Assembly: GCF_014699135.1 (NCBI RefSeq) | Contig: NZ_JACOFT010000001.1 | Span: forward strand, 62,001-126,000 | Length of the DNA: 64,000 bases | Reading direction: 5' to 3' | From: Cognatundibacterium aquatile | Lineage (GTDB): Bacteria; Pseudomonadota; Gammaproteobacteria; Burkholderiales; Burkholderiaceae_D | Part shown: positions 1 through 64,000 of the stretch, piece by piece | Layout: each line of letters begins with the position of its first letter | How positions within the stretch are numbered: position 1 is the stretch's first letter | Translations under genes and position numbers: made by a program | Notes under the pieces: generated by a model | The model's input: only the letters and a program-made list of their open reading frames with translations | Told to the model about the DNA's origin: nothing | The model's database searches: none

Positions 1-321
1 CTTGCGGTTGCCGGTGCGATCGCCGCGTTTGAAGATCAGGACTATTTCAAACTGACCTGTGATGCCGTCATCAACACGCGGCAAAAGCTCACGGTACGTT
101 TGCAGGAATTAGGATTTGAAGTCTTGCCTTCGGCGGCGAATTTTGTGTTTGCGCGTCACCCTGAATATGATGCAGTAACATTGGCGCAAGACCTGCGTGC
201 ACGGCATATCATCGTGCGCCATTTCCGGCTGCCGCGGATAGAGCAATTCCTGCGGATTTCCATCGGCACCGATGCGGAATCGCAATTGCTGATCGAAGCG
301 CTGGAGGAATTGCTGGCGTAA
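1..321 (+). CDS. hisC: Histidinol-phosphate aminotransferase, C-terminal part (5' end outside window)
   Basis: The reading frame is open from base 1 and ends at 321, giving about 106 residues of a fold-type I PLP aminotransferase. The C-terminal small domain is recognisable: a segment about avoiding an over-extended side chain (LPSAANFVFARH), then IIVRHF and the substrate-carboxylate-binding arginine in FLRISIGT. These are typical of HisC, which converts imidazole acetol phosphate and glutamate to histidinol phosphate. The PLP lysine lies upstream of the window. A paralogous aminotransferase such as a CobD/HisC-like enzyme cannot be fully excluded. A strong hairpin terminator follows about 60 bases after the stop. 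Confidence 0.8.
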   Translation, partial: LAVAGAIAAFEDQDYFKLTCDAVINTRQKLTVRLQELGFEVLPSAANFVFARHPEYDAVTLAQDLRARHIIVRHFRLPRIEQFLRISIGTDAESQLLIEALEELLA

Positions 322-384
322 TCATTTCCGACCGCATCTACTGCATCTACCGCAGCGAGTCATCAACAGACAATCCAAACAAAA

Positions 385-425
385 GCGGCGTGATTTCCTT
401 ATTCAGAAATCACGCCGTTTTTTTT
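385..425. terminator. Bidirectional rho-independent terminator
   Basis: A perfect 12-bp stem (CGGCGTGATTTC at 386-397 pairs with 406-417) with an 8-base loop is followed by eight T on the plus strand and preceded by an A run. It sits between convergent genes (hisC on plus, the secreted-protein gene on minus) and can serve both. Confidence 0.9.
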
Positions 426-462
426 AGCGATGGCGAACAGGATGCCCGCCAATGCTGCTTTT

Positions 463-957
463 TTAATCAGGCCAAAGCGACATCACCAGTTCTTCGATGT
501 TATCCGGGTTGCTGATTTTCTTTTTTGCAGCAGGCCAATCAGCTGGCTCGGGTACAGGTTTTCTGGTGAACACCGGCGTATCAATCGCCATCTTCATCGC
601 AAACACAAAGATGCCGGTTTTCACGTCAGGTGGCGGCAGTTTCTGCACGATATCGTAAATCTGATTATCAAAATATTCGTGCACCATTGGCGTCATATCC
701 AGCCATGAATACGTCGCACCATCCGAGCGAATCGCGATCACGACATAACCTGTGCTGGGTGCAACTTTCGATTTTTTGAACGCTTTGTAAATCTGCGATT
801 GCAGCGCCCGTGTGTAACGACCGAGGCTGTCCACATTGATGCCTTTTTGTTGCAGCACGCTTTCTGACTGAAAGAAATAAAACGCATCAAAACGCACATC
901 TGCCGCCGACGCCAGCGTCGACAAACTCAGCAATACCGCTGCCAGCAGCCATCTCAT
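463..957 (-). CDS. Secreted hypothetical protein, 164 aa
   Basis: The N-terminus is a clear signal peptide: MRW, a hydrophobic stretch, then an ALASAAD-like cleavage region (TLASAAD). The mature part of about 145 residues has no motif I recognise. It contains a proline-rich patch (KLPPPDVK; RKPVPEPADWP) and ends in a tryptophan-rich tail. The start is preceded by GAGGAT a few bases upstream. It begins 10 bases after the asparaginase-domain gene's stop, so the two are probably co-transcribed. Function unknown; location is probably periplasmic or extracellular. Confidence 0.75.
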   Translation of the reverse strand: MRWLLAAVLLSLSTLASAADVRFDAFYFFQSESVLQQKGINVDSLGRYTRALQSQIYKAFKKSKVAPSTGYVVIAIRSDGATYSWLDMTPMVHEYFDNQIYDIVQKLPPPDVKTGIFVFAMKMAIDTPVFTRKPVPEPADWPAAKKKISNPDNIEELVMSLWPD

Positions 958-967
958 GATGTCATCC

Positions 968-1453
968 TCATTTATTCACAAACACGCCTGCCGTGCGGTT
1001 TTTTTGCACATCGTTCCACGGGAACACTTTGCCATTCATCGCCACATGCACACCAGGCGGCAGCAATTGCGCGGCGGCGCAGGCAAAACCCAGATTGAAC
1101 AAGGCATCGGAATTCGCAATTTCATACGGAATCATCGCGCCGGTAAACACAATGGTTTTACCCAGATTCGCCGCGCCCAGCACCTCAGCGGTTTCGCGCA
1201 TGGTGTCGGTGCCGTGAATAATCACGATCGCTTTTTCCGACGATGCCTGGCATGCCGCTAAGATGGTCTGACGGTGGCTGTCGTCCATATCCAGCGAATC
1301 CATCAGCATGCAGATTTCCAGCTCGACTGGCACCGTCAGCCGCGCGCGGCGTATCACTTCCGGCAAATGGCTGTCGGCAAAACCCAGCTTGCCCGCGATT
1401 TCATCATAATGTTTGTCAAAAGTGCCGCCGGTGGCGAGGATACGCAAGCTCAT
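968..1453 (-). CDS. Single-domain asparaginase-like protein, 161 aa
   Basis: This protein matches the N-terminal half of type I/II L-asparaginases. ATGGTFDK near residue 7 holds the first catalytic threonine, and HGTDTM near residue 78 holds the second Thr-Asp pair. It ends after the GKVFPW strand, so the whole C-terminal asparaginase domain is missing. Such short forms are known as a stand-alone family, so this need not be a truncation. The frame is open further upstream to 1615, but MSLRILATGGT at 1453 fits the family start. The start is divergent from the gene at 1574, leaving about 120 bases for two promoters. Whether it hydrolyses asparagine is unknown. Confidence 0.8.
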   Translation of the reverse strand: MSLRILATGGTFDKHYDEIAGKLGFADSHLPEVIRRARLTVPVELEICMLMDSLDMDDSHRQTILAACQASSEKAIVIIHGTDTMRETAEVLGAANLGKTIVFTGAMIPYEIANSDALFNLGFACAAAQLLPPGVHVAMNGKVFPWNDVQKNRTAGVFVNK

Positions 1454-1573
1454 GGTGTGCCGGAAAAATGAAGTGTCAGAGGCTGTCATTGTAACGCGCC
1501 AGGCGGCGCGCTGAAAGCTGCTACACTTGCGCCTCATCATCGCTGACCTGTTTTTTCTGTCCCACGCACCATC

Positions 1574-2347
1574 ATGAAAACGATCGCCCCCGGCACTGTT
1601 ATCTTTCACCGTCATCGCGGCTACGGCGTGCTGACGACGGTGAATCTGCTGACCGGCTGGGTCGCCGCCCGCTTTGGCGATGAAAAGCGCACCCTTGATC
1701 TGAACTTATCCACAGACGAAATTCAACATGCCGACGGCAGCGCGATCCTGTTTCGCCGCGACCCGCCGGAACGCATGCCGCAAGCGCGCCTGATGGCGAT
1801 GGTGCGCGAATTGCACGCCGCCGGTTATCAAAAACTGTATCTGTATATCTGGCCGAAAGCCTCCGGCCTGCATTGGCGCTGGCAGTTATTCACAGGCACG
1901 CGCAACTGGATGCAACGCCCGTGCCGCGAAGGCTGGTATGGTTCCGGCGCTGACTATATTTTTAATCCGGTGATGGGGTGGGGCGACGCGCCCGGTGCCA
2001 GCAGCGCCGAACTGAGTCAGGCACTGGCGCAGTTCGACCCCGCCGGATTGGCGCAGGCATTGGGCCGCGACGAAGATCACAGCGCCTGGTTTGCCGACGT
2101 CTGCGATGCGCTGCTGCCCGATTACGCCTACAGCCTCGGTGCCGATACCGCCGACAACCCGCTGCCGCTGTATCTGCCCGTCATTGGCGTGCGCCAGCGC
2201 CAGCCCGCACTGGAACGGCAATTACCGTATCCACCCGGCTGGGAACGCACCTGGAGCCCCGACAGCCTCGCCCGCCGCCACCAGCAACGCGCCGTCGTGC
2301 GCCACGATGTAATTCCGTCCGGCTGGAGCCTGCCCATCGATATTTAA
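1574..2347 (+). CDS. Hypothetical protein, 257 aa
   Basis: I do not recognise the family. The first ~60 residues look like a small beta-barrel (HRHRGYGVLTTVNLLTGWVA), a pattern seen in nucleic-acid or protein-binding SH3-like modules. The middle is rich in Trp and Tyr (LYLYIWPKASGLHWRW), and the rest is Ala/Pro-rich. No signal peptide or membrane segment is seen. It is read divergently from the asparaginase-domain gene. The gene ends 14 bases before an R1 repeat. Likely cytoplasmic; no function assigned. Confidence 0.7.
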   Translation: MKTIAPGTVIFHRHRGYGVLTTVNLLTGWVAARFGDEKRTLDLNLSTDEIQHADGSAILFRRDPPERMPQARLMAMVRELHAAGYQKLYLYIWPKASGLHWRWQLFTGTRNWMQRPCREGWYGSGADYIFNPVMGWGDAPGASSAELSQALAQFDPAGLAQALGRDEDHSAWFADVCDALLPDYAYSLGADTADNPLPLYLPVIGVRQRQPALERQLPYPPGWERTWSPDSLARRHQQRAVVRHDVIPSGWSLPIDI

Positions 2348-2361
2348 ACAGCGTTGCAGAT

Positions 2362-2439
2362 ATACTCCCCCCTGTTTTTAGCAAAACACCCCAAATCTCA
2401 GCATGAACATTGGGCTGTAAAATATACTGGGGGGAGTAT
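2362..2439 (+). repeat. R1 repeat, copy A (core only)
   Basis: A 78-base element beginning ATACTCCCCCC and ending GGGGGGAGTAT, so the ends are an 11-bp inverted repeat. The interior resembles the copies at 3.1, 5.4, 6.1, 8.0 and 13.6 kb (GTTTTTA-AAAAC hairpin, then CCCCAAATCT, GAACATTGGGCT). Unlike those, it lacks the ~100-base right extension. It lies between an unknown gene and gdx, outside the cassette region. Confidence 0.85.
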
Positions 2440-2594
2440 TTTTAGTGCCTGTAGTGGCCTGATGGCCGCACAATGACTGGCACTATCGGCGCCACCGAGT
2501 ACACAACAATGAGCACAACAATGCAGGCCAAGATGCAAGCGCGGCAAAACCGCAGCCACCGCCACTGCCGGTAACGCCGAATTCAGCAACATCC

Positions 2595-2645
2595 CCGCCA
2601 GAGGACGACCTCTGCGGTTCCGATTTTTTGCAGGGACGACCCTGC
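2595..2645 (+). ncRNA. Guanidine-II (mini-ykkC) riboswitch
   Basis: Two consecutive GC-rich hairpins have identical ACGA loops: CCGC-AGAGG-ACGA-CCTCT-GCGG (2595-2617) and GCAGGG-ACGA-CCCTGC (2630-2645), with a 12-base linker. Paired stem-loops with ACGR loops just upstream of the ribosome binding site are the signature of the guanidine-II riboswitch. It lies about 20 bases before an SMR exporter, its usual target. Guanidine binding to the loop pair would be expected to free the AAGGAAC ribosome binding site at 2654-2660. Confidence 0.9.
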
Positions 2646-2665
2646 CACCGCACAAGGAACGCAAC

Positions 2666-2986
2666 ATGAACTGGCTTATCCTCATCACCGCAGGCTTGTT
2701 TGAAATCGTCTGGGCAATCGGCCTCAAATATACCGAAGGATTTACCCGCTTCTGGCCCAGCGCGTTGACGCTGGCGGCAATGGCAGTGAGCGTGGGCTTA
2801 CTCGGCATCGCCATGAAGAGCCTGCCGGTCGGCACAGCCTACGCAATCTGGGTCGGCGTCGGCGCCGTCGGCACTGCGATTCTGGGCATCATCCTGTTCG
2901 GCGAATCCGCCAACCCGGCCCGCCTGCTCAGCCTCGCCCTGATCGTCTGCGGCATCATCGGCCTGAAACTCGCCACGCCTGCGTAA
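2666..2986 (+). CDS. gdx: SMR-family guanidinium exporter (Gdx/SugE type), 106 aa
   Basis: A four-helix small multidrug resistance protein of usual length. Glu13 in [16 protein letters not shown] is the essential proton/substrate carboxylate of the family. The following [14 protein letters not shown] loop and helix 2 are Gdx/SugE-like rather than EmrE-like. SMR dimers of this subtype exchange guanidinium for protons across the inner membrane. The upstream guanidine-II riboswitch supports a guanidinium rather than a biocide substrate. The start ATG follows AAGGAAC by five bases. Confidence 0.92.
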
Positions 2987-2990
2987 GTTA

Positions 2991-3050
2991 GTCGCCGGAA
3001 ATGCGCCTGTGCATAAGGGCGGATTTATGCATAGGTGCATCGGGCGATTG
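2991..3050. repeat. Long imperfect inverted repeat downstream of gdx
   Basis: TGCGCCTGTGCATAA (3002-3016) pairs with TTATGCATAGGTGCA (3025-3039), 13 of 15 positions. Weaker flanking complementarity (GTCGCCGG / CGGGCGAT) may extend the stem. There is no following T run, so it is not a standard terminator. It could stabilise the gdx transcript's 3' end. Confidence 0.6.
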
Positions 3051-3091
3051 CGAGTGATTCATCCTCTAAATGACAGACGAATTGCCAGAAT

Positions 3092-3280
3092 TCTGCATAC
3101 TCCCCCCTGTTTTTAAGAAAACACCCCAAATCTCTGCACAAACATTGGGCTTGTAGATATACCCCCTGGAGTATATTTTTTGGGTTTTGAAGGCGTCGGA
3201 CGCGGTGGATTGGATACTTGATACCGAATAGGTAACGCTGGCATCAGTTGGTATGATTATCATTAAAAGAAGCTTGGGGA
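3092..3280 (+). repeat. R1 repeat, copy B (long form), left end of integron block 1
   Basis: The core at 3097-3174 runs from ATACTCCCCCC to TGGAGTAT. It is followed by the ~100-base right extension shared with copies C-F (TTTTGAAGGCGTCGGACGCG, GTGGATTGGAT, then AAGAAGCTTGGG). Within the core, GTTTT-TAAG-AAAAC forms a hairpin. CCCCAAATCTCTGCA pairs in part with the TGTAGAT-containing right side. The attC of the last cassette lies immediately to the right. Confidence 0.85.
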
Positions 3281-3287
3281 TCGGGGT

Positions 3288-3355
3288 GAGCAACGTGGAG
3301 TGAGGGGTGACGCAGCTTTGTCGCGGCGCGTCCCCCCCGCTGTAGGGTTAGTTTT
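3288..3355 (-). other. attC-like recombination site after the 109-aa cassette gene
   Basis: On the minus strand the site begins CTAACCC just after the stop codon. It contains a stem (GGGGGGACGC pairing with GCGTCACCCC, one mismatch) and ends CTCCACGTTGCTC. The order R''-L''-stem-L'-R' matches attC sites, but R' (GTTGCTC) departs from GTTRRRY, so the site may be poorly active. Confidence 0.6.
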
Positions 3356-3359
3356 TCAC

Positions 3360-3689
3360 TCAGGAAACGACAGAGACGTGATCGATAAACCCGACTTTCT
3401 GACCTTGAGAATAGATTTCGACAGCTTGGTAACTTGTTGAATTTGGCGGCATTACACGACTAAATTTGGCGGGTGCACAGGTCATGACCTGCGGCCAATT
3501 GCCCGGCTTTTGATTTAGATAAAGATCAAGAATGAGGATTGTAGGATTTATACCTTGCGGCTCTCGCATAGTAAAAATTGCTTCAACTCCAGGGTTGCCC
3601 ACAACTACATCGCCAGCGACATGGAAGTCATCCGGTTTTGGAGGCATAGTGTTAAGCCAAGCGTGCCAGTCTCTACATTGAATTGCCAT
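3360..3689 (-). CDS. Hypothetical cassette protein, 109 aa
   Basis: A compact soluble protein without signal peptide. MPPKPDDFHVAGDVVV, NPGVEAIF and GNWPQVMT resemble, from memory, a family of small hypothetical proteins often seen as integron cassettes. I know no function. The start is preceded by CAGGGAGAGAG, a strong ribosome binding site. The attC follows directly after the stop. A ~70-base upstream leader is shared with the pseudogene at 3827-4225, suggesting both were once similarly expressed cassettes. Confidence 0.8.
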   Translation of the reverse strand: MAIQCRDWHAWLNTMPPKPDDFHVAGDVVVGNPGVEAIFTMREPQGINPTILILDLYLNQKPGNWPQVMTCAPAKFSRVMPPNSTSYQAVEIYSQGQKVGFIDHVSVVS

Positions 3690-3694
3690 AACTC

Positions 3695-3762
3695 TCTCCC
3701 TGAGATTTAAAAACGAGACATTGTTTCAACTGCATCACATGGCGTCTCGTGAACCATGGTCA
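3695..3762 (-). repeat. Duplicated cassette leader, copy 1
   Basis: On the minus strand CATGGTTCACGAGACGCCAT, then GTCTCGTTTTTAAATC and GGGAGAG, lead into the 109-aa gene. The same series (CATGGTT, AGACxCCATGT, GTCTCxCTT, AAATCA, GGGAGA) recurs before the pseudogene start at 4225. GAGAC and GTCTC form a small inverted repeat in both. It could be a shared 5' untranslated or promoter module. Confidence 0.6.
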
Positions 3763-3821
3763 TAAAAAAAACGAAAGGGGAAGCAATGAGGGTTGCGCGA
3801 CCTATTGCGCAGCCCTCATTG
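3763..3821 (-). terminator. Terminator-like hairpin after the pseudogene
   Basis: GCAATGAGGG-TTGCGC (3782-3797) pairs with GCGCAG-CCCTCATTGC (3806-3821), one mismatch in 16. On the minus strand the stem is followed, after nine bases, by an eight-T run (3763-3771). The T run is displaced from the stem, so termination may be inefficient. Confidence 0.6.
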
Positions 3822-3826
3822 CTTAC

Positions 3827-4225
3827 TTACTTAGGCTTAGGTTTCGCTTTACCGATGCGGTGAAGTGTCCCCAATCTCATTTATCAGTATCATTTCAATA
3901 ACGTCCGATAGCCCTATCTCCTCTTTGCTGAATTTGACAACGGTTCCGTTCTCCAGAAATGCTTTGCTATCGTCTGGTCTTATTCTACGAATCGTCAGCA
4001 AATAAGGAGGTTTTCCAGTAAATCCTTTGTTTACTTCAACTGCAAAGTCTTTTTGTCTGTACATCCTGCGGACGCGACTGTGAACTCCATATCGTTGAAA
4101 TTCTACTTGACGCCAAGTAGAATCTCTTCAGTTCCATGCGCAGAGAATGCAGGTGAGACTGTAAATATTGCAGCGGTCACTGGCGCCATTAAACGCTTTA
4201 CTACCACATTGCATTGCTTATTCAT
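3827..4225 (-). pseudogene. Decayed secreted-protein cassette gene
   Basis: From ATG at 4225, behind GGGAGATAG, a signal peptide is encoded (MNKQCN, hydrophobic core, FSAHGTEE). The frame then meets TAG at 4103-4105. Past the stop it continues sensibly (NFNDMEFTVASAGCTDKK). It then shifts at a five-A run (4050-4054) into a frame giving DFAVEVNKGFTGKPPYLL. A third shift near 3880 restores an ending (HRIGKAKPKPK, stop 3827). Three lesions in one short gene point to decay. A 71-residue open piece with an ATG at 4064 (3849-4064) is what simple ORF calling would report. Sequencing error in homopolymers is an alternative for two lesions. Confidence 0.75.
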
Positions 4226-4229
4226 ATCT

Positions 4230-4300
4230 ATCTCCCATTGATTTGAAGTGAGACTTTATAAAAGGTACAGCGCAACATGGTGTCTAGCAAACCATGACTT
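4230..4300 (-). repeat. Duplicated cassette leader, copy 2
   Basis: This is the counterpart of 3695-3762, with CATGGTTTGCTAGACACCAT then GTCTCACTT, AAATCAATGGGAGATAG before the ATG at 4225. The middle of the module is less similar than the two ends. Confidence 0.6.
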
Positions 4301-4301
4301 G

Positions 4302-4359
4302 GAACTTAATTCTGAGTTCCGCCGCCGGAGGCGGTCCGCTGGAACGACCTGTTATGTCG
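4302..4359 (-). other. attC site after the DUF1877 cassette
   Basis: On the minus strand the site reads CGACATAACAGGTCGTTCC, then a GC stem (GGACCGCC-TCC-GGCGGCGG), then GAACTCAGAATTAAG. The TAAC...CGTTC...CCGCC-loop-GGCGG...AACTCA...GTTA-like order is that of standard attC sites. R'' (ACATAAC) and R' (ATTAAGT) are each slightly off consensus. Confidence 0.8.
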
Positions 4360-4381
4360 TAGGCGACACACATTCATGTCG

Positions 4382-5032
4382 TTACTGGTAGATGACGAGA
4401 ACATGGTGGCCAGACTTCGCAGCCTTCCTATAAAAACCTTGAAGCCCCCGAAAGGCAGGAAGCAAAAACTCCTCGAATACTGAATCTTCTTCTTCAAGCC
4501 AGCCGATACCACCAACATCGAACTTGGCCATTTCCGCTCGATTGAACGACCTTCGAAGGTCAGCCTCTGTAATTCGCCCAAGTGCATCCGCTAACTTCGT
4601 CACTTCGCTCGGCGTGAAGTGGCGGGCATTACCCATACCCAGATTGATCTTGGGATCGCGCTGACTCTCCTTTCCGCGACCCTCGATCGCCTCCAGTGCG
4701 GGATCGGTTGGGATGGCATTCGTATCCTCCGGCGATACCCCAAGCTTTTGAAGCTCATCGTTCATCACGCGAGTGAACTCAGCCTTGTCATAGTCGGTCC
4801 CCGACTTCGATTCTCGATCAATAGCTCGATAGCTAGCGATCTGCTGTGCCTGCTCCTTACGTTTCTTCTCGGAAGCCAGCCAAGCGAGAAGGTCATAGTC
4901 CTTGTCAACATCGAAGAGCACTGCCGAGGCAAAGCGTGGGTCACTTTTGATGTTCCAGACTAGAGCCGGCTGCTCACGAAGGTATTGAAGCTGCCCCTCG
5001 TCAACGTGAACGTAGTAAGCGATAACGCTCAT
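4382..5032 (-). CDS. DUF1877 (YfbM-like) family protein, 216 aa
   Basis: The N-terminus MSVIAYYVHVDEGQLQYL, followed by a DVDKDYDLLAWLAS stretch, fits DUF1877, whose members start MG/MSxxxYY and carry a conserved D(I/V)DK-W/Y-LH-like segment near residue 60. A charged middle (KKRKEQAQQ) and a long C-terminal extension are present. The biochemical role of the family is not established. It is the first gene after the attI-like leader at 5046-5172, starts behind AAGGAAC, and is followed by a good attC, so it is the promoter-proximal cassette of its block. Confidence 0.8.
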   Translation of the reverse strand: MSVIAYYVHVDEGQLQYLREQPALVWNIKSDPRFASAVLFDVDKDYDLLAWLASEKKRKEQAQQIASYRAIDRESKSGTDYDKAEFTRVMNDELQKLGVSPEDTNAIPTDPALEAIEGRGKESQRDPKINLGMGNARHFTPSEVTKLADALGRITEADLRRSFNRAEMAKFDVGGIGWLEEEDSVFEEFLLPAFRGLQGFYRKAAKSGHHVLVIYQ

Positions 5033-5045
5033 ATTCTTGTTCCTT

Positions 5046-5172
5046 CGAAATAACTTTTATTTAATTTGACAAAAGTGAAGCTTAACTCGCAATGTAAAAA
5101 AAGACAATTTTCTCCGACTGTCTTCAAAGCCTTATGCAACCTTGTTGTAATTAGCGGTAGTGAATATCAATG
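5046..5172 (-). promoter_or_regulatory. attI-like leader with cassette promoter, copy 1
   Basis: A conserved AT-rich leader. On the minus strand TTGTCT (5103-5108) and TAAGCT (5080-5085), separated by 17 bases, form a sigma-70 promoter pointing at the DUF1877 gene. The left edge (AAAAGTTATTTCG) is where the GTTRRRY insertion point lies in copy 3c (GTTAGAC at 13104-13110); here it is degenerate. The integrase fragment starts 13 bases to its right on the plus strand, the usual intI/attI arrangement. Confidence 0.8.
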
Positions 5173-5184
5173 CAGTGTAATCAG

Positions 5185-5361
5185 ATGGAAAACATCACTT
5201 CACCGACATCGCCAACACCCCGTTTATTCGATCAGGTGCGGGAACGTTTGCGTTATCAGCGTTACCTCTTCGCAACTGAAAAACCAAGCGCATGGGATAC
5301 GTTTCTTCATACGCTGGCAACAGACAAAAATCGTCTTAAAAACGGCAGGCGAGCGGCCTGA
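5185..5361 (+). pseudogene. intI: Integron integrase, N-terminal fragment
   Basis: From ATG at 5185 the frame reads 58 codons. Residues ~12-26, RLFDQVRERLRYQRY, match the N-terminal core-binding segment of integron integrases (family pattern LLDQ-RE-IRY-HYSLRTE), and TEK follows. After that the resemblance fades, and the frame ends beside R1 copy C. The catalytic domain (R-H-R-Y) and the IntI-specific patch are absent, so no activity is possible. Position and divergent orientation relative to the leader at 5046-5172 agree with intI. This is the main evidence that the region derives from an integron. Confidence 0.8.
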
Positions 5362-5363
5362 AT

Positions 5364-5553
5364 TCTGCATACTCCCCCCTATTTTTAAGAAAACACTCCA
5401 AATCTGTACATCAACATTGGGCTTGTATATATACACCCGGGAGTATATTTTTGGCGTTTTGAGGGTGTCCGACGCGGTGGATTGGATCACCAAGGGCAGA
5501 TGGATAATGCCGGGGTCAGGCAGATGCGATAATTGTTGAAGGAAACTTGAGGC
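5364..5553 (+). repeat. R1 repeat, copy C (long form)
   Basis: The core at 5369-5446 (ATACTCCCCCCT to CCCGGGAGTAT) is followed by the right extension (GGCGTTTTGAGGGTGT, GCGGTGGATTGGATCACC, ATGCGATAATTGTTGAAGG). It truncates the integrase fragment on its left and meets an attC on its right. Confidence 0.85.
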
Positions 5554-5561
5554 TTTGGAAA

Positions 5562-5617
5562 AGAACGTTTGAGTTCAACGGCAGAGGCGACAGAGCGACA
5601 CCGTGCAAAGTTAACTT
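5562..5617 (-). other. attC-like site after the 71-aa membrane cassette
   Basis: On the minus strand AGTTAACTTTGCACGG opens the site, a weak GC stem follows, and GTTGAACTCAAACGTTC closes it. The AACTCAAACGTT end is typical of L'-R'. R' ends GTTCTTT rather than GTTRRRY. A perfect 7-bp hairpin (CTTGCCG-AGTTA-CGGCAAG, 5614-5632) lies between it and the gene's stop. Confidence 0.6.
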
Positions 5618-5635
5618 GCCGAGTTACGGCAAGAT

Positions 5636-5851
5636 TTAACGAACAGCGCCATGCAACATTGAAAAGACAATCGCCAACAGGATCAGGAAGGCGGCTGAGT
5701 CCAGAAAGTCAATTTCTTTTAGTCCAAAGACCGGGGGCAAAACACGATTCCAACAAATCTTGAAAGTCCAGACAAGCAAAGCAAGCATTAATGGTCCGAT
5801 GACCAAAATTGGAATCGTGCTAATAGCAAATTGCACAACAGAATCAGACAT
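5636..5851 (-). CDS. Small inner-membrane protein, 71 aa
   Basis: Two hydrophobic helices are visible: about residues 9-31 (STIPILVIGPLMLALLVW) and 50-66 (AAFLILLAIVFSML), joined by a short loop with KEIDFLD. No family is recognised. The ribosome binding site is AGGAAG six bases before the ATG. It is the only gene in its block, followed by an attC-like site. Confidence 0.7.
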   Translation of the reverse strand: MSDSVVQFAISTIPILVIGPLMLALLVWTFKICWNRVLPPVFGLKEIDFLDSAAFLILLAIVFSMLHGAVR

Positions 5852-5888
5852 TAAACTTCCTTTTTTGATAATAGAAACTCAGACCACT

Positions 5889-5932
5889 CGTTCACTTAAT
5901 GTGCAACAGGTCAACCGACGCACAGTTATACG
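5889..5932 (-). other. Possible short attC between leader and 71-aa gene
   Basis: On the minus strand GTATAACTGTGC and GCACATTAAGTGAAC are near-complementary arms around a GTTG-containing centre. The arms resemble R''-L'' and L'-R', but the site is short and no gene lies between it and the leader. It may mark a deleted first cassette. Confidence 0.4.
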
Positions 5933-5941
5933 CCTGACTTG

Positions 5942-6005
5942 TTTTAAATCAACATTAACACAATGATGCATATATAGCAATTAAGTTTCAATCGTCTTAA
6001 CAGGC
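5942..6005 (-). promoter_or_regulatory. attI-like leader with cassette promoter, copy 2 (diverged)
   Basis: Aligned with the other leaders it keeps ACATTAAC, AATG, GCAATT and CGTCTTAACAGGCC at matching spacings. On the minus strand TTGCTA (5975-5980) and TAATGT (5952-5957), separated by exactly 17 bases, retain the promoter. This is the most diverged of the five copies. Confidence 0.65.
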
Positions 6006-6061
6006 CCATCCAGAAAAAGGCAGCACATCATGCTATCAAACCTGCGAAAAGCTGCTCACAT

Positions 6062-6250
6062 TCTGCATACTCCCCCCTGTTTTTAAGAAAATACCCAATA
6101 TCCCTGCATGAACATTGAGCTTGTAGAGATACCCCGGGGAGTATGTTTTGAGGGTTTTGAGCGGGTTGAGGGCAAGGAGGATCAATCACCGGGAGCAGAT
6201 CGGCAACGTCAGACTCAGGCTGATGCGATGATTGTTGAAGGAAGCTTGGG
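6062..6250 (+). repeat. R1 repeat, copy D (long form)
   Basis: The core at 6067-6144 (ATACTCCCCCCT to ACCCCGGGGAGTAT) is followed by the extension ending GATGATTGTTGAAGGAAGCTT. It separates the 71-aa gene block from the three-gene block to its right. Confidence 0.85.
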
Positions 6251-6279
6251 AATTTAGGGGTTCTCCGTTGACGGACTGC

Positions 6280-6642
6280 TTAGCCGGCATACCACACACC
6301 CAAAATCATTACCGTCGCAATAATTGCCGGCATTGAAATTGCGACGATTTCGACCTTTCGGCCAAAGGAACGCGGCCGACTCAGGCGACGAAACGCGACA
6401 ACGTTTAATGAGGTGGCCACAAGAGAAAGCACCCCTGCACCACACACCGCAAATGCGTAGATCGCGAGTACAGGCAGGCCACAGCTAAAATCTGGGTGTT
6501 GCTCCTTGAACGAGGAAAGCTGCGCCCACGCCCAGCCAACCGGGGCAAGCAGCGCAAGGGCAAATGTCATAAAGGATGCGACGCGCAGATTTTCTTTGAT
6601 GGCGGTGTCGTGTCTGCTATTCGTTTTGATCTGCTTGCTCAT
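6280..6642 (-). CDS. Small inner-membrane protein, 120 aa
   Basis: The frame is open upstream, but [20 protein letters not shown] at 6642, behind AGGAAGAAG, is the convincing start. It has about three hydrophobic segments: near residues 25-42 ([19 protein letters not shown]), 55-80 ([20 protein letters not shown]) and the C-terminal 20 residues. A basic loop ([12 protein letters not shown]) suggests inside-positive topology. The start lies inside the end of the 108-aa gene (26-base overlap), implying translational coupling. No family is recognised. Confidence 0.75.
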
Positions 6643-6943
6643 CTTCTTCCTGATCCCCGTCATCGTCATACTCGCAATCGCAGTAGAACGCCTGTCCTCC
6701 GCAGCTTGGACACCTTTCCACATCGCATCCGATGACGTGGAATTGGCCTTTGATAACGGCGCAGTCATGGCAAGGGTGCTCATTGGCGCCCCAGTCTTCG
6801 TTCTCTTCGCCATAGCGAATGCGTTGTTGCTCTGCGCCAGCAATCGAATAGCTGTGCTGCAACTGCGACTCTTCGATTCGTTCCGGCCAGCCTTCGATGA
6901 CCTGCGTGCCGTGATAGTTGATCAATTTCTTTTCCATCTGCAT
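6617..6943 (-). CDS. Zinc-ribbon-like cysteine-rich protein, 108 aa
   Basis: The C-terminal half holds CHDC (near residue 58), [12 protein letters not shown] and YCDCEY, i.e. paired CxxC motifs suited to binding zinc, followed by a very acidic tail ([11 protein letters not shown]). The N-terminus contains [16 protein letters not shown]. Similar HxGxxVxEGWPERI...GCDxExCPxCGGQ proteins occur in many proteobacteria as uncharacterised small proteins, so this is probably a real cassette gene. It lies 25 bases after the MGAWG gene and overlaps the 120-aa membrane gene, so all three may be one transcript. Confidence 0.8.
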
Positions 6944-6968
6944 CGCTCATCCTTGTCTGAATCAAGCG

Positions 6969-7763
6969 TTAACGTGTCGGTGATGACGCGTGGTTATGAT
7001 AGAAAGCATCGATTTCTCTGGCGATTCTGCCGATGGCTAACCACACGATGCTTTCCGGGTTGTACGGCAGCAGAGCCTCGACCCGGATACTTGTTTGTTC
7101 CAGACCGAACAGAATATTCCGTCGTTGATCGCCCGGGAGAATCGCAACATGCGCGCACTGTTTGCGAAATGCATTGAAGGGCAAGGTCGGATCAGTGGCC
7201 GCAATGTGACGAGGTGCAGCGTCAACCGAGGCAGCTCGCCAGGACAACGCTGAAAAAACAGGATCAATACTTTCCGCCAATTCTTTGTAGCCAACCAGAA
7301 TGAGTAGTGCCACATTACCGCTCGGCAAAGATAAGGAAAAAACCGAACCGATTGGTGCTGTGGTACGCACTTTTTGGGGTTTGGGCGGCGTGAGTTGCAT
7401 CGGCAATTCTGTAGGTTGAATGCGGTTCAACCGTGCCTCAAGTGCTTTCAGAACCTTGATTCGTGCTGCGACATTTGTCGGCGCATCGCGTTTCCACACA
7501 AAGACATCACCACCTGATTGCAATAAAGAAAGCGCTTTCGCCTTGAGCGATGCCGACAAGCGACCATATTTCCAGGCGGTGTCTGCCAAAGCAAAATAAA
7601 CACAGCAGGCAATTTCTGGCTGTGCCAAAAGCGGGCCATAACCACCAAGAATTTTTTGTTCAGCCTCTTCGCTTGCACAACCCTGCGTCAAATGCGTGAC
7701 ATAGTCATCCCGCACATCGCAACTTGTGTCGTCCGAATAAAGACCCGTCCCCCACGCGCCCAT
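6969..7763 (-). CDS. MGAWG-type (DUF4259-like N-terminus) protein, 264 aa
   Basis: The protein begins MGAWGTGLYSDDTSCDVRDDY, the characteristic start of a family of uncharacterised proteins with MGAWGxGxFxxD motifs. The second of two adjacent ATGs (7763) is chosen because it fits the family start and the GAGG spacing. The remainder has a helical first half and a proline-rich linker (MQLTPPKPQK). No catalytic motif is recognised. It is directly downstream of the leader at 7769-7835. Confidence 0.75.
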   Translation of the reverse strand: MGAWGTGLYSDDTSCDVRDDYVTHLTQGCASEEAEQKILGGYGPLLAQPEIACCVYFALADTAWKYGRLSASLKAKALSLLQSGGDVFVWKRDAPTNVAARIKVLKALEARLNRIQPTELPMQLTPPKPQKVRTTAPIGSVFSLSLPSGNVALLILVGYKELAESIDPVFSALSWRAASVDAAPRHIAATDPTLPFNAFRKQCAHVAILPGDQRRNILFGLEQTSIRVEALLPYNPESIVWLAIGRIAREIDAFYHNHASSPTR

Positions 7764-7768
7764 CATCG

Positions 7769-7835
7769 CCTCTAAGATTAATTGAATTGAACAAAAGTGA
7801 AGCTTAATCAGGATTGTTCAAAAAGACAATTTGGT
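7769..7835 (-). promoter_or_regulatory. attI-like leader with cassette promoter, copy 3
   Basis: On the minus strand TTGTCT (7824-7829), 17 bases and TAAGCT (7801-7806) form the same promoter as in copy 1, including the ACAAAAGTGAAGCTTAA block on the plus strand. The edge next to the gene reads CTTAGAGG, one change from a GTTAGAG insertion core. Confidence 0.75.
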
Positions 7836-7950
7836 GCACCCACTTAAAACACCATAGTGCTAGGTTGCGATTGCGAATGCCTGATCTCGATGCAGTTGAA
7901 GCACACCGTTAAAAAATCATCGCGTCAGCCACAGGCCAACAACGCAATTT

Positions 7951-8130
7951 ATGCATACTCCCACCAGATTTTAAGAAAACACCCCATATCCCTGCATAAA
8001 CATTGGGCTTGTAGAGATACCCCGGGGAGTATATTTTTGGCGTTTTGAGGGTGTGGGAGGCGTTGGATTGGATGAGGGTGCGCAGACGATGTGTGGTCAG
8101 CTTGGTGCGATTATTGTTGAAGGGAACAGG
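7951..8130 (+). repeat. R1 repeat, copy E (long form)
   Basis: The core at 7955-8032 (ATACTCCCACC, a two-base departure, to ACCCCGGGGAGTAT) is followed by the extension (GGCGTTTTGAGGGTGTGGGA, GGATTGGATGA, GCGATTATTGTTGAAGG). Inside, CCCTGCATAAACATTGGG and TGTAGAGAT can fold as in the other copies. Confidence 0.85.
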
Positions 8131-8456
8131 CGAGTTTTTGATTCAAGGTGTGAGATGACAAGCGTGACCCAGCTTGCGGGGCACATTCATTCGGCTGACG
8201 GGCGCACGCCTGTTTGGACGCCGCCCGCTAGTACGGCAGGCTGGCTGACCAGCAGCGTCTGTCCATAGGTCGTCGGCAGTGATCGATCTCGCAGACAGAC
8301 CCGGTCATGTTCCGGGTAGGTGATGTGATCGACTGGTGCGCGTGTTCCCACGACCAGACAGCAGATTTGCGAAGAACTCCGGTTCTCTAAGTCCCGCCGC
8401 ATTTATTCACTGCCTCTGCAACATGCGCCGCCATCTCGAACGTCATCCAGGCATCA
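8131..8456. other. Gene-poor stretch between R1 copy E and the SRPBCC gene
   Basis: No convincing gene. On the minus strand, frames here give only short pieces, for example one ending AAHVAEAVNKCGGT near 8390, which look like remnants. GGGCGGCGT and GCGTGCGCCC around 8200-8225 could form an imperfect stem, possibly an eroded attC, but no R cores are seen. Confidence 0.4.
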
Positions 8457-8966
8457 TTACGGCTTGCTCGCGACCTTTGTTTGCAAATCGTTTAGATAGC
8501 CATGAATGTTCGTGGTGTGACCAAAAATAAACCGGGAGACAAAACGGTAAACGGGGTTATAAACCTCACCGTCCTCGGTAATAGTGAGGGTAACCCCCTC
8601 AGGGGCAGCTTCTAGTTCAAGTGTCCACGTGCCGCCAAAAGGAAGTTTTGGATCAGCGATCCGCCTTACAAGGCGTTTGTTGGGAATAGACTCCACTGTC
8701 TCATAGGGAATACCTTCACCATGAGAATCGGTTTCTTTCCATACGGTATGCCCGTTCGTATCGGGCAGACGCTCAACCGCACGGACACCACTGCGCCATG
8801 TGGGGTAAGCACTATAGTTTGTGATGATCTCCCACAGTTGTTCGGTACTGACACGAAAGCGGGCGGATTCACTGACACGGTGCTTTTCTGGTAGCAGCAG
8901 GCCAACAACGACAAGCAAAGCGACGAGCGCCAGAAGACCGACAACCAAACCAACTATCCATTTCAT
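8457..8966 (-). CDS. Membrane-anchored SRPBCC-family protein, 169 aa
   Basis: An N-terminal helix (residues 4-26, IVGLVVGLLALVALLVVVGL) anchors a START/Bet v1-like domain. Typical SRPBCC features are present: RFRVSTEQLWEIITNYSAYPTWRSG at the N-terminal strand-helix, TVWKETD, and GGTWTLELEAAPEGVTLTI in the later strands. Such domains bind hydrophobic ligands. The ligand is unknown. The start follows AAGGGGAAAAAA. This is the left-most intact gene of the largest block. No clean attC follows. Confidence 0.85.
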   Translation of the reverse strand: MKWIVGLVVGLLALVALLVVVGLLLPEKHRVSESARFRVSTEQLWEIITNYSAYPTWRSGVRAVERLPDTNGHTVWKETDSHGEGIPYETVESIPNKRLVRRIADPKLPFGGTWTLELEAAPEGVTLTITEDGEVYNPVYRFVSRFIFGHTTNIHGYLNDLQTKVASKP

Positions 8967-9194
8967 TTTTTTCCCCTTTTAAAGTGTGTACGAAAACTAA
9001 ATGAATGATGCTTAAGGTTTGAGATGAGAAGCGATGCCTTGCTTGCTGGCAGCTCACTGAATTGTATGTTCAGGCAGCGTTACTCATTAGAAGTTTTTTT
9101 GAAGTATGGATTAATGTGCGTTTCTTACCAACTGAGTTCAATTTCCAAAACTCTATAAAAAAAAGGCGCTGCGCTTTCGATTATTTACCCAACT

Positions 9195-9371
9195 CTAATT
9201 TGCCTTTCGCTGGCCACCAGATTGCGCTAGCACTTCAGGATATTGAATTCGCTTTTTTTCGCGGTATTCAACCAGCTGCTCAAATTGGGCGCTCTCGAAT
9301 AATTTCCCACATTGATCAATAACTTTTTTATCCCAAGCAATTTTGAAACCTTTAATAATACGGTATATCAC
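9195..9371 (-). CDS. Small hypothetical protein, 58 aa, GTG start
   Basis: A basic/acidic, largely helical small protein (IIKGFKIAWDKK, CGKLFESAQFEQLVEYREKK, end SGGQRKAN). The GTG start at 9371 follows a weak AGGG. It could equally be the C-terminal remnant of a larger gene whose front was lost, because the frame is open upstream nearly to the hydroxylase stop. No family is recognised. It occupies an otherwise empty 440-base gap. Confidence 0.45.
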   Translation of the reverse strand: MIYRIIKGFKIAWDKKVIDQCGKLFESAQFEQLVEYREKKRIQYPEVLAQSGGQRKAN

Positions 9372-9409
9372 CCTAAATGCAACGCAGGCGGGCCCGCTTG
9401 AATGAGGGA

Positions 9410-10186
9410 TCAGGAATCGCTTGGGTCCGGCTCATAGACGTCTTTGAAGGCGAGCATTTCGTGCAGTCTTTCCTCGTTCCTGCCAGGAAAACCACACCGT
9501 TTGGCGAAATTGTCAGTGTCCTTGAAGGTACCGAAGAGTCGATCCCAGATCGTCAGGTCGCCGAAGTTGAAGTTGTGAACATCTAGTTGATGGTGAATCG
9601 AGTGATGCTCAGGCCGCTGCAAGAACCAGCCGAGCCACCTTGGCGTGCGGATATTCGAGTGGTAAAAATACTCGCCAGCGGCTCCGAAAAAAGAGGTCCA
9701 CGCCCCGGCTAGCGCTGATCCCCCGAAGACGCAGTAGATGAGGAAACCCGTCAGGATAGAATCGGCTGCGATCTCGACAGGGTGCTTGTAAAAGGAAGTG
9801 AGAACTTCAATGCGCGCGGGGCTATGGTGAATCTGGTGGAACGCCAACCAAAAGCCGTTAGCGTGTCGCAGGCGATGCCACCAATAAAAGATGAACGTTC
9901 CGACGAACCAGTAGAATGCTCCCTCGAGAATCGGGCTATCCCAATGCCCGAGGTTGAGAAGAGCATGATCCCTGAAATGTTTGTTCCATACGAGACCGCC
10001 GACACCGACCAGCGTCAACTGCATGATATTCATCAGCGCTGCTCGCTTGTACCAGCCGCGAACGTGAGGCAACTCGCGACCCGGGCGAATTCGCTCAAAT
10101 AGAAAGAACGCCAATGTCACAACGCAGATGAGCGAAGCCGGAAGGAGTTGTTCGAGGAGCTGCAAGGGAACGATGTCGATTTCCAT
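9410..10186 (-). CDS. Fatty acid hydroxylase / sterol desaturase family protein, 258 aa
   Basis: A multi-pass membrane di-iron enzyme. The histidine clusters of the superfamily are all present: HRLRH (104-108), HQIHH (117-121), a single His in EYFYHSN (176), and HHSIHH (194-199). Four or so membrane helices surround them. The superfamily oxidises C-H bonds of lipids at the cytoplasmic face. The substrate is unknown. An upstream ATG at 10210 is in frame, but the attC core ends just before the ATG at 10186, so the latter is chosen. This is an unusually large catalytic protein for a cassette. Confidence 0.9.
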   Translation of the reverse strand: MEIDIVPLQLLEQLLPASLICVVTLAFFLFERIRPGRELPHVRGWYKRAALMNIMQLTLVGVGGLVWNKHFRDHALLNLGHWDSPILEGAFYWFVGTFIFYWWHRLRHANGFWLAFHQIHHSPARIEVLTSFYKHPVEIAADSILTGFLIYCVFGGSALAGAWTSFFGAAGEYFYHSNIRTPRWLGWFLQRPEHHSIHHQLDVHNFNFGDLTIWDRLFGTFKDTDNFAKRCGFPGRNEERLHEMLAFKDVYEPDPSDS

Positions 10187-10257
10187 GACGCCTAAGGTTG
10201 AGTTATCCACATCAACGGCTTCATCGTTGATTCCTTGTTGAACATTAAATTAAGACG
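10187..10257 (-). other. attC site between the 90-aa gene and the hydroxylase gene
   Basis: On the minus strand the site opens TCTTAATTTAATGTTCAAC, has a perfect 7-bp stem (ATCAACG / CGTTGAT) in the centre, and closes GATAACTCAACCTTAGGC. The TAACTCAA-C-CTTAGGC end differs from the classical TAACTCAAGCGTTAGGC by very few bases. Confidence 0.8.
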
Positions 10258-10522
10258 CATCGCCATCATCTCCTCCGACATCAAAACCATCCGTAGAACT
10301 TGTGCCCGAGATGTAGTGCCGATCGCCCGAATCGCCAGGCACATCATCCAATGCATCGCGTAATTTTCGATCACGTGATGCATCCCAAATGAGACATGTG
10401 CCAATGATCAATAAAATACAGGCACCAAAGAACCATTCCAGCCCCAGCAACCGATAGCCTATTGTCCCCAACGTAGCACCTGCGCCGCAGAAGATCAGCC
10501 CAACGATGTCTTTAATGGTCAT
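10250..10522 (-). CDS. Small membrane protein with acidic tail, 90 aa
   Basis: Two close hydrophobic segments (residues ~5-24, DIVGLIFCGAGATLGTIGY, and ~28-46, LEWFFGACILLIIGTCLIW) are followed by a hydrophilic Asp/Gly/Ser-rich C-terminus (DGFDVGGDDGDAS). No family is recognised. It is flanked by attC sites on both sides, so it is a complete single-gene cassette. Confidence 0.75.
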   Translation of the reverse strand: MTIKDIVGLIFCGAGATLGTIGYRLLGLEWFFGACILLIIGTCLIWDASRDRKLRDALDDVPGDSGDRHYISGTSSTDGFDVGGDDGDAS

Positions 10523-10526
10523 AGCG

Positions 10527-10598
10527 TTTTAAGGTATGGAGGTTCCCGACACAGATGCGGCTTTATCGCGCAGCCTCCGGTGAACCTCAGGGTTAGGC
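10527..10598 (-). other. attC site after the SGNH hydrolase gene
   Basis: R'' is exact (GCCTAAC, 10592-10598) and overlaps the stop codon. The arms GAGGTTC and GAACCTC pair perfectly, and GCGGCTTTATCGCG on the plus strand forms the inner part. The other end reads CCATACCTTAAAACG, the same L'-R' version as the site at 11267-11352. Confidence 0.8.
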
Positions 10599-11243
10599 TA
10601 CATTTTTCGAGAGCAGCGGTTTAACAACTTCAGCCACCGCGCTGCCAAGGATCAAATGCTGTTCAAGATCAAGATGCACGCCATCGACCTTGCTTGATGT
10701 GACGACGCTGCCAGCATCGAAAAAATGGCAGCCCGCTTCTTCGCACACGATACGGTAAGCGGCGGACAAACCAACACACTTAACGTCGCCACCCGCGAAT
10801 TTTGGTGCAATCGGCCCTTGCGGCGTTCTGATGGGTGGCGGTGCAACGACAAGAATTTCTGGCACAGGCATGCCGGGTTCGATGGGCGCGGTGCGGATGG
10901 CAGAGACAAGCGCACTGATACCCTGAGATGAATGCCAGGCATTGTGCTCGTGCATAGACTGGAAATCGTTTGTCCCGAGCATCAGAACAACAAGCGCAAG
11001 CGGCGAATGCATTTCGATTCGTTGAGCCAGCCCGACAAGCCCGTTCCGCCCTGGCTTGTAGGGATCGTCCCATGCCGTACGCCGTCCGTTCAGGCAATCT
11101 TCGATGACACGAACCTTCGAACCAGCGGAACAGAGAGACATTTCCATGACGCCCGGCCAGCGCTGCTCAAACAGCAGGCGCTTTCGCGTCGTTGGGACTA
11201 TGCCCCACGACAAAGAATCTGAGTAGACAAGGATGTTTTGCAT
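10593..11243 (-). CDS. SGNH/GDSL-family hydrolase, 216 aa
   Basis: All SGNH blocks are visible: YSDSLSWG (nucleophile Ser10), a block II glycine near VGLAQRI, GTND (90-93, block III), and DGVHLD (187-192) with the catalytic Asp-His pair. The family cleaves esters, e.g. acyl or acetyl groups on lipids or carbohydrates. There is no signal peptide, so it is cytoplasmic. Length is typical. It starts behind CGGAG and is followed by a textbook attC, making it one of the best-defined cassettes in the region. Confidence 0.92.
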   Translation of the reverse strand: MQNILVYSDSLSWGIVPTTRKRLLFEQRWPGVMEMSLCSAGSKVRVIEDCLNGRRTAWDDPYKPGRNGLVGLAQRIEMHSPLALVVLMLGTNDFQSMHEHNAWHSSQGISALVSAIRTAPIEPGMPVPEILVVAPPPIRTPQGPIAPKFAGGDVKCVGLSAAYRIVCEEAGCHFFDAGSVVTSSKVDGVHLDLEQHLILGSAVAEVVKPLLSKNVA

Positions 11244-11266
11244 GGCGGCTCCGGAATGTGTGGTCT

Positions 11267-11352
11267 ACGTTTAAGGTATAGGATAATAATACGAAGCATT
11301 ATTCGTCCCTTCTAACCGCCAGTTAGAACATTGTCTTTTGGGCAGGGTTACT
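11267..11352 (-). other. attC-like site after the 136-aa secreted-protein gene
   Basis: On the minus strand it opens GAGTAACCCTGCCC at the stop codon and closes CCTATACCTTAAACG, matching the 10527-10598 site end. The interior has TTCTAAC-TGGCG-GTTAGAA, a perfect 7-bp stem, and AATAATGCTTCGTATTATT. At about 86 bases it is the longest attC here. Confidence 0.7.
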
Positions 11353-11758
11353 CACAAGTGAATTTATAGCTGCTCACGGAGGCTACGGCCTTATCTTTAG
11401 GAGACTCTTCCCCTTCTGTGATAACTCGAAGTTTGTTGCCGTAAGCATCTTGGAACAAGAATGAGCACGGCGCAAGACCGGTGCCTGAGCAGCTCTCCAC
11501 TTCGCGGTAACCCAAATCCCAAAATATCATTCCATTGCCGTAGCTAATATCAGGGTCTTCATTTGCTTGGTTCAGCGGTTTTGAACGTAGCGGCTGCCAG
11601 CCAACTGCAAGTAAAGATTTTCGGGCTTTATGATAGCTTTTTCCATTAATAACTGGCAGTTTTGCGTGTGTAGTTGGCGAACATGAACTTGCTTTAACGC
11701 TATTTACAGATGCTATCGCTAAAATTGCCGCCGTTACGTAAAAAGTGGTTTTTATCAT
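11348..11758 (-). CDS. Secreted hypothetical protein, 136 aa
   Basis: It has a signal peptide (MIKTTFYVTAAILAIASV, cleavage around VKASSCSP) and four to six cysteines that could form disulfides. KLPVINGKSYHKARKSLLAVGWQP resembles the PASTA-like YxxARxxLxxxGW pattern seen in small secreted proteins. No function known. It begins two bases after the upstream gene's stop, so the two share a transcript and probably a cassette. Confidence 0.8.
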   Translation of the reverse strand: MIKTTFYVTAAILAIASVNSVKASSCSPTTHAKLPVINGKSYHKARKSLLAVGWQPLRSKPLNQANEDPDISYGNGMIFWDLGYREVESCSGTGLAPCSFLFQDAYGNKLRVITEGEESPKDKAVASVSSYKFTCE

Positions 11759-11760
11759 CG

Positions 11761-12294
11761 TTATTGCTGTGTGAAAGTAAGTGCTTTGTGCTCTGCTTGC
11801 TTAATCGTAATTCTGTCACCGGAAACAAAAGCCCACCCTTCGTGCTCTCCAATTTCTTTAGTAGAGTTAGGGTTAATCACCACCTCTAATACTTTGCTCT
11901 TACCGCTACTTGGTCTGTTTATTTCTATATTGAAGGATTGCGCTTGGCCAGAAGTATTAGCGATGACTGCTACAAATCCACTGAATAAAAGGGCACGACG
12001 AAAACTAACCTTCACCTCGGCTTCACGCAAATTTGCCTCATGAATTTTTGCATCAGCCTCAGCCGCAAGCGAGTTGAATTTTTGTTGCCGTTCATTTGTC
12101 AAAACTTCGAGAGTTTTGTATTGTCGCTGTATATCTTGTATTTTTCGGTCTGCTGTTGAGGCCAAATCCAACATTTGAGCGTTGAGCTTGGATATTTCAG
12201 CCTCTTTTTCAGTAATCTTTCCTTGATAAAAAACTACTAGCCCGACTAACGATGTTACCGCGATTGCAGTGATGATCCAAGGTGTGTACTTCAT
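11761..12294 (-). CDS. Membrane-anchored coiled-coil protein, 177 aa
   Basis: An N-terminal membrane helix (residues 5-23, PWIITAIAVTSLVGLVVF) is followed by a coiled coil (ITEKEAEISKLNAQMLDLAS through AEADAKIHEANLREAEVKVS). A C-terminal beta-rich domain with INPNSTKEIGEHEGWAF comes last. The protein probably faces the periplasm. I know of no named family. It lies between an attC on its upstream side and the secreted 136-aa gene 2 bases downstream; the two may act together at the envelope. Confidence 0.75.
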   Translation of the reverse strand: MKYTPWIITAIAVTSLVGLVVFYQGKITEKEAEISKLNAQMLDLASTADRKIQDIQRQYKTLEVLTNERQQKFNSLAAEADAKIHEANLREAEVKVSFRRALLFSGFVAVIANTSGQAQSFNIEINRPSSGKSKVLEVVINPNSTKEIGEHEGWAFVSGDRITIKQAEHKALTFTQQ

Positions 12295-12318
12295 GTGTTT
12301 GGTTTGTTGTAAATGTTA

Positions 12319-12390
12319 TCTCTAACGCTAAATTTAACCAGCAAAAAAGCGAAGCATTTTTGTCCACGCTGAACCGACATTTATACTTTG
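12319..12390 (-). other. attC site after the 228-aa cassette gene
   Basis: On the minus strand it closes GGTTAAATTTAGCGTTAGAG (R' GTTAGAG, one base off GTTRRRY). The centre is AAAATGCTTCGCTTTTTT, a stem with the TTCG-type loop common in attC sites. The opening GTATAAATGTCGGTTCAGCG is a weak R''-L''. Confidence 0.75.
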
Positions 12391-12406
12391 CTGACATATG
12401 CGTCAA

Positions 12407-13093
12407 CTATGCCCAAGTGGTGGTAAAAAGTTCTGCACGATCACTGGCCTCAGTGCCAGGTTCACCATGTCTTAGTGGATCCGCTGCGGCTTTGATAACC
12501 CTAATGGATTTCTCGTCAACACCAGAGAAATCGCGAAACGCCTGCCATTGTTGATTCTTGGCGACTTCTCGTAAGCCAGTTCTGGCCGCGTAGTGGTGGC
12601 GAAGAGACTCTATCGCTCTGTAGCAATAGAAACCTGTGTCGTCTGCATGCTTCATTGCTGAAACGAGATCATCAAAGCAGCGATGGAGAAATACTCCATG
12701 CTCGCCGGTTGTTTTCTGTCTTAGTTGAAGCAGCGCTTCATTGAGTTCAATGTCTTGATTTCTGTTCGCGATGCACGGAATGTCAATTCCGAAAACGTAA
12801 TCGATGCCCCTCTCGCGGGACAATACCCGTGTGATTTCGATATCGTACGCATAACCTTTGAGGTACCCAATCATCGCCAGATGCCCTTGGACTAGGTTCT
12901 TAACGACATTTCGTAAGTCAAAGATGTTCCATTCGTGGTCGCTGGTGACCCATACCGCAACTTGGTTGAAGACAATGCTGACTTGTGCCTCGGCCTTGAC
13001 CTTCGTGGCGATATGATCGAACTTGACGGAAAACCCAAGCGATAGTTGGGCTCGTTCTGGAAGAACGATGCCGTGGAAGAGGTATGGCTCCAT
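12407..13093 (-). CDS. Hypothetical cassette protein, 228 aa
   Basis: A soluble protein whose middle contains GIDYVFGIDIPCIANRNQD and whose second half is helical, with HRCFDDLVSAMKHADDTGFY and YRAIESLRHHYAA. The end (AADPLRHGEPG) recalls proteins that sense or bind nucleic acids or are HEPN-like, but I cannot assign it. It is the first gene behind the leader at 13104-13190, only ~12 bases from the insertion core GTTAGAC, and no strong ribosome binding site fits in between. Confidence 0.75.
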   Translation of the reverse strand: MEPYLFHGIVLPERAQLSLGFSVKFDHIATKVKAEAQVSIVFNQVAVWVTSDHEWNIFDLRNVVKNLVQGHLAMIGYLKGYAYDIEITRVLSRERGIDYVFGIDIPCIANRNQDIELNEALLQLRQKTTGEHGVFLHRCFDDLVSAMKHADDTGFYCYRAIESLRHHYAARTGLREVAKNQQWQAFRDFSGVDEKSIRVIKAAADPLRHGEPGTEASDRAELFTTTWA

Positions 13094-13103
13094 GATTTTG
13101 CAA

Positions 13104-13190
13104 GTCTAACTTTTATTTAATTTGACAAAAATGAAGATTAACTTGGAATGTTAAAAAAGACAATTTTCTTCAAATGCCTTGAAACCATCG
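13104..13190 (-). promoter_or_regulatory. attI-like leader with cassette promoter, copy 4 (intact core)
   Basis: It has an exact GTTAGAC core on the minus strand (13104-13110) next to the first cassette. The promoter is TTGTCT (13158-13163), 17 bases, TAATCT (13135-13140). On the plus strand TTTGACAAAAATGAAGATTA and TTAAAAAAGACAATTTTCTT are nearly identical to copies 1 and 5. This copy most resembles a functional attI. Confidence 0.85.
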
Positions 13191-13210
13191 AATGTAGCTC
13201 AATTGCTTCG

Positions 13211-13558
13211 CTATTGCTCACTCTTCAGGTCAGGTGCCAATGGCGGGAGTATCTCGATATTTCTGAGCCAGTGTTCAACCAGGGTCGGCCATGACGAAAT
13301 GGGATGGGGATTGCGTCGCAGGCCGAAAGCGTGGCCGCCTTTGGCGAACAGGTGAACTTCTGTTGGAACGCCCGCTTCGTTCAGTGCTTTCGCGTACAGC
13401 GTGCTGTTGCAAATCTTGTCCACAGGGTCGTCCCACGCTTGTAGTAAAAATGTAGTCGGCGTTTGCGCGGTGACTTTGATCGAAGGGTCGAACGTGGCAC
13501 CAGCGCGGCAAAGGTGACCCGGATAAAGTGCAATCGCATAATCGGGCCAGCTGCTGAG
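13211..13558 (-). pseudogene. Alpha/beta hydrolase (esterase-like), C-terminal fragment
   Basis: The last ~115 codons of an esterase/xylan-esterase-type hydrolase are readable. WPDYAIALYPGHL leads in; TFLLQAWDDPVD and GGHAFGLRRNPHPISSWP supply the acid and histidine of the triad. The nucleophile-elbow half is missing: a TAA lies at 13559-13561 and R1 copy F follows. A late internal start (GTG at 13423) gives only 70 residues. The fragment occupies the position where an integrase gene would lie beside its leader. Confidence 0.8.
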
Positions 13559-13595
13559 TTAATCGGCCGCATCCACAATACAGGCGAACAGCCCG

Positions 13596-13750
13596 CATTC
13601 TGCATACTCCCCCTAGTTTTTAGGAAAACACCCTAAATCCCTGCATGAACATTAGGCTTGCAGACATACCCCGGGGAGTATATTTTTGGTGTTTTGAGGC
13701 TGTGGGAGGCGGTGGATTCGACCACAGAGGGCAGCTAGTCGATTACAGAC
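13596..13750 (+). repeat. R1 repeat, copy F
   Basis: The core at 13604-13681 (ATACTCCCCCTA to ACCCCGGGGAGTAT) is followed by the extension (GGTGTTTTGAGGCTGTGGGA, GCGGTGGATTCGACC), which fades after about 13745. It truncates the esterase fragment on its left. Confidence 0.85.
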
Positions 13751-13831
13751 TTGTTCCTCACGCCAGAACTATTGATTAGTTTTTTGTACTTTTTTGGGGT
13801 AAGGCCAGAGTCCATATAGGAAAAGTTAGGT
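13751..13831 (-). other. Partial attC after the 201-aa gene
   Basis: The R'' core is exact (ACCTAAC on the minus strand, 13825-13831, overlapping the stop). The remainder (ACTCTGGCC, then AACTAATCAATAGTT, a small palindrome, then CTGGCGTGAGGAAC) does not give a clear R'. The right side of the site seems eroded where it meets R1. Confidence 0.45.
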
Positions 13832-14431
13832 TGCATCTGTGCAAGCCCCAAGTTTTTCTCTGACTCTACGTGCTGCTATGACTGCTCTCGCATCACCGCC
13901 TACAAAGCGAACAAATGCCAAATAAAAAACGGCTACGACAAGCATGGCTCCGTATGCCCCAGCAGATTGAACCTTGGACAAAAGTAAGATTAACCATGAA
14001 AAGTAGATGCTCATAGCCAAAACTAGGCTAGTTGAGAACCAAAACAATACCTTGGATTGCAGCCCCAAGTTTACATGAAGTGAGCCGTTTATTACTTCAA
14101 TGTATGGCAAGGCAGCGCGCAGCATAGATAGTGTTAGCCTGCCGGATTCATAGCTCCTCGCAAGAGCCTCTGTAAACTCTGGGGTGCAGATTCTACCAAG
14201 CAAATTACGCGATATCTCTTCATCCTTGGCCCTTCTAACCAAGAGCTTTAGATCCCCATTTTCCTCACACTCTTTAGCCAAAATCTCCAGCCGTTTTAAT
14301 TTTCGATTTCTAAGATGCTCGCTGTGAAATTCAAATATGGATTGGATGGATTTTATGATGGCCGCTATCCCGGCAACGATGGCAGCCGAGGCCGCAGGCC
14401 AAGATTTTAGAATTTCAAATAAATCTGTCAT
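13826..14431 (-). CDS. Membrane protein, 201 aa
   Basis: An N-terminal hydrophobic segment (AASAAIVAGIAAIIKSI, residues ~13-30) is followed by a charged helical middle (RNRKLKRLEILAKECEEN, VRRAKDEEISR). Two C-terminal helices come last (LFWFSTSLVLAMSIYFSWLI and GAYGAMLVVAVFYLAFV), then a basic tail. No family is recognised. The gene starts 14 bases after an exact attC R' core (14445-14451), as expected for the second cassette of its block. Confidence 0.75.
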   Translation of the reverse strand: MTDLFEILKSWPAASAAIVAGIAAIIKSIQSIFEFHSEHLRNRKLKRLEILAKECEENGDLKLLVRRAKDEEISRNLLGRICTPEFTEALARSYESGRLTLSMLRAALPYIEVINGSLHVNLGLQSKVLFWFSTSLVLAMSIYFSWLILLLSKVQSAGAYGAMLVVAVFYLAFVRFVGGDARAVIAARRVREKLGACTDAT

Positions 14432-14444
14432 GGAGATATATTTA

Positions 14445-14510
14445 ATCTAACGTTTGACATAAGAGGTGCGCTTTAGTGCGGCCCACTTAATGGATATATT
14501 AAAGCTTATT
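14445..14510 (-). other. attC site after the 57-aa gene
   Basis: R' is exact (GTTAGAT on the minus strand, 14445-14451), preceded by CTTATGTCAAAC, a standard L'. The opposite side (CATTAAGTGGGCCGC) pairs with GCGCACCTCTTATG imperfectly, and no clear R'' is seen. Confidence 0.65.
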
Positions 14511-14523
14511 TTTTAAAATACAT

Positions 14524-14697
14524 TTAGCCATAAAATGGAAATGCTTTATTAAATGCTGTAATAGAGAGAAGTAAAGCAACTAACGCCGAAAATACGACCT
14601 TCCATACTTTCGGATATGCCTCATAAGCCACGATTGCATTCCAAATTGCGCCCAATGCTAGAACAGTCACTTGGAGATATTGAGTTATAACTTCCAT
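14524..14697 (-). CDS. Small membrane protein, 57 aa
   Basis: An open frame from ATG at 14697 to TAA at 14524. It encodes two hydrophobic segments (residues ~6-25, YLQVTVLALGAIWNAIV; ~33-50, KVVFSALVALLLSITAF) separated by YEAYPKVW. It sits between a leader promoter and an attC, exactly where a first cassette gene belongs, which is the main reason to believe it. No family is recognised. Confidence 0.65.
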   Translation of the reverse strand: MEVITQYLQVTVLALGAIWNAIVAYEAYPKVWKVVFSALVALLLSITAFNKAFPFYG

Positions 14698-14705
14698 TTG
14701 TATGG

Positions 14706-14833
14706 CTCTAACATGATTAATTTAATAAAAGTAAACATTAACTTGGAATGTCAAAAAAGACAATTTTTTTCAACTGTCTTAAAAGCCACATATAAGCCTT
14801 GTTGTATTTGCCGTTTATGAATATGCCTAACCT
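14706..14833 (-). promoter_or_regulatory. attI-like leader with cassette promoter, copy 5 (right edge of the integron)
   Basis: On the minus strand TTGTCT (14758-14763), 17 bases, TAATGT (14735-14740), with a core GTTAGAG (14706-14712) beside the 57-aa gene. Resemblance to copy 1 continues right to about 14833 (CTGTCTTAAAAGCC, CCTTGTTGTATTTG). The dehydrogenase gene begins its 3' end there, and no integrase remnant follows. Confidence 0.75.
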
Positions 14834-14849
14834 TATCCACACTCCACCT

Positions 14850-15824
14850 TCATCCATGCAATAAATTCGTCGGTGTTCCTACGGCGAAATTCAGGATATT
14901 TTGGAATGCGGCGGCGAAATAGAGTTCGTAGCTGTCTTGTTCGACGTAGCCGATGTGCGGTGTAACGAGGACGTTTTCACGGTGCAGCAGCGGGTGGTTT
15001 TGCGGTACGGGTTCGGTTTCAAAGACGTCGATGGCGGCGAAACCGGGGCGGCCAGCATCGAGTGCGTGGACGAGGGCGTCTGGTGCCAGCAACTCGGCGC
15101 GGCTGGTGTTGACGAACAGGGCGTCCGGTTGCATGCGGGCCAGGTCGTCTGGCTGGACGATGCCGCGCGTGGCGTCATTCAGCCGTAAATGCAGGGTAAG
15201 AATATCACTGTCGGCAAAAAATGCTTCGCGCGAAGCGGCGGCCTGATAGCCATCCTGCAGCGCTTGGGCGCGGCTGGCTGCGCTGCCCCAGATGACGACA
15301 TGCATGCCAAACGCGGTGGCGTAACTGGCGATGCGTTTGCCGATTTTGCCGTAACCCCAGATGCCGAGGCTGCGTTGCTTTAAGACCCTGCCGAGGCGAT
15401 TCTGTGCGGGCTGGACGGAGGATGCCTGCCAGGTTCCCTGTTGCAGTAAAGACGCGTAATTGGTGAGGCGGCGCGAGGCGGCCATGATCAGCGCCCAGGT
15501 CAGCTCGGCGGGGGCGGTGGCGTCGCCCACGCCTTCGGCAATGGCGATGTTTTTTTCTCTGGCGGCGGTGAGGTCGATGTGTCCGGCGACTTTGCCGGTT
15601 TGTGAGATGAGTTTTAAATTCGGCAGGCGTTGCAGCAGGGCGCGCGGAAAGCGGGTACGTTCGCGGATCAGCACGAGTGCATCAAACGGGGCGAGGCGTA
15701 TCGCCAATTGGCCTATACCGACGGCGCTGCTGTTGAATACTTTGACTTCATGGTCTTTGAGCATCGCAAAGCACTGGCAATGCCGCACGACATCCTGGTA
15801 ATCATCGAGGATGGCAATCTTCAT
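14850..15824 (-). CDS. D-2-hydroxyacid dehydrogenase family protein, 324 aa
   Basis: NAD-dependent D-isomer-specific dehydrogenase fold. The Rossmann motif is IWGYGKIGKRIA (~residue 155). The catalytic Arg lies in NTSRAELL, the Glu in FETEPVP, and the His in TPHIGYVEQ. Length is typical. The YVEQ after the histidine and the N-terminus MKIAILDDYQDVV mark a subgroup near phosphoglycerate dehydrogenases whose substrate is not settled. The gene is monocistronic, just right of the integron, and read divergently from pckG with ~340 bases between. Confidence 0.88.
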   Translation of the reverse strand: MKIAILDDYQDVVRHCQCFAMLKDHEVKVFNSSAVGIGQLAIRLAPFDALVLIRERTRFPRALLQRLPNLKLISQTGKVAGHIDLTAAREKNIAIAEGVGDATAPAELTWALIMAASRRLTNYASLLQQGTWQASSVQPAQNRLGRVLKQRSLGIWGYGKIGKRIASYATAFGMHVVIWGSAASRAQALQDGYQAAASREAFFADSDILTLHLRLNDATRGIVQPDDLARMQPDALFVNTSRAELLAPDALVHALDAGRPGFAAIDVFETEPVPQNHPLLHRENVLVTPHIGYVEQDSYELYFAAAFQNILNFAVGTPTNLLHG

Positions 15825-16167
15825 GATTTTTTTTCCTTATAGAGCGTCACTGTTGAAACAGTTTCACTTTCAAAAACGGTACTACTGTGATAATAAATCT
15901 GATGTGAACTGCACCCAAATGGGCGCGTCCGTGTAGAATATCCGGTTACGTAGCTTTTTGATTCTTCCGTCCGCCTACCGCGCCGACGCAAGCTGGAGTC
16001 GGGATCATCCTCCTGATTGCCTATTATCCGACAGAACCGCCGCCATCGTGTTCGCCTTGCTGGAGCTGGGATCGTTTTCCAACCGTGCTCGCATCGCCTG
16101 ACTTTCTAACGACGACACTGCCGCGCTGCTACCCCGGTTTTTTTATTGCAATCTTATTGGAGTCAGT
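15825..16167. other. Divergent intergenic region (dehydrogenase / pckG)
   Basis: It holds a perfect short palindrome ACTGTTGAAACAGT (15849-15862) close to the dehydrogenase start, with GTTTCAC and GTGATAATAAA nearby. The part nearer pckG is GC-rich (CCGCCGCCATCG, CTGCCGCGCTGC) without an obvious promoter or riboswitch that I can name. No gene is seen. Confidence 0.5.
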
Positions 16168-18030
16168 ATGAGTCAAACAACCGCCAACGACATCGCGGCC
16201 ATCGGTGCAACAATCAATGCGCCCGCTTATGTCAAACATCAGAAGCTGATCAGCTGGATCGCTGATATTGCTGCGCTGACGAAGCCAGACAATATCGTCT
16301 GGTGCGACGGCACACAGGAAGAATATGATCGCCTGTGCGCGCAAATGGTTGCCAGCGGCACCATGAAAAAACTGAATGACGCAAAACGCCCGAACAGCTA
16401 TCTGGCGTGTTCTGATCCTACCGATGTGGCGCGTGTGGAAGACCGCACTTTCATCTGTTCTGAGAAAAAAGAAGATGCGGGCCCGACCAATAACTGGATG
16501 GCACCGGCAGAAATGCGCGCGACGCTGAACCCGCTGTTCGACGGCTGCATGAAAGGCCGCACGATGTACGTGGTGCCTTTCTCTATGGGTCCGCTGGGTT
16601 CCCCCATCGCGCATATCGGCGTTGAATTGTCTGATTCGCCGTATGTGGCAGTGAACATGCGCATCATGACGCGTATGGGCAAAGCGGTGTATGACGTGCT
16701 GGGTACGGATGGCGATTTCGTTCCTTGCGTGCACACTGTCGGCGCGCCGCTGGCCGCTGGTCAGCAAGACGTGGCTTGGCCATGCAATGCGACGAAATAC
16801 ATCGTGCATTACCCTGAAAGCCGCGAAATCTGGTCGTTTGGTTCCGGTTACGGTGGCAATGCGCTACTCGGTAAAAAATGCTTTGCGCTGCGTATCGCTT
16901 CCACCATGGGTCGTGATCAGGGCTGGCTGGCAGAACACATGCTGATTCTGGGCGTGGAATCACCAGAAGGTAAAAAACATTACGTCGCAGCGGCGTTCCC
17001 GTCAGCATGCGGCAAAACGAATTTTGCGATGCTGATCCCAGCAATCAAAGGCTGGAAAGTCACAACGATCGGTGACGATATTGCGTGGATCAAACCAGGT
17101 AAAGATGGCCGCTTGTATGCGATCAACCCGGAAGCAGGTTATTTCGGCGTGGCACCGGGCACCAACACGGCAACGAATTCAAATTGCATGGCATCGCTGA
17201 CGGCCAACACCATTTTCACGAACGTCGCGCTGACTGACGACGGCGATGTCTGGTGGGAAGGCATGACGAAAGAAGCGCCAGCGCATCTGATCGACTGGCA
17301 AGGTAAAGACTGGACGCCAGCCATCGGTAAAGAAACCGGCCGTAAAGCAGCGCATCCAAATGCCCGCTTCACTGTCGCTGCAACACAAAACCCTGTGATC
17401 GATGCCGCATGGGATGATCCTGCTGGTGTGCCAATTTCTGCATTCATCTTTGGTGGCCGTCGTTCAACGACAGTGCCATTGGTAACGGAAGCACGTAACT
17501 GGATCGAAGGCGTTTACATGGCCGCGACCATGGGCTCGGAAACTACTGCGGCGGCGGCTGGTCAGCAAGGCGTGGTACGCCGTGACCCGTTCGCGATGTT
17601 GCCATTCATGGGTTACAACATGAGCGACTATTTCCAGCACTGGCTGGATATGGGTAAGAAAATCGACGCGATCGGCGCGACTTTGCCATCGATCTACTGC
17701 GTGAACTGGTTCCGTACTGATGAAAACGGCAAATTTGTGTGGCCAGGTTTCGGCGACAATATGCGCGTGCTGAAATGGATGCTGGAACGTATCGAAGGCA
17801 AAGCGAATGGCGTGGAACACGTATTTGGTGTGACACCGAGCTTTGATGATCTGAACTGGGATGGTCTGGAATTCACCCAGGAACAATTCAATACCATCAC
17901 ATCGATCGACGTCACCGCGTGGGAAGAAGAGCTGGTGTTGCATACCGAGTTGTTTGAAAAACTGGCTTACCGTTTGCCGGCAGAACTGGAAGCAACCCGT
18001 GTGGCGTTGAAAAACCGCCTGAGCATGTAA
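16168..18030 (+). CDS. pckG: Phosphoenolpyruvate carboxykinase (GTP), 620 aa
   Basis: Converts oxaloacetate and GTP to phosphoenolpyruvate, CO2 and GDP, the entry to gluconeogenesis. The GTP-type nucleotide loop [13 protein letters not shown] is at about residue 277, holding the family's hyper-reactive cysteine. GDDIAWI follows. Other GTP-PEPCK blocks are [16 protein letters not shown] and [14 protein letters not shown]. Length is standard. The start follows TTGGAGTC. A strong terminator lies 30 bases after the stop, so it is monocistronic. Confidence 0.97.
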
Positions 18031-18060
18031 GTTTCTCAGCGCAATAAATTCAGCCCGGTA

Positions 18061-18090
18061 AAAAAGCGCGACGATGTCGCGCTTTTTTTA
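18061..18090 (+). terminator. Rho-independent terminator of pckG
   Basis: GCGCGAC (18067-18073), loop GAT, GTCGCGC, then seven T, preceded by six A. Confidence 0.92.
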
Positions 18091-18193
18091 TATCGATGCA
18101 AATCGAGCTGCGAGTAGTGTTTATCCTTTTTGACCTGACCAGCGCAGCAAAAATACTGACGCTAACAATCACGCCGGCAGCAGCAGAGCACGT

Positions 18194-18225
18194 AAAAAAA
18201 GCCGCTACGAATCAGCGGCTTTTTT
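18194..18225. terminator. Bidirectional terminator before the DUF2798 gene's 3' end
   Basis: A perfect stem AAAAAAGCCGCT / AGCGGCTTTTTT with a 7-base loop. It ends the minus-strand gene at 18254. Confidence 0.9.
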
Positions 18226-18253
18226 GAGACAAATCGGGTCGGTCAGTGTGCAA

Positions 18254-18646
18254 TTAACGTACAATTTTTGGCAGTTGTGGTGCTTTGACCGTTAAGCCAT
18301 TCTGCAGGGTGACTTCATCAGACACTTGCTGTATCGCTGCAATACTGATGCCCTGTGTACGACGCTTCAACACAGCAGGTTTGCTCAGGCTGCGTGAAAT
18401 TTTCTGAATCACAGGCAACGCCATGTAAGCCAGTGGAAATGCGATAGGCCAGGTCGTCAGCCACGCTTCCATCCACGATGCGAAGAAGTCGTTAGTCAGA
18501 CCAACCCACAACAAACGCAAGACGGCGGTAACGATCAAGGTCAGCAAACCTGTCATCAGCAGACTTGGCAGCATTGATGCCAGACTTCTGGAACCAGCGA
18601 CTTCACGCGGTGTTGTACGCTGGTAAGCTGGGGTATAGGCAGACAT
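18254..18646 (-). CDS. DUF2798-type membrane protein, 130 aa
   Basis: Two membrane helices are seen: LPSLLMTGLLTLIVTAVLRL and WLTTWPIAFPLAYMALPVI. The second, with its W..AWPxAFPL pattern, is characteristic of DUF2798. The C-terminus is soluble and basic. The frame extends upstream to 18679, but ATG at 18646 has GCGAG before it and is preferred. It lies in tandem with the 105-aa membrane gene and divergent, as a pair, from a LysR regulator. Function unknown. Confidence 0.75.
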   Translation of the reverse strand: MSAYTPAYQRTTPREVAGSRSLASMLPSLLMTGLLTLIVTAVLRLLWVGLTNDFFASWMEAWLTTWPIAFPLAYMALPVIQKISRSLSKPAVLKRRTQGISIAAIQQVSDEVTLQNGLTVKAPQLPKIVR

Positions 18647-18693
18647 GGTTAACTCGCTGTACACTGGGCTATGTTGCATTGCAAAATTGTTGA

Positions 18694-19011
18694 TTAACCG
18701 CGAGCCGCAAGTGCGCGCAGCTCAGCGGCCATGTTAGGCGAAGTGCTGTCGAGTTCGTTGGCGATATTGCGAACGGCCAGCATGCTGCGCAAATTGCGCA
18801 TGGCAGATTTTTCTTCGCGTGTTTTGTTTGGGAATACAGCCAGCTTCAATGCGCGCAACATGCCTGTAATCAATGGCTTAAAGACCAATAACATTGTGGT
18901 CAGGATGCTCAGGCCAATCAAAGGACGGGCAGCGGCAACCAAGGCGCTGATAGCAACTTCGGCAACAGGGAGTGCACTGGTGGCAGGGAAAGCGATATTG
19001 AGGAAAGTCAT
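18694..19011 (-). CDS. Small membrane protein, 105 aa
   Basis: One long hydrophobic region (about residues 12-50: AEVAISALVAAARPLIGLSI, TTMLLVFKPLITGML), then a charged helical tail (KTREEKSAMRNLRSM). No family is recognised. It is upstream of the DUF2798 gene on the same strand and divergent from the LysR gene, so it may be a regulated target. Confidence 0.7.
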   Translation of the reverse strand: MTFLNIAFPATSALPVAEVAISALVAAARPLIGLSILTTMLLVFKPLITGMLRALKLAVFPNKTREEKSAMRNLRSMLAVRNIANELDSTSPNMAAELRALAARG

Positions 19012-19150
19012 GATGATCTCTACTTTTATTTACATTTGGGAATAATCAGATCATATTGCATTGCAACATATAATTCTAATTTCGATTTCCTATAATCAAT
19101 ATATTATTTGTGAATAATTGCAGATAACGATATTAACGGAGGCAAACAAC

Positions 19151-20119
19151 ATGAACTTTTTGACACTGGATCTGAATTTATTGCGGGTGTTTGATGCGGT
19201 AATGATTGAGCAAAACCTGACCCGCGCAGCAGATAAACTCGCAATGACCCAGCCCGCCGTGTCAAATGCATTGAAACGCCTGCGCCATTCACTGAACGAT
19301 GAATTACTGATACGCACCGCGTATGGCGTGAAGCCGACTCCGCGCGCCGAGGCATTGTGGCCAACCATACGGCAGGCCTTGTCCAGCCTGGAATCAGCCA
19401 TTGCACCCGGTGCCTTTGATGTCTCACAGGCGCAGCTGACGTTTCGCATGGCGATGGCAGATGCCACTGCAGCACTGTGGATGCCAACGCTGGTGCGCTC
19501 CATTCAGAATGACGCTCCCGGTATTAACGTCAGGATGATGCCTCTGACAACGCGCGAACCTCGCCCTATGCTGCTACATGGCGATATCGATATTGCGGTC
19601 GGTTTTTTTCCAGGTGTCGTCGCTCAGCTTTCCGGAAGCCAGACCGCTGGCAACAGCGCCATCCGCCATGAACGGCTGTATTCTGGTCACTATGTGTGCG
19701 TGATGCGGCAGAATCATCCACTGGCAGGGAAAACCCTGACGGTCGATGATTATTGCGGTGCCAATCACTTGCTGGTGAGTTTCTCAGGACGGGCCCATGG
19801 GCTGATTGATGAAACTTTGAGCAAAATGGGGCGTGAACGACGTATTTTGCTGACCATCAACCAGTTTTTTACAGCAGGCCGCGTGGTTGCGAATTCTGAC
19901 TTGCTGACGGTGTTGCCAAGACACCTGATTTCAGCCACCGGCATGACCGACGCGCTGATCTGGACAGAATTGCCGTTTGAAACCCCGGCGGTACATATCG
20001 ATATGTTGTGGCATGAACGCGATGCCCGCAATCCCGCGCATCAATGGCTGAGAAACAATCTGATCACGATGACGCATTCCAATCTGATCCCGGAATTGCA
20101 GCAGGACAAACAGGAATAA
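19151..20119 (+). CDS. LysR-family transcriptional regulator, 322 aa
   Basis: The N-terminal winged helix-turn-helix (LDLNLLRVFDAVMIEQNLTR, AADKLAMTQPAVSNALKRLR) is of the NodD/NahR-like subgroup, whose members begin with L(D/R)LNLL. The effector domain follows from about residue 90. ATG at 19151 is taken because GGAGG lies just before it; an upstream ATG at 19118 has none. The ~140-base AT-rich gap to the divergent 105-aa gene is the likely operator. The inducer is unknown. Confidence 0.93.
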   Translation: MNFLTLDLNLLRVFDAVMIEQNLTRAADKLAMTQPAVSNALKRLRHSLNDELLIRTAYGVKPTPRAEALWPTIRQALSSLESAIAPGAFDVSQAQLTFRMAMADATAALWMPTLVRSIQNDAPGINVRMMPLTTREPRPMLLHGDIDIAVGFFPGVVAQLSGSQTAGNSAIRHERLYSGHYVCVMRQNHPLAGKTLTVDDYCGANHLLVSFSGRAHGLIDETLSKMGRERRILLTINQFFTAGRVVANSDLLTVLPRHLISATGMTDALIWTELPFETPAVHIDMLWHERDARNPAHQWLRNNLITMTHSNLIPELQQDKQE

Positions 20120-20257
20120 CTGAAAAGTATCTTATTGTTCTTTCTGATTGCTAAGCGGATTGAAACTTGTTAGGCTGCTTCATCTGTTTAACAGTTTTTT
20201 ACATTCCGCGTTGATTTTTCGCTTCGTTTCCGTATAGCGACTTACCCGCCCAGAAAG

Positions 20258-22303
20258 ATGCATACAGCCCGCTATCGCCGATTTTTTATTTTCGCCTTGT
20301 TGCTGTTATCTTTTTTACTCAAAGGATTAACAGCGCAGGCGGCAGTGACTTTGCTCGAAAAAGGCGAACAGAAAATACCTCTGCATAATAATTTTCTATT
20401 ATTTGAAGACACCACTGGCAAGCTTGATATTCAGGATATTCTGTCACCGGAGATCGCGCGCCAATTCAAACCACTGTCAAAAAATCTGAGCGCAGGTTAT
20501 TCCGAATCGGCATTCTGGCTACGTCTGGATTTACAAAGAAGCAGCGCCGACAGCAATAAGATGTGGTTGCTGGAAATGATGCCCATTATGCTTGACGATA
20601 TCCGCATGTATCGCCGCGGCAAAGACGGCAGCATGGAAATTCAACGGGCGGGTGATCACATTGCTTTCTCACAGCAGGAAATCCGGCACCACTATCCCAT
20701 TTTCAAACTTTATCTGCAGGATACAGAAACGACGACGGTGTATTTACGGATACAAAGCACTAGCTCCGTCTTTTTCCGCGCAGTATTGTGGACACCGAAT
20801 AAATTCACAGAGACCTCTGACTACATCGCCAGCCTGATGGGTATTTATTACGGTGTGATGCTGGCCATGATTATCTACAACGCGATATTGCTGATCACTT
20901 ATCGCGATATTTCCATGTTCTATTACCTGCTGCTGTCATTCGGAACCTTGGCTGCCGGTATGAGTATCAACGGCCACATAGGCATGTTTATCGCCCCCGA
21001 CTGGCCTTGGCTGGTCGACATCATGCCGGCACTGTTACCACAATTAATTATTCTCGTCTCATCGTTATTTATCAGCAGTTTTCTACGGCTCAAAGAAACG
21101 ATGCCATTTTTCTACAAGGCATTCAAAATCATGCAGGTCATGGTGCTGATTTTTATTGCCCTTATTCTGGCTGGATACAACACGACCATTGCTGAGTTTG
21201 TGCAATTAGTCGGATTGGTTCAGGTCATCTTTTTTTTACCGATCTGTTTTTTGGCAGGTCTGCGTGGGTACCTGCCGGGGTATATCGTTTGTGTTGCGTC
21301 TGTTTCCTGGGTCGTCAGTATTTTTCTCCTGCCTTTACGCAATCTCGGTATTCTGGAATCCAGCTGGATCACAGATTACGGTTTCCAGATCGGTTCTGCA
21401 ATGGAAGCGATCTTGCTGGCATTAGCACAGGCTTACAGAATCAGTCTGATTAAAAAAGAAAGCGTCGATATACAGCGGCAGTTGCTGAAAATTTCGCAGC
21501 AGGCTGAATATGAGCTGGAAGCCAAAGTGCAATTGCGAACCGCTGAACTGGATGATGCGGTTCAACGCATGAAACTGCTGGATAAAGAGAAAGACGACAT
21601 ACTCGGGATTGCGGCACATGATCTCAAAAACCCATTAACCAGTATTATCGGCATGAGTGATCTGCTGCGTAAGATGCGCCATCAGATTTCCGAAGAACAG
21701 CAGCATCAGTATCTTGAACGTATCAGTAACAGCGGTCAGCGGATGATGCATATCGTCACCAATCTGCTGGATGTGAATGCGCTGGAATCAGGACACTTTC
21801 ATTTGTCGGCACAAACCGTCGATTTCGGTCAATTGTTACGAGACATCATTCAGCAATATGAATCGGCACTGAAAGCGAAAAATCTGCATACGGTTGTGGA
21901 TATCGACAGCAGTGTTTTTGTCACCGCCGATCTGAATGCCTGCATACGTATTTTCGATAACCTGCTTTCAAACGCGATCAAATTTTCTCCGGCAGAAAAA
22001 ACAATCTGGCTGACAATCAATCAGCACAATGGCATGGGACGATTTGAAGTGCGCGATGAGGGGCCGGGTTTGTCCAGTGAAGATCAGCAACATTTGTTCA
22101 CGAAGTTTTCAAAATTATCGCCGACACCAACGGCTGGCGAACATTCCAGCGGGCTGGGTTTATCCATCGTTAAAAAACTCAGCGAGGCACAAGATGGCTG
22201 CGTCCGTTGCGTCAGTACGCTGGGTGCTGGTACCAGTTTCATGGTCGAATTACCGCTGGCGGCGGTATCTCCGGCACAGGTGCAGGTTCTGACCGGCACT
22301 TGA
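20258..22303 (+). CDS. 7TMR-DISM sensor histidine kinase, 681 aa
   Basis: Order: signal peptide (to TAQAA, ~28), a periplasmic 7TMR-DISMED2-type beta domain (~40-185), seven membrane helices (~195-400), and a coiled-coil linker. HisKA follows with phospho-acceptor His454 in AAHDLKNPL. The HATPase_c domain has an N box in FDNLLSNAIKFSP, G1 in VRDEGPGLS and G2 in SSGLGLSIV. DISM periplasmic domains are thought to bind carbohydrates or small ligands. No response regulator is adjacent, so it is an orphan kinase. Confidence 0.93.
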   Translation: MHTARYRRFFIFALLLLSFLLKGLTAQAAVTLLEKGEQKIPLHNNFLLFEDTTGKLDIQDILSPEIARQFKPLSKNLSAGYSESAFWLRLDLQRSSADSNKMWLLEMMPIMLDDIRMYRRGKDGSMEIQRAGDHIAFSQQEIRHHYPIFKLYLQDTETTTVYLRIQSTSSVFFRAVLWTPNKFTETSDYIASLMGIYYGVMLAMIIYNAILLITYRDISMFYYLLLSFGTLAAGMSINGHIGMFIAPDWPWLVDIMPALLPQLIILVSSLFISSFLRLKETMPFFYKAFKIMQVMVLIFIALILAGYNTTIAEFVQLVGLVQVIFFLPICFLAGLRGYLPGYIVCVASVSWVVSIFLLPLRNLGILESSWITDYGFQIGSAMEAILLALAQAYRISLIKKESVDIQRQLLKISQQAEYELEAKVQLRTAELDDAVQRMKLLDKEKDDILGIAAHDLKNPLTSIIGMSDLLRKMRHQISEEQQHQYLERISNSGQRMMHIVTNLLDVNALESGHFHLSAQTVDFGQLLRDIIQQYESALKAKNLHTVVDIDSSVFVTADLNACIRIFDNLLSNAIKFSPAEKTIWLTINQHNGMGRFEVRDEGPGLSSEDQQHLFTKFSKLSPTPTAGEHSSGLGLSIVKKLSEAQDGCVRCVSTLGAGTSFMVELPLAAVSPAQVQVLTGT

Positions 22304-22424
22304 ACCAGCGGATTAACTAGCGGATCAAATAACCGACTATCCGTGTAGCTGCATCTGTATTTGCAATTCGCCTTACAATCACGGCTGCTCGCCAACTTTC
22401 CATTTACTTTCCATTGTTATCATC

Positions 22425-23129
22425 ATGTTCACAGGCATAGTACAAGGCATCGCCCGCATCGCAAGCATCAACGATAAACCGGGCTTGCGCACGTTTCAGA
22501 TTGAGTTTCCCGATGGCTTTGCGAACGCACTGGAAATCGGCGCCAGCGTTGCCGTTGATGGTGTTTGCCTGACCGTCACACAATTGCATGGTGAGCGTGC
22601 AGCAGACTTCGATGTGATGCAACAAAGTCTCACGATAACCACTCTCGGCAGTTATGCCGAAAACAGCCGTGTCAACGTTGAACGTGCTGCCAGAGACGGC
22701 GCTGAAATCGGTGGACATCCTTTATCCGGGCACGTCGATTTCACAGCGCACGTCGCCCAGATTCGTGAACTGGAAAATAACTACGTGATCCGTATCGCGG
22801 TTCCGCCGGTCTGGTTGCGTTACATCTTCGCTAAAGGCTACATCGCCATCAACGGCGCCAGCCTGACGATTGCTGAGGTCAACCGCGATGAAGCCTGGTT
22901 TGAAGTTTGGCTGATCCCGGAAACATTGCGCATGACGGTATTTGCAGAGAAAAAAACAGGTGCTGCACTGAATATAGAAATCGAGCGCAGCACTCAGGTA
23001 ATCGTCGATACGGTACGCAATATACTTAGTGAAACGCTGGGGCCATTACTGCCCGCACTCGAATCGCTGCTGCAACAACAAGGCGTCAGCAGCGCACAAT
23101 TGTTGAACACTATCAAAGCAGATAAGTAA
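22425..23129 (+). CDS. ribC: Riboflavin synthase (alpha-chain type), 234 aa
   Basis: Dismutates two 6,7-dimethyl-8-ribityllumazine molecules to riboflavin. Two lumazine-binding barrels are visible: the first starts MFTGIVQG with ASVAVDGVCLTVT, and the second starts GGHPLSGHVDF with GYIAINGASLTI. It resembles the E. coli RibC sequence more than the classical ribE of rib operons (IPETL-x-T, INIEIxxxTQ-VVDTV pattern). In E. coli the first barrel has KETL, while here it is QQSL. It stands alone, away from ribBA/ribH, with no FMN riboswitch in the ~120 bases upstream. Confidence 0.88.
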   Translation: MFTGIVQGIARIASINDKPGLRTFQIEFPDGFANALEIGASVAVDGVCLTVTQLHGERAADFDVMQQSLTITTLGSYAENSRVNVERAARDGAEIGGHPLSGHVDFTAHVAQIRELENNYVIRIAVPPVWLRYIFAKGYIAINGASLTIAEVNRDEAWFEVWLIPETLRMTVFAEKKTGAALNIEIERSTQVIVDTVRNILSETLGPLLPALESLLQQQGVSSAQLLNTIKADK

Positions 23130-23134
23130 CAGGC

Positions 23135-23170
23135 AGAACGCATTTCATCTGTCACGCTGAAATGCGTTCT
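23135..23170 (+). terminator. Hairpin after riboflavin synthase gene
   Basis: AGAACGCATTTCA (23135-23147) pairs perfectly with TGAAATGCGTTCT (23158-23170). Only a short T tract follows, so termination strength is uncertain. Confidence 0.65.
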
Positions 23171-23251
23171 TTCGGTTGATGACGAATTCATCTTGCATAG
23201 ATTCAGTCATCACACCATTTGCAGGTTAAGTCGAACAGACGACGCTTGTCA

Positions 23252-24136
23252 CTATTTTCTCGGCGCTGCAGGCTTACTCAGCCATTGCACTGCAAGGATG
23301 CTTAACAGCACCATCAATAATCCAGCCAACGATAACCCGCGTATTGTTTGTCCGAGAAAAATCCACCCCAACAATACTGCAGTCAAAGGACTAAACAGTC
23401 CCAGCGACGATATGGCCACTGTCGGTAGCCGCGCAACACCGCGGAACCACAACACATACGCGAACAAGGCTCCGATCACACACAAATAGGCATACCCAAC
23501 GATATTCACCGGCGTCAGTACCGGTAATGGCGGATCAAACAAACAGGCAAGTGGCAGCAATATTAAGCCACCCAGAAGCAATTGCCATCCGGTGAATGCC
23601 AGCACTGGTAAGGCAATGTTCCAGCGCCGCGATAAATAAGTTCCCACTGCCATACAGGCCGTTCCTGAGAGTGCCGCTGCAATGCCAACCGGATCCCAAA
23701 CAGAGCCTGGCCCCAGTAATAATGCAGCCATGCCGAGAACGCCGGTGATCGCGGCGAAAATCACTGGCATACCCGGCTTACGCTGATCAAACACCCATAC
23801 CAGCACGATCATCAGTAAAGGTTGCAAAGCGCCGACCACGGCTGCTAAACCACCGGGTAAGCGGTATGCAGCGACAAATAATAAAGCCTGGAAAAATCCT
23901 ATATTCAGTGCGGCCAGTAACAGTAATCGTGGCCAGGCAGAAAATTGCGGAAGACGACGCGTCATTAACAACAACAAAATACCCGCAGGTAGCACCCGTA
24001 TCAACGCTGCAGTAAATGGGCGATCTGGTGGTAAAAATTGCGTAGTGATGATGTACGTACTACCCCAGATAACCGGTGCGAGTGCGGTAACTAAAATGTC
24101 GCCCCAAGCGACAGAGTTCGTGGAAAATTTTTTCAT
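23252..24136 (-). CDS. EamA/DMT-family transporter, 294 aa
   Basis: Ten hydrophobic helices in two EamA repeats. The first has IWGSTYIITTQFLPPDRPF, and LRVLPAG-type residues appear in helix 2 (IRVLPAGILLLL). The second repeat has GTACMAVGTYLSRRW and LGLFSPLTAVLLGW. Family members export amino acids or metabolites across the inner membrane. The divergent MarR gene and shared operators suggest the exporter is induced when MarR binds its ligand. Substrate unknown. Confidence 0.92.
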   Translation of the reverse strand: MKKFSTNSVAWGDILVTALAPVIWGSTYIITTQFLPPDRPFTAALIRVLPAGILLLLMTRRLPQFSAWPRLLLLAALNIGFFQALLFVAAYRLPGGLAAVVGALQPLLMIVLVWVFDQRKPGMPVIFAAITGVLGMAALLLGPGSVWDPVGIAAALSGTACMAVGTYLSRRWNIALPVLAFTGWQLLLGGLILLPLACLFDPPLPVLTPVNIVGYAYLCVIGALFAYVLWFRGVARLPTVAISSLGLFSPLTAVLLGWIFLGQTIRGLSLAGLLMVLLSILAVQWLSKPAAPRK

Positions 24137-24163
24137 TATTTATCTTCAATTCAAGATAAATAA
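24136..24163. promoter_or_regulatory. Likely MarR operator 1
   Basis: A perfect inverted repeat TTATTTATCTT-N6-AAGATAAATAA that overlaps the EamA start codon region. It shares ATCTT/AAGAT half-sites with operator 2. Confidence 0.8.
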
Positions 24164-24197
24164 TCTTATCACAAAGAAGACAAAGAGAAGATATATA

Positions 24198-24213
24198 ATC
24201 TTGATATCAAGAT
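24198..24213. promoter_or_regulatory. Likely MarR operator 2
   Basis: A 16-base perfect palindrome ATCTTGATATCAAGAT, 16 bases before the marR-type gene's ATG (24229). It is positioned for autoregulation. Confidence 0.8.
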
Positions 24214-24228
24214 AAATGGAGAATATCA

Positions 24229-24741
24229 ATGACCGGAAATCAGTCAGATGCTGTCGACATCTTATTAGAGCAATGGCACCAGGAAAGACCTGATCTGGAT
24301 GTCAGCCCTATGGCAATTATCGGTCGACTCGGGCGTTGCACAGCGCTGTTACGACCGCAGTTGGACGTTACATTTGCAGAGTTTAACCTCAGCGCCTGGG
24401 AGTTTGATGTGCTGGCGACACTACGTCGTTCAGGTAAGCCATTTCGCCTGACGCCAACAGCCTTATTTTCCAGCATGATGATTACCTCCGGTACGATGAC
24501 GCACCGCCTGCAAAGTCTGGAAAACCGCGCGCTGATCAAGCGTCTGCCAAACCCGGCTGATGCCCGCAGTATGCTGGTGCAATTATCTGCCAGTGGCCTG
24601 AAGCTGATCGATCGCGCTGTCGCAGCGCATGTGGAAAATGAAAGACGGATACTGGCACCGCTGAAAGCGAGCAGTCAGGCAGCGCTGAACGCGCGTCTGA
24701 CGGAATTGCTTGCAGTGCTTGAGGAACTTAACCAGCAATAA
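24229..24741 (+). CDS. MarR-family transcriptional regulator, 170 aa
   Basis: Winged-helix repressor with helix-turn-helix LTPTALFSSMMITSGTMTHR and wing NPADARSMLVQLSASG (the DxRS-LV pattern of MarR). The N-terminal and C-terminal helices for dimerisation are present. It is divergent from the EamA transporter across a 92-base gap holding two strong palindromes. It likely represses both genes. A strong terminator follows. Confidence 0.94.
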   Translation: MTGNQSDAVDILLEQWHQERPDLDVSPMAIIGRLGRCTALLRPQLDVTFAEFNLSAWEFDVLATLRRSGKPFRLTPTALFSSMMITSGTMTHRLQSLENRALIKRLPNPADARSMLVQLSASGLKLIDRAVAAHVENERRILAPLKASSQAALNARLTELLAVLEELNQQ

Positions 24742-24753
24742 CAACGCAGCATG

Positions 24754-24790
24754 AAAATTGGCCACCTGCGTCAGGTGGCCAATTTTTTTA
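24754..24790 (+). terminator. Rho-independent terminator of the MarR gene
   Basis: AAATTGGCCACCTG / CAGGTGGCCAATTT, a 14-bp perfect stem with a 3-base loop, then a T run. Confidence 0.93.
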
Positions 24791-24867
24791 CAGCGTTTTT
24801 ATGTGGCGGGTTATCCACTTATCGTAGTGAACCCATTACCGGCATGATACCAGCAACAGCAAGCCAC

Positions 24868-25326
24868 TTATTTGATCGGAAGACAACTGGTATTTTTAAC
24901 TTCTTCCATCACTGCATAGGTATGCGTTTCGCGTACACCATTTAATTGCAGCAATGATTTACCAAGGAAGTCGCGGTAGGCGTTCATGTCTTTCACGCGC
25001 GCTTTGACCAGATAATCAAAACCACCGGCAACCATGTGGCATTCCAGTACTTCGGGAATTGCCTGCACGCCGCGGCGGAACGCATCAAATACATCGGGAG
25101 TGGTTCTGTCGAGCACAACTTCGATGAACACCAGCAAAGCCACATCCAGCAGATGCGGATTGAGTTGTGCTGTGTAACCAAGAATGTAGCCGGACTCCTG
25201 CAATTTACGCACGCGTTCCAGGCAGGCTGCCGGGGATAGGTTAACCCGTGTCGCCAGTTCTACATTACTGATACGGCCATCGTTTTGTAATTCGGCCAGA
25301 ATTCTTTTACTGATTTTGTCTAGCAT
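24868..25326 (-). CDS. Lrp/AsnC-family regulator, probable putA activator, 152 aa
   Basis: N-terminal helix-turn-helix (LDKISKRILAELQNDGRISN, VNLSPAACLERVRKLQ) and C-terminal ligand-binding RAM domain (PEVLECHMVAGGFDYLVKAR). It is divergent from putA with ~150 AT-rich bases between. Lrp-type regulators (PutR/BkdR group) beside putA activate it in response to proline in several proteobacteria. This suits a PutA that lacks its own DNA-binding domain. Confidence 0.92.
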   Translation of the reverse strand: MLDKISKRILAELQNDGRISNVELATRVNLSPAACLERVRKLQESGYILGYTAQLNPHLLDVALLVFIEVVLDRTTPDVFDAFRRGVQAIPEVLECHMVAGGFDYLVKARVKDMNAYRDFLGKSLLQLNGVRETHTYAVMEEVKNTSCLPIK

Positions 25327-25477
25327 AAGAAGTCAAAAATTGATCAGAGTGGTGATTAATAATATTCGGGATTATTTTCTCACAAAAAAGAAAATTTCGA
25401 TATGAGTTCTATTTTCCAGAATTAATCATTGAGCAGCGTCGATACAATGAAATCATATTTGTTTTTATTATTTCTAT

Positions 25478-28400
25478 ATGACTGCGACCTCTGTGACTAC
25501 ATCTACATCCCCGTTTGCGGCACTGCATGCCGAGCTGTTAGTGAATATCAGCCCACTCAGAAATGCAATTACCAACGCTTACCGTCGCAATGAAACCGAG
25601 GCTGTGCAGTATCTGCTGTCACAAGTTAATTCTTACCCCTCGTTACAAAATAATGTTGCAGAACTTGCGCAAAAATTAGTCAGCTCAGTACGTCAGCAAC
25701 GCACGCGTGCATCCGGTGTCGATGCGCTGATGCATGAATTTTCTTTGTCATCCGAAGAAGGTGTCGCACTGATGTGTCTGGCCGAAGCGCTGTTGCGCAT
25801 CCCTGACCATCAGACCGCAGATCGCCTGATCGCGGACAAAATCAGTAAAGGCGACTGGGCAAAACATCTGGGCGAATCACCGTCTATGTTCGTCAATGCT
25901 GCGACCTGGGGTTTGCTGGTGACAGGAAAACTGGTGGCAACCAATAGCGAACAAGGCCTTGGCGCTGCGTTGACGCGTCTGATTGCCAAAGGCGGCGAAC
26001 CTTTGATCCGTAAAGGTGTAGATCTCGCCATGCGTATGCTCGGCAATCAGTTCGTCACTGGGCAAACAATAGAAGAAGCGCTGAAAAACAGTCAGGAAAA
26101 TGAGAAACGCGGTTACCGCTATTCGTATGACATGCTGGGTGAAGCAGCACTGACCGCCAAAGATGCGGCCTATTATTATCAGTCTTACGAAACCGCGATT
26201 CACGCGATCGGTAAAGCCTCAAATGGTCGCGGCATCAAAGATGGCCCGGGTATTTCGGTGAAATTGTCGGCCTTGCATCCGCGTTACTCGCGTGCACAAC
26301 GCGAACGCACGATGACGGAATTATTGCCGCTGCTGAAAAATTTATTGATGCTGGCAAAGCACTACAACATCGGCCTGAACATCGATGCGGAAGAAACCGA
26401 CAGGCTGGAATTATCGCTCGATCTGATGGAAGCACTGGCGTTCGATCCCGACCTGAAAGGCTTTGAAGGCATAGGCTACGTGGTGCAGGGCTATCAAAAG
26501 CGCTGCCCGTATGCGATTGATTATCTGATTGATCTGGCGCGCCGCAGCGGCAGCAAATTTATGGTGCGTCTGGTGAAAGGCGCTTACTGGGATGCCGAAA
26601 TCAAACGTGCGCAAGTCGATGGCATGAGTGATTTTCCGGTCTACACACGTAAGGTGTATACCGACTTATCGTATCTGACCTGTGCGCAACGCTTGCTGGC
26701 AGCGACCGACGTGATTTATCCACAGTTCGCCACGCACAACGCACTGACGCTGGCGACAATTTATACCTGGGCAAAAGAAGCAGGCGTGACGGATTATGAA
26801 TTCCAGTGTCTGCACGGCATGGGCGAAACTTTATACGATCAGGTTGTCGGTAAAGATAAGCTGAATAAGCCTTGCCGTATCTATGCACCGGTGGGTTCGC
26901 ATCAGACTTTGCTTGCCTATTTGGTGCGTCGCTTGCTGGAAAACGGCGCCAACTCGTCGTTTGTGAATCAGATCGTCGATGAAAGCGTGTCGATTGAGTC
27001 ACTGATCGCGGATCCGATTGCGATTGCGCGCGATCTCGGTGGCAAGCCACATGCAGGTATTGCCCTACCACGCGAATTGTTTGGTCATGAACGTCAGAAT
27101 TCTGCCGGTCTGGATTTTTCTAATGAAATCACGCTGCAGGAAATATCGAAAGAATTCAACAGCGCCGCCAGCCAGTTCATCGTTGCCACGCCATTATTAG
27201 CCAGTGACAGCAGTGCCATCGTACAGCGCGATGTACGCAACCCGGCCTGTCTGTCTGATACCGTAGGTGCGGTGATTGAAGCCAATACGCAAGACGTGCA
27301 ACAAGCCTTGTACACAGCAGAACACTACGCACTGGAATGGCAAACGACCGCCCCATCGATCCGTGCGGCCAGCCTGAAAAAAGCAGCTGATTTACTGGAA
27401 GCAAATACACCTGAGTTCATGGCACTCGCCATACGCGAAGCGGGTAAATCGCTGCCGAATGCGATTGCAGAAGTGCGTGAAGCGGTCGACTTTTTACGCT
27501 ATTACGCAGCGCAGGTCGAATCACACGCCAATACCAAAGCACTCGGTCCGGTAGTTTGTATCAGCCCGTGGAATTTTCCGTTGGCGATTTTTATCGGTGA
27601 AGTCAGCGCAGCTCTGGCTGCTGGTAATGTGGTGTTGGCGAAGCCTGCAGAACAGACTCCATTGATTGCGTATCGCGCGATACAGCTGTTGCACGAAGCA
27701 GGCATCCCCCGTGCAGCATTACAATTTTTGCCTGGGACTGGCGAAGTCGTCGGTGCGCAACTGGTCGCAGACGCCCGCGTCAAAGGTGTTATTTTTACAG
27801 GTTCAACCGAAGTCGCACAGATCATCAACCGCACCCTCAGCAAACGCGCTGTCGCTGAAGGCATCGATATACCGCTGATCGCGGAAACTGGCGGCCAAAA
27901 TGCGATGATCGTTGATAGCAGCGCTCTGCCTGAGCAAGTCGTCAACGATGTCCTGACCTCTGCCTTTGACAGCGCAGGTCAGCGTTGTTCAGCACTGCGT
28001 ATTTTGTGTCTGCAAGAAGATATCGCTGACAAAACGATAGAAATGCTGCATGGTGCGATGCAGGAGTTGCGTATCGGTCAGACTGATCGCCTCGCGACCG
28101 ATATCGGCCCCGTCATTGATGCAGAAGCGCAAAACAATTTACTACGGCACATCGATGCGATGCGTGGCCTGGGCAAATCGGTATTCAGCCTGACACTGCC
28201 GGAAAGCTGCCAGCAAGGCACCTTTATCCCACCAACGGTTATAGAAATCAGCAATCTGGCCGAACTGCAAAAAGAAGTATTCGGTCCGGTACTGCATATT
28301 TTGCGCTTCCGCCGCGATCAATTGTCCGAACTGATTGATCAGATCAATGGCACAGGCTTTGGCCTGACGCTGGGAGTGCATTCACGGATTGATGAAACAA

Positions 28401-29137
28401 TTAATTTCATCACCAGCCGCGCTCACGTCGGCAATATTTATGTGAATCGTAATATCGTCGGTGCGGTCGTCGGCGTGCAACCGTTTGGCGGCGAAGGTAA
28501 ATCCGGCACAGGCCCGAAAGCCGGTGGTCCGCTGTATCTGAAACGTCTGCAACGCACACCGGATATCAGCCTTGGCGGCCACACCGTCTATGAGCGACAA
28601 GAACCTGCTGCGCTGAGCACCTTACTCGTATGGGCGAAAACTCAGCACATGCAGGAACTGGGCAATCTCGGCGATCAATACAGCCATCAGACGCCATATA
28701 AGATCACGCAAGTGCTGCCTGGTCCAACAGGCGAACGCAATACTTTATCGTTTGTACCGCGTGGTCGTATCTATTGTGCGGCCAGCAGCCTGCCGTGCCT
28801 GTTGAATCAGCTTGCAGCGACACTCGCAACCGGTAACACAGCGGTTTTGCCACAACAGGCATTGATGCTGTTGCCAGCCAGTTTTCCGGCAGAACTGCGG
28901 CAGCAGATCATCAGTGCGGAAGTGCAGGATTGCGGCGCGCAGATTGCATTGGTCGAAAGCAGCTTGCTGAATATTTACAAACCCGTGTTTGCGGCGCTTG
29001 ATGGGGCGATTGCATCCGTGATCGAGACAACGCATGCCGCTGAGATTCCACTCTGGCGTTTGGTCGCGGAACGGGCTTTGTGCGTCAATACGACAGCAGC
29101 TGGCGGAAATGCCAGCCTGATGGCGATGGCGAGCTGA
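25478..29137 (+). CDS. putA: Bifunctional proline dehydrogenase / glutamate-semialdehyde dehydrogenase PutA, 1219 aa
   Basis: Oxidises proline to glutamate in two steps, with electrons to the quinone pool via FAD and then to NAD. Domain order: alpha domain (~20-140), FAD-dependent PRODH barrel (~170-500; GPGISVKLSALHPRY, LVKGAYWDAEIKRAQ), aldehyde dehydrogenase (~600-1030; SPWNFPLAIFIGE, IFTGSTEVAQ, nucleophile Cys837 in DSAGQRCSA), and an ALDH-like C-terminal domain (to 1219). The N-terminal ribbon-helix-helix of E. coli-type PutA is absent, so it is not an autorepressor. A terminator follows directly. Confidence 0.97.
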   Translation: MTATSVTTSTSPFAALHAELLVNISPLRNAITNAYRRNETEAVQYLLSQVNSYPSLQNNVAELAQKLVSSVRQQRTRASGVDALMHEFSLSSEEGVALMCLAEALLRIPDHQTADRLIADKISKGDWAKHLGESPSMFVNAATWGLLVTGKLVATNSEQGLGAALTRLIAKGGEPLIRKGVDLAMRMLGNQFVTGQTIEEALKNSQENEKRGYRYSYDMLGEAALTAKDAAYYYQSYETAIHAIGKASNGRGIKDGPGISVKLSALHPRYSRAQRERTMTELLPLLKNLLMLAKHYNIGLNIDAEETDRLELSLDLMEALAFDPDLKGFEGIGYVVQGYQKRCPYAIDYLIDLARRSGSKFMVRLVKGAYWDAEIKRAQVDGMSDFPVYTRKVYTDLSYLTCAQRLLAATDVIYPQFATHNALTLATIYTWAKEAGVTDYEFQCLHGMGETLYDQVVGKDKLNKPCRIYAPVGSHQTLLAYLVRRLLENGANSSFVNQIVDESVSIESLIADPIAIARDLGGKPHAGIALPRELFGHERQNSAGLDFSNEITLQEISKEFNSAASQFIVATPLLASDSSAIVQRDVRNPACLSDTVGAVIEANTQDVQQALYTAEHYALEWQTTAPSIRAASLKKAADLLEANTPEFMALAIREAGKSLPNAIAEVREAVDFLRYYAAQVESHANTKALGPVVCISPWNFPLAIFIGEVSAALAAGNVVLAKPAEQTPLIAYRAIQLLHEAGIPRAALQFLPGTGEVVGAQLVADARVKGVIFTGSTEVAQIINRTLSKRAVAEGIDIPLIAETGGQNAMIVDSSALPEQVVNDVLTSAFDSAGQRCSALRILCLQEDIADKTIEMLHGAMQELRIGQTDRLATDIGPVIDAEAQNNLLRHIDAMRGLGKSVFSLTLPESCQQGTFIPPTVIEISNLAELQKEVFGPVLHILRFRRDQLSELIDQINGTGFGLTLGVHSRIDETINFITSRAHVGNIYVNRNIVGAVVGVQPFGGEGKSGTGPKAGGPLYLKRLQRTPDISLGGHTVYERQEPAALSTLLVWAKTQHMQELGNLGDQYSHQTPYKITQVLPGPTGERNTLSFVPRGRIYCAASSLPCLLNQLAATLATGNTAVLPQQALMLLPASFPAELRQQIISAEVQDCGAQIALVESSLLNIYKPVFAALDGAIASVIETTHAAEIPLWRLVAERALCVNTTAAGGNASLMAMAS

Positions 29138-29160
29138 TTGCGGCCTGATCATCATTTGCA

Positions 29161-29190
29161 AAAAGCCCGCTGATGTGCGGGCTTTTTTTT
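29161..29190 (+). terminator. Rho-independent terminator of putA
   Basis: AGCCCGC (29164-29170) pairs with GCGGGCT (29177-29183), followed by T run. Confidence 0.93.
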
Positions 29191-29284
29191 GCGCTGCATT
29201 TGCTTAGGATGTTGTGCAGTGCTTTGCTTTCTACTTTGCTTTGCAAATACGCGGCCGGTGACGTTTTGAGCGGTGCTGGCAGTC

Positions 29285-29755
29285 TCAGGACAAGCGATAG
29301 CGTCCACGTACCAGAAATTGTCCAAATCCCTGGCTAAGCCAGAATGCAGATGCCTGCGCGTCTTCGCTGAGCCAGTTGACTTCGATACTGCCAAGTTTCT
29401 GCGTCTCTGCATACGCTCTGGCAGCGGCAATCAGTTTTGCGCCAAGTCCGCGCCGCCGCTGTTGCGGGTGCACATCCAGATCCAACAGATATAAATACGG
29501 AATTTGCTTAAATTCAGCTTCGGGGGTGGCGATTTTTGCCGTCAGATAGGCCAGTAAGCTTGCTGTGGCAGCATCAAAGATCCCCCAGCCTATACAGGCC
29601 TCGGAGGCCAGATCGGCCGCGAGCGTCGCCGCATAGGCTTGCTGAGATACTTGCGGTAAATAAGCGGCTTCTGTTTTTCCACTTTCTGCTGCTCCCGTCA
29701 GCCAGAGGCCTGCAATATGTGTCGCGTCGGCAGCATCGAGAGATCGTAAATACAT
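29285..29755 (-). CDS. GNAT-family N-acetyltransferase, 156 aa
   Basis: It has the acetyl-CoA-binding motif A (LYLLDLDVHPQQRRRGLGAK, with the Q/RxxGxG/A loop as QRRRGLG), and motif B with SEDAQASAFWLSQGFGQF near the C-terminus. The acceptor substrate cannot be predicted. It is convergent with putA and monocistronic, with R1 copy G immediately upstream of its start. Confidence 0.88.
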   Translation of the reverse strand: MYLRSLDAADATHIAGLWLTGAAESGKTEAAYLPQVSQQAYAATLAADLASEACIGWGIFDAATASLLAYLTAKIATPEAEFKQIPYLYLLDLDVHPQQRRRGLGAKLIAAARAYAETQKLGSIEVNWLSEDAQASAFWLSQGFGQFLVRGRYRLS

Positions 29756-29813
29756 AAATTGTCAGCGAAATAAGCGTATTCCAACGGCCAGAACCAGCTT
29801 TCAGCGATAAAAA

Positions 29814-29885
29814 ATACTGGGGGGAGTATATTTTAAAACCCAGTGTTGACGCTGAGATTAGAGCCGAAATTAATGATACTCCCCC
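29814..29885 (-). repeat. R1-related repeat, copy G (inverted)
   Basis: On the plus strand ATACTGGGGGGAGTAT (29814-29829) leads into ATTTTAAAACCCAGTGTT and GCTGAGATT. It matches the reverse complement of copy A over most positions (ATTTTACAGCCCAATGTT, GCTGAGATT). The far end is ATACTCCCCC (29876-29885). It is about 17.6 kb beyond the integron, so the family is not confined there. Confidence 0.65.
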
Positions 29886-30022
29886 GAAATGCATTAAAAA
29901 CTGGAACAAATCAGGTTTTTTTTTCTGATGAAGATTTTTTTGGCATCAGCAGAAAAATGAGTTAACAAAAAAAAAATTAACGACATTTAATGAAAATTTA
30001 AATAATTTTAAATAAAGATAAA

Positions 30023-30550
30023 TCATTTTAATGCTTTTTTCTTCTTATCGATATTCGCAAATTCTTCGTTTAATTCTTTTTGAGCCTGTTTCACTTTTTC
30101 AGCCATAGGCTTTAATTTTGCCTGCATTTGCGCCATGGTTTGCTGCATGATTGCCGGAATTTTTTGCACATAGGCTTTGCCAGCAGGCGATTTATAAAAT
30201 GCTGTAATGCCATCGACGTCTTCCTGCGTCAGCGAGCTGGCATAGATGCTGATCAGCATCGGTTCCATTTTTTCCCAGGAAAGTTCTTCTTTTTGAATCG
30301 CAATCATCTTTTCGCGGAATTTATCCAGCGCTTTTTGCTTTTCTTCATCGATTTTCGTACTGCTGGCAGCGTCACGCATGATGCCGGCGGTCATATTGTC
30401 AATTTGCGATTGAACCGATTGCAGTAATTCTTTGCTCTGCGTTGCCTGCAATAACTCTTTGATGGACGCATCGGTCGGTGCAGCAGCGTGAGCTGTTGCC
30501 ACAAAAAGACTGAGTGTCAGGCTAAGCGACAAGGTATGCCAAAGTTTCAT
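30023..30550 (-). CDS. DUF2059-family secreted protein, 175 aa
   Basis: Signal peptide (MKLWHTLSLSLTLSLFVATA, cleavage near AHAAAP) followed by a helical domain. ASSLTQEDVDGITAFYKSPA is the hallmark of DUF2059 (F(T/S)xxELxxLxxFYxSPxG). The family is periplasmic and of unknown function. A lysine-rich C-terminus (NIDKKKKALK) is present. The candidate replication origin lies directly upstream of its start. Confidence 0.9.
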   Translation of the reverse strand: MKLWHTLSLSLTLSLFVATAHAAAPTDASIKELLQATQSKELLQSVQSQIDNMTAGIMRDAASSTKIDEEKQKALDKFREKMIAIQKEELSWEKMEPMLISIYASSLTQEDVDGITAFYKSPAGKAYVQKIPAIMQQTMAQMQAKLKPMAEKVKQAQKELNEEFANIDKKKKALK

Positions 30551-30660
30551 GAATATCCCCGGAAGAAAAAGACGAAGAACCCGCCGTAATGCGGTGCTGG
30601 ATTTCTAAGTAACGGATTCTAAAGGAAATTTTTGCTTGTGGGGATTTCGCTTTTTTTGCC

Positions 30661-31417
30661 TGTGGATACCTTTAAAGATAATAACTTTGTATATAAATAG
30701 TAGTAGTTGTTAACGCCATTCATTTGCTGTGGATAAGTCAGTAAACGTCCACAGAATCAATTATTTAAGCAATTGATAAGGCGGTGCAAAAAGTCTGTAT
30801 ATCCACAGGACAAAATTTGGATAGAAAAGTATCTGATCCGCATTTACTTGTTTACGCACAATGTATGCAGTGGATATCAGTGAGCTTATCCACAAAAATA
30901 TTTTCAAAAAACGTGGCTTTTCTGTCTTTTTGCGGCTGTTTTGATAAAAAAGTGGTCAGCAATAATCTTGTTTTCCACTGGCATACGGTTTTTGTGGGTA
31001 AAAGAACTGGCTTTTCAACATGCTGTTATTCATTTTTTTCGACGTTAAAAAAAAATCAACCGTTCTTTCTACATGGATTGCTGATCTATTTTTTAAATTG
31101 AGTTGAAACAGGATCAGATTTAAAAAATTTTAAATTTAAATCTGTTTGTGGTTTGCGATGAGCTGAAACTTTGAAAAATATTCAAAACCGGTTTACTTAT
31201 ATAACTTAGTTTATATATACATAGTAGTGATAGTTAACGGCGCGATATTTTGTGGATAAGTCCTTATTTATTCACATAAACAAAGACTTAGTGACTGTAT
31301 ATCTGTTCTGATAAGCCTTGTATCGTTTGATGATAGTTTTGGGATAAATAAAAACCTGGGGAAAAGTTTGACGGTTTTCCCCAAACGATACTGTGGATAT
31401 GCAAAGCCTTATCCACA
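30661..31417. other. oriC: Candidate chromosomal replication origin (DnaA-box cluster, AT-rich)
   Basis: A gene-free AT-rich stretch. Exact DnaA boxes TTATCCACA lie at 30728-30736 (minus), 30886-30894 (plus), 31251-31259 (minus) and 31409-31417 (plus). One-mismatch boxes lie at 30661-30669, 30799-30807, 31268-31276 and 31392-31400. A ~55-base module (TATATAAATAGTAGTAGTTG, TTAACG, then TGTGGATAAGTC) occurs twice, at 30685-30740 and 31208-31263. A 30-base palindromic AT block (31115-31144) may be the unwinding element. dnaA is not next to it in this window, so this remains a candidate. Confidence 0.7.
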
Positions 31418-31577
31418 GGGTTTTAACTCTGATTCTGCGTTGATTTTTGCACTTGTTGCGGTTTTATAGGCTCAGCGTTGAGCTTGAATGCTTGCAAGTG
31501 TTGTCTTTATTTTTATTCCGGTATTCAGTAAAACGGTGATGTCGTGCTGTTGATTGATGAAGATTGATGCCGATTGA

Positions 31578-32657
31578 TTATGAAGGACGATAAACACATT
31601 GCTGAAACAGCGCAGAGAACCACCGGTTGGCGATTTTCTGAGTAGTTGGCAAGTGTTGATCGTAAATGGCGGTATATTCAATCGCACTATGACTGCGGTC
31701 GGGAGCGATTTTCTGCTCAGTACCGCAGTGCAGGCGCAATTGTTTTTGCTGTGCTTCCCGGATGAATAAGTCATGTAGCAGGTGTTCTGGTTTTACTGAC
31801 ACAGGTAAGTTGTGATCCCACGCCATCAATGGGGCGGTGAGCCAGTCGCTGTCTGTTTGTGTATAAGTTCCCAGGATGCCGACCCAGTGTCCTTGCCAGC
31901 GCAGGCCAGTCAGTTCAACAAAGCCGGTTTCCAGACATAATTCAAAAAAAGCCAGACTGAAATCTGTCTGCAGATGGTTTGTTTGCCTGACGTTAGATCG
32001 CTTATGCAGTTGATATAGCGCATGTAATTCATGCAGATCGCTATTGCTGAGCTGATCCTGATGGACAATCTCGACATCAGTGTCAGGCCAGAAACCAGTT
32101 TGCTGGGTTTGCTGCGGATCCGACAAGAAGACAGTACGTGTCGCTACCATTTTCCAACCCAGATTACGCAGATGTTGCATCAGTTGCGGACAGACTTCAG
32201 AGCTGAGATGTTGCATCATCAGCGGACGTTGCGGATGTGCTGTCTGCAATCGTTCTGTCATTAGCTGGATATCGTCTGCACCCCAGGCCGGATAAAGGCT
32301 GGTCGGCAGCAGATAGTTGGCGACCAGGGCAGCCTGATCCAGCTTACCGGTGTGCATGAGCGCCGATAACGGCCCGTACACCAGACAAGACAGGGTATCA
32401 GCTATGCGTGCGGTGGCTGACGTCGATTGCTTCAGACGTTGACGATGGGCTCGCAGTAAAGCCGAACGAGGGCTGGAGGCGGCGCATTCTTGCCAATTGC
32501 TGTGTTCAAGCAAGCTGATGGGATGGCTGTGGCCACCAAATTCTATGGTCTGGATCTGGCAATGGGCATTACTGACCCAATGATTGCCGCCGCGCGAACG
32601 TGCGGTCAGCAACCAGAGGGCATCAGCCACCAGACGCGGTGGGATGGAAGTATTCAA
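31578..32657 (-). CDS. Hypothetical protein linked to btaA, 359 aa
   Basis: I do not recognise a named family. The second half (LHELHALYQLHKRSNVRQTN; FFELCLETGFVELTGLRWQG; VGILGTYTQTD) has the shape of a GNAT/FemAB-like acyltransferase fold, tentatively. No signal peptide or membrane helix is seen. It begins 11 bases after the btaA stop, so the two are co-transcribed. A role in completing or modifying the BtaA product is an inference from position only. Confidence 0.7.
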   Translation of the reverse strand: MNTSIPPRLVADALWLLTARSRGGNHWVSNAHCQIQTIEFGGHSHPISLLEHSNWQECAASSPRSALLRAHRQRLKQSTSATARIADTLSCLVYGPLSALMHTGKLDQAALVANYLLPTSLYPAWGADDIQLMTERLQTAHPQRPLMMQHLSSEVCPQLMQHLRNLGWKMVATRTVFLSDPQQTQQTGFWPDTDVEIVHQDQLSNSDLHELHALYQLHKRSNVRQTNHLQTDFSLAFFELCLETGFVELTGLRWQGHWVGILGTYTQTDSDWLTAPLMAWDHNLPVSVKPEHLLHDLFIREAQQKQLRLHCGTEQKIAPDRSHSAIEYTAIYDQHLPTTQKIANRWFSALFQQCVYRPS

Positions 32658-32668
32658 ATCAGGAAAAG

Positions 32669-33883
32669 TCAGGTTTTTTGATAGAGATGCATGCCGCCGT
32701 AAATGGCCGAACGGTCAATCGCGTGTAAAGCACGGTTATGTTCCGTATCGGTATGCCATGTGGATAACAATGTGCTTGGTAATGCCGGTTCCAATGGCGA
32801 CGACTGACCAGCTGTACGGAACACGACTCTGGCACCGGGGGCAGCAGTGCGGTTGACTTCTTCCCACAGGCTGGTGAGTTGTGATTGATCCATCCAATCT
32901 TGTGCATCGAGGAAAACATAGGCATTCATAGAAGCGCGTGGCTGGGTACGCAGGAAATCGGTCATCGTCAGATGATGCGCATGCAGGCGGTCGATATTGC
33001 GGCGCAGGCTGAAGAAATGCGCTTGTTGCAGATACATGGGCAAAGCGGCCTGACGCCGTATGTCATAGCGCCGGCCAAATGCCTGTTGCGCGAAACAATT
33101 CTGATCCAGTGGAAAATCGCAGGATAAATGCCGCATTCTTTCTTTGAATAAGACATGTAATCCTTCATCGGCATCTTTTTTCAACGCCGCGAACTGCGAC
33201 AGTGGTACACCAATGCTATACAGCGCCAGCGGCTGTTGGGCGAGCAGTTTGAACAAGCCTGTATCAAATACCGGGGCAATGTAATGGTCGAATATATCGC
33301 GTTGTTCCTGCACGCTGCGGGCTTCGAGCATCTTGCTCATGTCGCCGCCCATCAATCTGACAAAACCGTGGGCGAAGCTGATGAAGCGGCCAAGCAAACC
33401 GTGTTGATAGGCCTGATTGGTAAAGTAGTGATAGCGAGGTTTGCCTGTGATCGTGCGGCTTTCCCAGAAGCTACTCGCATCTTCGGATAAATGCTGGCGG
33501 ATATGACGTTTATACCGTTTCAGATTATCGGCATGATTCGCGTCACCGAGATATGCCAGCACGGCATCATAATCGGGCAGATGTTTGATCGCGGTCTGTT
33601 TGATGTTGAGCATCGCCAGATGCGCGGCGTTCAGATCAACCGCGTGCACAGCTGCCGGTTCGGCAGATAAATACGCCAGCGCGTTACAACCGCCGGAAGA
33701 AATCGTGACGATGTTGGCACCGGGACGTAATTGCAGCGCATGCAGATCGGCTTGCGGGTCTTCCCAGATCTGCGCATGAACGAGGCGGCTGAACCAGTGC
33801 GCGAACAGTTTGTCAGCGATGCCTTTACGACCCTGGGTCGTCGAGTTAAACACCGCGCTGGCGATCAGTGCTTTGCTGGACAT
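32669..33883 (-). CDS. btaA: BtaA-type S-adenosylmethionine:diacylglycerol 3-amino-3-carboxypropyl transferase, 404 aa
   Basis: DUF3419/BtaA family. It contains LVHAQIWEDPQADLHALQL at the N-terminus and a SAM-binding segment ANIVTISSGGCNALAYL with VHAVDLNAAHLAML, both typical. BtaA transfers the aminocarboxypropyl group of SAM to diacylglycerol, giving the precursor of betaine lipid DGTS. The N-methyltransferase BtaB is not adjacent. A Pho box upstream (33933-33950) suggests induction by phosphate starvation, when betaine lipids replace phospholipids. Confidence 0.92.
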   Translation of the reverse strand: MSSKALIASAVFNSTTQGRKGIADKLFAHWFSRLVHAQIWEDPQADLHALQLRPGANIVTISSGGCNALAYLSAEPAAVHAVDLNAAHLAMLNIKQTAIKHLPDYDAVLAYLGDANHADNLKRYKRHIRQHLSEDASSFWESRTITGKPRYHYFTNQAYQHGLLGRFISFAHGFVRLMGGDMSKMLEARSVQEQRDIFDHYIAPVFDTGLFKLLAQQPLALYSIGVPLSQFAALKKDADEGLHVLFKERMRHLSCDFPLDQNCFAQQAFGRRYDIRRQAALPMYLQQAHFFSLRRNIDRLHAHHLTMTDFLRTQPRASMNAYVFLDAQDWMDQSQLTSLWEEVNRTAAPGARVVFRTAGQSSPLEPALPSTLLSTWHTDTEHNRALHAIDRSAIYGGMHLYQKT

Positions 33884-33932
33884 ATTGTTCTCCGATTATC
33901 GTTATTGATAATGGAGACTGTAGGCCGGGCAG

Positions 33933-33950
33933 GTGACAGGCTGGTGACAA
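33933..33950 (-). promoter_or_regulatory. Pho box upstream of btaA
   Basis: On the minus strand TTGTCAC-CAGC-CTGTCAC: two 7-base direct repeats 11 bases apart, the PhoB-binding layout. TACAGT follows ten bases downstream as a plausible -10. The ATG of btaA is ~45 bases further. Confidence 0.8.
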
Positions 33951-34008
33951 ACAGATGAAGTTTTGGTGAAAAACGAACAGCGGTAGCAGTGTTTCGCCAA
34001 CGGCGGGC

Positions 34009-34416
34009 TCAGTTTTCTTTGCTATGCCGGATAGATAAGCGACGGCGACGGGCAACGATGAACAGATACAACTGATACGCGAAATAGAGCGAGGCTAAGA
34101 CGGGCATCGATGCGACCAGAAAAAACAAACCACCCGATAGTGGCACCGGGCCAGACCAGACTTGTGCAGCAGTGATAGGGGCGGATTCTTTTTTCTTTTC
34201 CGGTTCTGGCATTTTCGGTGTGTCGATGACGACGCCGGTCGTTTGTTTTGGTAAATCTTCCGGCGCGACGACGAACACCGATTGCGAGACGGATGGGGCG
34301 ACTGATTGTGACGTTGGTGACGTTGGTGCAGGTGGCGCTGATGGCGTGGTATCAGCAGCAAAGACTGTGACGCTGAATAATTGCATTGCCAGAACCAGAG
34401 TGCACTTGAGTTTCAT
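34009..34416 (-). CDS. Secreted or membrane-anchored hypothetical protein, 135 aa
   Basis: Signal peptide (MKLKCTLVLAMQLFSVTVFA, cleavage near AADTT) followed by a long Pro/Ser/Thr-rich linker (SAPPAPTSPTSQ; KMPEPEKKKESAP). A single C-terminal membrane helix (GGLFFLVASMPVLASLYFAY) ends in a basic tail (RRRRLSIRHSKEN). The frame is open upstream to 34482, but the signal peptide begins at 34416. No family is recognised. Confidence 0.7.
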   Translation of the reverse strand: MKLKCTLVLAMQLFSVTVFAADTTPSAPPAPTSPTSQSVAPSVSQSVFVVAPEDLPKQTTGVVIDTPKMPEPEKKKESAPITAAQVWSGPVPLSGGLFFLVASMPVLASLYFAYQLYLFIVARRRRLSIRHSKEN

Positions 34417-34626
34417 GAGTGGAGAGCAGTAAAAAATACAGAAAAATATAAAACGCTGAGCATCAAATGCCGCGTCAATCACAGGTGAAGCTTCGCTGTG
34501 TTTCGCAAAACGAAGGCAGTTCCGGTTCGTTCATCGTCATTGCCGATCACGAACCAGCCTGCATTTTATCCATAAACCGTGTTCATGGTGACCTTATCGC
34601 TGGCTGACTGCCTTGTGCGTTAATGT

Positions 34627-36096
34627 TCAGCGCACCCGGTTTACCGCCGTTTCCCATTCAGCCATCAGCGCTTGTGCCTGCGCGCGGCTCATGGTCGGGA
34701 TAAATTGTCTGTCCATTCTCCAGGTTGCCGCGCATTCATCCTGATTCGCAAAAATACCGACACCGAGCCCGGCCAGATAAGCCGCGCCCAGAGCCGTGGT
34801 TTCCGTTACTTTTGGCCGGATGACGGGAATGCCGAGTAAATTTGCCTGAAATTGCAGCAACAGATTGTTGGCTGCAGCGCCACCGTCGACGCGCAATTCA
34901 GTGATCGGGGAGACCGCATCCTTCACCATCGCCAGCAATACGGCGGTACTTTGAAACGCAATGGATTCAAGTGCTGCCCGGGCAATATGGGCAACCGTGC
35001 TGCCACGGCTCAGACCGACAATCGCGGCTTTGGCGTCGGCCACCCAATAAGGTGCACCAAGTCCGGTGAACGAGGGTACAAAGACCACGCCGCCGGAATC
35101 CGGCACGCTGCTGGCGAGTTGTTCGACGTCGGTGGAATGTTGTATCGCCTGCAGCCCATCGCGTAGCCATTGCACAACGGCTCCCCCAATAAATACGCTG
35201 CCTTCAAGCGCATATTGGCTGGTGACGCCCGTCTGACAAGCACTCGTGCTGATTAAACCATTGTGCGATGTCGCAACTTGCGCGCCGGTGTGCATCAGCA
35301 TGAAACAACCAGTGCCATAGGTATTCTTTGCCATACCGGGTGTAAAACACGCCTGCCCGAACAGCGCGGCTTGCTGATCACCGGCAATACCTGCGATGGG
35401 GATGGCGCTGCCGAGCAAACTGCAAGTGCCAAAAACATGGCTGGATGGCGACACTTCGGGTAACACCGCAGCCGGAATATCAAACAGATCAAGTAATTCC
35501 TGATCCCATTGTCCCTGATGAATATTCAGCAGCATAGTGCGCGAGGCATTCGTGATATCGGTCACATGCAGCTTGCCTTCGCTGAGTTGCCACGCCAGCC
35601 AGGTATCTATCGTGCCGAATGCCAGTTCGCCGCGTGCCGCCCGCTGGCGTGCGCCGGGAATGTGATCGAGCAGCCATTTGAGTTTGCTTGCCGAAAAATA
35701 CGGATCGAGTATCAGCCCGGTTTTTGCCTGAATTTTTTCAGCATAACCCTGTGCGCGCAGTTCTTCGCAATACGCGGCGGTGCGGCGGTCTTGCCAGACA
35801 ATTGCATTGTACAAAGGCTGGCCGGTTTTTTTATCCCATAACACCGTGGTTTCGCGCTGATTCGTGATGCCGATGGCGGCGATGTCATTCGCCTGCAAAC
35901 GTGCATTGCGCATGGCTTGCTGGCAGGTGACAAACTGACTTTGCCAGATTTCATTGGCATCATGTTCGACCCAACCCGGCTGCGGAAATATCTGACGGAA
36001 TTCTTGCTGTGCCGAGGCAACTATCTGACCCTGTTCATCAAAAATAATACTGCGTGAACTGGAAGTTCCCTGATCAAGTGCGAGCAAATAAGCCAT
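34627..36096 (-). CDS. glpK: Glycerol kinase, 489 aa
   Basis: Phosphorylates glycerol to sn-glycerol 3-phosphate with ATP. FGGY-kinase fold: [20 protein letters not shown] at the N-terminus (phosphate 1), [14 protein letters not shown], and the FGGY signature region [37 protein letters not shown] supplies the adenosine site. Length is standard. glpF and glpD are not adjacent. It is monocistronic by spacing. Confidence 0.97.
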
Positions 36097-36199
36097 TGAT
36101 GATCCTGCCGTAAGGAAATTGAAAAAAGATGTAAAACTTTGGCTGAGACAGAACCATTATGTTATTTTGCTAATAATATAAAAAACAAAAGGTCAGATT

Positions 36200-36478
36200 G
36201 TGGCGGGAATGATCAGCTTTTCATTATCTTTATTGGTGATGCTGTTATTTGCGGTGGCGACTTTGCGTCGGTCGCGTTTGCTAATGAATTTTTCTTTCGC
36301 CGCGATGGTATTGTCCGGCCTGGTTAACTGGTACCAGTTTGTTTTCCCTCAGGGTTTAGAACCCTTGTTTTTTATCGGTACGCTGGCCACCGTGCTGGTG
36401 GTTTCTTGTTTTTTTTATGCGGTGTATACATTCGATCCACCGCAGTCGGAACCCCGACAAACCAGCGACCGGGAATAA
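36200..36478 (+). CDS. Small membrane protein, 92 aa
   Basis: Three hydrophobic helices (residues 4-20, 28-46, 52-75), e.g. MISFSLSLLVMLLFAVATL, and a short hydrophilic tail. The GTG start at 36200 lies seven bases after AAAGG; an ATG nine bases later is an alternative. No family is recognised. It is read divergently from glpK and ends at a terminator. Confidence 0.65.
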   Translation: MAGMISFSLSLLVMLLFAVATLRRSRLLMNFSFAAMVLSGLVNWYQFVFPQGLEPLFFIGTLATVLVVSCFFYAVYTFDPPQSEPRQTSDRE

Positions 36479-36495
36479 ACTCGTTCAGCCAGGAT

Positions 36496-36521
36496 AAGCG
36501 CCAGCATAGCTGGCTTTTTTT
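36496..36521. terminator. Hairpin terminator between convergent genes
   Basis: GCCAGC-ATA-GCTGGC (36500-36514) followed by seven T on the plus strand. It serves the 92-aa gene. The FKBP stop codon overlaps its end. Confidence 0.85.
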
Positions 36522-36963
36522 ACCTTATTCCGACTAATTCCACATCAAAAATCAGGGTCGCATTCGGTGGTATGACGCCACCTGCACCGCGTGCACCGTA
36601 CGCCAGTTCTGGCGGAATAATCAAGGTACGTTTGCCGCCGACTTTCATGCCGACAACTCCCTGATCCCAGCCTTTAATGACCTTGCCGGCACCGACTGTA
36701 AAACTGAACGGTGGTCTGCCGGAAGAACTGTCAAACTGGGTTCCATGTTCTTTCGCAGCGAGAGGATCATGCAGCCAGCCGGTGTAATGTACCAGGGCAT
36801 TATTTCCTGCTGCAATTTCTTGTCCGGTCCCGGTTTTAACGTCGATTTTTTGCAAGCTGCTACCGACTGTTGTGGTATCACTTTGCATCTGTGCAGTGGC
36901 AATATTGCCGGTTAAAAGAACAGACAAACCGAATGCAGCAACAAGCAGACGAGATTTCATCAC
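36520..36963 (-). CDS. FKBP-type peptidyl-prolyl isomerase, secreted, 147 aa
   Basis: Signal peptide (MMKSRLLVAAFGLSVLLTG, cleavage near TAQMQ) and one FKBP domain. The domain has ALVHYTGWLHD, GTQFDSSSGRPPFSFTVGAG, VIKGWDQGVVGMKVGGKRTL and IPPNATLIFDVELVGI, retaining the usual aromatic active-site residues. It catalyses cis-trans proline isomerisation during periplasmic folding. Length is typical for single-domain forms. Confidence 0.95.
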   Translation of the reverse strand: MMKSRLLVAAFGLSVLLTGNIATAQMQSDTTTVGSSLQKIDVKTGTGQEIAAGNNALVHYTGWLHDPLAAKEHGTQFDSSSGRPPFSFTVGAGKVIKGWDQGVVGMKVGGKRTLIIPPELAYGARGAGGVIPPNATLIFDVELVGIR

Positions 36964-37042
36964 TAAAACATCCTTTTTGAGTAAGCCATGACTGCAACCG
37001 AGAAAACCAACCGGCTCTCGATATGCGCGCCACGGCGATTAA

Positions 37043-37306
37043 TTATTTTTTTGAATTCTGTAATTTCTGTTCAAACGCCAGATCGAGCTTGCTGACTTTT
37101 TTCGGCGCCTGTTTTTCGAGAGAATTGACGTAGGCGACGAAGGCATCGATTTCCAGCGGCTCATGTAATACGTCTGGCGTGTTGGTGCCGTTGGAGCGCG
37201 TCAGAAAAAAACGACCATCGGCCATGCTGACCATAGAATAGGCGGTGCCGTTGCTACGGTCTTTCAGTCTTTGCACTGCATTACTTGCTTTCGTCGAGCG
37301 TGCCAT
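37043..37306 (-). CDS. Hypothetical protein, 87 aa
   Basis: Small, basic and soluble. DRSNGTAYSMVSMADGRFFL suggests a beta-rich core, and the tail is lysine-rich (KQAPKKVSKLDLAFEQK). No family is recognised. Its start overlaps the stop of the solute-binding protein gene by one base (TGATG), so translation is coupled. Confidence 0.7.
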   Translation of the reverse strand: MARSTKASNAVQRLKDRSNGTAYSMVSMADGRFFLTRSNGTNTPDVLHEPLEIDAFVAYVNSLEKQAPKKVSKLDLAFEQKLQNSKK

Positions 37307-38037
37307 CAGCGGATTCCATATTTACGCATCAGTTTTTCCATCGTGCCGTCGTTATCTAATTCGCGATTGATTTTGTTAAAGAGATCAATGCGTTGTTTAT
37401 CCATGCGGATATTACACAACATATTGAGTTCGATGTTTTTGTAGCGGGCAGCACGCACGATGTCATTGGCAAAACCCAGTTGTTGGGCCAACGACATGCC
37501 ATGCAATTCAGAAACCACCCAGTAATCGATGCGTTTGTTGACGAGTAAACGCGGGTTGTCATCGTCTTCGCTGGCGAAAGCGATGCGATAACCTTGTTCT
37601 GTCAGCTGTATGCCGGTCGCTGCATTTTTGTAGGAACCGATAGAGTAAGGTTTGGCATCTTCAAATTTTTTTAATACGCGGCTATCGTTTTTCCGTCCGT
37701 ACAGAACCCAGTTATCATTGGTGAGCGGGCCTACCCATTTGAATAAATTTTCTCGTTCAGGCGTGCGGCGAAAGGCGAACAGGCAAGTGTTATCGTCGTT
37801 CAGCGTGGAGTGCAGCCCGCGTGCGAGTGAGGTGCTGTTGATATCCGGGGTTTCACCTGCCCGCTTCATGATTTCTATAATTTTGTCGGTGACGAAACCA
37901 CGGATTTCTCCCGTTTTCGGTTCGGTATATGAGAACGGTGCGTATTCCTGTATCAGTAAATGCAGGCTCTCAGCCAGTGTAATCGAGGGCATAGAGGTAA
38001 GACCGGCGGAGAGAATAATAAGAGTCTGGGCTTTCAA
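37306..38037 (-). CDS. Periplasmic solute-binding protein (SBP family 3-like), 243 aa
   Basis: Signal peptide (MKAQTLIILSAGLTSMPSIT, cleavage near LAESL) then LLIQEYAPFSYTEPKTGEIR and GFVTDKIIEIMKRAGE, the typical start of bacterial extracellular solute-binding protein family 3. No ABC permease or ATPase is adjacent. Such orphan members often serve sensing or uncharacterised roles. Ligand unknown. Confidence 0.85.
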   Translation of the reverse strand: MKAQTLIILSAGLTSMPSITLAESLHLLIQEYAPFSYTEPKTGEIRGFVTDKIIEIMKRAGETPDINSTSLARGLHSTLNDDNTCLFAFRRTPERENLFKWVGPLTNDNWVLYGRKNDSRVLKKFEDAKPYSIGSYKNAATGIQLTEQGYRIAFASEDDDNPRLLVNKRIDYWVVSELHGMSLAQQLGFANDIVRAARYKNIELNMLCNIRMDKQRIDLFNKINRELDNDGTMEKLMRKYGIR

Positions 38038-38249
38038 AGCATTTACTTTCAGTGCGGCTTACAGGAACTACCGGCATCGAGATTTATTTTTATTTTCGGT
38101 AGTCCGGATTGTATACGTCTGCGGCAAAAAATTGATGTTGAGAATGACAATAAAAGCTGCAAATACAACGTGAATTTGATCTGGGGAAAAGCGAGGGCGA
38201 CAGCAAATTTTTTTACTTGTTTCTGTTGTTGTCGGTTCTGTTGAAAAAG

Positions 38250-39143
38250 CTAAATTAATAATTGCCAGCACTGTTTGATCAGTTCAAAACTGGCGGCGAT
38301 CATCGCTTCGTTTTTCCGTTTTTCCTGACAAATAATACAAAGTTGCGTTTCAACGCTGACGGCGTCGGCGATGACTAAACCATGTGCGTGCGCTTCCCGT
38401 ATCGCAATCGCATCGCGGATCAGGCTCAGGCCAACACCCGATTTCACCAGATCCAGCATCGACGGTTCTTGGTCCACAAGCGCGACTTTATTCGGCGTCA
38501 GATTGAGTTCGGCAAAGATTTTCGTCAATAGTCGGTTGTGGGCCGATTCGGGCGGTGTCCATATCAATGGCAATTGCGCGAGACTTTGCCAGCCCTGACC
38601 GAGTACACGCTTATTCCAACCGCTGGGCGCGACCACGCGATAAGTAAAATTAGTCAGCACCACACTGTAAACCGCCGTTTTACCGTCGTCGGGGGCTTCG
38701 CCAATATAAAAGCCGACATCCAGACTGCCAGCGCGGATTTGCTGTAACACGGAACCAGACATCCCCTGTTGCAGTCGTGTGGATAACTGTGGATAAGTTT
38801 CTACCAGCCGTTTCAGAAATGCACCGAGGCGGGTGAACTCAGGGTCGAGTATCGTTCCTATCGCCAGTTCACCACTCAGCGTGGAGTGTAAAGAATTCGA
38901 TGCCTGACGAAATTCAACGAGACAACTTAAGACCCGTTCTGCATAAGGAAGCAATTTCGCGCCATCGTTGGTCAGCGTCATGCCGCTGGCACTGCGGCTG
39001 AACAGTTGTAAATTCAGGCTTTCCTGTAATGCTTTGATTTGCAGGCTGACGGCGGGTTGAGTGACATGCAGACGCTCGGCGGCGCGGGTCAGATTACCTT
39101 CTCTGGCGACGGTCACAAAAGCGCGTAATTGAGTGAAATCCAT
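38250..39143 (-). CDS. LysR-family transcriptional regulator, 297 aa
   Basis: N-terminal helix-turn-helix (MDFTQLRAFVTVAREGNLTR, AAERLHVTQPAVSLQIKALQ) and LysR substrate-binding domain. It is divergent from mmsA with ~170 bases between, so mmsA is its likely target. The effector is unknown but could be a valine- or propionate-pathway intermediate by analogy with mmsR-mmsA pairs (inference). Confidence 0.94.
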   Translation of the reverse strand: MDFTQLRAFVTVAREGNLTRAAERLHVTQPAVSLQIKALQESLNLQLFSRSASGMTLTNDGAKLLPYAERVLSCLVEFRQASNSLHSTLSGELAIGTILDPEFTRLGAFLKRLVETYPQLSTRLQQGMSGSVLQQIRAGSLDVGFYIGEAPDDGKTAVYSVVLTNFTYRVVAPSGWNKRVLGQGWQSLAQLPLIWTPPESAHNRLLTKIFAELNLTPNKVALVDQEPSMLDLVKSGVGLSLIRDAIAIREAHAHGLVIADAVSVETQLCIICQEKRKNEAMIAASFELIKQCWQLLI

Positions 39144-39312
39144 GTTGTCTCCATCAGCGTGGGATATAAACTGGTGTTGATAACACTGGCACGCAGAATT
39201 TTTTGAATATTATAAGCATGTCTTATATTGCTATTGAAAATAATTAATTGGATTTGCTATGAGTAGTCCATTAATCTGCTATCGAACTTCCATTTCTGAC
39301 TAAGGGTTTCTT

Positions 39313-40809
39313 ATGACATCGTTGATACAGCATTTTATGAATGGCCAGGTAGTAAGCTCGGCCAGTGGCCGTCAGCAGGACGTGTTTAATCCGGCGACCG
39401 GCGCGGTTGTGGCGCAAGTGGTGCTGGCGAATCTGGACGAAGTGAATGCGGTGGTGGCTGCGGCGAAAGCGGCAGCGCCAGCGTGGGCGGAGACCGCGCC
39501 ACTCAAGCGTGCACGCATTATGTTCAAGTTCAAAGAACTGCTGGATCAGCATCATAAAGAAATCGCCGCGCTGATCACGCGTGAACATGGCAAGGTCTTG
39601 TCGGATGCGATGGGCGAAGTCACCCGCGGTATTGAAATCGTTGAATTCGCCTGCGGTATGCCGCAACTGTTGAAAACCCAGTTTTCTGACAACATCGGCG
39701 GTGGCATCGACAATTACAACCTGCGTCAGCCGCTCGGTGTGACTGCCGGTATTACGCCGTTTAATTTCCCTTTCATGGTACCGATGTGGATGGCTCCGCT
39801 GGCGATTGCGACCGGTAACACATTTATTCTGAAACCTTCTGAGCGCGATCCTTCCTGCGCATTGCTGATTGCTGATTTGTTGAAAAAAGCGGGCTTACCA
39901 GATGGCGTGTTCGGCGTATTGCAAGGCGATAAAGTCGCGGTGGATGGCTTGCTGCAGCATCCGGATGTGTCCGCTGTTTCATTCGTTGGTTCGACGCCGA
40001 TTGCCGAATATATTTACAGCGAAGGCACACGCCTGGGCAAACGCGTACAGGCGCTCGGCGGTGCTAAAAATCATCTGGTTGTGATGCCGGATGCGAATCT
40101 GGATCAGGCCGTCGACGCCTTGATGGGCGCGGCATACGGCTCTGCAGGTGAACGTTGCATGGCAATTTCTGTGGCGGTGGCGGTCGGTGATGTGGCCGAT
40201 AAACTGGTCGCCGCACTGGTGCCCCGCGTAAAAACGCTGATCATTAAAAATGGCATGGAAGCCGATGCCGAAATGGGGCCGGTCGTAACAGCGGTGCACA
40301 AGGCAAAAATCGAAGGCTATATTGCCGATGGTGTGGCTGAAGGCGCGCAATTGCTGGTTGATGGACGTGGCTTTTCTGTGCCTGGTCATGAAGGCGGTTT
40401 CTTCCTCGGCGGCACACTGTTTGATCACGTCAAAGAAGGCATGAAAATTCATCGCGAAGAGATTTTTGGGCCGGTATTGTGCATCATCCGCGTGCCGGAT
40501 TTTGCGTCGGCCGTTGAGCTGATTAACCGCCATGAATTCGGCAATGGTGTGTCCTTGTTCACGTCCGATGGCAACACGGCACGCGAATTTTCACGCCGTA
40601 TTCAGGTCGGGATGGTCGGTATCAATGTACCTATTCCTGTGCCTATGGCATGGCATTCTTTTGGTGGCTGGAAACGTTCTTTGTTCGGCGATCAGCATGC
40701 GTATGGCGAAGAAGGCATACGCTTCTATACCCGTTACAAATCCGTGATGCAGCGCTGGCCAGACAGCATAGGCAAAGGTGCTGAATTCACGATGCCGGTA
40801 GCGAAGTAA
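39313..40809 (+). CDS. mmsA: Methylmalonate-semialdehyde dehydrogenase (CoA-acylating), 498 aa
   Basis: Aldehyde dehydrogenase of the MMSDH branch: oxidises methylmalonate (or malonate) semialdehyde to propionyl-CoA (acetyl-CoA), CO2 and NADH in valine catabolism. [31 protein letters not shown] and the nucleophile Cys in [14 protein letters not shown] are diagnostic of the CoA-dependent family. Length is standard. Other valine-degradation genes (mmsB) are not adjacent. It is divergent from a LysR gene. Confidence 0.95.
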
Positions 40810-40817
40810 TTTCCTCT

Positions 40818-40856
40818 GCTCCCGGTGCGTTGATGTTGTAAAGACTTGCCGGGAGC
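40818..40856 (+). terminator. Inverted repeat after mmsA
   Basis: GCTCCCGG (40818-40825) pairs with CCGGGAGC (40849-40856) around a 23-base loop. There is no T run, so it may be a weak terminator or an RNA-stabilising hairpin. Confidence 0.45.
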
Positions 40857-40897
40857 CGCCCGAATAACCCTCCGCACCCAGATTGCCTCTGCGGGAT

Positions 40898-40981
40898 GGG
40901 GGAGTATCTTTCAGTTTGCATCTGATGTCCTTATAAATAAAGGGGTTAACGGGTGCAGTAACTCATACTCCTCCCCAGTAT
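40898..40981. repeat. R1-related repeat, copy H (weak)
   Basis: The ends GGGGGAGTATC (40898-40908) and ATACTCCTCCCCAGTAT (40965-40981) match the R1/copy G end motifs. The interior shows little similarity to other copies. It lies between mmsA and the nitronate monooxygenase gene. Confidence 0.45.
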
Positions 40982-40997
40982 GTGAAAGAACCACATT

Positions 40998-42059
40998 ATG
41001 TTGACGATCAACACCTTATGCCAGTACCCGATTATCCAGGCGCCGATGGCAGGCGGCGCGACGACGCCGGAACTGGTGGCGGCAGTATCGGAAGCCGGTG
41101 CGCTGGGCTCTCTCGCAGCGCCTTTGCTGACGCCGCTGGCGATCATTGAGCAAGCCGAACATATTCGTCGCCTGACGGATAAACCCTTTGCCATCAATCT
41201 GTTTGTACAGACGCGCCCGCAAGTCGATTTTGCCCAGATAGAGGCGGCTAAATTATTGCTGCAACCGGTGTGCGCCGAATTAGGCTGGACGACCTTGCCG
41301 ACACCAACCCGCTGGTGCGAGGATTTTGAAGCGCAATTAGATGCCTTGATCACCGCACGTCCGGCAGTCGCCAGTTTTACCTTCGATGTTTTGCATGGCA
41401 GCCAGGTACAACGTCTGCATGAGGCCGGAATACTGGTGATCGGTACCGCGACGAATCTGGCGGAAGCCATTGTCTGGCAAGCGATAGGTGCCGACGCAAT
41501 TTGCCTGCAGGGCACTGAGGCTGGCGGACATCGCGGCACTTTCATCGGGGCGCAGCAGGACGCAACGCTGAGCACCGCAGAATTGCTGGCCGTTTGCCGC
41601 CCGCAGATACAGATTCCGCTGATCGTTGCGGGTGGCATCATGGACGGTGCGGATATCGCTGCTGCTCTTGCTGCCGGCGCGCAATGGGTACAGATGGGAA
41701 CGGCATTCCTGACCACGAAAGAGTCTGGAATTCATCCCGCTTACAAACAGCGTTTACTGGCAGCGACCAGCGACACCAGTGCTACCACGCGTCAGACCCG
41801 CGCGTTTTCCGGCCGTTTTGCGCGTGGTCTGGATAACCGTTTCATGCAACTAATGGAATCCGTGGCAGATCAGGTGCCAGCGTACCCTGTGCAAAACGCC
41901 CTGACCGGAGCGATACGCTCGGCAGCGGCAAAAGAAAGCAAAACCGAATTCATGTCAATGTGGTGTGGGCAGGGTGTTGCCCGCGCGCGTGATGTTCATG
42001 CTGCAGATCTGGTCGCTACGCTGGTGCAGGAAATGCAGACAGCGACTCGTAAAAGCTAA
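40998..42059 (+). CDS. Nitronate monooxygenase family protein, 353 aa
   Basis: FMN-dependent TIM barrel of the 2-nitropropane dioxygenase type. N-terminal YPIIQAPMAGGATTPELVAA is family-typical. CLQGTEAGGHRGTF carries the catalytic-region His, and VAGGIMDGADIAAALAAGA with GTAFLTTKES binds the FMN phosphate. The family oxidises alkyl nitronates to carbonyl compounds and nitrite. It is followed 11 bases later by the GMC oxidoreductase, so the two form an operon. Confidence 0.92.
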   Translation: MLTINTLCQYPIIQAPMAGGATTPELVAAVSEAGALGSLAAPLLTPLAIIEQAEHIRRLTDKPFAINLFVQTRPQVDFAQIEAAKLLLQPVCAELGWTTLPTPTRWCEDFEAQLDALITARPAVASFTFDVLHGSQVQRLHEAGILVIGTATNLAEAIVWQAIGADAICLQGTEAGGHRGTFIGAQQDATLSTAELLAVCRPQIQIPLIVAGGIMDGADIAAALAAGAQWVQMGTAFLTTKESGIHPAYKQRLLAATSDTSATTRQTRAFSGRFARGLDNRFMQLMESVADQVPAYPVQNALTGAIRSAAAKESKTEFMSMWCGQGVARARDVHAADLVATLVQEMQTATRKS

Positions 42060-42070
42060 GGAAAAAATAC

Positions 42071-43696
42071 ATGGAATCAGCAGGACAGTTTGATTACATC
42101 GTGATCGGTGCCGGTACTGCCGGCTGTGTATTGGCGAATCGTTTGTCGAAGAACCCGGACAAGCGCGTGTTACTGCTCGAAGCCGGTGGTAAAGACGATT
42201 ATGTGTGGATACATATTCCGGTTGGCTATCTGTATTGCATTAATAATCCACGCACGGACTGGATGCTGCGTACCGAAGCCGAACCGGGTCTGAATGGGCG
42301 CAGCCTGATCTATCCGCGTGGCAAAGTGCTGGGTGGCTGTTCATCGATCAACGGCATGATTTATATGCGTGGTCAGCAGCGTGATTACGATGAATGGGCG
42401 GCGCTGACCGGGGACGATAGCTGGCGCTGGGATCAGGTGTTGCCACTGTTTAAAAAGAGCGAAGATCATTACAGCGGCGATGCGGAATTTCATGGTCAGG
42501 GTGGTGAATGGCGCGTAGAAAAGCAGCGCTTGTCGTGGGAAATTCTGGATGCATTTCGCGATGCGGCAGCAGAAGTCGGCATCCCAAAAACCGACGACTT
42601 TAATCGCGGCAATAACGAAGGCTGCGGCTATTTTGATGTGAACCAGAAACGCGGCATCCGCTGGAATGCATCGAAAGCCTTTCTGAAGCCTGCCGCAACA
42701 CGCGGCAACCTGACGATCATGACTGGCTGCCAGGTCCGGCGTCTGCGCATTGTTGACGATGAACACGGCAAACGTTGTACCGGTGTCGAATTTATTGGCG
42801 GCGGTCGTGAGTGGTTTGCCGATGCCGTTCAGGAAACGGTGCTGGCCGCAGGCGCGATAGGATCACCCGCGATTTTGCAGTATTCCGGTATCGGCGACGG
42901 CAGCCAATTGCAGCAAGCCGGTGTGTCTGTTGTCCACGATTTGGCAGGAGTTGGTGGTAATTTGCAGGATCATTTGCAGATCCGTTCTGCCTTCAAAATA
43001 ACGGGTGCGAAAACACTGAACAAGATGGCTAACAGTCTGCTGGGCAAGGCGCGTATCGGTCTCGAATATGCGTTATTCCAGAGTGGTCCAATGTCGATGG
43101 CACCGTCGCAACTGGGCGCTTTTACCCGCTCTGACGCGTCGCAGGCAACACCGAATCTGCAATACCATGTGCAACCTTTGTCGCTGGAAAAATTCGGTGA
43201 TCCTTTGCATGATTTTCCGGCGTTTACCGCGAGTGTCTGTAACCTGCGCCCAACGTCGCGCGGCTATGTGCGGATCACCGGTGCTGACCCTTTAGCGGCA
43301 CCAAAAATCGTGCCGAATTATCTGAGTACAAATGAAGACCGTAAGATTGCCGCAGACTCGCTGACGCTGACACGCAAGATCGTTGCGGCGCCTGCGTTGA
43401 AAAAATATCAGCCGGAGGAAATGAAACCCGGTGCGCAATTTCGTACGGAAGAAGAATTAGCGAAAGCGGCTGGTGATATCGGCACGACAATTTTTCATCC
43501 GGTCGGTACTTGCAAGATGGGGCGGCGTGATGATACCAGTGCAGTTGTCGACAGCGATTTACGCGTCATAGGGATCGCCGGGCTGCGGGTGGCAGATGCT
43601 TCTGTGATGCCGACAATCACTTCAGGTAATACCAATTCACCGACTGTCATGATCGCTGAAAAAGCGGCGCGGTCTATTTTGTCCGGAGAACGATAA
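42071..43696 (+). CDS. GMC-family FAD-dependent oxidoreductase, 541 aa
   Basis: Choline-dehydrogenase-like GMC enzyme. FAD-binding VIGAGTAGCVLANRLS is near residue 12, and GMC signature 1 is GKVLGGCSSINGMIYMRGQ. The C-terminal catalytic His lies in FHPVGTCKMG, and the second conserved residue is Asn in SGNTNSPTVMIAEKA. It oxidises a primary or aliphatic alcohol to the aldehyde. Substrate unknown. The neighbouring nitronate monooxygenase and ABC importer suggest a catabolic cluster (inference). Confidence 0.94.
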   Translation: MESAGQFDYIVIGAGTAGCVLANRLSKNPDKRVLLLEAGGKDDYVWIHIPVGYLYCINNPRTDWMLRTEAEPGLNGRSLIYPRGKVLGGCSSINGMIYMRGQQRDYDEWAALTGDDSWRWDQVLPLFKKSEDHYSGDAEFHGQGGEWRVEKQRLSWEILDAFRDAAAEVGIPKTDDFNRGNNEGCGYFDVNQKRGIRWNASKAFLKPAATRGNLTIMTGCQVRRLRIVDDEHGKRCTGVEFIGGGREWFADAVQETVLAAGAIGSPAILQYSGIGDGSQLQQAGVSVVHDLAGVGGNLQDHLQIRSAFKITGAKTLNKMANSLLGKARIGLEYALFQSGPMSMAPSQLGAFTRSDASQATPNLQYHVQPLSLEKFGDPLHDFPAFTASVCNLRPTSRGYVRITGADPLAAPKIVPNYLSTNEDRKIAADSLTLTRKIVAAPALKKYQPEEMKPGAQFRTEEELAKAAGDIGTTIFHPVGTCKMGRRDDTSAVVDSDLRVIGIAGLRVADASVMPTITSGNTNSPTVMIAEKAARSILSGER

Positions 43697-43990
43697 ACGA
43701 ACTTTATTTTTATGTCAGCTTGCGTGAAACTACGTACAGTAGTTATACCGTATTGTTGAAAAATCCGTTTGATAGGTACTATCAAAAATTCAAAGAAACG
43801 CCAGTACTGTATTTGTCGGAAGTCGCATGGCATAACGCTTCAATGCGTTGAGCTGCGGCAACATCAGAGATGGTGACAGGTGCTTTTTGAATAAAAAATA
43901 ATAAATACTTACTGCACGAACAGTAAGTTTGTCATGTTAAAAAAACTGGATCCCCAAAGAGGGCCTGAAGCAAGACAATAAGGAGACGCG

Positions 43991-44764
43991 ATGACCAATG
44001 TCATCCTCGAGACTAAGCGCTTGACCAAAGAGTTCAAGGGCTTCACTGCCGTAAGCGAAGTGAATTTGCAGGTGCAGCGTGGGCATATCCACGCGCTGAT
44101 CGGGCCGAATGGTGCCGGTAAAACCACCTGTTTTAATTTGCTGACCAAATTCCTGGTACCGACATCCGGTGAAATTCTGTTTAACGGGCGTGATATCACG
44201 TCTGCGAAACCGGCACAGATTTCACGCCAGGGCATCATCCGCTCATTTCAGATTTCTGCTGTTTTCCCGCACATGACCGTGCTGGAAAATGTACGCATAG
44301 GTTTGCAACGCAGCCTCGGCACGTCGTTTCATTTCTGGAAAAGCGCGAATAGCCTCAGTAACCTGAATGATCGTGCGATGCAGTTGCTGGCTGAAGTCGA
44401 TCTGACTGAATTTGCCGATACCATGACCGTGGATCTGCCGTATGGCCGCAAACGCGCTCTGGAAATTGCGACGACGCTGGCGATGGAGCCGGAGATGATG
44501 TTGCTTGACGAGCCAACGCAAGGAATGGGGCATGAAGACGTACATCGTGTGACTGAACTGATCAAAAAAGTATCGGCAGGGCGCACCATTCTGATGGTCG
44601 AGCACAATATGAGTGTCGTGTCCGGCATCTGCGACAAAATTTCTGTGTTGCAGCGTGGCGCCATGCTGGCCGAGGGCACTTATGCTGAAGTATCGAAAAA
44701 TCCTAAAGTCATGGAAGCCTACATGGGAAGCACCAGCGGCGAATTGGAAGGAGCGCACGCATGA
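43991..44764 (+). CDS. livG: Branched-chain amino acid-type ABC transporter ATP-binding protein LivG-like, 257 aa
   Basis: ABC ATPase with intact Walker A (GPNGAGKTT), Q loop (RSFQISAVFPHMTVLENV), signature region VDLPYGRKRALEIATTLAME (a variant of the LSxGQ motif), Walker B MLLDEPTQGMG and switch His in MVEHNMSVV. BCA_ABC C-terminal extension is present. Start behind AAGGAGACGCG. Its stop overlaps the next ATPase start by four bases. This is the first gene of the five-gene importer. Confidence 0.93.
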   Translation: MTNVILETKRLTKEFKGFTAVSEVNLQVQRGHIHALIGPNGAGKTTCFNLLTKFLVPTSGEILFNGRDITSAKPAQISRQGIIRSFQISAVFPHMTVLENVRIGLQRSLGTSFHFWKSANSLSNLNDRAMQLLAEVDLTEFADTMTVDLPYGRKRALEIATTLAMEPEMMLLDEPTQGMGHEDVHRVTELIKKVSAGRTILMVEHNMSVVSGICDKISVLQRGAMLAEGTYAEVSKNPKVMEAYMGSTSGELEGAHA

Positions 44765-45495
44765 GTGTTTCAACGAATCAAGCCGAAACAAACCCAGCGC
44801 TGGAGATTTCGCATCTGCAAGCTTGGTATGGTGAGTCGCATATTTTGCATGATGTGAACCTGGTAGTGAATCAGGGTGAGGTTGTGACTTTGCTTGGTCG
44901 GAATGGTGCAGGCCGCACGACAACGATGCGCGCGATCATGGGGCTGACAGGCGCCCGCAAAGGCTCGATCAAAATCAACGGTGTCGAAGCGATTCATTTA
45001 CCGACGCATAAAGTCGCTCATCTTGGCGTCGGTTATTGCCCGGAAGAACGCGGGATATTTTCTTCCTTATCCACAGAAGAAAATCTGATGTTGCCACCGC
45101 TGGTTTCGCGTGATGCGCAAGGCATGTCGGTGGAAGAAATTTACGATATGTTTCCGAATCTCGCAGAGCGCAAAAACAGTCAGGGTACGCGTCTGTCCGG
45201 TGGTGAACAACAGATGCTGGCGGTGGCGCGCATTCTGCGTACCGGGGCGCGTTTGCTATTGCTGGACGAAATTTCCGAAGGTCTGGCACCGGTGATTGTG
45301 CAGGCTTTGGCACGCATGATTACCACCCTGAAAGCGAAGGGTTACACCATCGTGATGGTGGAACAGAATTTCCGTTTCGCAGCCCCATTGGCGGACCGGT
45401 TTTATGTGATGGAACATGGACAGATTGTCGAGACTTTTGCAGCCTCGCAATTGCAGGAAAAAATGCCTGTGTTGAATGAGTTGTTGGGCGTGTAA
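44761..45495 (+). CDS. livF: ABC transporter ATP-binding protein LivF-like, 244 aa
   Basis: ABC ATPase of the LivF type: signature LSGGEQQMLAVARILRTG, Walker B LLLLDEISEGLAP (Asp-Glu kept), and switch region MVEQNFRFA where a Gln-containing VEQN replaces the His as is usual in LivF. The Walker A reads GRNGAGRTTT, with Arg in place of the phosphate-binding Lys. I recall similar Arg variants among betaproteobacterial LivF proteins, so this is probably a lineage feature rather than a defect. It pairs with LivG. Confidence 0.92.
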   Translation: MSVSTNQAETNPALEISHLQAWYGESHILHDVNLVVNQGEVVTLLGRNGAGRTTTMRAIMGLTGARKGSIKINGVEAIHLPTHKVAHLGVGYCPEERGIFSSLSTEENLMLPPLVSRDAQGMSVEEIYDMFPNLAERKNSQGTRLSGGEQQMLAVARILRTGARLLLLDEISEGLAPVIVQALARMITTLKAKGYTIVMVEQNFRFAAPLADRFYVMEHGQIVETFAASQLQEKMPVLNELLGV

Positions 45496-45564
45496 ATTGA
45501 TGGTGGTGGTTCCTGCAGCCATAGCAATGGCGCGGGCGTTTATAAAAACGATAGGAGAAGACAA

Positions 45565-46776
45565 ATGAACACAAAATTTAAAATTGCCAGTCTGGCTGTC
45601 AGTGCTGCACTCGCGGCTTTCGCAGGGACGGCCAGCGCTCAGGTATCGGGCGATGTCGTCAAGATTGGTTTCGTCACAGATATTTCCGGCTTGTATTCTG
45701 ATATCGACGGTAACGGCGGTGCGGAAGCGATCAGAATGGCGATCGCTGATTTCGGCGGCACTGTGCTCGGTAAAAAGATTGTGCTGGTAACGGCCGATCA
45801 TCAGAATAAAGCGGATATTGCGGCAAGCCGCGCACGTGAGTGGTTTGACCGCGATGGTGTGGATATGCTGATCGGCGGTACTAATTCCGGCACTTCTTTA
45901 TCGATGTCGAAAGTGGCAGCAGAAAAGAAAAAAGTGTTCATCTCTATCGGTGCCGGTACTGCACGATTGACCAACGAAGAATGCACACCAAACACAATTC
46001 ACTATGCTTACGATACCGTCGCGCTGGCGAAAGGCACAGGCTCTGCGGTTGTTAAACAGGGTGGTAAAAGCTGGTATTTCCTGACTGCCGATTATGCATT
46101 TGGCGCATCGTTGGAAAGTGATACTTCCAGTGTTGTGAAAGCCGCTGGTGGCAGTGTTTCCGGATCGGTCAAACATCCATTATCCGCGTCTGATTTCTCT
46201 TCATTCCTGTTGCAGGCACAAGCATCGAAAGCCCAGATTCTGGGACTGGCTAACGCCGGTGGCGATACGATCAATGCGATTAAAGCAGCGAATGAATTCG
46301 GTGTTACCAAAACCATGAAGCTCGCTGGTCTGCTGATGTTTATTAATGATATTCACTCTCTGGGACTGAACCTGACGAGTGGCATGTATCTGACGGACAG
46401 CTGGTACTGGAATCAGAATGATGAAGCACGTAAATGGTCGCGTCGTTATTTTGAAAAAATGAAAAAGATGCCATCGAGTTTGCAAGCGGCTGATTATTCC
46501 GCAACCTTGCAATATCTGAACGCAGTCAAGGCCGCTGGTTCCGACGACACCGATAAAGTGATGGCGAAACTGAAGGCCGCCAAGATCAACGATATCTATG
46601 CGAAAAATGGCTACATCCGTGCTGACGGCAGCATGATTCACGATATGTATCTGATGCAGGTGAAGTCGCCAGCCGAATCAAAAGAGCCTTGGGATTACTA
46701 CAAAGTGGCGCAGACTATTCCAGGTGAACAGGCCTTCACGACGAAAGCCGAATCCAAGTGCGCTCTGTGGAAATAA
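45565..46776 (+). CDS. ABC transporter periplasmic substrate-binding protein (Peripla_BP_6), 403 aa
   Basis: Signal peptide (MNTKFKIASLAVSAALAAFA, cleavage near SAQVS) then a LivJ-type type I periplasmic binding fold. It includes VKIGFVTDISGLYSDIDGNG, LIGGTNSGTSLSMSKVA, YFLTADYAFGASLE and NAGGDTINAIKAANEFG. The ligand cannot be read from sequence; many paralogues with this start bind non-amino-acid substrates such as aromatics. It lies between the ATPase and permease genes. Confidence 0.92.
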   Translation: MNTKFKIASLAVSAALAAFAGTASAQVSGDVVKIGFVTDISGLYSDIDGNGGAEAIRMAIADFGGTVLGKKIVLVTADHQNKADIAASRAREWFDRDGVDMLIGGTNSGTSLSMSKVAAEKKKVFISIGAGTARLTNEECTPNTIHYAYDTVALAKGTGSAVVKQGGKSWYFLTADYAFGASLESDTSSVVKAAGGSVSGSVKHPLSASDFSSFLLQAQASKAQILGLANAGGDTINAIKAANEFGVTKTMKLAGLLMFINDIHSLGLNLTSGMYLTDSWYWNQNDEARKWSRRYFEKMKKMPSSLQAADYSATLQYLNAVKAAGSDDTDKVMAKLKAAKINDIYAKNGYIRADGSMIHDMYLMQVKSPAESKEPWDYYKVAQTIPGEQAFTTKAESKCALWK

Positions 46777-46836
46777 AGTACTGGTTTCCCTACTCCTGTC
46801 CTTGGAGCAGGGAAGTTCATTCTGCTTGTATTGACT

Positions 46837-46860
46837 CATAAATTGATACATAAATTGATA
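46837..46860 (+). repeat. Tandem 12-base repeat upstream of livH
   Basis: CATAAATTGATA occurs twice in a row (46837-46848, 46849-46860), followed by a partial third (CGTAAG). Just before it TTCCCTACTCC and GGAGCAGGGAA form a stem (46788-46813). This spaced 195-base gap may attenuate or separately promote the permease genes. Confidence 0.6.
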
Positions 46861-46971
46861 CGTAAGCCGGATGTACGTTGGCGCTGCCTGGCAATGATTT
46901 AGCGACGTTGAAGTACATCCTTTTCCTGACATCTGCCCGCCGGTTTTGCGGGTTATTTTCTAAAGAGTGCC

Positions 46972-47856
46972 ATGGAAATATTTGGTATTCCGCTTCAGGC
47001 GATGCTGAGCCAGCTGTTGCTGGGCTTGGTCAATGGCTCGTTTTACGCGATGCTGTCTCTCGGACTGGCAGTCATTTTTGGCTTGCTGAATGTGATTAAT
47101 TTTGCGCATGGTGCGCTGTACATGATGGGCGCATTTCTGGCCTGGATGGGCATGAATTATTTTGGCATCAATTATTGGGTGATGCTGATTCTGGCTCCGG
47201 TGTTGGTCGGCTTATTTGGCATCATCATAGAAAAGACGATGCTGCGCTGGCTGTATAAGCTCGATCATCTGTACGGATTGTTGCTGACCTTTGGTATCAC
47301 GCTGATGCTGGAAGGAGTCTTCCGTTCGGTCTATGGCGTTTCCGGGCAACCCTACTCAGTACCGGATGCATTGATGGGGGCGACGAATCTTGGCTTCATG
47401 ATCCTGCCTAACTATCGCGCATGGGTGGTGATTGCTTCGCTGACTGTCTGTTTTGCAACCTGGTTTGTGATTGAGAAAACGAAGCTTGGCGCTTATTTGC
47501 GCGCCGGTACGGAAAATCCGAAACTGGTCGAAGCTTTCGGCGTGAATGTGCCGTTGATGGTGACGCTGACTTACGGCTTCGGTGTCGCGCTCGCTGCGTT
47601 TGCCGGCGTGCTGGCAGCGCCGGTGATTCAGGTCTCGCCGCTGATGGGTTCGAATCTGATCATTACCGTTTTTGCGGTTGTGGTGATTGGTGGCATGGGC
47701 TCGATTCTCGGTTCCATACTGACGGGTCTCGCGCTCGGAATTATCGAAGGTCTGACACGCGTTTTCTATCCTGAGTTATCGGCGACCGTTGTCTTCATCG
47801 TGATGGCGATCGTGCTGATGATTCGTCCCGCTGGCCTGTTCGGTAAAGAAAAATAA
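46972..47856 (+). CDS. livH: Branched-chain amino acid-type ABC permease LivH-like, 294 aa
   Basis: Inner-membrane permease with eight or so helices. The early segment LLGLVNGSFYAMLSLGLAVI and GLLNVINFAHGALYMMGAF is the LivH hallmark. GGMGSILGSILTGLALGIIE near the C-terminus is the EAA-like ATPase-contact region. It is followed 11 bases later by livM. It pairs with LivM to form the translocation pore. Confidence 0.93.
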   Translation: MEIFGIPLQAMLSQLLLGLVNGSFYAMLSLGLAVIFGLLNVINFAHGALYMMGAFLAWMGMNYFGINYWVMLILAPVLVGLFGIIIEKTMLRWLYKLDHLYGLLLTFGITLMLEGVFRSVYGVSGQPYSVPDALMGATNLGFMILPNYRAWVVIASLTVCFATWFVIEKTKLGAYLRAGTENPKLVEAFGVNVPLMVTLTYGFGVALAAFAGVLAAPVIQVSPLMGSNLIITVFAVVVIGGMGSILGSILTGLALGIIEGLTRVFYPELSATVVFIVMAIVLMIRPAGLFGKEK

Positions 47857-47867
47857 TCGGAGCTTCT

Positions 47868-48848
47868 ATGAATAAGAAAATTGGCTATGGCATTGCACTT
47901 GCCGTATTGCTGGCAGCACCGTTTTTTGTCTATCCCGTGTTTCTGATGAAGTTGTTGTGCTTTGCTTTGTTTGCCTGCGCTTTTAATTTGCTGATCGGCT
48001 TCACCGGCTTGCTGTCGTTTGGACATGCGGCTTTCTTCGGCGGCGCCGGTTACGTCGCTGGCTGGGCGATCCGTGATGCTGGCTTACCGATGGAACTGGG
48101 TATTGTGCTTGGTGTCCTCGCCGCCGCCCTGATTGGTCTGGTGATGGGCGCTCTGGCGATACGGCGGCAGGGGATTTACTTCACCATGATCACACTGGCG
48201 CTGGCGCAGATGTTGTATTTTGTGTTTCTGCAAGCGAAGTTCACCGGCGGCGAGGATGGCTTGCAAGGTGTTCCACGCGGAAAACTGCTGGGAAGCCTGG
48301 ATCTGACATCGGATCTTACTTTGTATTACGTGGTGCTGGCAATTGCGATTGCCGGTTTCGCAGTGGTGGTGCGGGCGATTCATTCTCCTTTTGGTCACGT
48401 CTTGAAAGCGGTGAAAGAAAACGAACCGCGTGCCGTGTCGCTTGGTTACGATGTGGATAAGTACAAACTGGTGGCCTTCGTCTTGTCTGCTGCGCTTGCC
48501 GGATTAGCTGGCGCGACTAAAACGCTGGTACTCGGTTTTGAGACGCTGACGGACGTGCACTGGACGATGTCAGGCCTCGTGGTATTAATGACCCTGGTGG
48601 GCGGTTTAGGTACCCTGGTGGGCCCGATTGTCGGCGCAATCATTATCATTGCGTTGGAGAATAAACTCGGTGACCTCGGCAATCTGCTGGCAGACTGGAC
48701 GACGGTAGAGTGGTTCCGTAATCTTGGTGATTCCGTAACGATCGTGACCGGACTGATCTTTATTGTCTGCGTGCTGGCGTTCCGTAAGGGAATTGTCGGT
48801 GAGTTGAGTGACTGGCTGCAACGCGTACGTAAAACGAAGCTGAGTTAA
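47868..48848 (+). CDS. livM: Branched-chain amino acid-type ABC permease LivM-like, 326 aa
   Basis: Permease partner of LivH, with NLLIGFTGLLSFGHAAFFGG (LivM hallmark), RRQGIYFTMITLALAQMLYF, and the cytoplasmic coupling loop LKAVKENEPRAVSLGYDVD. GGLGTLVGPIVGAIIIIALE is the second conserved loop. It ends the importer cluster and is followed by a terminator. Confidence 0.93.
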   Translation: MNKKIGYGIALAVLLAAPFFVYPVFLMKLLCFALFACAFNLLIGFTGLLSFGHAAFFGGAGYVAGWAIRDAGLPMELGIVLGVLAAALIGLVMGALAIRRQGIYFTMITLALAQMLYFVFLQAKFTGGEDGLQGVPRGKLLGSLDLTSDLTLYYVVLAIAIAGFAVVVRAIHSPFGHVLKAVKENEPRAVSLGYDVDKYKLVAFVLSAALAGLAGATKTLVLGFETLTDVHWTMSGLVVLMTLVGGLGTLVGPIVGAIIIIALENKLGDLGNLLADWTTVEWFRNLGDSVTIVTGLIFIVCVLAFRKGIVGELSDWLQRVRKTKLS

Positions 48849-48872
48849 TATTGTTCAGGTTCTGTACTTCAG

Positions 48873-48904
48873 AAAAAATGCCCCGCAAGTGCGGGGTATT
48901 TCAT
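48873..48904 (+). terminator. Terminator after livM
   Basis: ATGCCCCGC pairs with GCGGGGTAT around AAGT, preceded by six A and followed by a short T-rich tail. Confidence 0.8.
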
Positions 48905-48974
48905 TTATGACATCAATTTTATTTAATGCAAAATTGATAATAAAATTTCATTTTAAGGTCGATCCTCTCTTCCT

Positions 48975-48990
48975 TATTTCACGTGGAACA
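48975..48990. promoter_or_regulatory. parS-like site (two mismatches)
   Basis: TATTTCACGTGGAACA differs from the parS consensus TGTTTCACGTGAAACA at two positions. It lies ~2.2 kb left of two perfect parS sites, in the gap between livM and the Fe-ADH gene. It may be a weak third ParB site. Confidence 0.55.
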
Positions 48991-49135
48991 CGGATGTTAT
49001 CCACTTGCTTAACAAACACCGTCTCTTTGTAAAAAAATGGATGTCCAATATCCATCACCCCCGCAGCAGGATTATGTCGGGAAACTCGCGTGGCTATTCA
49101 GCCTTGTCTTCACCGGTCTTTCAAATAGCTGTAGT

Positions 49136-50293
49136 TCACAGCGCTGCAGCATAAATTGCTCTTGCATCGGCGAGACTGACTTCTCTTGGATTATTTCCAA
49201 GTAAGCGCGTCTGTAGCATCGCATCGATTGCCAGACGATCCAGATCGCTCTCAGTGACACCAACCTGAGTAAGACGGGTTTCGATACCGGCACGCTGCGC
49301 AAGGTCTTCCATGGCTGTAATAAGGGCATTGCTGCGTGCTTCTGCGCTGCCCATGGCCTCGGGCGCGATAATTTCAGCGAGTTCCGCATACAGTTCTGCT
49401 GCCGCAGGCGCGTTGAAACGCAAGACGTGTGGTAAAACCAGTGAGTTTGATAAACCGTGTGGAACATGGAATATGCCGCCTATCGGATAGGCGAGCGCAT
49501 GAACAGCCGCACACGGCGCATTGGCGAATGACTGACCGGCCATCATCGCACCTACCAGCATGGCCTGGCGCGCCGCTAAATTACTGCCATTGCCGCAGGC
49601 CTGATCAATGTTATTCCACAATAATTTCAGTGCCTGACGCGCCAACATGTCAGAAATCGGATTTTTTTTATGGCGCGTTGTATAGGCTTCAATCGCATGC
49701 ACCATAGCGTCAATTCCGGTTGCTGCGGTTACTTTTGCTGGCAATCCTGTCGTTAACGTTGCATCGAGGATGGCGATGTCGGCGTATAGCTGTGGTGCGA
49801 CGACCCCCATTTTGGTAGTGGTGCCGGTGGTGACGATAGAGATCGGCGTCACTTCTGAGCCTGTGCCTGCCGTTGTCGGAATCTGTATTAAGGGTAATCG
49901 TTCACCTTTTACATTACCTATTCCATACATTGTCGATAATGGCTGCTCGCTTCCGGCGAGAACGGCGATCAGCTTGGCAACGTCCATAGAACTGCCGCCA
50001 CCCAAGCCTACAACCAGATCGATGCCGAGTTCGCGCGCATTTGCAACCGCCTGTAGGACGACAGCTTCCGGTGGATCGGCAATCACATCAGAAAATACGC
50101 TGCCCCGGATTTGCTGGCTTTTTATGTTATCGATAGCCGGTTGCACTAATCCCGTTTTTAGAAATCCGGCATCGGTGACGATCAACACATGACGGGCTTC
50201 TGGATAGTATTTACGTATGATGTCGCCGCAACGACTGGCCGCACCGGATTCACTGATGAGGTGAGGGACGGTCTGGAATTCGAAATTATTCAT
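49136..50293 (-). CDS. Iron-containing alcohol dehydrogenase, 385 aa
   Basis: Group III Fe-ADH. The NAD motif is GLGGGSSMDVAKLIAVLAGS. TTAGTGSEVTPISIVTTG is conserved, and the metal ligands lie in AILDATLTTGLP (Asp), DAMVHAIEAYT (His), NAPCAAVHALAYPIGG (His) and FHVPHGLSNSLVLP (His). It reduces or oxidises small alcohols/aldehydes. Substrate unknown. It is the only minus-strand gene in the right third of the window and is divergent from the TauE/SafE gene. Confidence 0.94.
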   Translation of the reverse strand: MNNFEFQTVPHLISESGAASRCGDIIRKYYPEARHVLIVTDAGFLKTGLVQPAIDNIKSQQIRGSVFSDVIADPPEAVVLQAVANARELGIDLVVGLGGGSSMDVAKLIAVLAGSEQPLSTMYGIGNVKGERLPLIQIPTTAGTGSEVTPISIVTTGTTTKMGVVAPQLYADIAILDATLTTGLPAKVTAATGIDAMVHAIEAYTTRHKKNPISDMLARQALKLLWNNIDQACGNGSNLAARQAMLVGAMMAGQSFANAPCAAVHALAYPIGGIFHVPHGLSNSLVLPHVLRFNAPAAAELYAELAEIIAPEAMGSAEARSNALITAMEDLAQRAGIETRLTQVGVTESDLDRLAIDAMLQTRLLGNNPREVSLADARAIYAAAL

Positions 50294-50416
50294 GGCACAT
50301 GCCTTTCTTGACGGGCAAAAGATAATTGTGTCGGTGTTACCTAAGACTGCGAAGAATTGCTATTCTCCCTAGCTTGCCAGATGTTGTCTGTATTTTGATG
50401 AAGGTTAATAAATTTC

Positions 50417-51178
50417 ATGATGGATATGCTTTTGTTGGGGCTAGCTGCATTTTTCGCAGGTTTTGTTGATTCTATTGTGGGCGGAGGTGGATTAGTGCAA
50501 GTTCCGGCATTGTTTTCTTTTTTCCCAGGTACGCCACCTGCGACCTTATTGGGAACGAACAAGTTTGCCGGCGTATGGGGGACGACAGTAGCTGCACGCA
50601 ATTATTTACGTCAGGTGAAGGTGCGATGGGCGATGTTGGTACCCGCAGCTGCCATGGCTTTCCTTTTTTCTTTTGGCGGTGCGTATCTGGTCACACATAT
50701 TCCACCTACCCATTTGCGGAAAGCGTTGCCGTTTGTATTGGTTGCAGTTGCTATTTATACGTTTAAGAAAAAGGATTTTGGTTCGGCAGATAGGCCGCTA
50801 TTTTCCGGAAATAAAGAAATCTGGCTGGCGATGCTGGTTGGTGCCGGCATAGGTTTTTATGATGGATTCTTTGGCCCGGGAACGGGTAGTTTTTTCATGT
50901 TTCTGTTCGTCAGATTTTTTGGCTACGATTTTTTAAGAGCGTCAGCGGTAGCGAAAGTGTTAAACGTTGCATGTAATGCCGCCGCCTTATCGTGGTTTGG
51001 CTTCAGTGGGCATGTCCTTTGGATGCTTGGCGGTTTAATGGCGGTTTGCGGTATAGGCGGGTCATTGCTTGGAACCCATCTCGCTATCAAACACGGTACT
51101 GGGTTTGTCAGAAAAATGTTTTTGTTCGTTGTTATCTGCCTGATTTGCAAAACAAGTTACGATGGATTTTTGAGATGA
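50417..51178 (+). CDS. TSUP-family (TauE/SafE) membrane protein, 253 aa
   Basis: Seven to eight hydrophobic helices in two repeats. AFFAGFVDSIVGGGGLVQVP is the N-terminal TauE/SafE signature, and GAGIGFYDGFFGPGTGSFFM the second-repeat counterpart. The family moves sulfonates, sulfite or other small organic anions. Substrate unknown. The two parS sites begin directly at its stop codon. Confidence 0.9.
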   Translation: MMDMLLLGLAAFFAGFVDSIVGGGGLVQVPALFSFFPGTPPATLLGTNKFAGVWGTTVAARNYLRQVKVRWAMLVPAAAMAFLFSFGGAYLVTHIPPTHLRKALPFVLVAVAIYTFKKKDFGSADRPLFSGNKEIWLAMLVGAGIGFYDGFFGPGTGSFFMFLFVRFFGYDFLRASAVAKVLNVACNAAALSWFGFSGHVLWMLGGLMAVCGIGGSLLGTHLAIKHGTGFVRKMFLFVVICLICKTSYDGFLR

Positions 51179-51179
51179 T

Positions 51180-51195
51180 TGTTTCACGTGAAACA
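51180..51195. promoter_or_regulatory. parS: parS centromere site 1
   Basis: The perfect 16-base palindrome TGTTTCACGTGAAACA is the ParB-binding consensus. It overlaps the last base of the TauE/SafE stop codon and lies 2.8 kb before parA. Confidence 0.95.
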
Positions 51196-51236
51196 CAATC
51201 TTAGAGGTAAAACGGATGTTTAGTTATTTAGCCCGG

Positions 51237-51252
51237 TGTTTCACGTGAAACA
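51237..51252. promoter_or_regulatory. parS: parS centromere site 2
   Basis: A second perfect TGTTTCACGTGAAACA, 57 bases after the first. TATAAT at 51311-51316 further right may be the -10 element for mnmG. Confidence 0.95.
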
Positions 51253-51353
51253 ATCGGGCTAATTTTTGGCTGTTTTGCATTGTTAAAAGTGAGTGGGGCG
51301 TAAAACAAACTATAATCGAGCCTCGTGCAATCCTTGTTTGTCAGAAGCTAGCT

Positions 51354-53306
51354 ATGTTTTATCCTAAAGAATTCGACGTAATTGTTGTTGGCGGTGGTCA
51401 CGCCGGCACCGAAGCTGCGCTTGCCGCGGCTCGTATGGGGCAGTCCACGCTGTTATTAAGTCACAATATTGAGACACTTGGTCAGATGTCCTGCAACCCA
51501 TCTATTGGTGGTATTGGTAAGGGACATCTGGTTAAAGAGGTTGATGCAATGGGTGGCGCAATGGCGATTGCGACAGACGAGGCGGGCATACAGTTTCGTA
51601 TATTGAATTCATCTAAGGGGCCGGCGGTACGTGCGACAAGGGCGCAAGCCGACAGAATTTTGTACAAGCAAGCGATACGCAGTCGGCTGGAAAATCAGCC
51701 TAATCTTTGGCTGTTTCAGCAGGCAGTAGATGATCTGCTGGTGGAAGGCAATCGGGTTGTCGGCGCTGTAACCCAAGTGGGTATTCAATTTCGTGCCCGT
51801 GCAGTGGTGTTGACCGCAGGTACTTTCTTAGACGGCAAAATTCACGTTGGCCTGAATAATTACTCCGCAGGCAGAGCGGGTGACCCGCCAGCGATTTCTT
51901 TGTCAGCGAGGTTGAAAGAGCTGGCCTTGCCGCAAGGTCGCCTGAAAACAGGAACGCCACCGCGCATCGATGGTCGTAGTATCGATTTTTCAGTGATGCA
52001 GGAGCAACCGGGTGATCTGGATCCGGTGCCGGTGTTTTCGTATATGGGTAATGCGAGCATGCATCCCAAGCAGATGCCTTGCTGGATTACACATACCAAT
52101 GAAAAAACGCACGATATCATCCGCGCAGGTTTAGATCGTAGCCCGATGTACACAGGTGTTATTGAGGGTGTTGGTCCGCGTTATTGCCCGTCGATCGAAG
52201 ATAAAATCCATCGTTTCGCCAGCAAAGAGTCACATCAGATTTTCCTTGAACCTGAGGGGTTGACAACGAACGAATTCTATCCAAATGGCATTTCTACCAG
52301 TTTGCCGTTTGATGTGCAGCTTGATCTGGTGCGATCAATGCGCGGTATGGAAAATGCCTACATCCTGCGTCCAGGGTATGCAATTGAATATGATTATTTC
52401 GATCCGCGCGGATTGAAGTCTTCGCTGGAAACACGGCAAATTCAGGGTCTGTTCTTTGCTGGCCAAATTAACGGCACAACAGGATACGAAGAGGCGGCTG
52501 CACAAGGAATGCTGGCGGGCTTGAATGCCGCATTGCAAACACAGGGCAAGGAGGCGTGGGTGCCACGTCGTGATGAGGCCTACCTCGGTGTGTTGGTGGA
52601 TGACCTGATTACCAAAGGTGTTCAGGAGCCGTATCGGATGTTCACCAGTCGCGCGGAATTCAGATTAAGTCTGCGTGAAGATAACGCCGATATGCGACTG
52701 ACGGAAATAGGGCGCCAGCTTGGTTGCGTCAGTGATACGCAATGGCAGATGTTCGAGCAAAAACGTGAAAGCGTTTCACGTGAATTAGAACGCTTGCGTT
52801 CGACTTGGGTGAATCCACGCATTCTGGCTGATGTTGAAGCTGAACGTGTCATCGGTAAGGCTTTAGAGCGCGAATATTCACTGGCAGATTTGCTGCGCCG
52901 TCCACAAGTGACGTATGAAAGTCTGATGAGTCTGCAAGGTGTAGAAGGGCAGGCGCTGGCTGGGCCAGGTGTTGGCGATGAGGCTGTGCGGGAGCAGGTT
53001 GAGATTCAGATTAAGTACGCTGGCTATATTGATCGCCAGGCAAAAGAAGTGGAGCGCCACGCCCATTTCGAAAACCTGAAAATGCCAGTCGGTTTTGATT
53101 ACATGGAAGTAAATGGCTTATCGATCGAGGTTCGTCAGAAACTCAATAAGCATCAGCCGGAAACCTTGGGCCAATGCGGGCGTATATCTGGTGTGACCCC
53201 GGCAGCTATTTCGCTTTTACTCGTCCACTTAAAAAAGCGTGGCTTCAAAGAGTTCGCTGCGACGCCGGAAATTGTCGCTGAGATCGCAACAGGGGAAGAT
53301 GCATAA
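51354..53306 (+). CDS. mnmG: tRNA uridine 5-carboxymethylaminomethyl modification enzyme MnmG (GidA), 650 aa
   Basis: With MnmE, installs the cmnm5 group on U34 of certain tRNAs. FAD-binding [19 protein letters not shown] is at residues ~10-28. MnmG signatures are [20 protein letters not shown] and [20 protein letters not shown]. Length is typical. It overlaps rsmG by one base (TAATG). A near-parS sequence (GTTTCACGTGAA, ~52775) lies inside the gene. Confidence 0.97.
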
Positions 53307-53953
53307 TGAGTGGAGATATTTCAGCATTACGGAATATGCTTGCAAATGGTGTGCAGGAGTTAGGTCTCGACCTGAGTGATGCACAAATCGACAAAATGAT
53401 TGCCTATTTAGCATTATTGTCTAAATGGAATTTTGTTTATAATCTAACCGCCATCCGTGATCCTAAAGAAATGGTGAAACAGCATTTGTTGGACTCCCTG
53501 TCTGCGGCACCAGCATTTAAAGACGCAAAAAACATTTTGGATGTTGGGGCTGGCGGTGGCTTACCAGGAATGATGCTGGCAATTGCATACCCTGATACCC
53601 GCATTTCCATGATCGATACCGTCAGTAAAAAAACTGCCTTCCTGACGCAAGCGAAAACTGAGCTTGGCCTAAGTAACGTGACCGTCTACACGGGACGGGT
53701 CGAGTCTTTGCAAGTGAAGGATAAATTCGACGTTATTACTTCACGTGCTTTTTCCGAGCTGTGTAACTTCATTAACTGGTCTTGGCATTTATTGGCCGAT
53801 GGCGGCCAGTTTATTGCGATGAAAGGCATCGCTCCTGCACAGGAGATTGAGCGTCTGCCAGAGGGGTGGGTTGTGACGGGTGTACAAGCGCTGGCAGTAC
53901 CTGGTCTGCAGGCAGAGCGTCACCTGGTCTTTGTCAAGAAAATTGCAGTCTGA
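53306..53953 (+). CDS. rsmG: 16S rRNA (guanine527-N7)-methyltransferase RsmG (GidB), 215 aa
   Basis: SAM-dependent methyltransferase acting on G527 of 16S rRNA. The start segment LLSKWNFVYNLTAIRDPKEM is characteristic. SAM motif I ILDVGAGGGLPGMMLAI is at about residue 75, and VITSRAFSEL is motif IV-like. It is translationally coupled to mnmG and 18 bases before parA, the standard near-origin order. Confidence 0.96.
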   Translation: MSGDISALRNMLANGVQELGLDLSDAQIDKMIAYLALLSKWNFVYNLTAIRDPKEMVKQHLLDSLSAAPAFKDAKNILDVGAGGGLPGMMLAIAYPDTRISMIDTVSKKTAFLTQAKTELGLSNVTVYTGRVESLQVKDKFDVITSRAFSELCNFINWSWHLLADGGQFIAMKGIAPAQEIERLPEGWVVTGVQALAVPGLQAERHLVFVKKIAV

Positions 53954-53971
53954 AATTTACACGGAACCTCT

Positions 53972-54748
53972 ATGGCAAAAATATTTTGTGTCGCAAATCA
54001 AAAAGGTGGTGTCGGCAAAACGACGACCACCGTTAATCTTGCCGCTGGTCTGGCAAAGCTTGAGCAGCGTGTGTTGCTGGTCGATCTCGATCCGCAAGGC
54101 AATGCCACCATGGGGGCGGGGATCAATAAGGCAAAGCTGACAGCGTCTGTTTATGAAGTGTTACTTGGCATGTCCGATGTCGCAACTGCTCGCCAGCGTT
54201 CTGAATCGGGTAAGTTTGACGTGCTGCCAGCGAACCGTGAGCTGGCTGGTGCCGAAGTTGAGATGGTCGAGCTCGACAACCGTGATAAACGTCTGCGTGA
54301 CGCGCTTTCAGCCGTTGCTGATGAGTACGATTTCATACTGATCGATTGCCCTCCGGCATTGTCTATGCTGACGTTGAATGGCTTGTGTGCCGCACATGGC
54401 GTGATCATTCCTATGCAATGCGAATACTATGCGCTCGAAGGCTTATCCGATCTGGCAAATACCATTAAGAAGGTCTCCGCCAATCTGAACCCTGATCTGA
54501 AAATCGTTGGTTTACTGCGTGTAATGTTTGATCCACGCATGACCTTGTCGCAGCAGGTATCAGATCAATTGGAGCAACATTTTGGCGACAAGGTTTTCAA
54601 AACACTGATTCCGCGTAACGTGCGCCTGGCAGAAGCCCCTTCGTATGGCATTCCTGGCGTGGTATTTGACCCCTCGTCGAAAGGCGCGCAGGCGTATATT
54701 GCGTTCGGTGCAGAAATGGTTGAAAGAATTAAACAATTGGACAAATAA
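53972..54748 (+). CDS. parA: Chromosome partitioning ATPase ParA (Soj), 258 aa
   Basis: Deviant Walker A KGGVGKTTTTVNLAAGLA at ~10-27, Walker A' LLVDLDPQGNATMGAG, and Walker B ILIDCPPALSMLTLN. Chromosomal length, with no N-terminal HTH, separates it from plasmid type Ia ParA. It works with ParB bound to parS to segregate the origin. Two bases separate it from parB. Confidence 0.96.
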   Translation: MAKIFCVANQKGGVGKTTTTVNLAAGLAKLEQRVLLVDLDPQGNATMGAGINKAKLTASVYEVLLGMSDVATARQRSESGKFDVLPANRELAGAEVEMVELDNRDKRLRDALSAVADEYDFILIDCPPALSMLTLNGLCAAHGVIIPMQCEYYALEGLSDLANTIKKVSANLNPDLKIVGLLRVMFDPRMTLSQQVSDQLEQHFGDKVFKTLIPRNVRLAEAPSYGIPGVVFDPSSKGAQAYIAFGAEMVERIKQLDK

Positions 54749-54750
54749 GC

Positions 54751-55644
54751 ATGGTCACAAAAAAACAAAAAGGCTTAGGCCGTGGCTTGGACGCATTATT
54801 AGGTGGTGCAGGGGATTTTGCAGAAGCAGTACCAACGGTCAGTGGTGCGCCGACGAGCTTGCCGGTAACGCAAATGCAAGCGGGTAAATATCAGCCTCGT
54901 ACACGCATGGATGAAGGTGCACTCACAGAGCTGGCAGCCTCAATCAAGGCGCAAGGGCTGATGCAACCGATACTGGTGCGTCCGGTGGGGCAAAACAATG
55001 GTGTGATTCGCTACGAAATTATTGCCGGTGAACGCCGTTTCCGCGCCTCACAAATGGCCGGGCTGGACGAAGTGCCAGTACTGGTCAAAGACGTCGACGA
55101 TCAGGCCGCCGCCGCGATGGCATTGATTGAAAATATACAACGTGAAGATCTGAATCCTCTCGAGGAAGCGCAAGGTATCCACCGTTTGATTACTGACTTT
55201 TCGTTTACGCATGAACAGGCGGCAACCGCAGTCGGTCGATCACGTAGTGCAGTATCGAATTTATTGCGCTTGTTGAACCTGGCAAAGCCGGTACAAACCA
55301 TGTTGATGGCTGGTGATATCGATATGGGTCATGCACGTTCGCTGCTGGCGACTGACGCGGCGACGCAGATACAACTGGCGAATCAGATTGTCGCAAAGCG
55401 CATGTCTGTGCGGGAAGCAGAAAAATTAGTTGCAAAAACGACACTTGAAATGAGTTCTGGCGCAAAGCCTCGCGATAAAGCCGAAAAATCACGCGATATC
55501 ACGCGTCTGGAGGAAGAGTTGTCGGATGTGTTAGCGACACAGGTAACTCTGAAGATGGGAAGCAAAGGACGTGGTCAGATGGTGATTGATTTCGCCGATC
55601 TGGATTCTCTGGACGGCATTATTTTGAAAATCCGAGGTCAATAA
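54751..55644 (+). CDS. parB: Chromosome partitioning protein ParB (Spo0J), 297 aa
   Basis: N-terminal ParA-stimulating segment KGLGRGLDALLGG. CTP-binding ParB/Srx domain carries GERRFRAS (box II) and ALIENIQREDLNPLEEAQG (box III). HTH TAVGRSRSAVSNLLRLLNLA and C-terminal dimerisation domain follow. It binds the parS sites at 51.2 kb. Confidence 0.96.
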   Translation: MVTKKQKGLGRGLDALLGGAGDFAEAVPTVSGAPTSLPVTQMQAGKYQPRTRMDEGALTELAASIKAQGLMQPILVRPVGQNNGVIRYEIIAGERRFRASQMAGLDEVPVLVKDVDDQAAAAMALIENIQREDLNPLEEAQGIHRLITDFSFTHEQAATAVGRSRSAVSNLLRLLNLAKPVQTMLMAGDIDMGHARSLLATDAATQIQLANQIVAKRMSVREAEKLVAKTTLEMSSGAKPRDKAEKSRDITRLEEELSDVLATQVTLKMGSKGRGQMVIDFADLDSLDGIILKIRGQ

Positions 55645-55651
55645 ATTCAAA

Positions 55652-56212
55652 ATGAAAATTTTTCTTCTGCCGGGCTTGTACAATTCTGGGCCCGGACATT
55701 GGCAAAGTTTATGGGAGACATCTTTGCCGGATGTCGAACGTGTTCAGCAAACGAATTGGGAACAGCCGGACCGTGATTTATGGGTGCAGACTTTATCCGC
55801 AGCAATCAATGCCTGTGACGACGATATTGTTCTGGTAGCCCATAGCCTCGGTTGTGCATTGACTGCATGGTGGGTTGCGCAGGATTTCCCCGGTGTTCGG
55901 GACAAAAGTAAAGTCAAGGCTGCTTTATTGGTTGCTCCGCCAAGCGTGAACCGGGAAAACTTTCCTGCTCCAAGTTTCGCACCGATGCCGACGACGAGCT
56001 TTCCATTTCCAGTCAAAGTTGTTGCTTCTGAAGATGATCCCTGGTGTGAAATAGAGGTTGCTGAGAACTGGGCTCGACTCTGGGGGGCAACATTTCACAA
56101 TATTGGTGCTTACGGTCACATCAATGGTGACTCAGGGCTGGGAGTCTGGAAGCAAGGCCAGGACTATCTTTCCAGCATGTTGAATGAAATAAGGGCGGGG
56201 CGGAAAAATTAA
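55652..56212 (+). CDS. RBBP9/YdeN-family serine hydrolase, 186 aa
   Basis: Small alpha/beta hydrolase: PGLYNSGPGHWQSLWE at the N-terminus and the nucleophile elbow VAHSLGCALTAWW (Ser in HSLG). The acid lies in ASEDDPWCE and the His in YGHINGDSGLG. All members of the triad are visible. The family (COG3545) is of unclear substrate. It begins seven bases after parB, so it is transcribed with it. Confidence 0.92.
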   Translation: MKIFLLPGLYNSGPGHWQSLWETSLPDVERVQQTNWEQPDRDLWVQTLSAAINACDDDIVLVAHSLGCALTAWWVAQDFPGVRDKSKVKAALLVAPPSVNRENFPAPSFAPMPTTSFPFPVKVVASEDDPWCEIEVAENWARLWGATFHNIGAYGHINGDSGLGVWKQGQDYLSSMLNEIRAGRKN

Positions 56213-56245
56213 AAATGTCTCATTCTGATGCATTGCATCAAACGT

Positions 56246-56275
56246 TTGACGATGTTACGCACTACCACGTATAAT
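56246..56275 (+). promoter_or_regulatory. Probable atp operon promoter
   Basis: TTGACG (56246-56251), 18 bases, TATAAT (56270-56275). Around the -10 CCACG and CGTGG form an inverted repeat. atpI starts ~95 bases downstream. Confidence 0.75.
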
Positions 56276-56371
56276 TCCGTGGTTTTGATTGGCGAGGATT
56301 CGCGCTGCCTGATAATATTTTGTGGCAACTGCTTGAATATCAACAGTCATTTGTAAATAAGTGAGGAAAGC

Positions 56372-56716
56372 ATGGCCCGTATCGTACTGTTGCAGATGGC
56401 AACAGCGTTGGTTGTGGCTCTGTTAGCCGGAATTTTTGGTAACACTTCCCTGGCTTTTTCTGCCTTTATTGGTGGGATGTGTTGCTCACTACCAAATGCG
56501 TTTTTTGCGTTACGCCTGTTCATGGGCACCAAAAAACCTGGTGGTGCGAACCCGATGACATTTTTCATCGGTGAATTTATCAAGATTGCACTGACAATTG
56601 CGCTGATGGCGGCGGTTGTCTACTGGTACCGCGATGTAAATTGGCCGGCATTTTTGATCGCCTTCATCGTAGTACTGAAAAGTTATTTTATTTTACTATT
56701 TAGACAACGACCATGA
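56372..56716 (+). CDS. atpI: ATP synthase accessory protein AtpI, 114 aa
   Basis: Four hydrophobic helices, with [17 protein letters not shown] and [16 protein letters not shown] typical of AtpI. It helps c-ring assembly or Mg2+ uptake. First gene of the operon; its stop overlaps the atpB start by four bases (ATGA). Confidence 0.92.
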
Positions 56717-57534
56717 GCGCAACTGAGCACGCACCAACAGCGTCAGAATATATTGTCCATCACTTAGGACATTTCTCGACCCATCACCAAGATAAAATCG
56801 TTGATTTTTCTATTTTCAATATGGACACCATTTTCTGGTCCATATTTTCCGGTATCGTTGGTAGCCTGATTTTGTGGCTTGCTGCACGTAAGGCAACTTC
56901 CGGTGTGCCTGGCCGTTTTCAGGCTGCCGTCGAAATTCTGGTCGAGATGGTAGAAGAACAATCGAAAGGCATTGTCCACGGTGACCGCAGTTTCATCGCT
57001 CCTCTCGCGCTGACCGTGTTTGTCTGGGTTGCGCTGATGAACTCACTGGATTTCTTGCCTGTCGATTTGTTCTCTGGCTTGTTTTCCTTGCTGGGCGTAG
57101 AACACATTTTTACTCATCACCGTGTTGTTCCGACTGCTGACTTAAATGGCACTCTGGGTATTTCGCTCGGCGTGTTGGCTTTAATGCTGTATTACAGTGT
57201 CAAGATCAAAGGTCTTGGTGGTTTCTTGCATGAATTGGTGTCAGCTCCATTTGGTATTAAAATGGCACCATTTAATCTGATTTTGCAACTGATCGAATTT
57301 GCTGCTAAAACCGTTTCTCTGGGTATGCGACTGTTCGGTAACATGTTTGCTGGTGAATTGTTGTTCTTGTTGATCGCTTTGTTGGGTTCGATGGCAACAG
57401 TATTTGGTGTGTTTGGTCATCTGGTGGCTGGTTCTATCTGGGCGATCTTCCATATTCTGATTGTGTTCTTACAAGCGTTTATCTTCATGATGCTGACTCT
57501 GGTCTACATCGGTCAAGCGCATGAACATCATTAA
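56713..57534 (+). CDS. atpB: F1Fo ATP synthase subunit a, 273 aa
   Basis: Membrane subunit holding the proton half-channels. The essential arginine is in [20 protein letters not shown], and the [20 protein letters not shown] helix carries the conserved Gln near the C-terminus. Length and helix count are normal. Confidence 0.96.
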
Positions 57535-57603
57535 TTGATTTTTGCAGTAATTGTTTCGATTTGGTTTTGTTAGTTTTAGTCTTTTATTATTTTTAACTTT
57601 TAA

Positions 57604-57852
<249 letters not shown>

Positions 57853-57919
57853 TCAGTTTTTCCTTCTACTGCCGGAAGCACTGTGCTTTCGGCTTGATCC
57901 ATTTAGATAAGGAATTACC

Positions 57920-58390
57920 GTGAACTTAAACGCAACATTGTTCGTTCAGTTTGGGGTTTTCTTCATCTTGGCAATGTTCACAATGAAGTTTGTGTGGCCG
58001 CCACTGATGAACGCGCTCGACGAGCGTGCGAAGAAAATCGCAGACGGACTGGCTGCAGCCGACAAAGCGCGTCAGACTTTGCAAGATGGCGCAAAAGAAG
58101 CGCAAGCTGCATTGAATAGCGCCCGTGAAGAAGGCCAGAAACAGATTATCAACGCGGAAAAACGCGCTGCCCTGATCGTGGATGAAGCCAAAAATACTGC
58201 CGCTGCTGAAGCTGCCCGCATTATTGCTGCTGCAAAAGCTGATGCTGAAAACCAGGTAACTAAAGCACGCGAAGAACTGCGTGATCAGGTTGCTACATTG
58301 GCAGTCAAAGGCGCAGAGCAAATTCTGAAACGTGAAGTCAATGCATCCGCTCACGCAGATCTGTTGAATCAACTGAAAACCGAGCTGTAA
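57920..58390 (+). CDS. atpF: F1Fo ATP synthase subunit b, 156 aa
   Basis: N-terminal membrane helix ([20 protein letters not shown]) then a long coiled coil ([20 protein letters not shown] onward). It forms the peripheral stalk as a dimer. It starts with GTG at 57920 (reads as Met), after AAGGAATT. Confidence 0.96.
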
Positions 58391-58392
58391 TC

Positions 58393-58926
58393 ATGGCCGA
58401 ACTCGCAACGATCGCTCGTCCTTACGCAGAAGCGCTGTTTCGTGTTGCCCAATCCGGTAACCTGTCCGCCTGGTCGGATCTGGTTGCCGAAATGGCACAG
58501 GCTGGTGCGCATCCCGATGTACAAGCTCTTGCACACAACCCAAAAGTCTCGGCTTCGCAAAAAGCTGAGATTTTCCTGTCTGTGCTCAAATCTCCAGTGA
58601 CTGCTGAAGCGAAAAACTTCATCAATACACTCGCTGACTATGATCGCCTGACTTTGCTGCCCGAAATCGCTTTCCAATTTCATGCATTGAAAAACGCCCA
58701 CGAAGGTGCGGCAGATGCTGAAGTGACCAGCGCATTTGAATTGTCGGCAGCTCAGTTGAGCGACCTGGCGATTACATTGGAAAAGAAATTTGGCCGCAAA
58801 TTGCATCCTACCGTCAAAGTAGATTCTGCTTTGATCGGTGGTGTGCGCATCGTGGTTGGTGATCAGGTGCTTGACACGTCGGTTCGCGCTAAGCTGCAAA
58901 AAATGCACTCAGCCCTGACCGCGTAA
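58393..58926 (+). CDS. atpH: F1Fo ATP synthase subunit delta, 177 aa
   Basis: [18 protein letters not shown] and the C-terminal [20 protein letters not shown] are the OSCP/delta signatures. It links the b stalk to the alpha-beta head. It begins two bases after atpF. Confidence 0.96.
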
Positions 58927-58951
58927 GAACGTATAAATATTAGGAGTTAGT

Positions 58952-60493
58952 ATGCAACTCAACCCATCTGAAATCAGCGAGCTGATCAAGAGCCGGATTC
59001 AAGGCCTTGGTGAAACTGCTGAGATTCGTAATCAAGGTACGGTTATTTCCGTTACCGACGGTATCTGCCGCATTCACGGTCTGTCTGACGCGATGCAAGG
59101 TGAGATGCTGGAATTCCCAGGCAACACATTTGGTCTGGCATTGAATCTGGAACGTGATTCCGTTGGCGCCGTTATTCTTGGTGACTACGAACATATCTCC
59201 GAAGGCGACACAGTGAAATGTACTGGTCGTATTCTGGAAGTACCTATTGGTCCTGAACTGCGTGGTCGTGTTGTTAATGCGCTGGGTCAGCCTATCGATG
59301 GCAAAGGTCCGATCAATGCGAAATTGTCTGCGCCTATCGAAAAAATCGCACCTGGCGTTATCGCACGTCAATCTGTTTCTGAGCCAATGCAAACTGGTAT
59401 CAAGTCAATTGATGCGATGGTTCCTGTTGGTCGCGGTCAGCGTGAATTGATCATTGGCGATCGTCAGACTGGTAAGACAGCTGTTGCGATTGATGCTGTG
59501 ATCAACCAAAAAGGTCAGAACGTTACTTGTATCTATGTAGCGATCGGTCAAAAAGCGTCTTCCGTTAAAAACGTTGTGCGTGCTCTGGAAGCGCACGGCG
59601 CGATGGAATACACCATTGTTGTTGCGGCGACTGCGGCTGAATCTGCAGCGATGCAATACGTCTCCGCTTACTCCGGTTGCGCCATGGGCGAATACTTCCG
59701 TGACCGCGGTGAAGATGCATTGATCATCTATGATGACTTGTCTAAACAAGCGGTTGCTTACCGTCAAGTTTCCCTGTTGCTGCGCCGCCCACCAGGCCGT
59801 GAAGCTTACCCAGGTGACGTGTTCTACCTGCACTCCCGTTTGCTGGAACGTGCAGCCCGCGTGAATCCTGACTACGTTGAAAAATTCACGGAAGGCGCAG
59901 TTAAAGGAAAAACAGGTTCTTTGACAGCATTGCCTATCATTGAAACTCAGGCTGGTGACGTTTCTGCTTTCGTTCCTACCAATGTGATTTCGATTACTGA
60001 CGGTCAGATCTTCCTGGAAACATCTTTGTTTAACGCCGGTATCCGTCCTGCGATTAACGCTGGTATTTCTGTCTCACGCGTTGGTGGTGCTGCTCAGACT
60101 AAGGTTATCAAAAACCTGTCCGGTGGTATTCGTACTGACTTGGCGCAGTATCGTGAATTGGCAGCGTTTGCGCAGTTCGCATCTGACCTCGATGAATCCA
60201 CACGTAAGCAGTTGGATCGTGGTGCCCGCGTGACAGAATTGCTCAAGCAAGCGCAGTACGCTCCATTGCCGATCTCTCTGATGGCCGCTTCCCTGTTCGC
60301 AGTGAACAAAGGCTTCCTGGATGATGTCGAAGTGAAGAAAGTATTGTCTTTCGAAGCTGGTCTGCATAATTACCTGAAGACTAGCCAGGCAGCATTGCTC
60401 GCTAAGATTGAAGAAACCAAGCAACTCGATAAAGACGGCGAAGCCACTTTGTCAGCAGCTGTTGCTGATTTCAAAAAATCTGGCGCGTACTGA
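58952..60493 (+). CDS. atpA: F1Fo ATP synthase subunit alpha, 513 aa
   Basis: Walker [21 protein letters not shown] (~170), the arginine finger region and the [20 protein letters not shown] motif. Non-catalytic nucleotide-binding subunit. Standard length; AGGAG before the start. Confidence 0.98.
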
Positions 60494-60511
60494 TCTTAAC
60501 TGGAGCTAAAC

Positions 60512-61381
60512 ATGGCCTCAGGCAAAGAGATACGTGGCAAGATCAAAAGTGTAGAAAACACGAAAAAGATCACTAAGGCGATGGAAATGGTCGCCGCATC
60601 CAAAATGCGCAAAGCGCAGGATCGGATGCGAGCGGCTCGCCCGTACAGTGAAAAAATTCGTAATATCACTGCGAACTTGTCACAAGCGAATCCTGAGTAC
60701 ACGCATCCTTTCATGGTTCAGCAAGATCAGTCCAAGAAGGTTGGACTGATCGTTGTGACGACAGATAAGGGTTTGTGCGGTGGCCTGAATACGAACGTAT
60801 TGCGTTTGGTCACCAACAAGCTGCGTGAACTAGAAGCTAAGGGTTCAAAGATAGAAGCGGTCGCAATTGGTAATAAAGGTCTTGGTTTCCTGAATCGTAT
60901 TGGGGCACCGGTGGTATCGCATGCGGTACAACTGGGTGATACGCCTCATCTCGACAAACTGATTGGTCCGGTAAAAGTACTGCTGGATGCTTATCAGGAA
61001 GGCAAACTGGACGCGGTTTATCTGAGTTATACCAAGTTCATCAACACTATGAAGCAAGAACCGGTCATTGAGCAATTATTGCCGCTGACATCGGACAAAC
61101 TGGCGACAGATAAAAATGCCCATTCCTGGGATTATCTGTACGAACCAGATGCGGCGACGGTGATTGATGAATTGCTGATACGTTATGTCGAAGCGCTGAT
61201 TTTCCAGGCAGTCGCAGAAAACATGGCATCTGAACAGTCGGCTCGTATGGTGGCGATGAAATCAGCAAGTGATAACGCTGGTAACGTGATTGGTGAGTTG
61301 AAACTGGTTTACAACAAAACCCGTCAAGCTGCCATTACCAAAGAGCTCTCCGAGATCGTCGCCGGCGCGGCAGCGGTCTAA
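60512..61381 (+). CDS. atpG: F1Fo ATP synthase subunit gamma, 289 aa
   Basis: N-terminal coiled coil ([20 protein letters not shown]) with [11 protein letters not shown], and C-terminal [15 protein letters not shown], the conserved terminal helices of the rotor. Standard length. Confidence 0.97.
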
Positions 61382-61386
61382 ACTGA

Positions 61387-62817
<1,431 letters not shown>

Positions 62818-62830
62818 TTGTCAGCATAGT

Positions 62831-62863
62831 GGTGCGGCAGAGTTGAATCAACTGAGTCGCACC
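62831..62863 (+). other. Intercistronic hairpin between atpD and atpC
   Basis: GGTGCG...GTTG (62831-62845) pairs with CAAC...CGCACC (62849-62863). No T run follows. It may set the lower expression of epsilon relative to beta by processing or attenuation. Confidence 0.6.
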
Positions 62864-62893
62864 CCAGCTTTTAGCGAATAAAAAGGGTCGAAC

Positions 62894-63316
62894 ATGGCAC
62901 ACACTATTCACGTTGACGTTGTTTCTGCGGAAGAGTTGATCTTTTCTGGCGAGGCTGAATTCGTCGCGTTGCCGGGTGAGGCTGGTGAATTGGGTATTTA
63001 CCCAAAACATACGCCACTGATTACCCGTATCAAACCGGGCGCAGTGCGCATCAAGGTTCCGGGCAAGACCGAAGACGAATTTGTATTCGTTGCGGGCGGC
63101 CTGCTTGAAGTGCAACCAGATACAGTGACTGTTCTGGCAGATACTGCGATTCGCGGTCATGATCTGGACGAAGCCAAAGCCGTAGAAGCCAAAAAACTGG
63201 CAGAAGAAGCATTGGTTAATCGTGATTCCAAAATTGACTATGCGCAAGCACAGGCAGAGTTGGCATCAGCGATCGCACAGTTGGCAGCGATACAGAAATT
63301 GCGTCAAAAGCGTTAA
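62894..63316 (+). CDS. atpC: F1Fo ATP synthase subunit epsilon, 140 aa
   Basis: N-terminal beta barrel ([40 protein letters not shown]) and two-helix C-terminal domain used for autoinhibition. It is the last gene of the operon and is followed by a strong terminator. Confidence 0.96.
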
Positions 63317-63354
63317 TTCGTTTGCGTTATTAACTATCGCGACGAAGGCAATAC

Positions 63355-63388
63355 AACAAAAAGGCAGCTCTGGCTGCCTTTTTGTTTT
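63355..63388 (+). terminator. atp operon terminator
   Basis: AACAAAAAGGCAG and CTGCCTTTTTGTT form a 13-bp perfect stem with loop CTCTGG; the T run is inside the 3' arm. Confidence 0.93.
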
Positions 63389-63400
63389 ACAGAAGCACGG

Positions 63401-63856
63401 ATGAATTCAGTCATGATCAACGACCCCGACGCAATTTCGGCATTACTTAAATCAAGCAAAAATATTGCTGTTGTTGGCCTGTCTCCTAAACAACATCGTG
63501 CCAGCTATATGGTCGCTGCTTATATGCAAGCGCATGGCTACCGGATTATTCCGGTTAACCCGGGTTATGCGGGGGACTTGATCCTTGGTGAATGTTGCTA
63601 TCCGGGTCTGATTGAGGCGAGTCGTGAACATGCTATCGATATCGTTGATTGTTTCAGGAATGCCGATGATATTCCGCCGATCGCCGAACAAGCGATCGCA
63701 ATATCTGCCCCATGCCTGTGGATGCAATCGGGTATAGTCAACGTCGCCGCAGCGGCAGCATTGCAATCGGCGGGCGTATTTGTGGTGATGGACCGGTGTT
63801 TGAAAATTGAACACCAAATTCGTCCCAACCTTTTCTCTGACACATCAAACAGGTAA
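63401..63856 (+). CDS. CoA-binding domain protein (CoA_binding_2 / YccU-like), 151 aa
   Basis: Rossmann-like domain with IAVVGLSPKQHRASYMVAAY and GYRIIPVNPGYAG near the N-terminus, then CLWMQSGIVNVAAAAALQSA and VVMDRCLKIEHQ. Typical of the short CoA-binding (YccU) family. Its role is unknown. An internal ATG at 63413 is an alternative start. It lies 4 bases before the last gene and after the atp terminator. Confidence 0.9.
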   Translation: MNSVMINDPDAISALLKSSKNIAVVGLSPKQHRASYMVAAYMQAHGYRIIPVNPGYAGDLILGECCYPGLIEASREHAIDIVDCFRNADDIPPIAEQAIAISAPCLWMQSGIVNVAAAAALQSAGVFVVMDRCLKIEHQIRPNLFSDTSNR

Positions 63857-63859
63857 TTT

Positions 63860-64000
63860 ATGGCGGTTGCAGATCAATTCCGGGTGAAATCAGATTTTGT
63901 TTTAAAAGAGACCGACGCTAATCGTAAGGTGTTGGGTGCGGCGGTAACCGCGCAACCTGATGCGAAATCTATCGATAAACTCCAGACCTTTAATCTTGCT
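63860..64000 (+). CDS. Start of an unidentified gene (3' end outside window)
   Basis: 47 codons are visible from ATG at 63860, running off the window (MAVADQFRVKSDFVLKETDA and so on). No motif is recognisable in this short piece. It begins three bases after the CoA-binding gene's stop, so they share a transcript. Confidence 0.6.
   Translation, partial: MAVADQFRVKSDFVLKETDANRKVLGAAVTAQPDAKSIDKLQTFNLA

Follow-up and report, generated by a model that had tools for sequence, protein, structure and literature searches.

Tandem attI-like platforms at the sugE-dehydrogenase locus of Cognatundibacterium aquatile: a probable decayed multi-attI chromosomal integron

An integron as usually described has one integrase, one attI and one promoter, from which the first cassettes are expressed. 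A stretch of 64,000 nucleotides from Cognatundibacterium aquatile (contig NZ_JACOFT010000001.1, positions 62,001 to 126,000; hereafter the window) raises the question of whether such a platform can itself be repeated, because a preliminary description had reported five tandem integron-like blocks there, each with its own attI-like leader and promoter. We searched for the leaders with profile HMMs, one of them trained with other genomes alone (relatives-only). The leaders, below named 5046, 5942, 7769, 13104 and 14706 after their first positions in the preliminary description, gave the following results:

5051..5135, minus strand: attI family A, block 1 (71.6 bits; relatives-only 64.0 bits, at 5052-5131)
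5942..6005, minus strand: second leader of the preliminary description, unconfirmed (relatives-only HMM and shuffle test)
7771..7853, minus strand: attI family A, block 3 (52.2 bits; relatives-only 38.2 bits, at 7772-7849)
13104..13188, minus strand: attI family A, block 4 (76.0 bits; relatives-only 72.3 bits, at 13102-13186)
14710..14791, minus strand: attI family A, block 5, adjoining the dehydrogenase gene (55.9 bits; relatives-only 49.7 bits, at 14714-14791)

Four of the five proposed leaders were thus recovered at 38-72 bits with the relatives-only profile, against a maximum of 8.5 bits in 100 dinucleotide shuffles of 2300-14850 and 5.6 bits for the next-best match in the 64 kb. The fifth, 5942-6005, had no match with this profile, and its pairwise score against the consensus was reached in 46 of 2000 shuffles; it is at best a decayed attI copy. 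The window leaders sit just 5' of start codons. When aligned they proved to be 22-40% apart, and leader 13104 is closer to a copy elsewhere in the genome, at C1:147k (89% identity), than to its window neighbours. The alignment thus fails to show a simple tandem duplication of recent date, and tandem duplication as the only process was set aside because leader 13104 is nearest to copies elsewhere. The dating of the leaders that the preliminary description had proposed, and even their order, proved unattainable, the copies being short and too diverged and star-like. R boxes are degenerate in most attI: an exact GTTRRRY end box was found in 3 of the 16 attI of the genome, namely 13104 (alone among the window leaders), C1:147k and C1:450k, two further matches to this expression being uncounted because they lie upstream of the attI end. 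Leader 13104 had no match among plasmid records.

The identity of the leaders was indicated by the intI loci of relatives. In genome G018, a sequence 73% identical over 64 bases lies directly 5' of an intact intI. A profile built without G018 recovered this place at 22.8 bits (E 6.4e-6), as the sole match below E 1 in nine intI-bearing loci; family-A attI was accordingly present in one of the nine. For a second family, B, the corresponding homologue is found in G017, where it occupies the attI position beside an intact intI. In the window itself, leader 5046 is backed by the following feature:

5179..5317, plus strand: 5' relic of intI (tblastn E 2.6e-5; HMM i-E 2.2e-4)

This relic preserves 44 codons from the start of a truncated intI and stops after CGCTGG. 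Alignment with the corresponding locus of G008 and of G012 breaks off at this point too; in both of these relatives, the leader between sugE and the dehydrogenase gene is likewise followed by the intI start. Because the homologue in a relative immediately precedes an intact intI, and a truncated intI stands behind leader 5046, we regard the leaders as attI sites; sequence comparison shows that they are homologous to attI. No intI relic was detected behind leaders 5942, 7769, 13104 and 14706. Nor was intI found in the genome, which scored 100% complete: the best TIGR02249 match reached 80.6 bits against a cut-off of 265, a cut-off exceeded in 36 of 294 genomes of the family. The array is considered a relic because no integrase is left.

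The other end of each block is marked by a repeat, R1, which the preliminary description had correctly placed at the left end of every block:

3079..3199, plus strand: R1a, left end of block 1, adjoining sugE (124.7 bits)
5351..5469, plus strand: R1a joined to the intI relic, as at contig C12 (HMM match)
6050..6168, plus strand: R1a (119.6 bits)
7938..8057, plus strand: R1a (123.1 bits)
13586..13706, plus strand: R1a (125.1 bits)

These five copies scored 116-125 bits with a profile trained on the same copies, and the shuffle maximum was 10.1 bits. A sixth R1 lies at 2358, 5' of sugE. R1 is not private to the array but a dispersed repeat with at least 31 matches in the genome (40 of 95 candidates scored), some of them joined to attI. 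Of the 16 attI, 11 have an R1-type repeat on their intI side at a distance of at most 400 bp, and the other five have none that near; among the 13 attI found through the leader search alone, the number with such a repeat is 9. The chance of an R1 near any one attI is about 0.4-0.8% under the R1 densities assumed. The pairing of leader and R1 is not special to this locus either, other places in the genome also having attI backed by an R1-type repeat. No R1 occurs between the attI at 14710 and the dehydrogenase gene, and G008 and G012 likewise lack one at that end. When four R1a copies were folded as DNA, no consistent hairpin emerged (z -2.1 to +0.4).

Between the attI and R1a copies lie genes of one orientation:

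3360..3689, minus strand: cassette ORF, 109 aa, no Pfam match
4382..5032, minus strand: cassette ORF, 216 aa, DUF1877 (E 1.7e-17)
6969..7766, minus strand: cassette ORF, 265 aa, no Pfam match, within segment 6725-8060, which is common to the Undibacterium rivi array
8457..13093, minus strand: main ORFs of block 4 (polyketide-cyclase-like, fatty-acid hydroxylase, GDSL lipase and ORFs without Pfam match)
13826..14431, minus strand: cassette ORF, 201 aa, no Pfam match

Neither Pfam nor PADLOC matches indicated a shared cassette function: 4 of the 14 window cassette ORFs tried matched a Pfam family, as did 2 of the 5 ORFs tried from behind attI elsewhere (one below the cut-off), and PADLOC gave one weak match in ten tried. 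As for the promoter said to be common to the leaders, TTGTCT-N17-TAAnnT is present in all four confirmed leaders, but a sigma-70 consensus scan found 15 sites against 14.3 in shuffles, which is chance level, with none in the four confirmed leaders and one (5963-5991) in the unconfirmed one. The conserved spacing of the hexamers aside, the consensus lends no support to expression from each leader.

The attC search used a covariance model whose 26 training sites came from other genomes of the family. Two model matches and one site seen by eye deserve mention:

14445..14504, minus strand: best attC in the window (E 5e-4 over 2300-15000, 12.7 kb; 0.0027 over the window)
10498..10598, minus strand: weak attC after ORF 10593-11243 (E 0.037; sole pick of a PWM scan)
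3288..3352, minus strand: possible last attC of block 1, its R' box abutting the R1a flank (by eye)

The last of these was not reported by the model up to E=5. A match at 13430-13493 (E 0.035) lies within ORF 13275-13598 and was taken as chance. The remaining matches are noise, although the six best of all the model's matches lie on the cassette strand. A strict R-box/L-box search found no attC in the window. By eye, an attC R' box precedes the R1a flank at two of the five window block ends, the other three being illegible. The preliminary description had seen attC-like sites after many genes; with one significant and one weak site, "many" was too strong, and the attC sites of the window are mostly decayed. 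Genome-wide, at least five attC were found at E<=0.01 (150 of 990 candidates scored).

Block number at the sugE-dehydrogenase locus is 0, 1, 3 or 5. G037 has no block, with 41 bp between the aligned parts of sugE and the dehydrogenase gene; G008 and G012 have one each; U. rivi (G016) has three R1a and three attI (one weak), and the C. aquatile window has five R1a and four attI. In the other 12 loci compared (L182-L193), no attI was found. Misassembly of the array is unlikely because U. rivi has a similar one, which shares segment 6725-8060 at 87.6% and contains clean attC at 12658-12718 (E 2.5e-8) and 15433-15510 (E 1.6e-5). This synteny comparison, together with the attI identity of the leaders and the intI relic behind one of them, upheld the view that the platform itself was repeated.

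Elsewhere in the genome we found further attI, for a total of 16 (14 of family A, one of them weak, and two of family B) at nine chromosomal places. Seven attI loci compared with U. rivi have flanks of about 90% identity and largely different cassettes: with segment limits taken from the same alignments, the flanks were matched to 96-100% except one at 66%, and the cassette part to 0% at four loci, 3% at one, 16% here and 50% at C1:448k. In two of three alignments, contig C14 against U. rivi and C1:147k against G012, identity stops in or directly at the R box. The U. rivi counterpart of C9:511k has no detectable attI. On contig C12 and at its U. rivi counterpart, two R1a enclose a single unit whose attI is weak. 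The sequences show that sister species differ both in block number and in the genes adjoining the same attI sites.

We consider the array to be probably a decayed multi-attI chromosomal integron, formerly served by an integrase since lost. The stretch 3079-14833 would comprise four, perhaps five, tandem copies of an attI-cassettes-R1a unit in one orientation, one copy retaining the intI relic. An integron integrase in the ancestry, of the kind retained by other Undibacterium species, may have inserted cassettes in trans at the attI copies, each of which would have been its own first-cassette position. With less confidence, we suggest that platforms may have multiplied through recombination between R1 repeats, whose presence at platform ends and elsewhere could have led to tandem accretion here and dispersal at other places; intI would have been truncated and lost, and the sites now be decaying. 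The wider proposal, that a single integrase worked in trans on attI outposts across the chromosome, each a separate expressed first-cassette position, with platforms multiplying as R1-bounded units, is tentative and somewhat short of probable.

It seems rather doubtful that whole integrons were inserted serially and independently at a single hot spot and that each lost its intI afterwards, no platform being copied within the genome. This would account for leaders that differ among themselves about as much as they do from those of other species, and for the two attI families in a row at C1:448-453k, but window 5194-5465 aligns with C12 at 78% over 272 bases, without interruption from the intI relic across the junction into R1a, and this favours copies of a single truncated platform over separate losses. 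It is unlikely that R1 and attI together form a mobile integron cassette, excised and inserted by IntI as a circle in which attI replaces attC. The R1a flank begins directly after an attC R' box at 5 of 11 block ends inspected by eye, as at a cassette boundary, and cassettes with attI in place of attC are reported to exist and recombine (PMC12901181); however, the original 3' flank of any attI predicts the same boundary, no attC at E<=1 was found in L025 or L027, which carry lone R1-attI composites, and an attI-ORF-attI cassette was reportedly excised completely (PMC12901181). A dispersed regulatory or mobile promoter repeat unconnected with integrons would suit the scattered leaders, their place upstream of start codons and the rarity of exact R boxes, but is hardly credible, being already contradicted by the homologue that occupies the attI position next to an intact intI, and opposed by the relic behind leader 5046, the different neighbouring genes in sisters and the attC in the U. 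rivi array.

The probable decayed integron resembles a sedentary chromosomal integron in its attI, cassette genes of one orientation, putative attC sites and intI relic; it differs in a genome without detected intI, in many attI instead of one and in the tandem repetition of the platform. It can also be compared with clusters of attC lacking an integron-integrase (CALINs), defined by the IntegronFinder default as at least two attC without intI and reported in Xanthomonas away from the ilvD locus (PMC12444791). By that definition contig C14, with four attC, is a CALIN; the window has one attC at E 5e-4 and one at 0.037. Common to both are intI-less cassettes at several chromosomal loci, in our case putatively usable in trans, but the loci here retain their own attI, whereas the excerpted text of PMC12444791 describes CALINs through attC only. 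The delta-attI-type cassettes and attI1-(delta)aacA4-attI1 of class 1 and 2 integrons likewise place more than one attI-derived site in an array (PMC12901181). There, in the excerpted account, a cassette carries an attI, usually a partial one, where its attC would be; in the window, attI repeats with an R1 flank, one copy has an intI relic, and the legible block ends seem to retain attC. Among the literature matches listed (titles and abstract openings of openly licensed papers), none described an integron with a comparable repetition of attI, and the openly licensed papers containing both "Undibacterium" and "integron" had neither word in title or abstract.

Sixteen attI, and seven loci with largely different genes between common flanks, suggest a further means of keeping a large number of cassettes close to a point of entry. 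Loci of this kind may escape tools that rely on intI and attC. The finding makes the service of distant attI by an integrase in trans testable in freshwater bacteria, and if the outpost reading is true, the integron would scale through copying of its entry site and not through lengthening of one array.

The source genome, Cognatundibacterium aquatile, comprises 3.9 Mb in 17 contigs with a completeness score of 100%; the window covers bases 62001-126000 of its contig C1. The leader family was recovered by a repeat search of the window, and a leader profile was trained on relatives' copies only as a safeguard against circularity. Five leaders had been claimed in the preliminary description; four of them matched this profile within a range of 38–72 bits, compared with a maximum of 8.5 bits in 100 dinucleotide shuffles, and after these four no window match exceeded 5.6 bits:

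5052-5131, minus strand, leader (relatives-only profile match)
7772-7849, minus strand, leader (relatives-only profile match)
13102-13186, minus strand, leader (relatives-only profile match)
14714-14791, minus strand, leader (relatives-only profile match)

The fifth, at 5942-6005, was not found by the relatives-only profile in the window scan, and its pairwise score was reached by 46 of 2000 shuffles; because it lies between two R1 repeat copies, the expected place of a leader, it is possibly a decayed copy. A leader pattern scan of the named genomes returned a single matching record, Undibacterium rivi FT147W. Of the promoter said to be shared by the leaders, the hexamer pair TTGTCT-N17-TAAnnT is kept in the four leaders, but a promoter consensus scan performed at chance level and listed none of them, while one of its sites fell inside the unconfirmed leader 5942-6005.

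The leaders are attI sites, as had been proposed. In one relative (G018), a leader homologue lies directly 5′ of an intact integron integrase gene (73% over 64 bases, BLAST E 0.022), and a profile built without this homologue recovered the same place (22.8 bits, E 6.4e-6). This was the sole match with E <1 among nine intI-bearing loci, indicating a family-A attI in one of the nine. Behind leader 5046 the intI start is still readable (5179-5283, tblastn E 2.6e-5), and a profile search detected this relic (i-E 2.2e-4; reverse-strand control without match) and none behind the remaining window leaders. CGCTGG closes the relic at 5317, and alignments to the same locus in G008 and G012 break off at this point as well. 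The exact terminal GTTRRRY box is kept in only 3 of 16 attI copies (13104, and contig C1 at 147 and 450 kb), and thus most attI copies are degenerate.

No full integron integrase was found in the source genome, the best matches being partial (80.6 bits versus a cut-off of 265); the three genes with such partial matches also match the general tyrosine-recombinase family. Among 294 family genomes searched, 36 carried an integron integrase above the cut-off, seven of these belonging to the same genus. A segment of source contig C11 at ~431 kb (L030:3761-6443) carries a flank found near intact intI in four relatives (G018, G005, G002 and G011). On C11 the flank is followed by an R1a repeat, with no intI found in the genome, and the segment is perhaps the lost ancestral integron site.

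The 16 attI sites listed for the source genome comprise 14 of family A, 12 of which were in the profile training set, and two of family B; the family-A copy on C12 is weak (16.8 bits). Whole-genome BLAST returned 11 attI with each of two queries. R1 is also dispersed: scoring 40 of 95 candidates for one query gave at least 31 genome matches. On the intI side of 11 of the 16 attI, an R1 repeat stands no more than 400 bp away and keeps the same relative orientation; the other five have none there. The fairer count is 9 of 13, taking attI from the leader search alone, since it was R1 that first led to C12 and C14, and a third (C1:452k) came from comparison. The chance of a nearby R1 is 0.4–0.8% per attI, given the single R1 in the 48 kb of the window that lie beyond the region, or assuming 150 per genome. 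The related R1b lies 48–143 bp behind attI at C1:448k, C1:450k, C9:511k, C9:382k and twice on C17. A lone R1b copy (window 29803-29885, 44.9 bits) stands far from any attI.

The family-B leader, found at C1:452.6k, C14:124k and four U. rivi places, matches sequence directly 5′ of an intact intI in G017. At C14 it has four good attC after it and R1a behind. Family-B attI were located at L024:9628-9734, L031:6006-6114, L112, L255 and L256; at C1:448-453k one stands downstream of two family-A copies. On contig C92 of another Undibacterium (G007, L253:3794-9270), three family-B attI-like matches (17–34 bits) fall within 5.5 kb, and repeated attI may thus be more widespread in the genus.

An attC covariance model was trained on 26 attC from intI-bearing genomes of the family. 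Over 2300-15000 the best site was 14445-14504 (E 5e-4); 10498-10598 (E 0.037) was also the sole site of a PWM scan, and the other matches were noise. A match at 13430-13493 (E 0.035) was taken as chance, being inside an ORF. The corresponding U. rivi array gave attC at E 2.5e-8, 1.6e-5 and 0.011. Genome-wide counts at E<=0.01, which are lower bounds with 150 candidates scored per genome, were at least five in the source genome, at least nine in U. rivi and at least two in G008, with none among the 150 in G012.

Seven attI loci were compared with U. rivi, with segment limits drawn from the same alignments. Flanks were matched over 96–100% (one at 66%) at ~90% identity, and cassette segments over 0% at C9:382k, C9:511k, C13:299k and C14:124k, 3% at C12, 16% at the window locus and 50% at C1:448k. 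The U. rivi counterpart of C9:511k shows no detectable attI. At C1:147k, compared with G012, the cassette segment was matched over 0%. The R box is the crossover place of attI, and identity stops in or directly at it at C14 and C1:147k (two of three alignments made). The first cassette behind the C1:147k attI is an FRG-domain gene (L023:7080-7796, E 2.1e-22).

The window array is preceded by ORF 2666-2986, which by its context is taken for a sugE-type exporter gene, with a Guanidine-II riboswitch in front of it (2597-2644, Rfam, 37.6 bits). R1, described at the left end of every block, occurs as five R1a copies at block boundaries, alongside four attI, and one more lies upstream of sugE. Positioned between leader 13104 and R1a copy 13586, ORF 13275-13598 (107 aa) looks by eye like a cut-off hydrolase and had no Pfam match. 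G037 has no array: its sugE adjoins the dehydrogenase gene with 41 bp between aligned parts. In G008 and G012 an intI relic is accompanied by a single R1a and a single attI, the latter weak in G012. U. rivi, the nearest relative by the dehydrogenase adjoining the array (95%), has R1a at 9265, 11044 and 14532 and attI at 10881, 14364 and 16436 (the last weak). The other 12 loci examined (L182-L193, one spanning just 4.5 kb) show no attI. The junction 6725-8060 (cassette, attI 7771, R1a 7938) is common to the window and U. rivi at 87.6%, and thus the repeated state probably predates their split.

Window 5194-5465 aligns with contig C12 through the intI relic, the junction and R1a (78% over 272 bases), which argues for the copying of a truncated platform from one locus to another. 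Both at C12 and at the matching U. rivi locus, a single unit with a weak attI has R1a on either side. Recombination between R1 copies could have produced both tandem accretion and dispersal of platforms; that the dehydrogenase end of the array lacks R1 counts against regarding this as established.

The repeated platform was the right kind of reading, but the system extends beyond the window locus, has decayed and probably predates the separation of the species. We call the system a new form of chromosomal integron.
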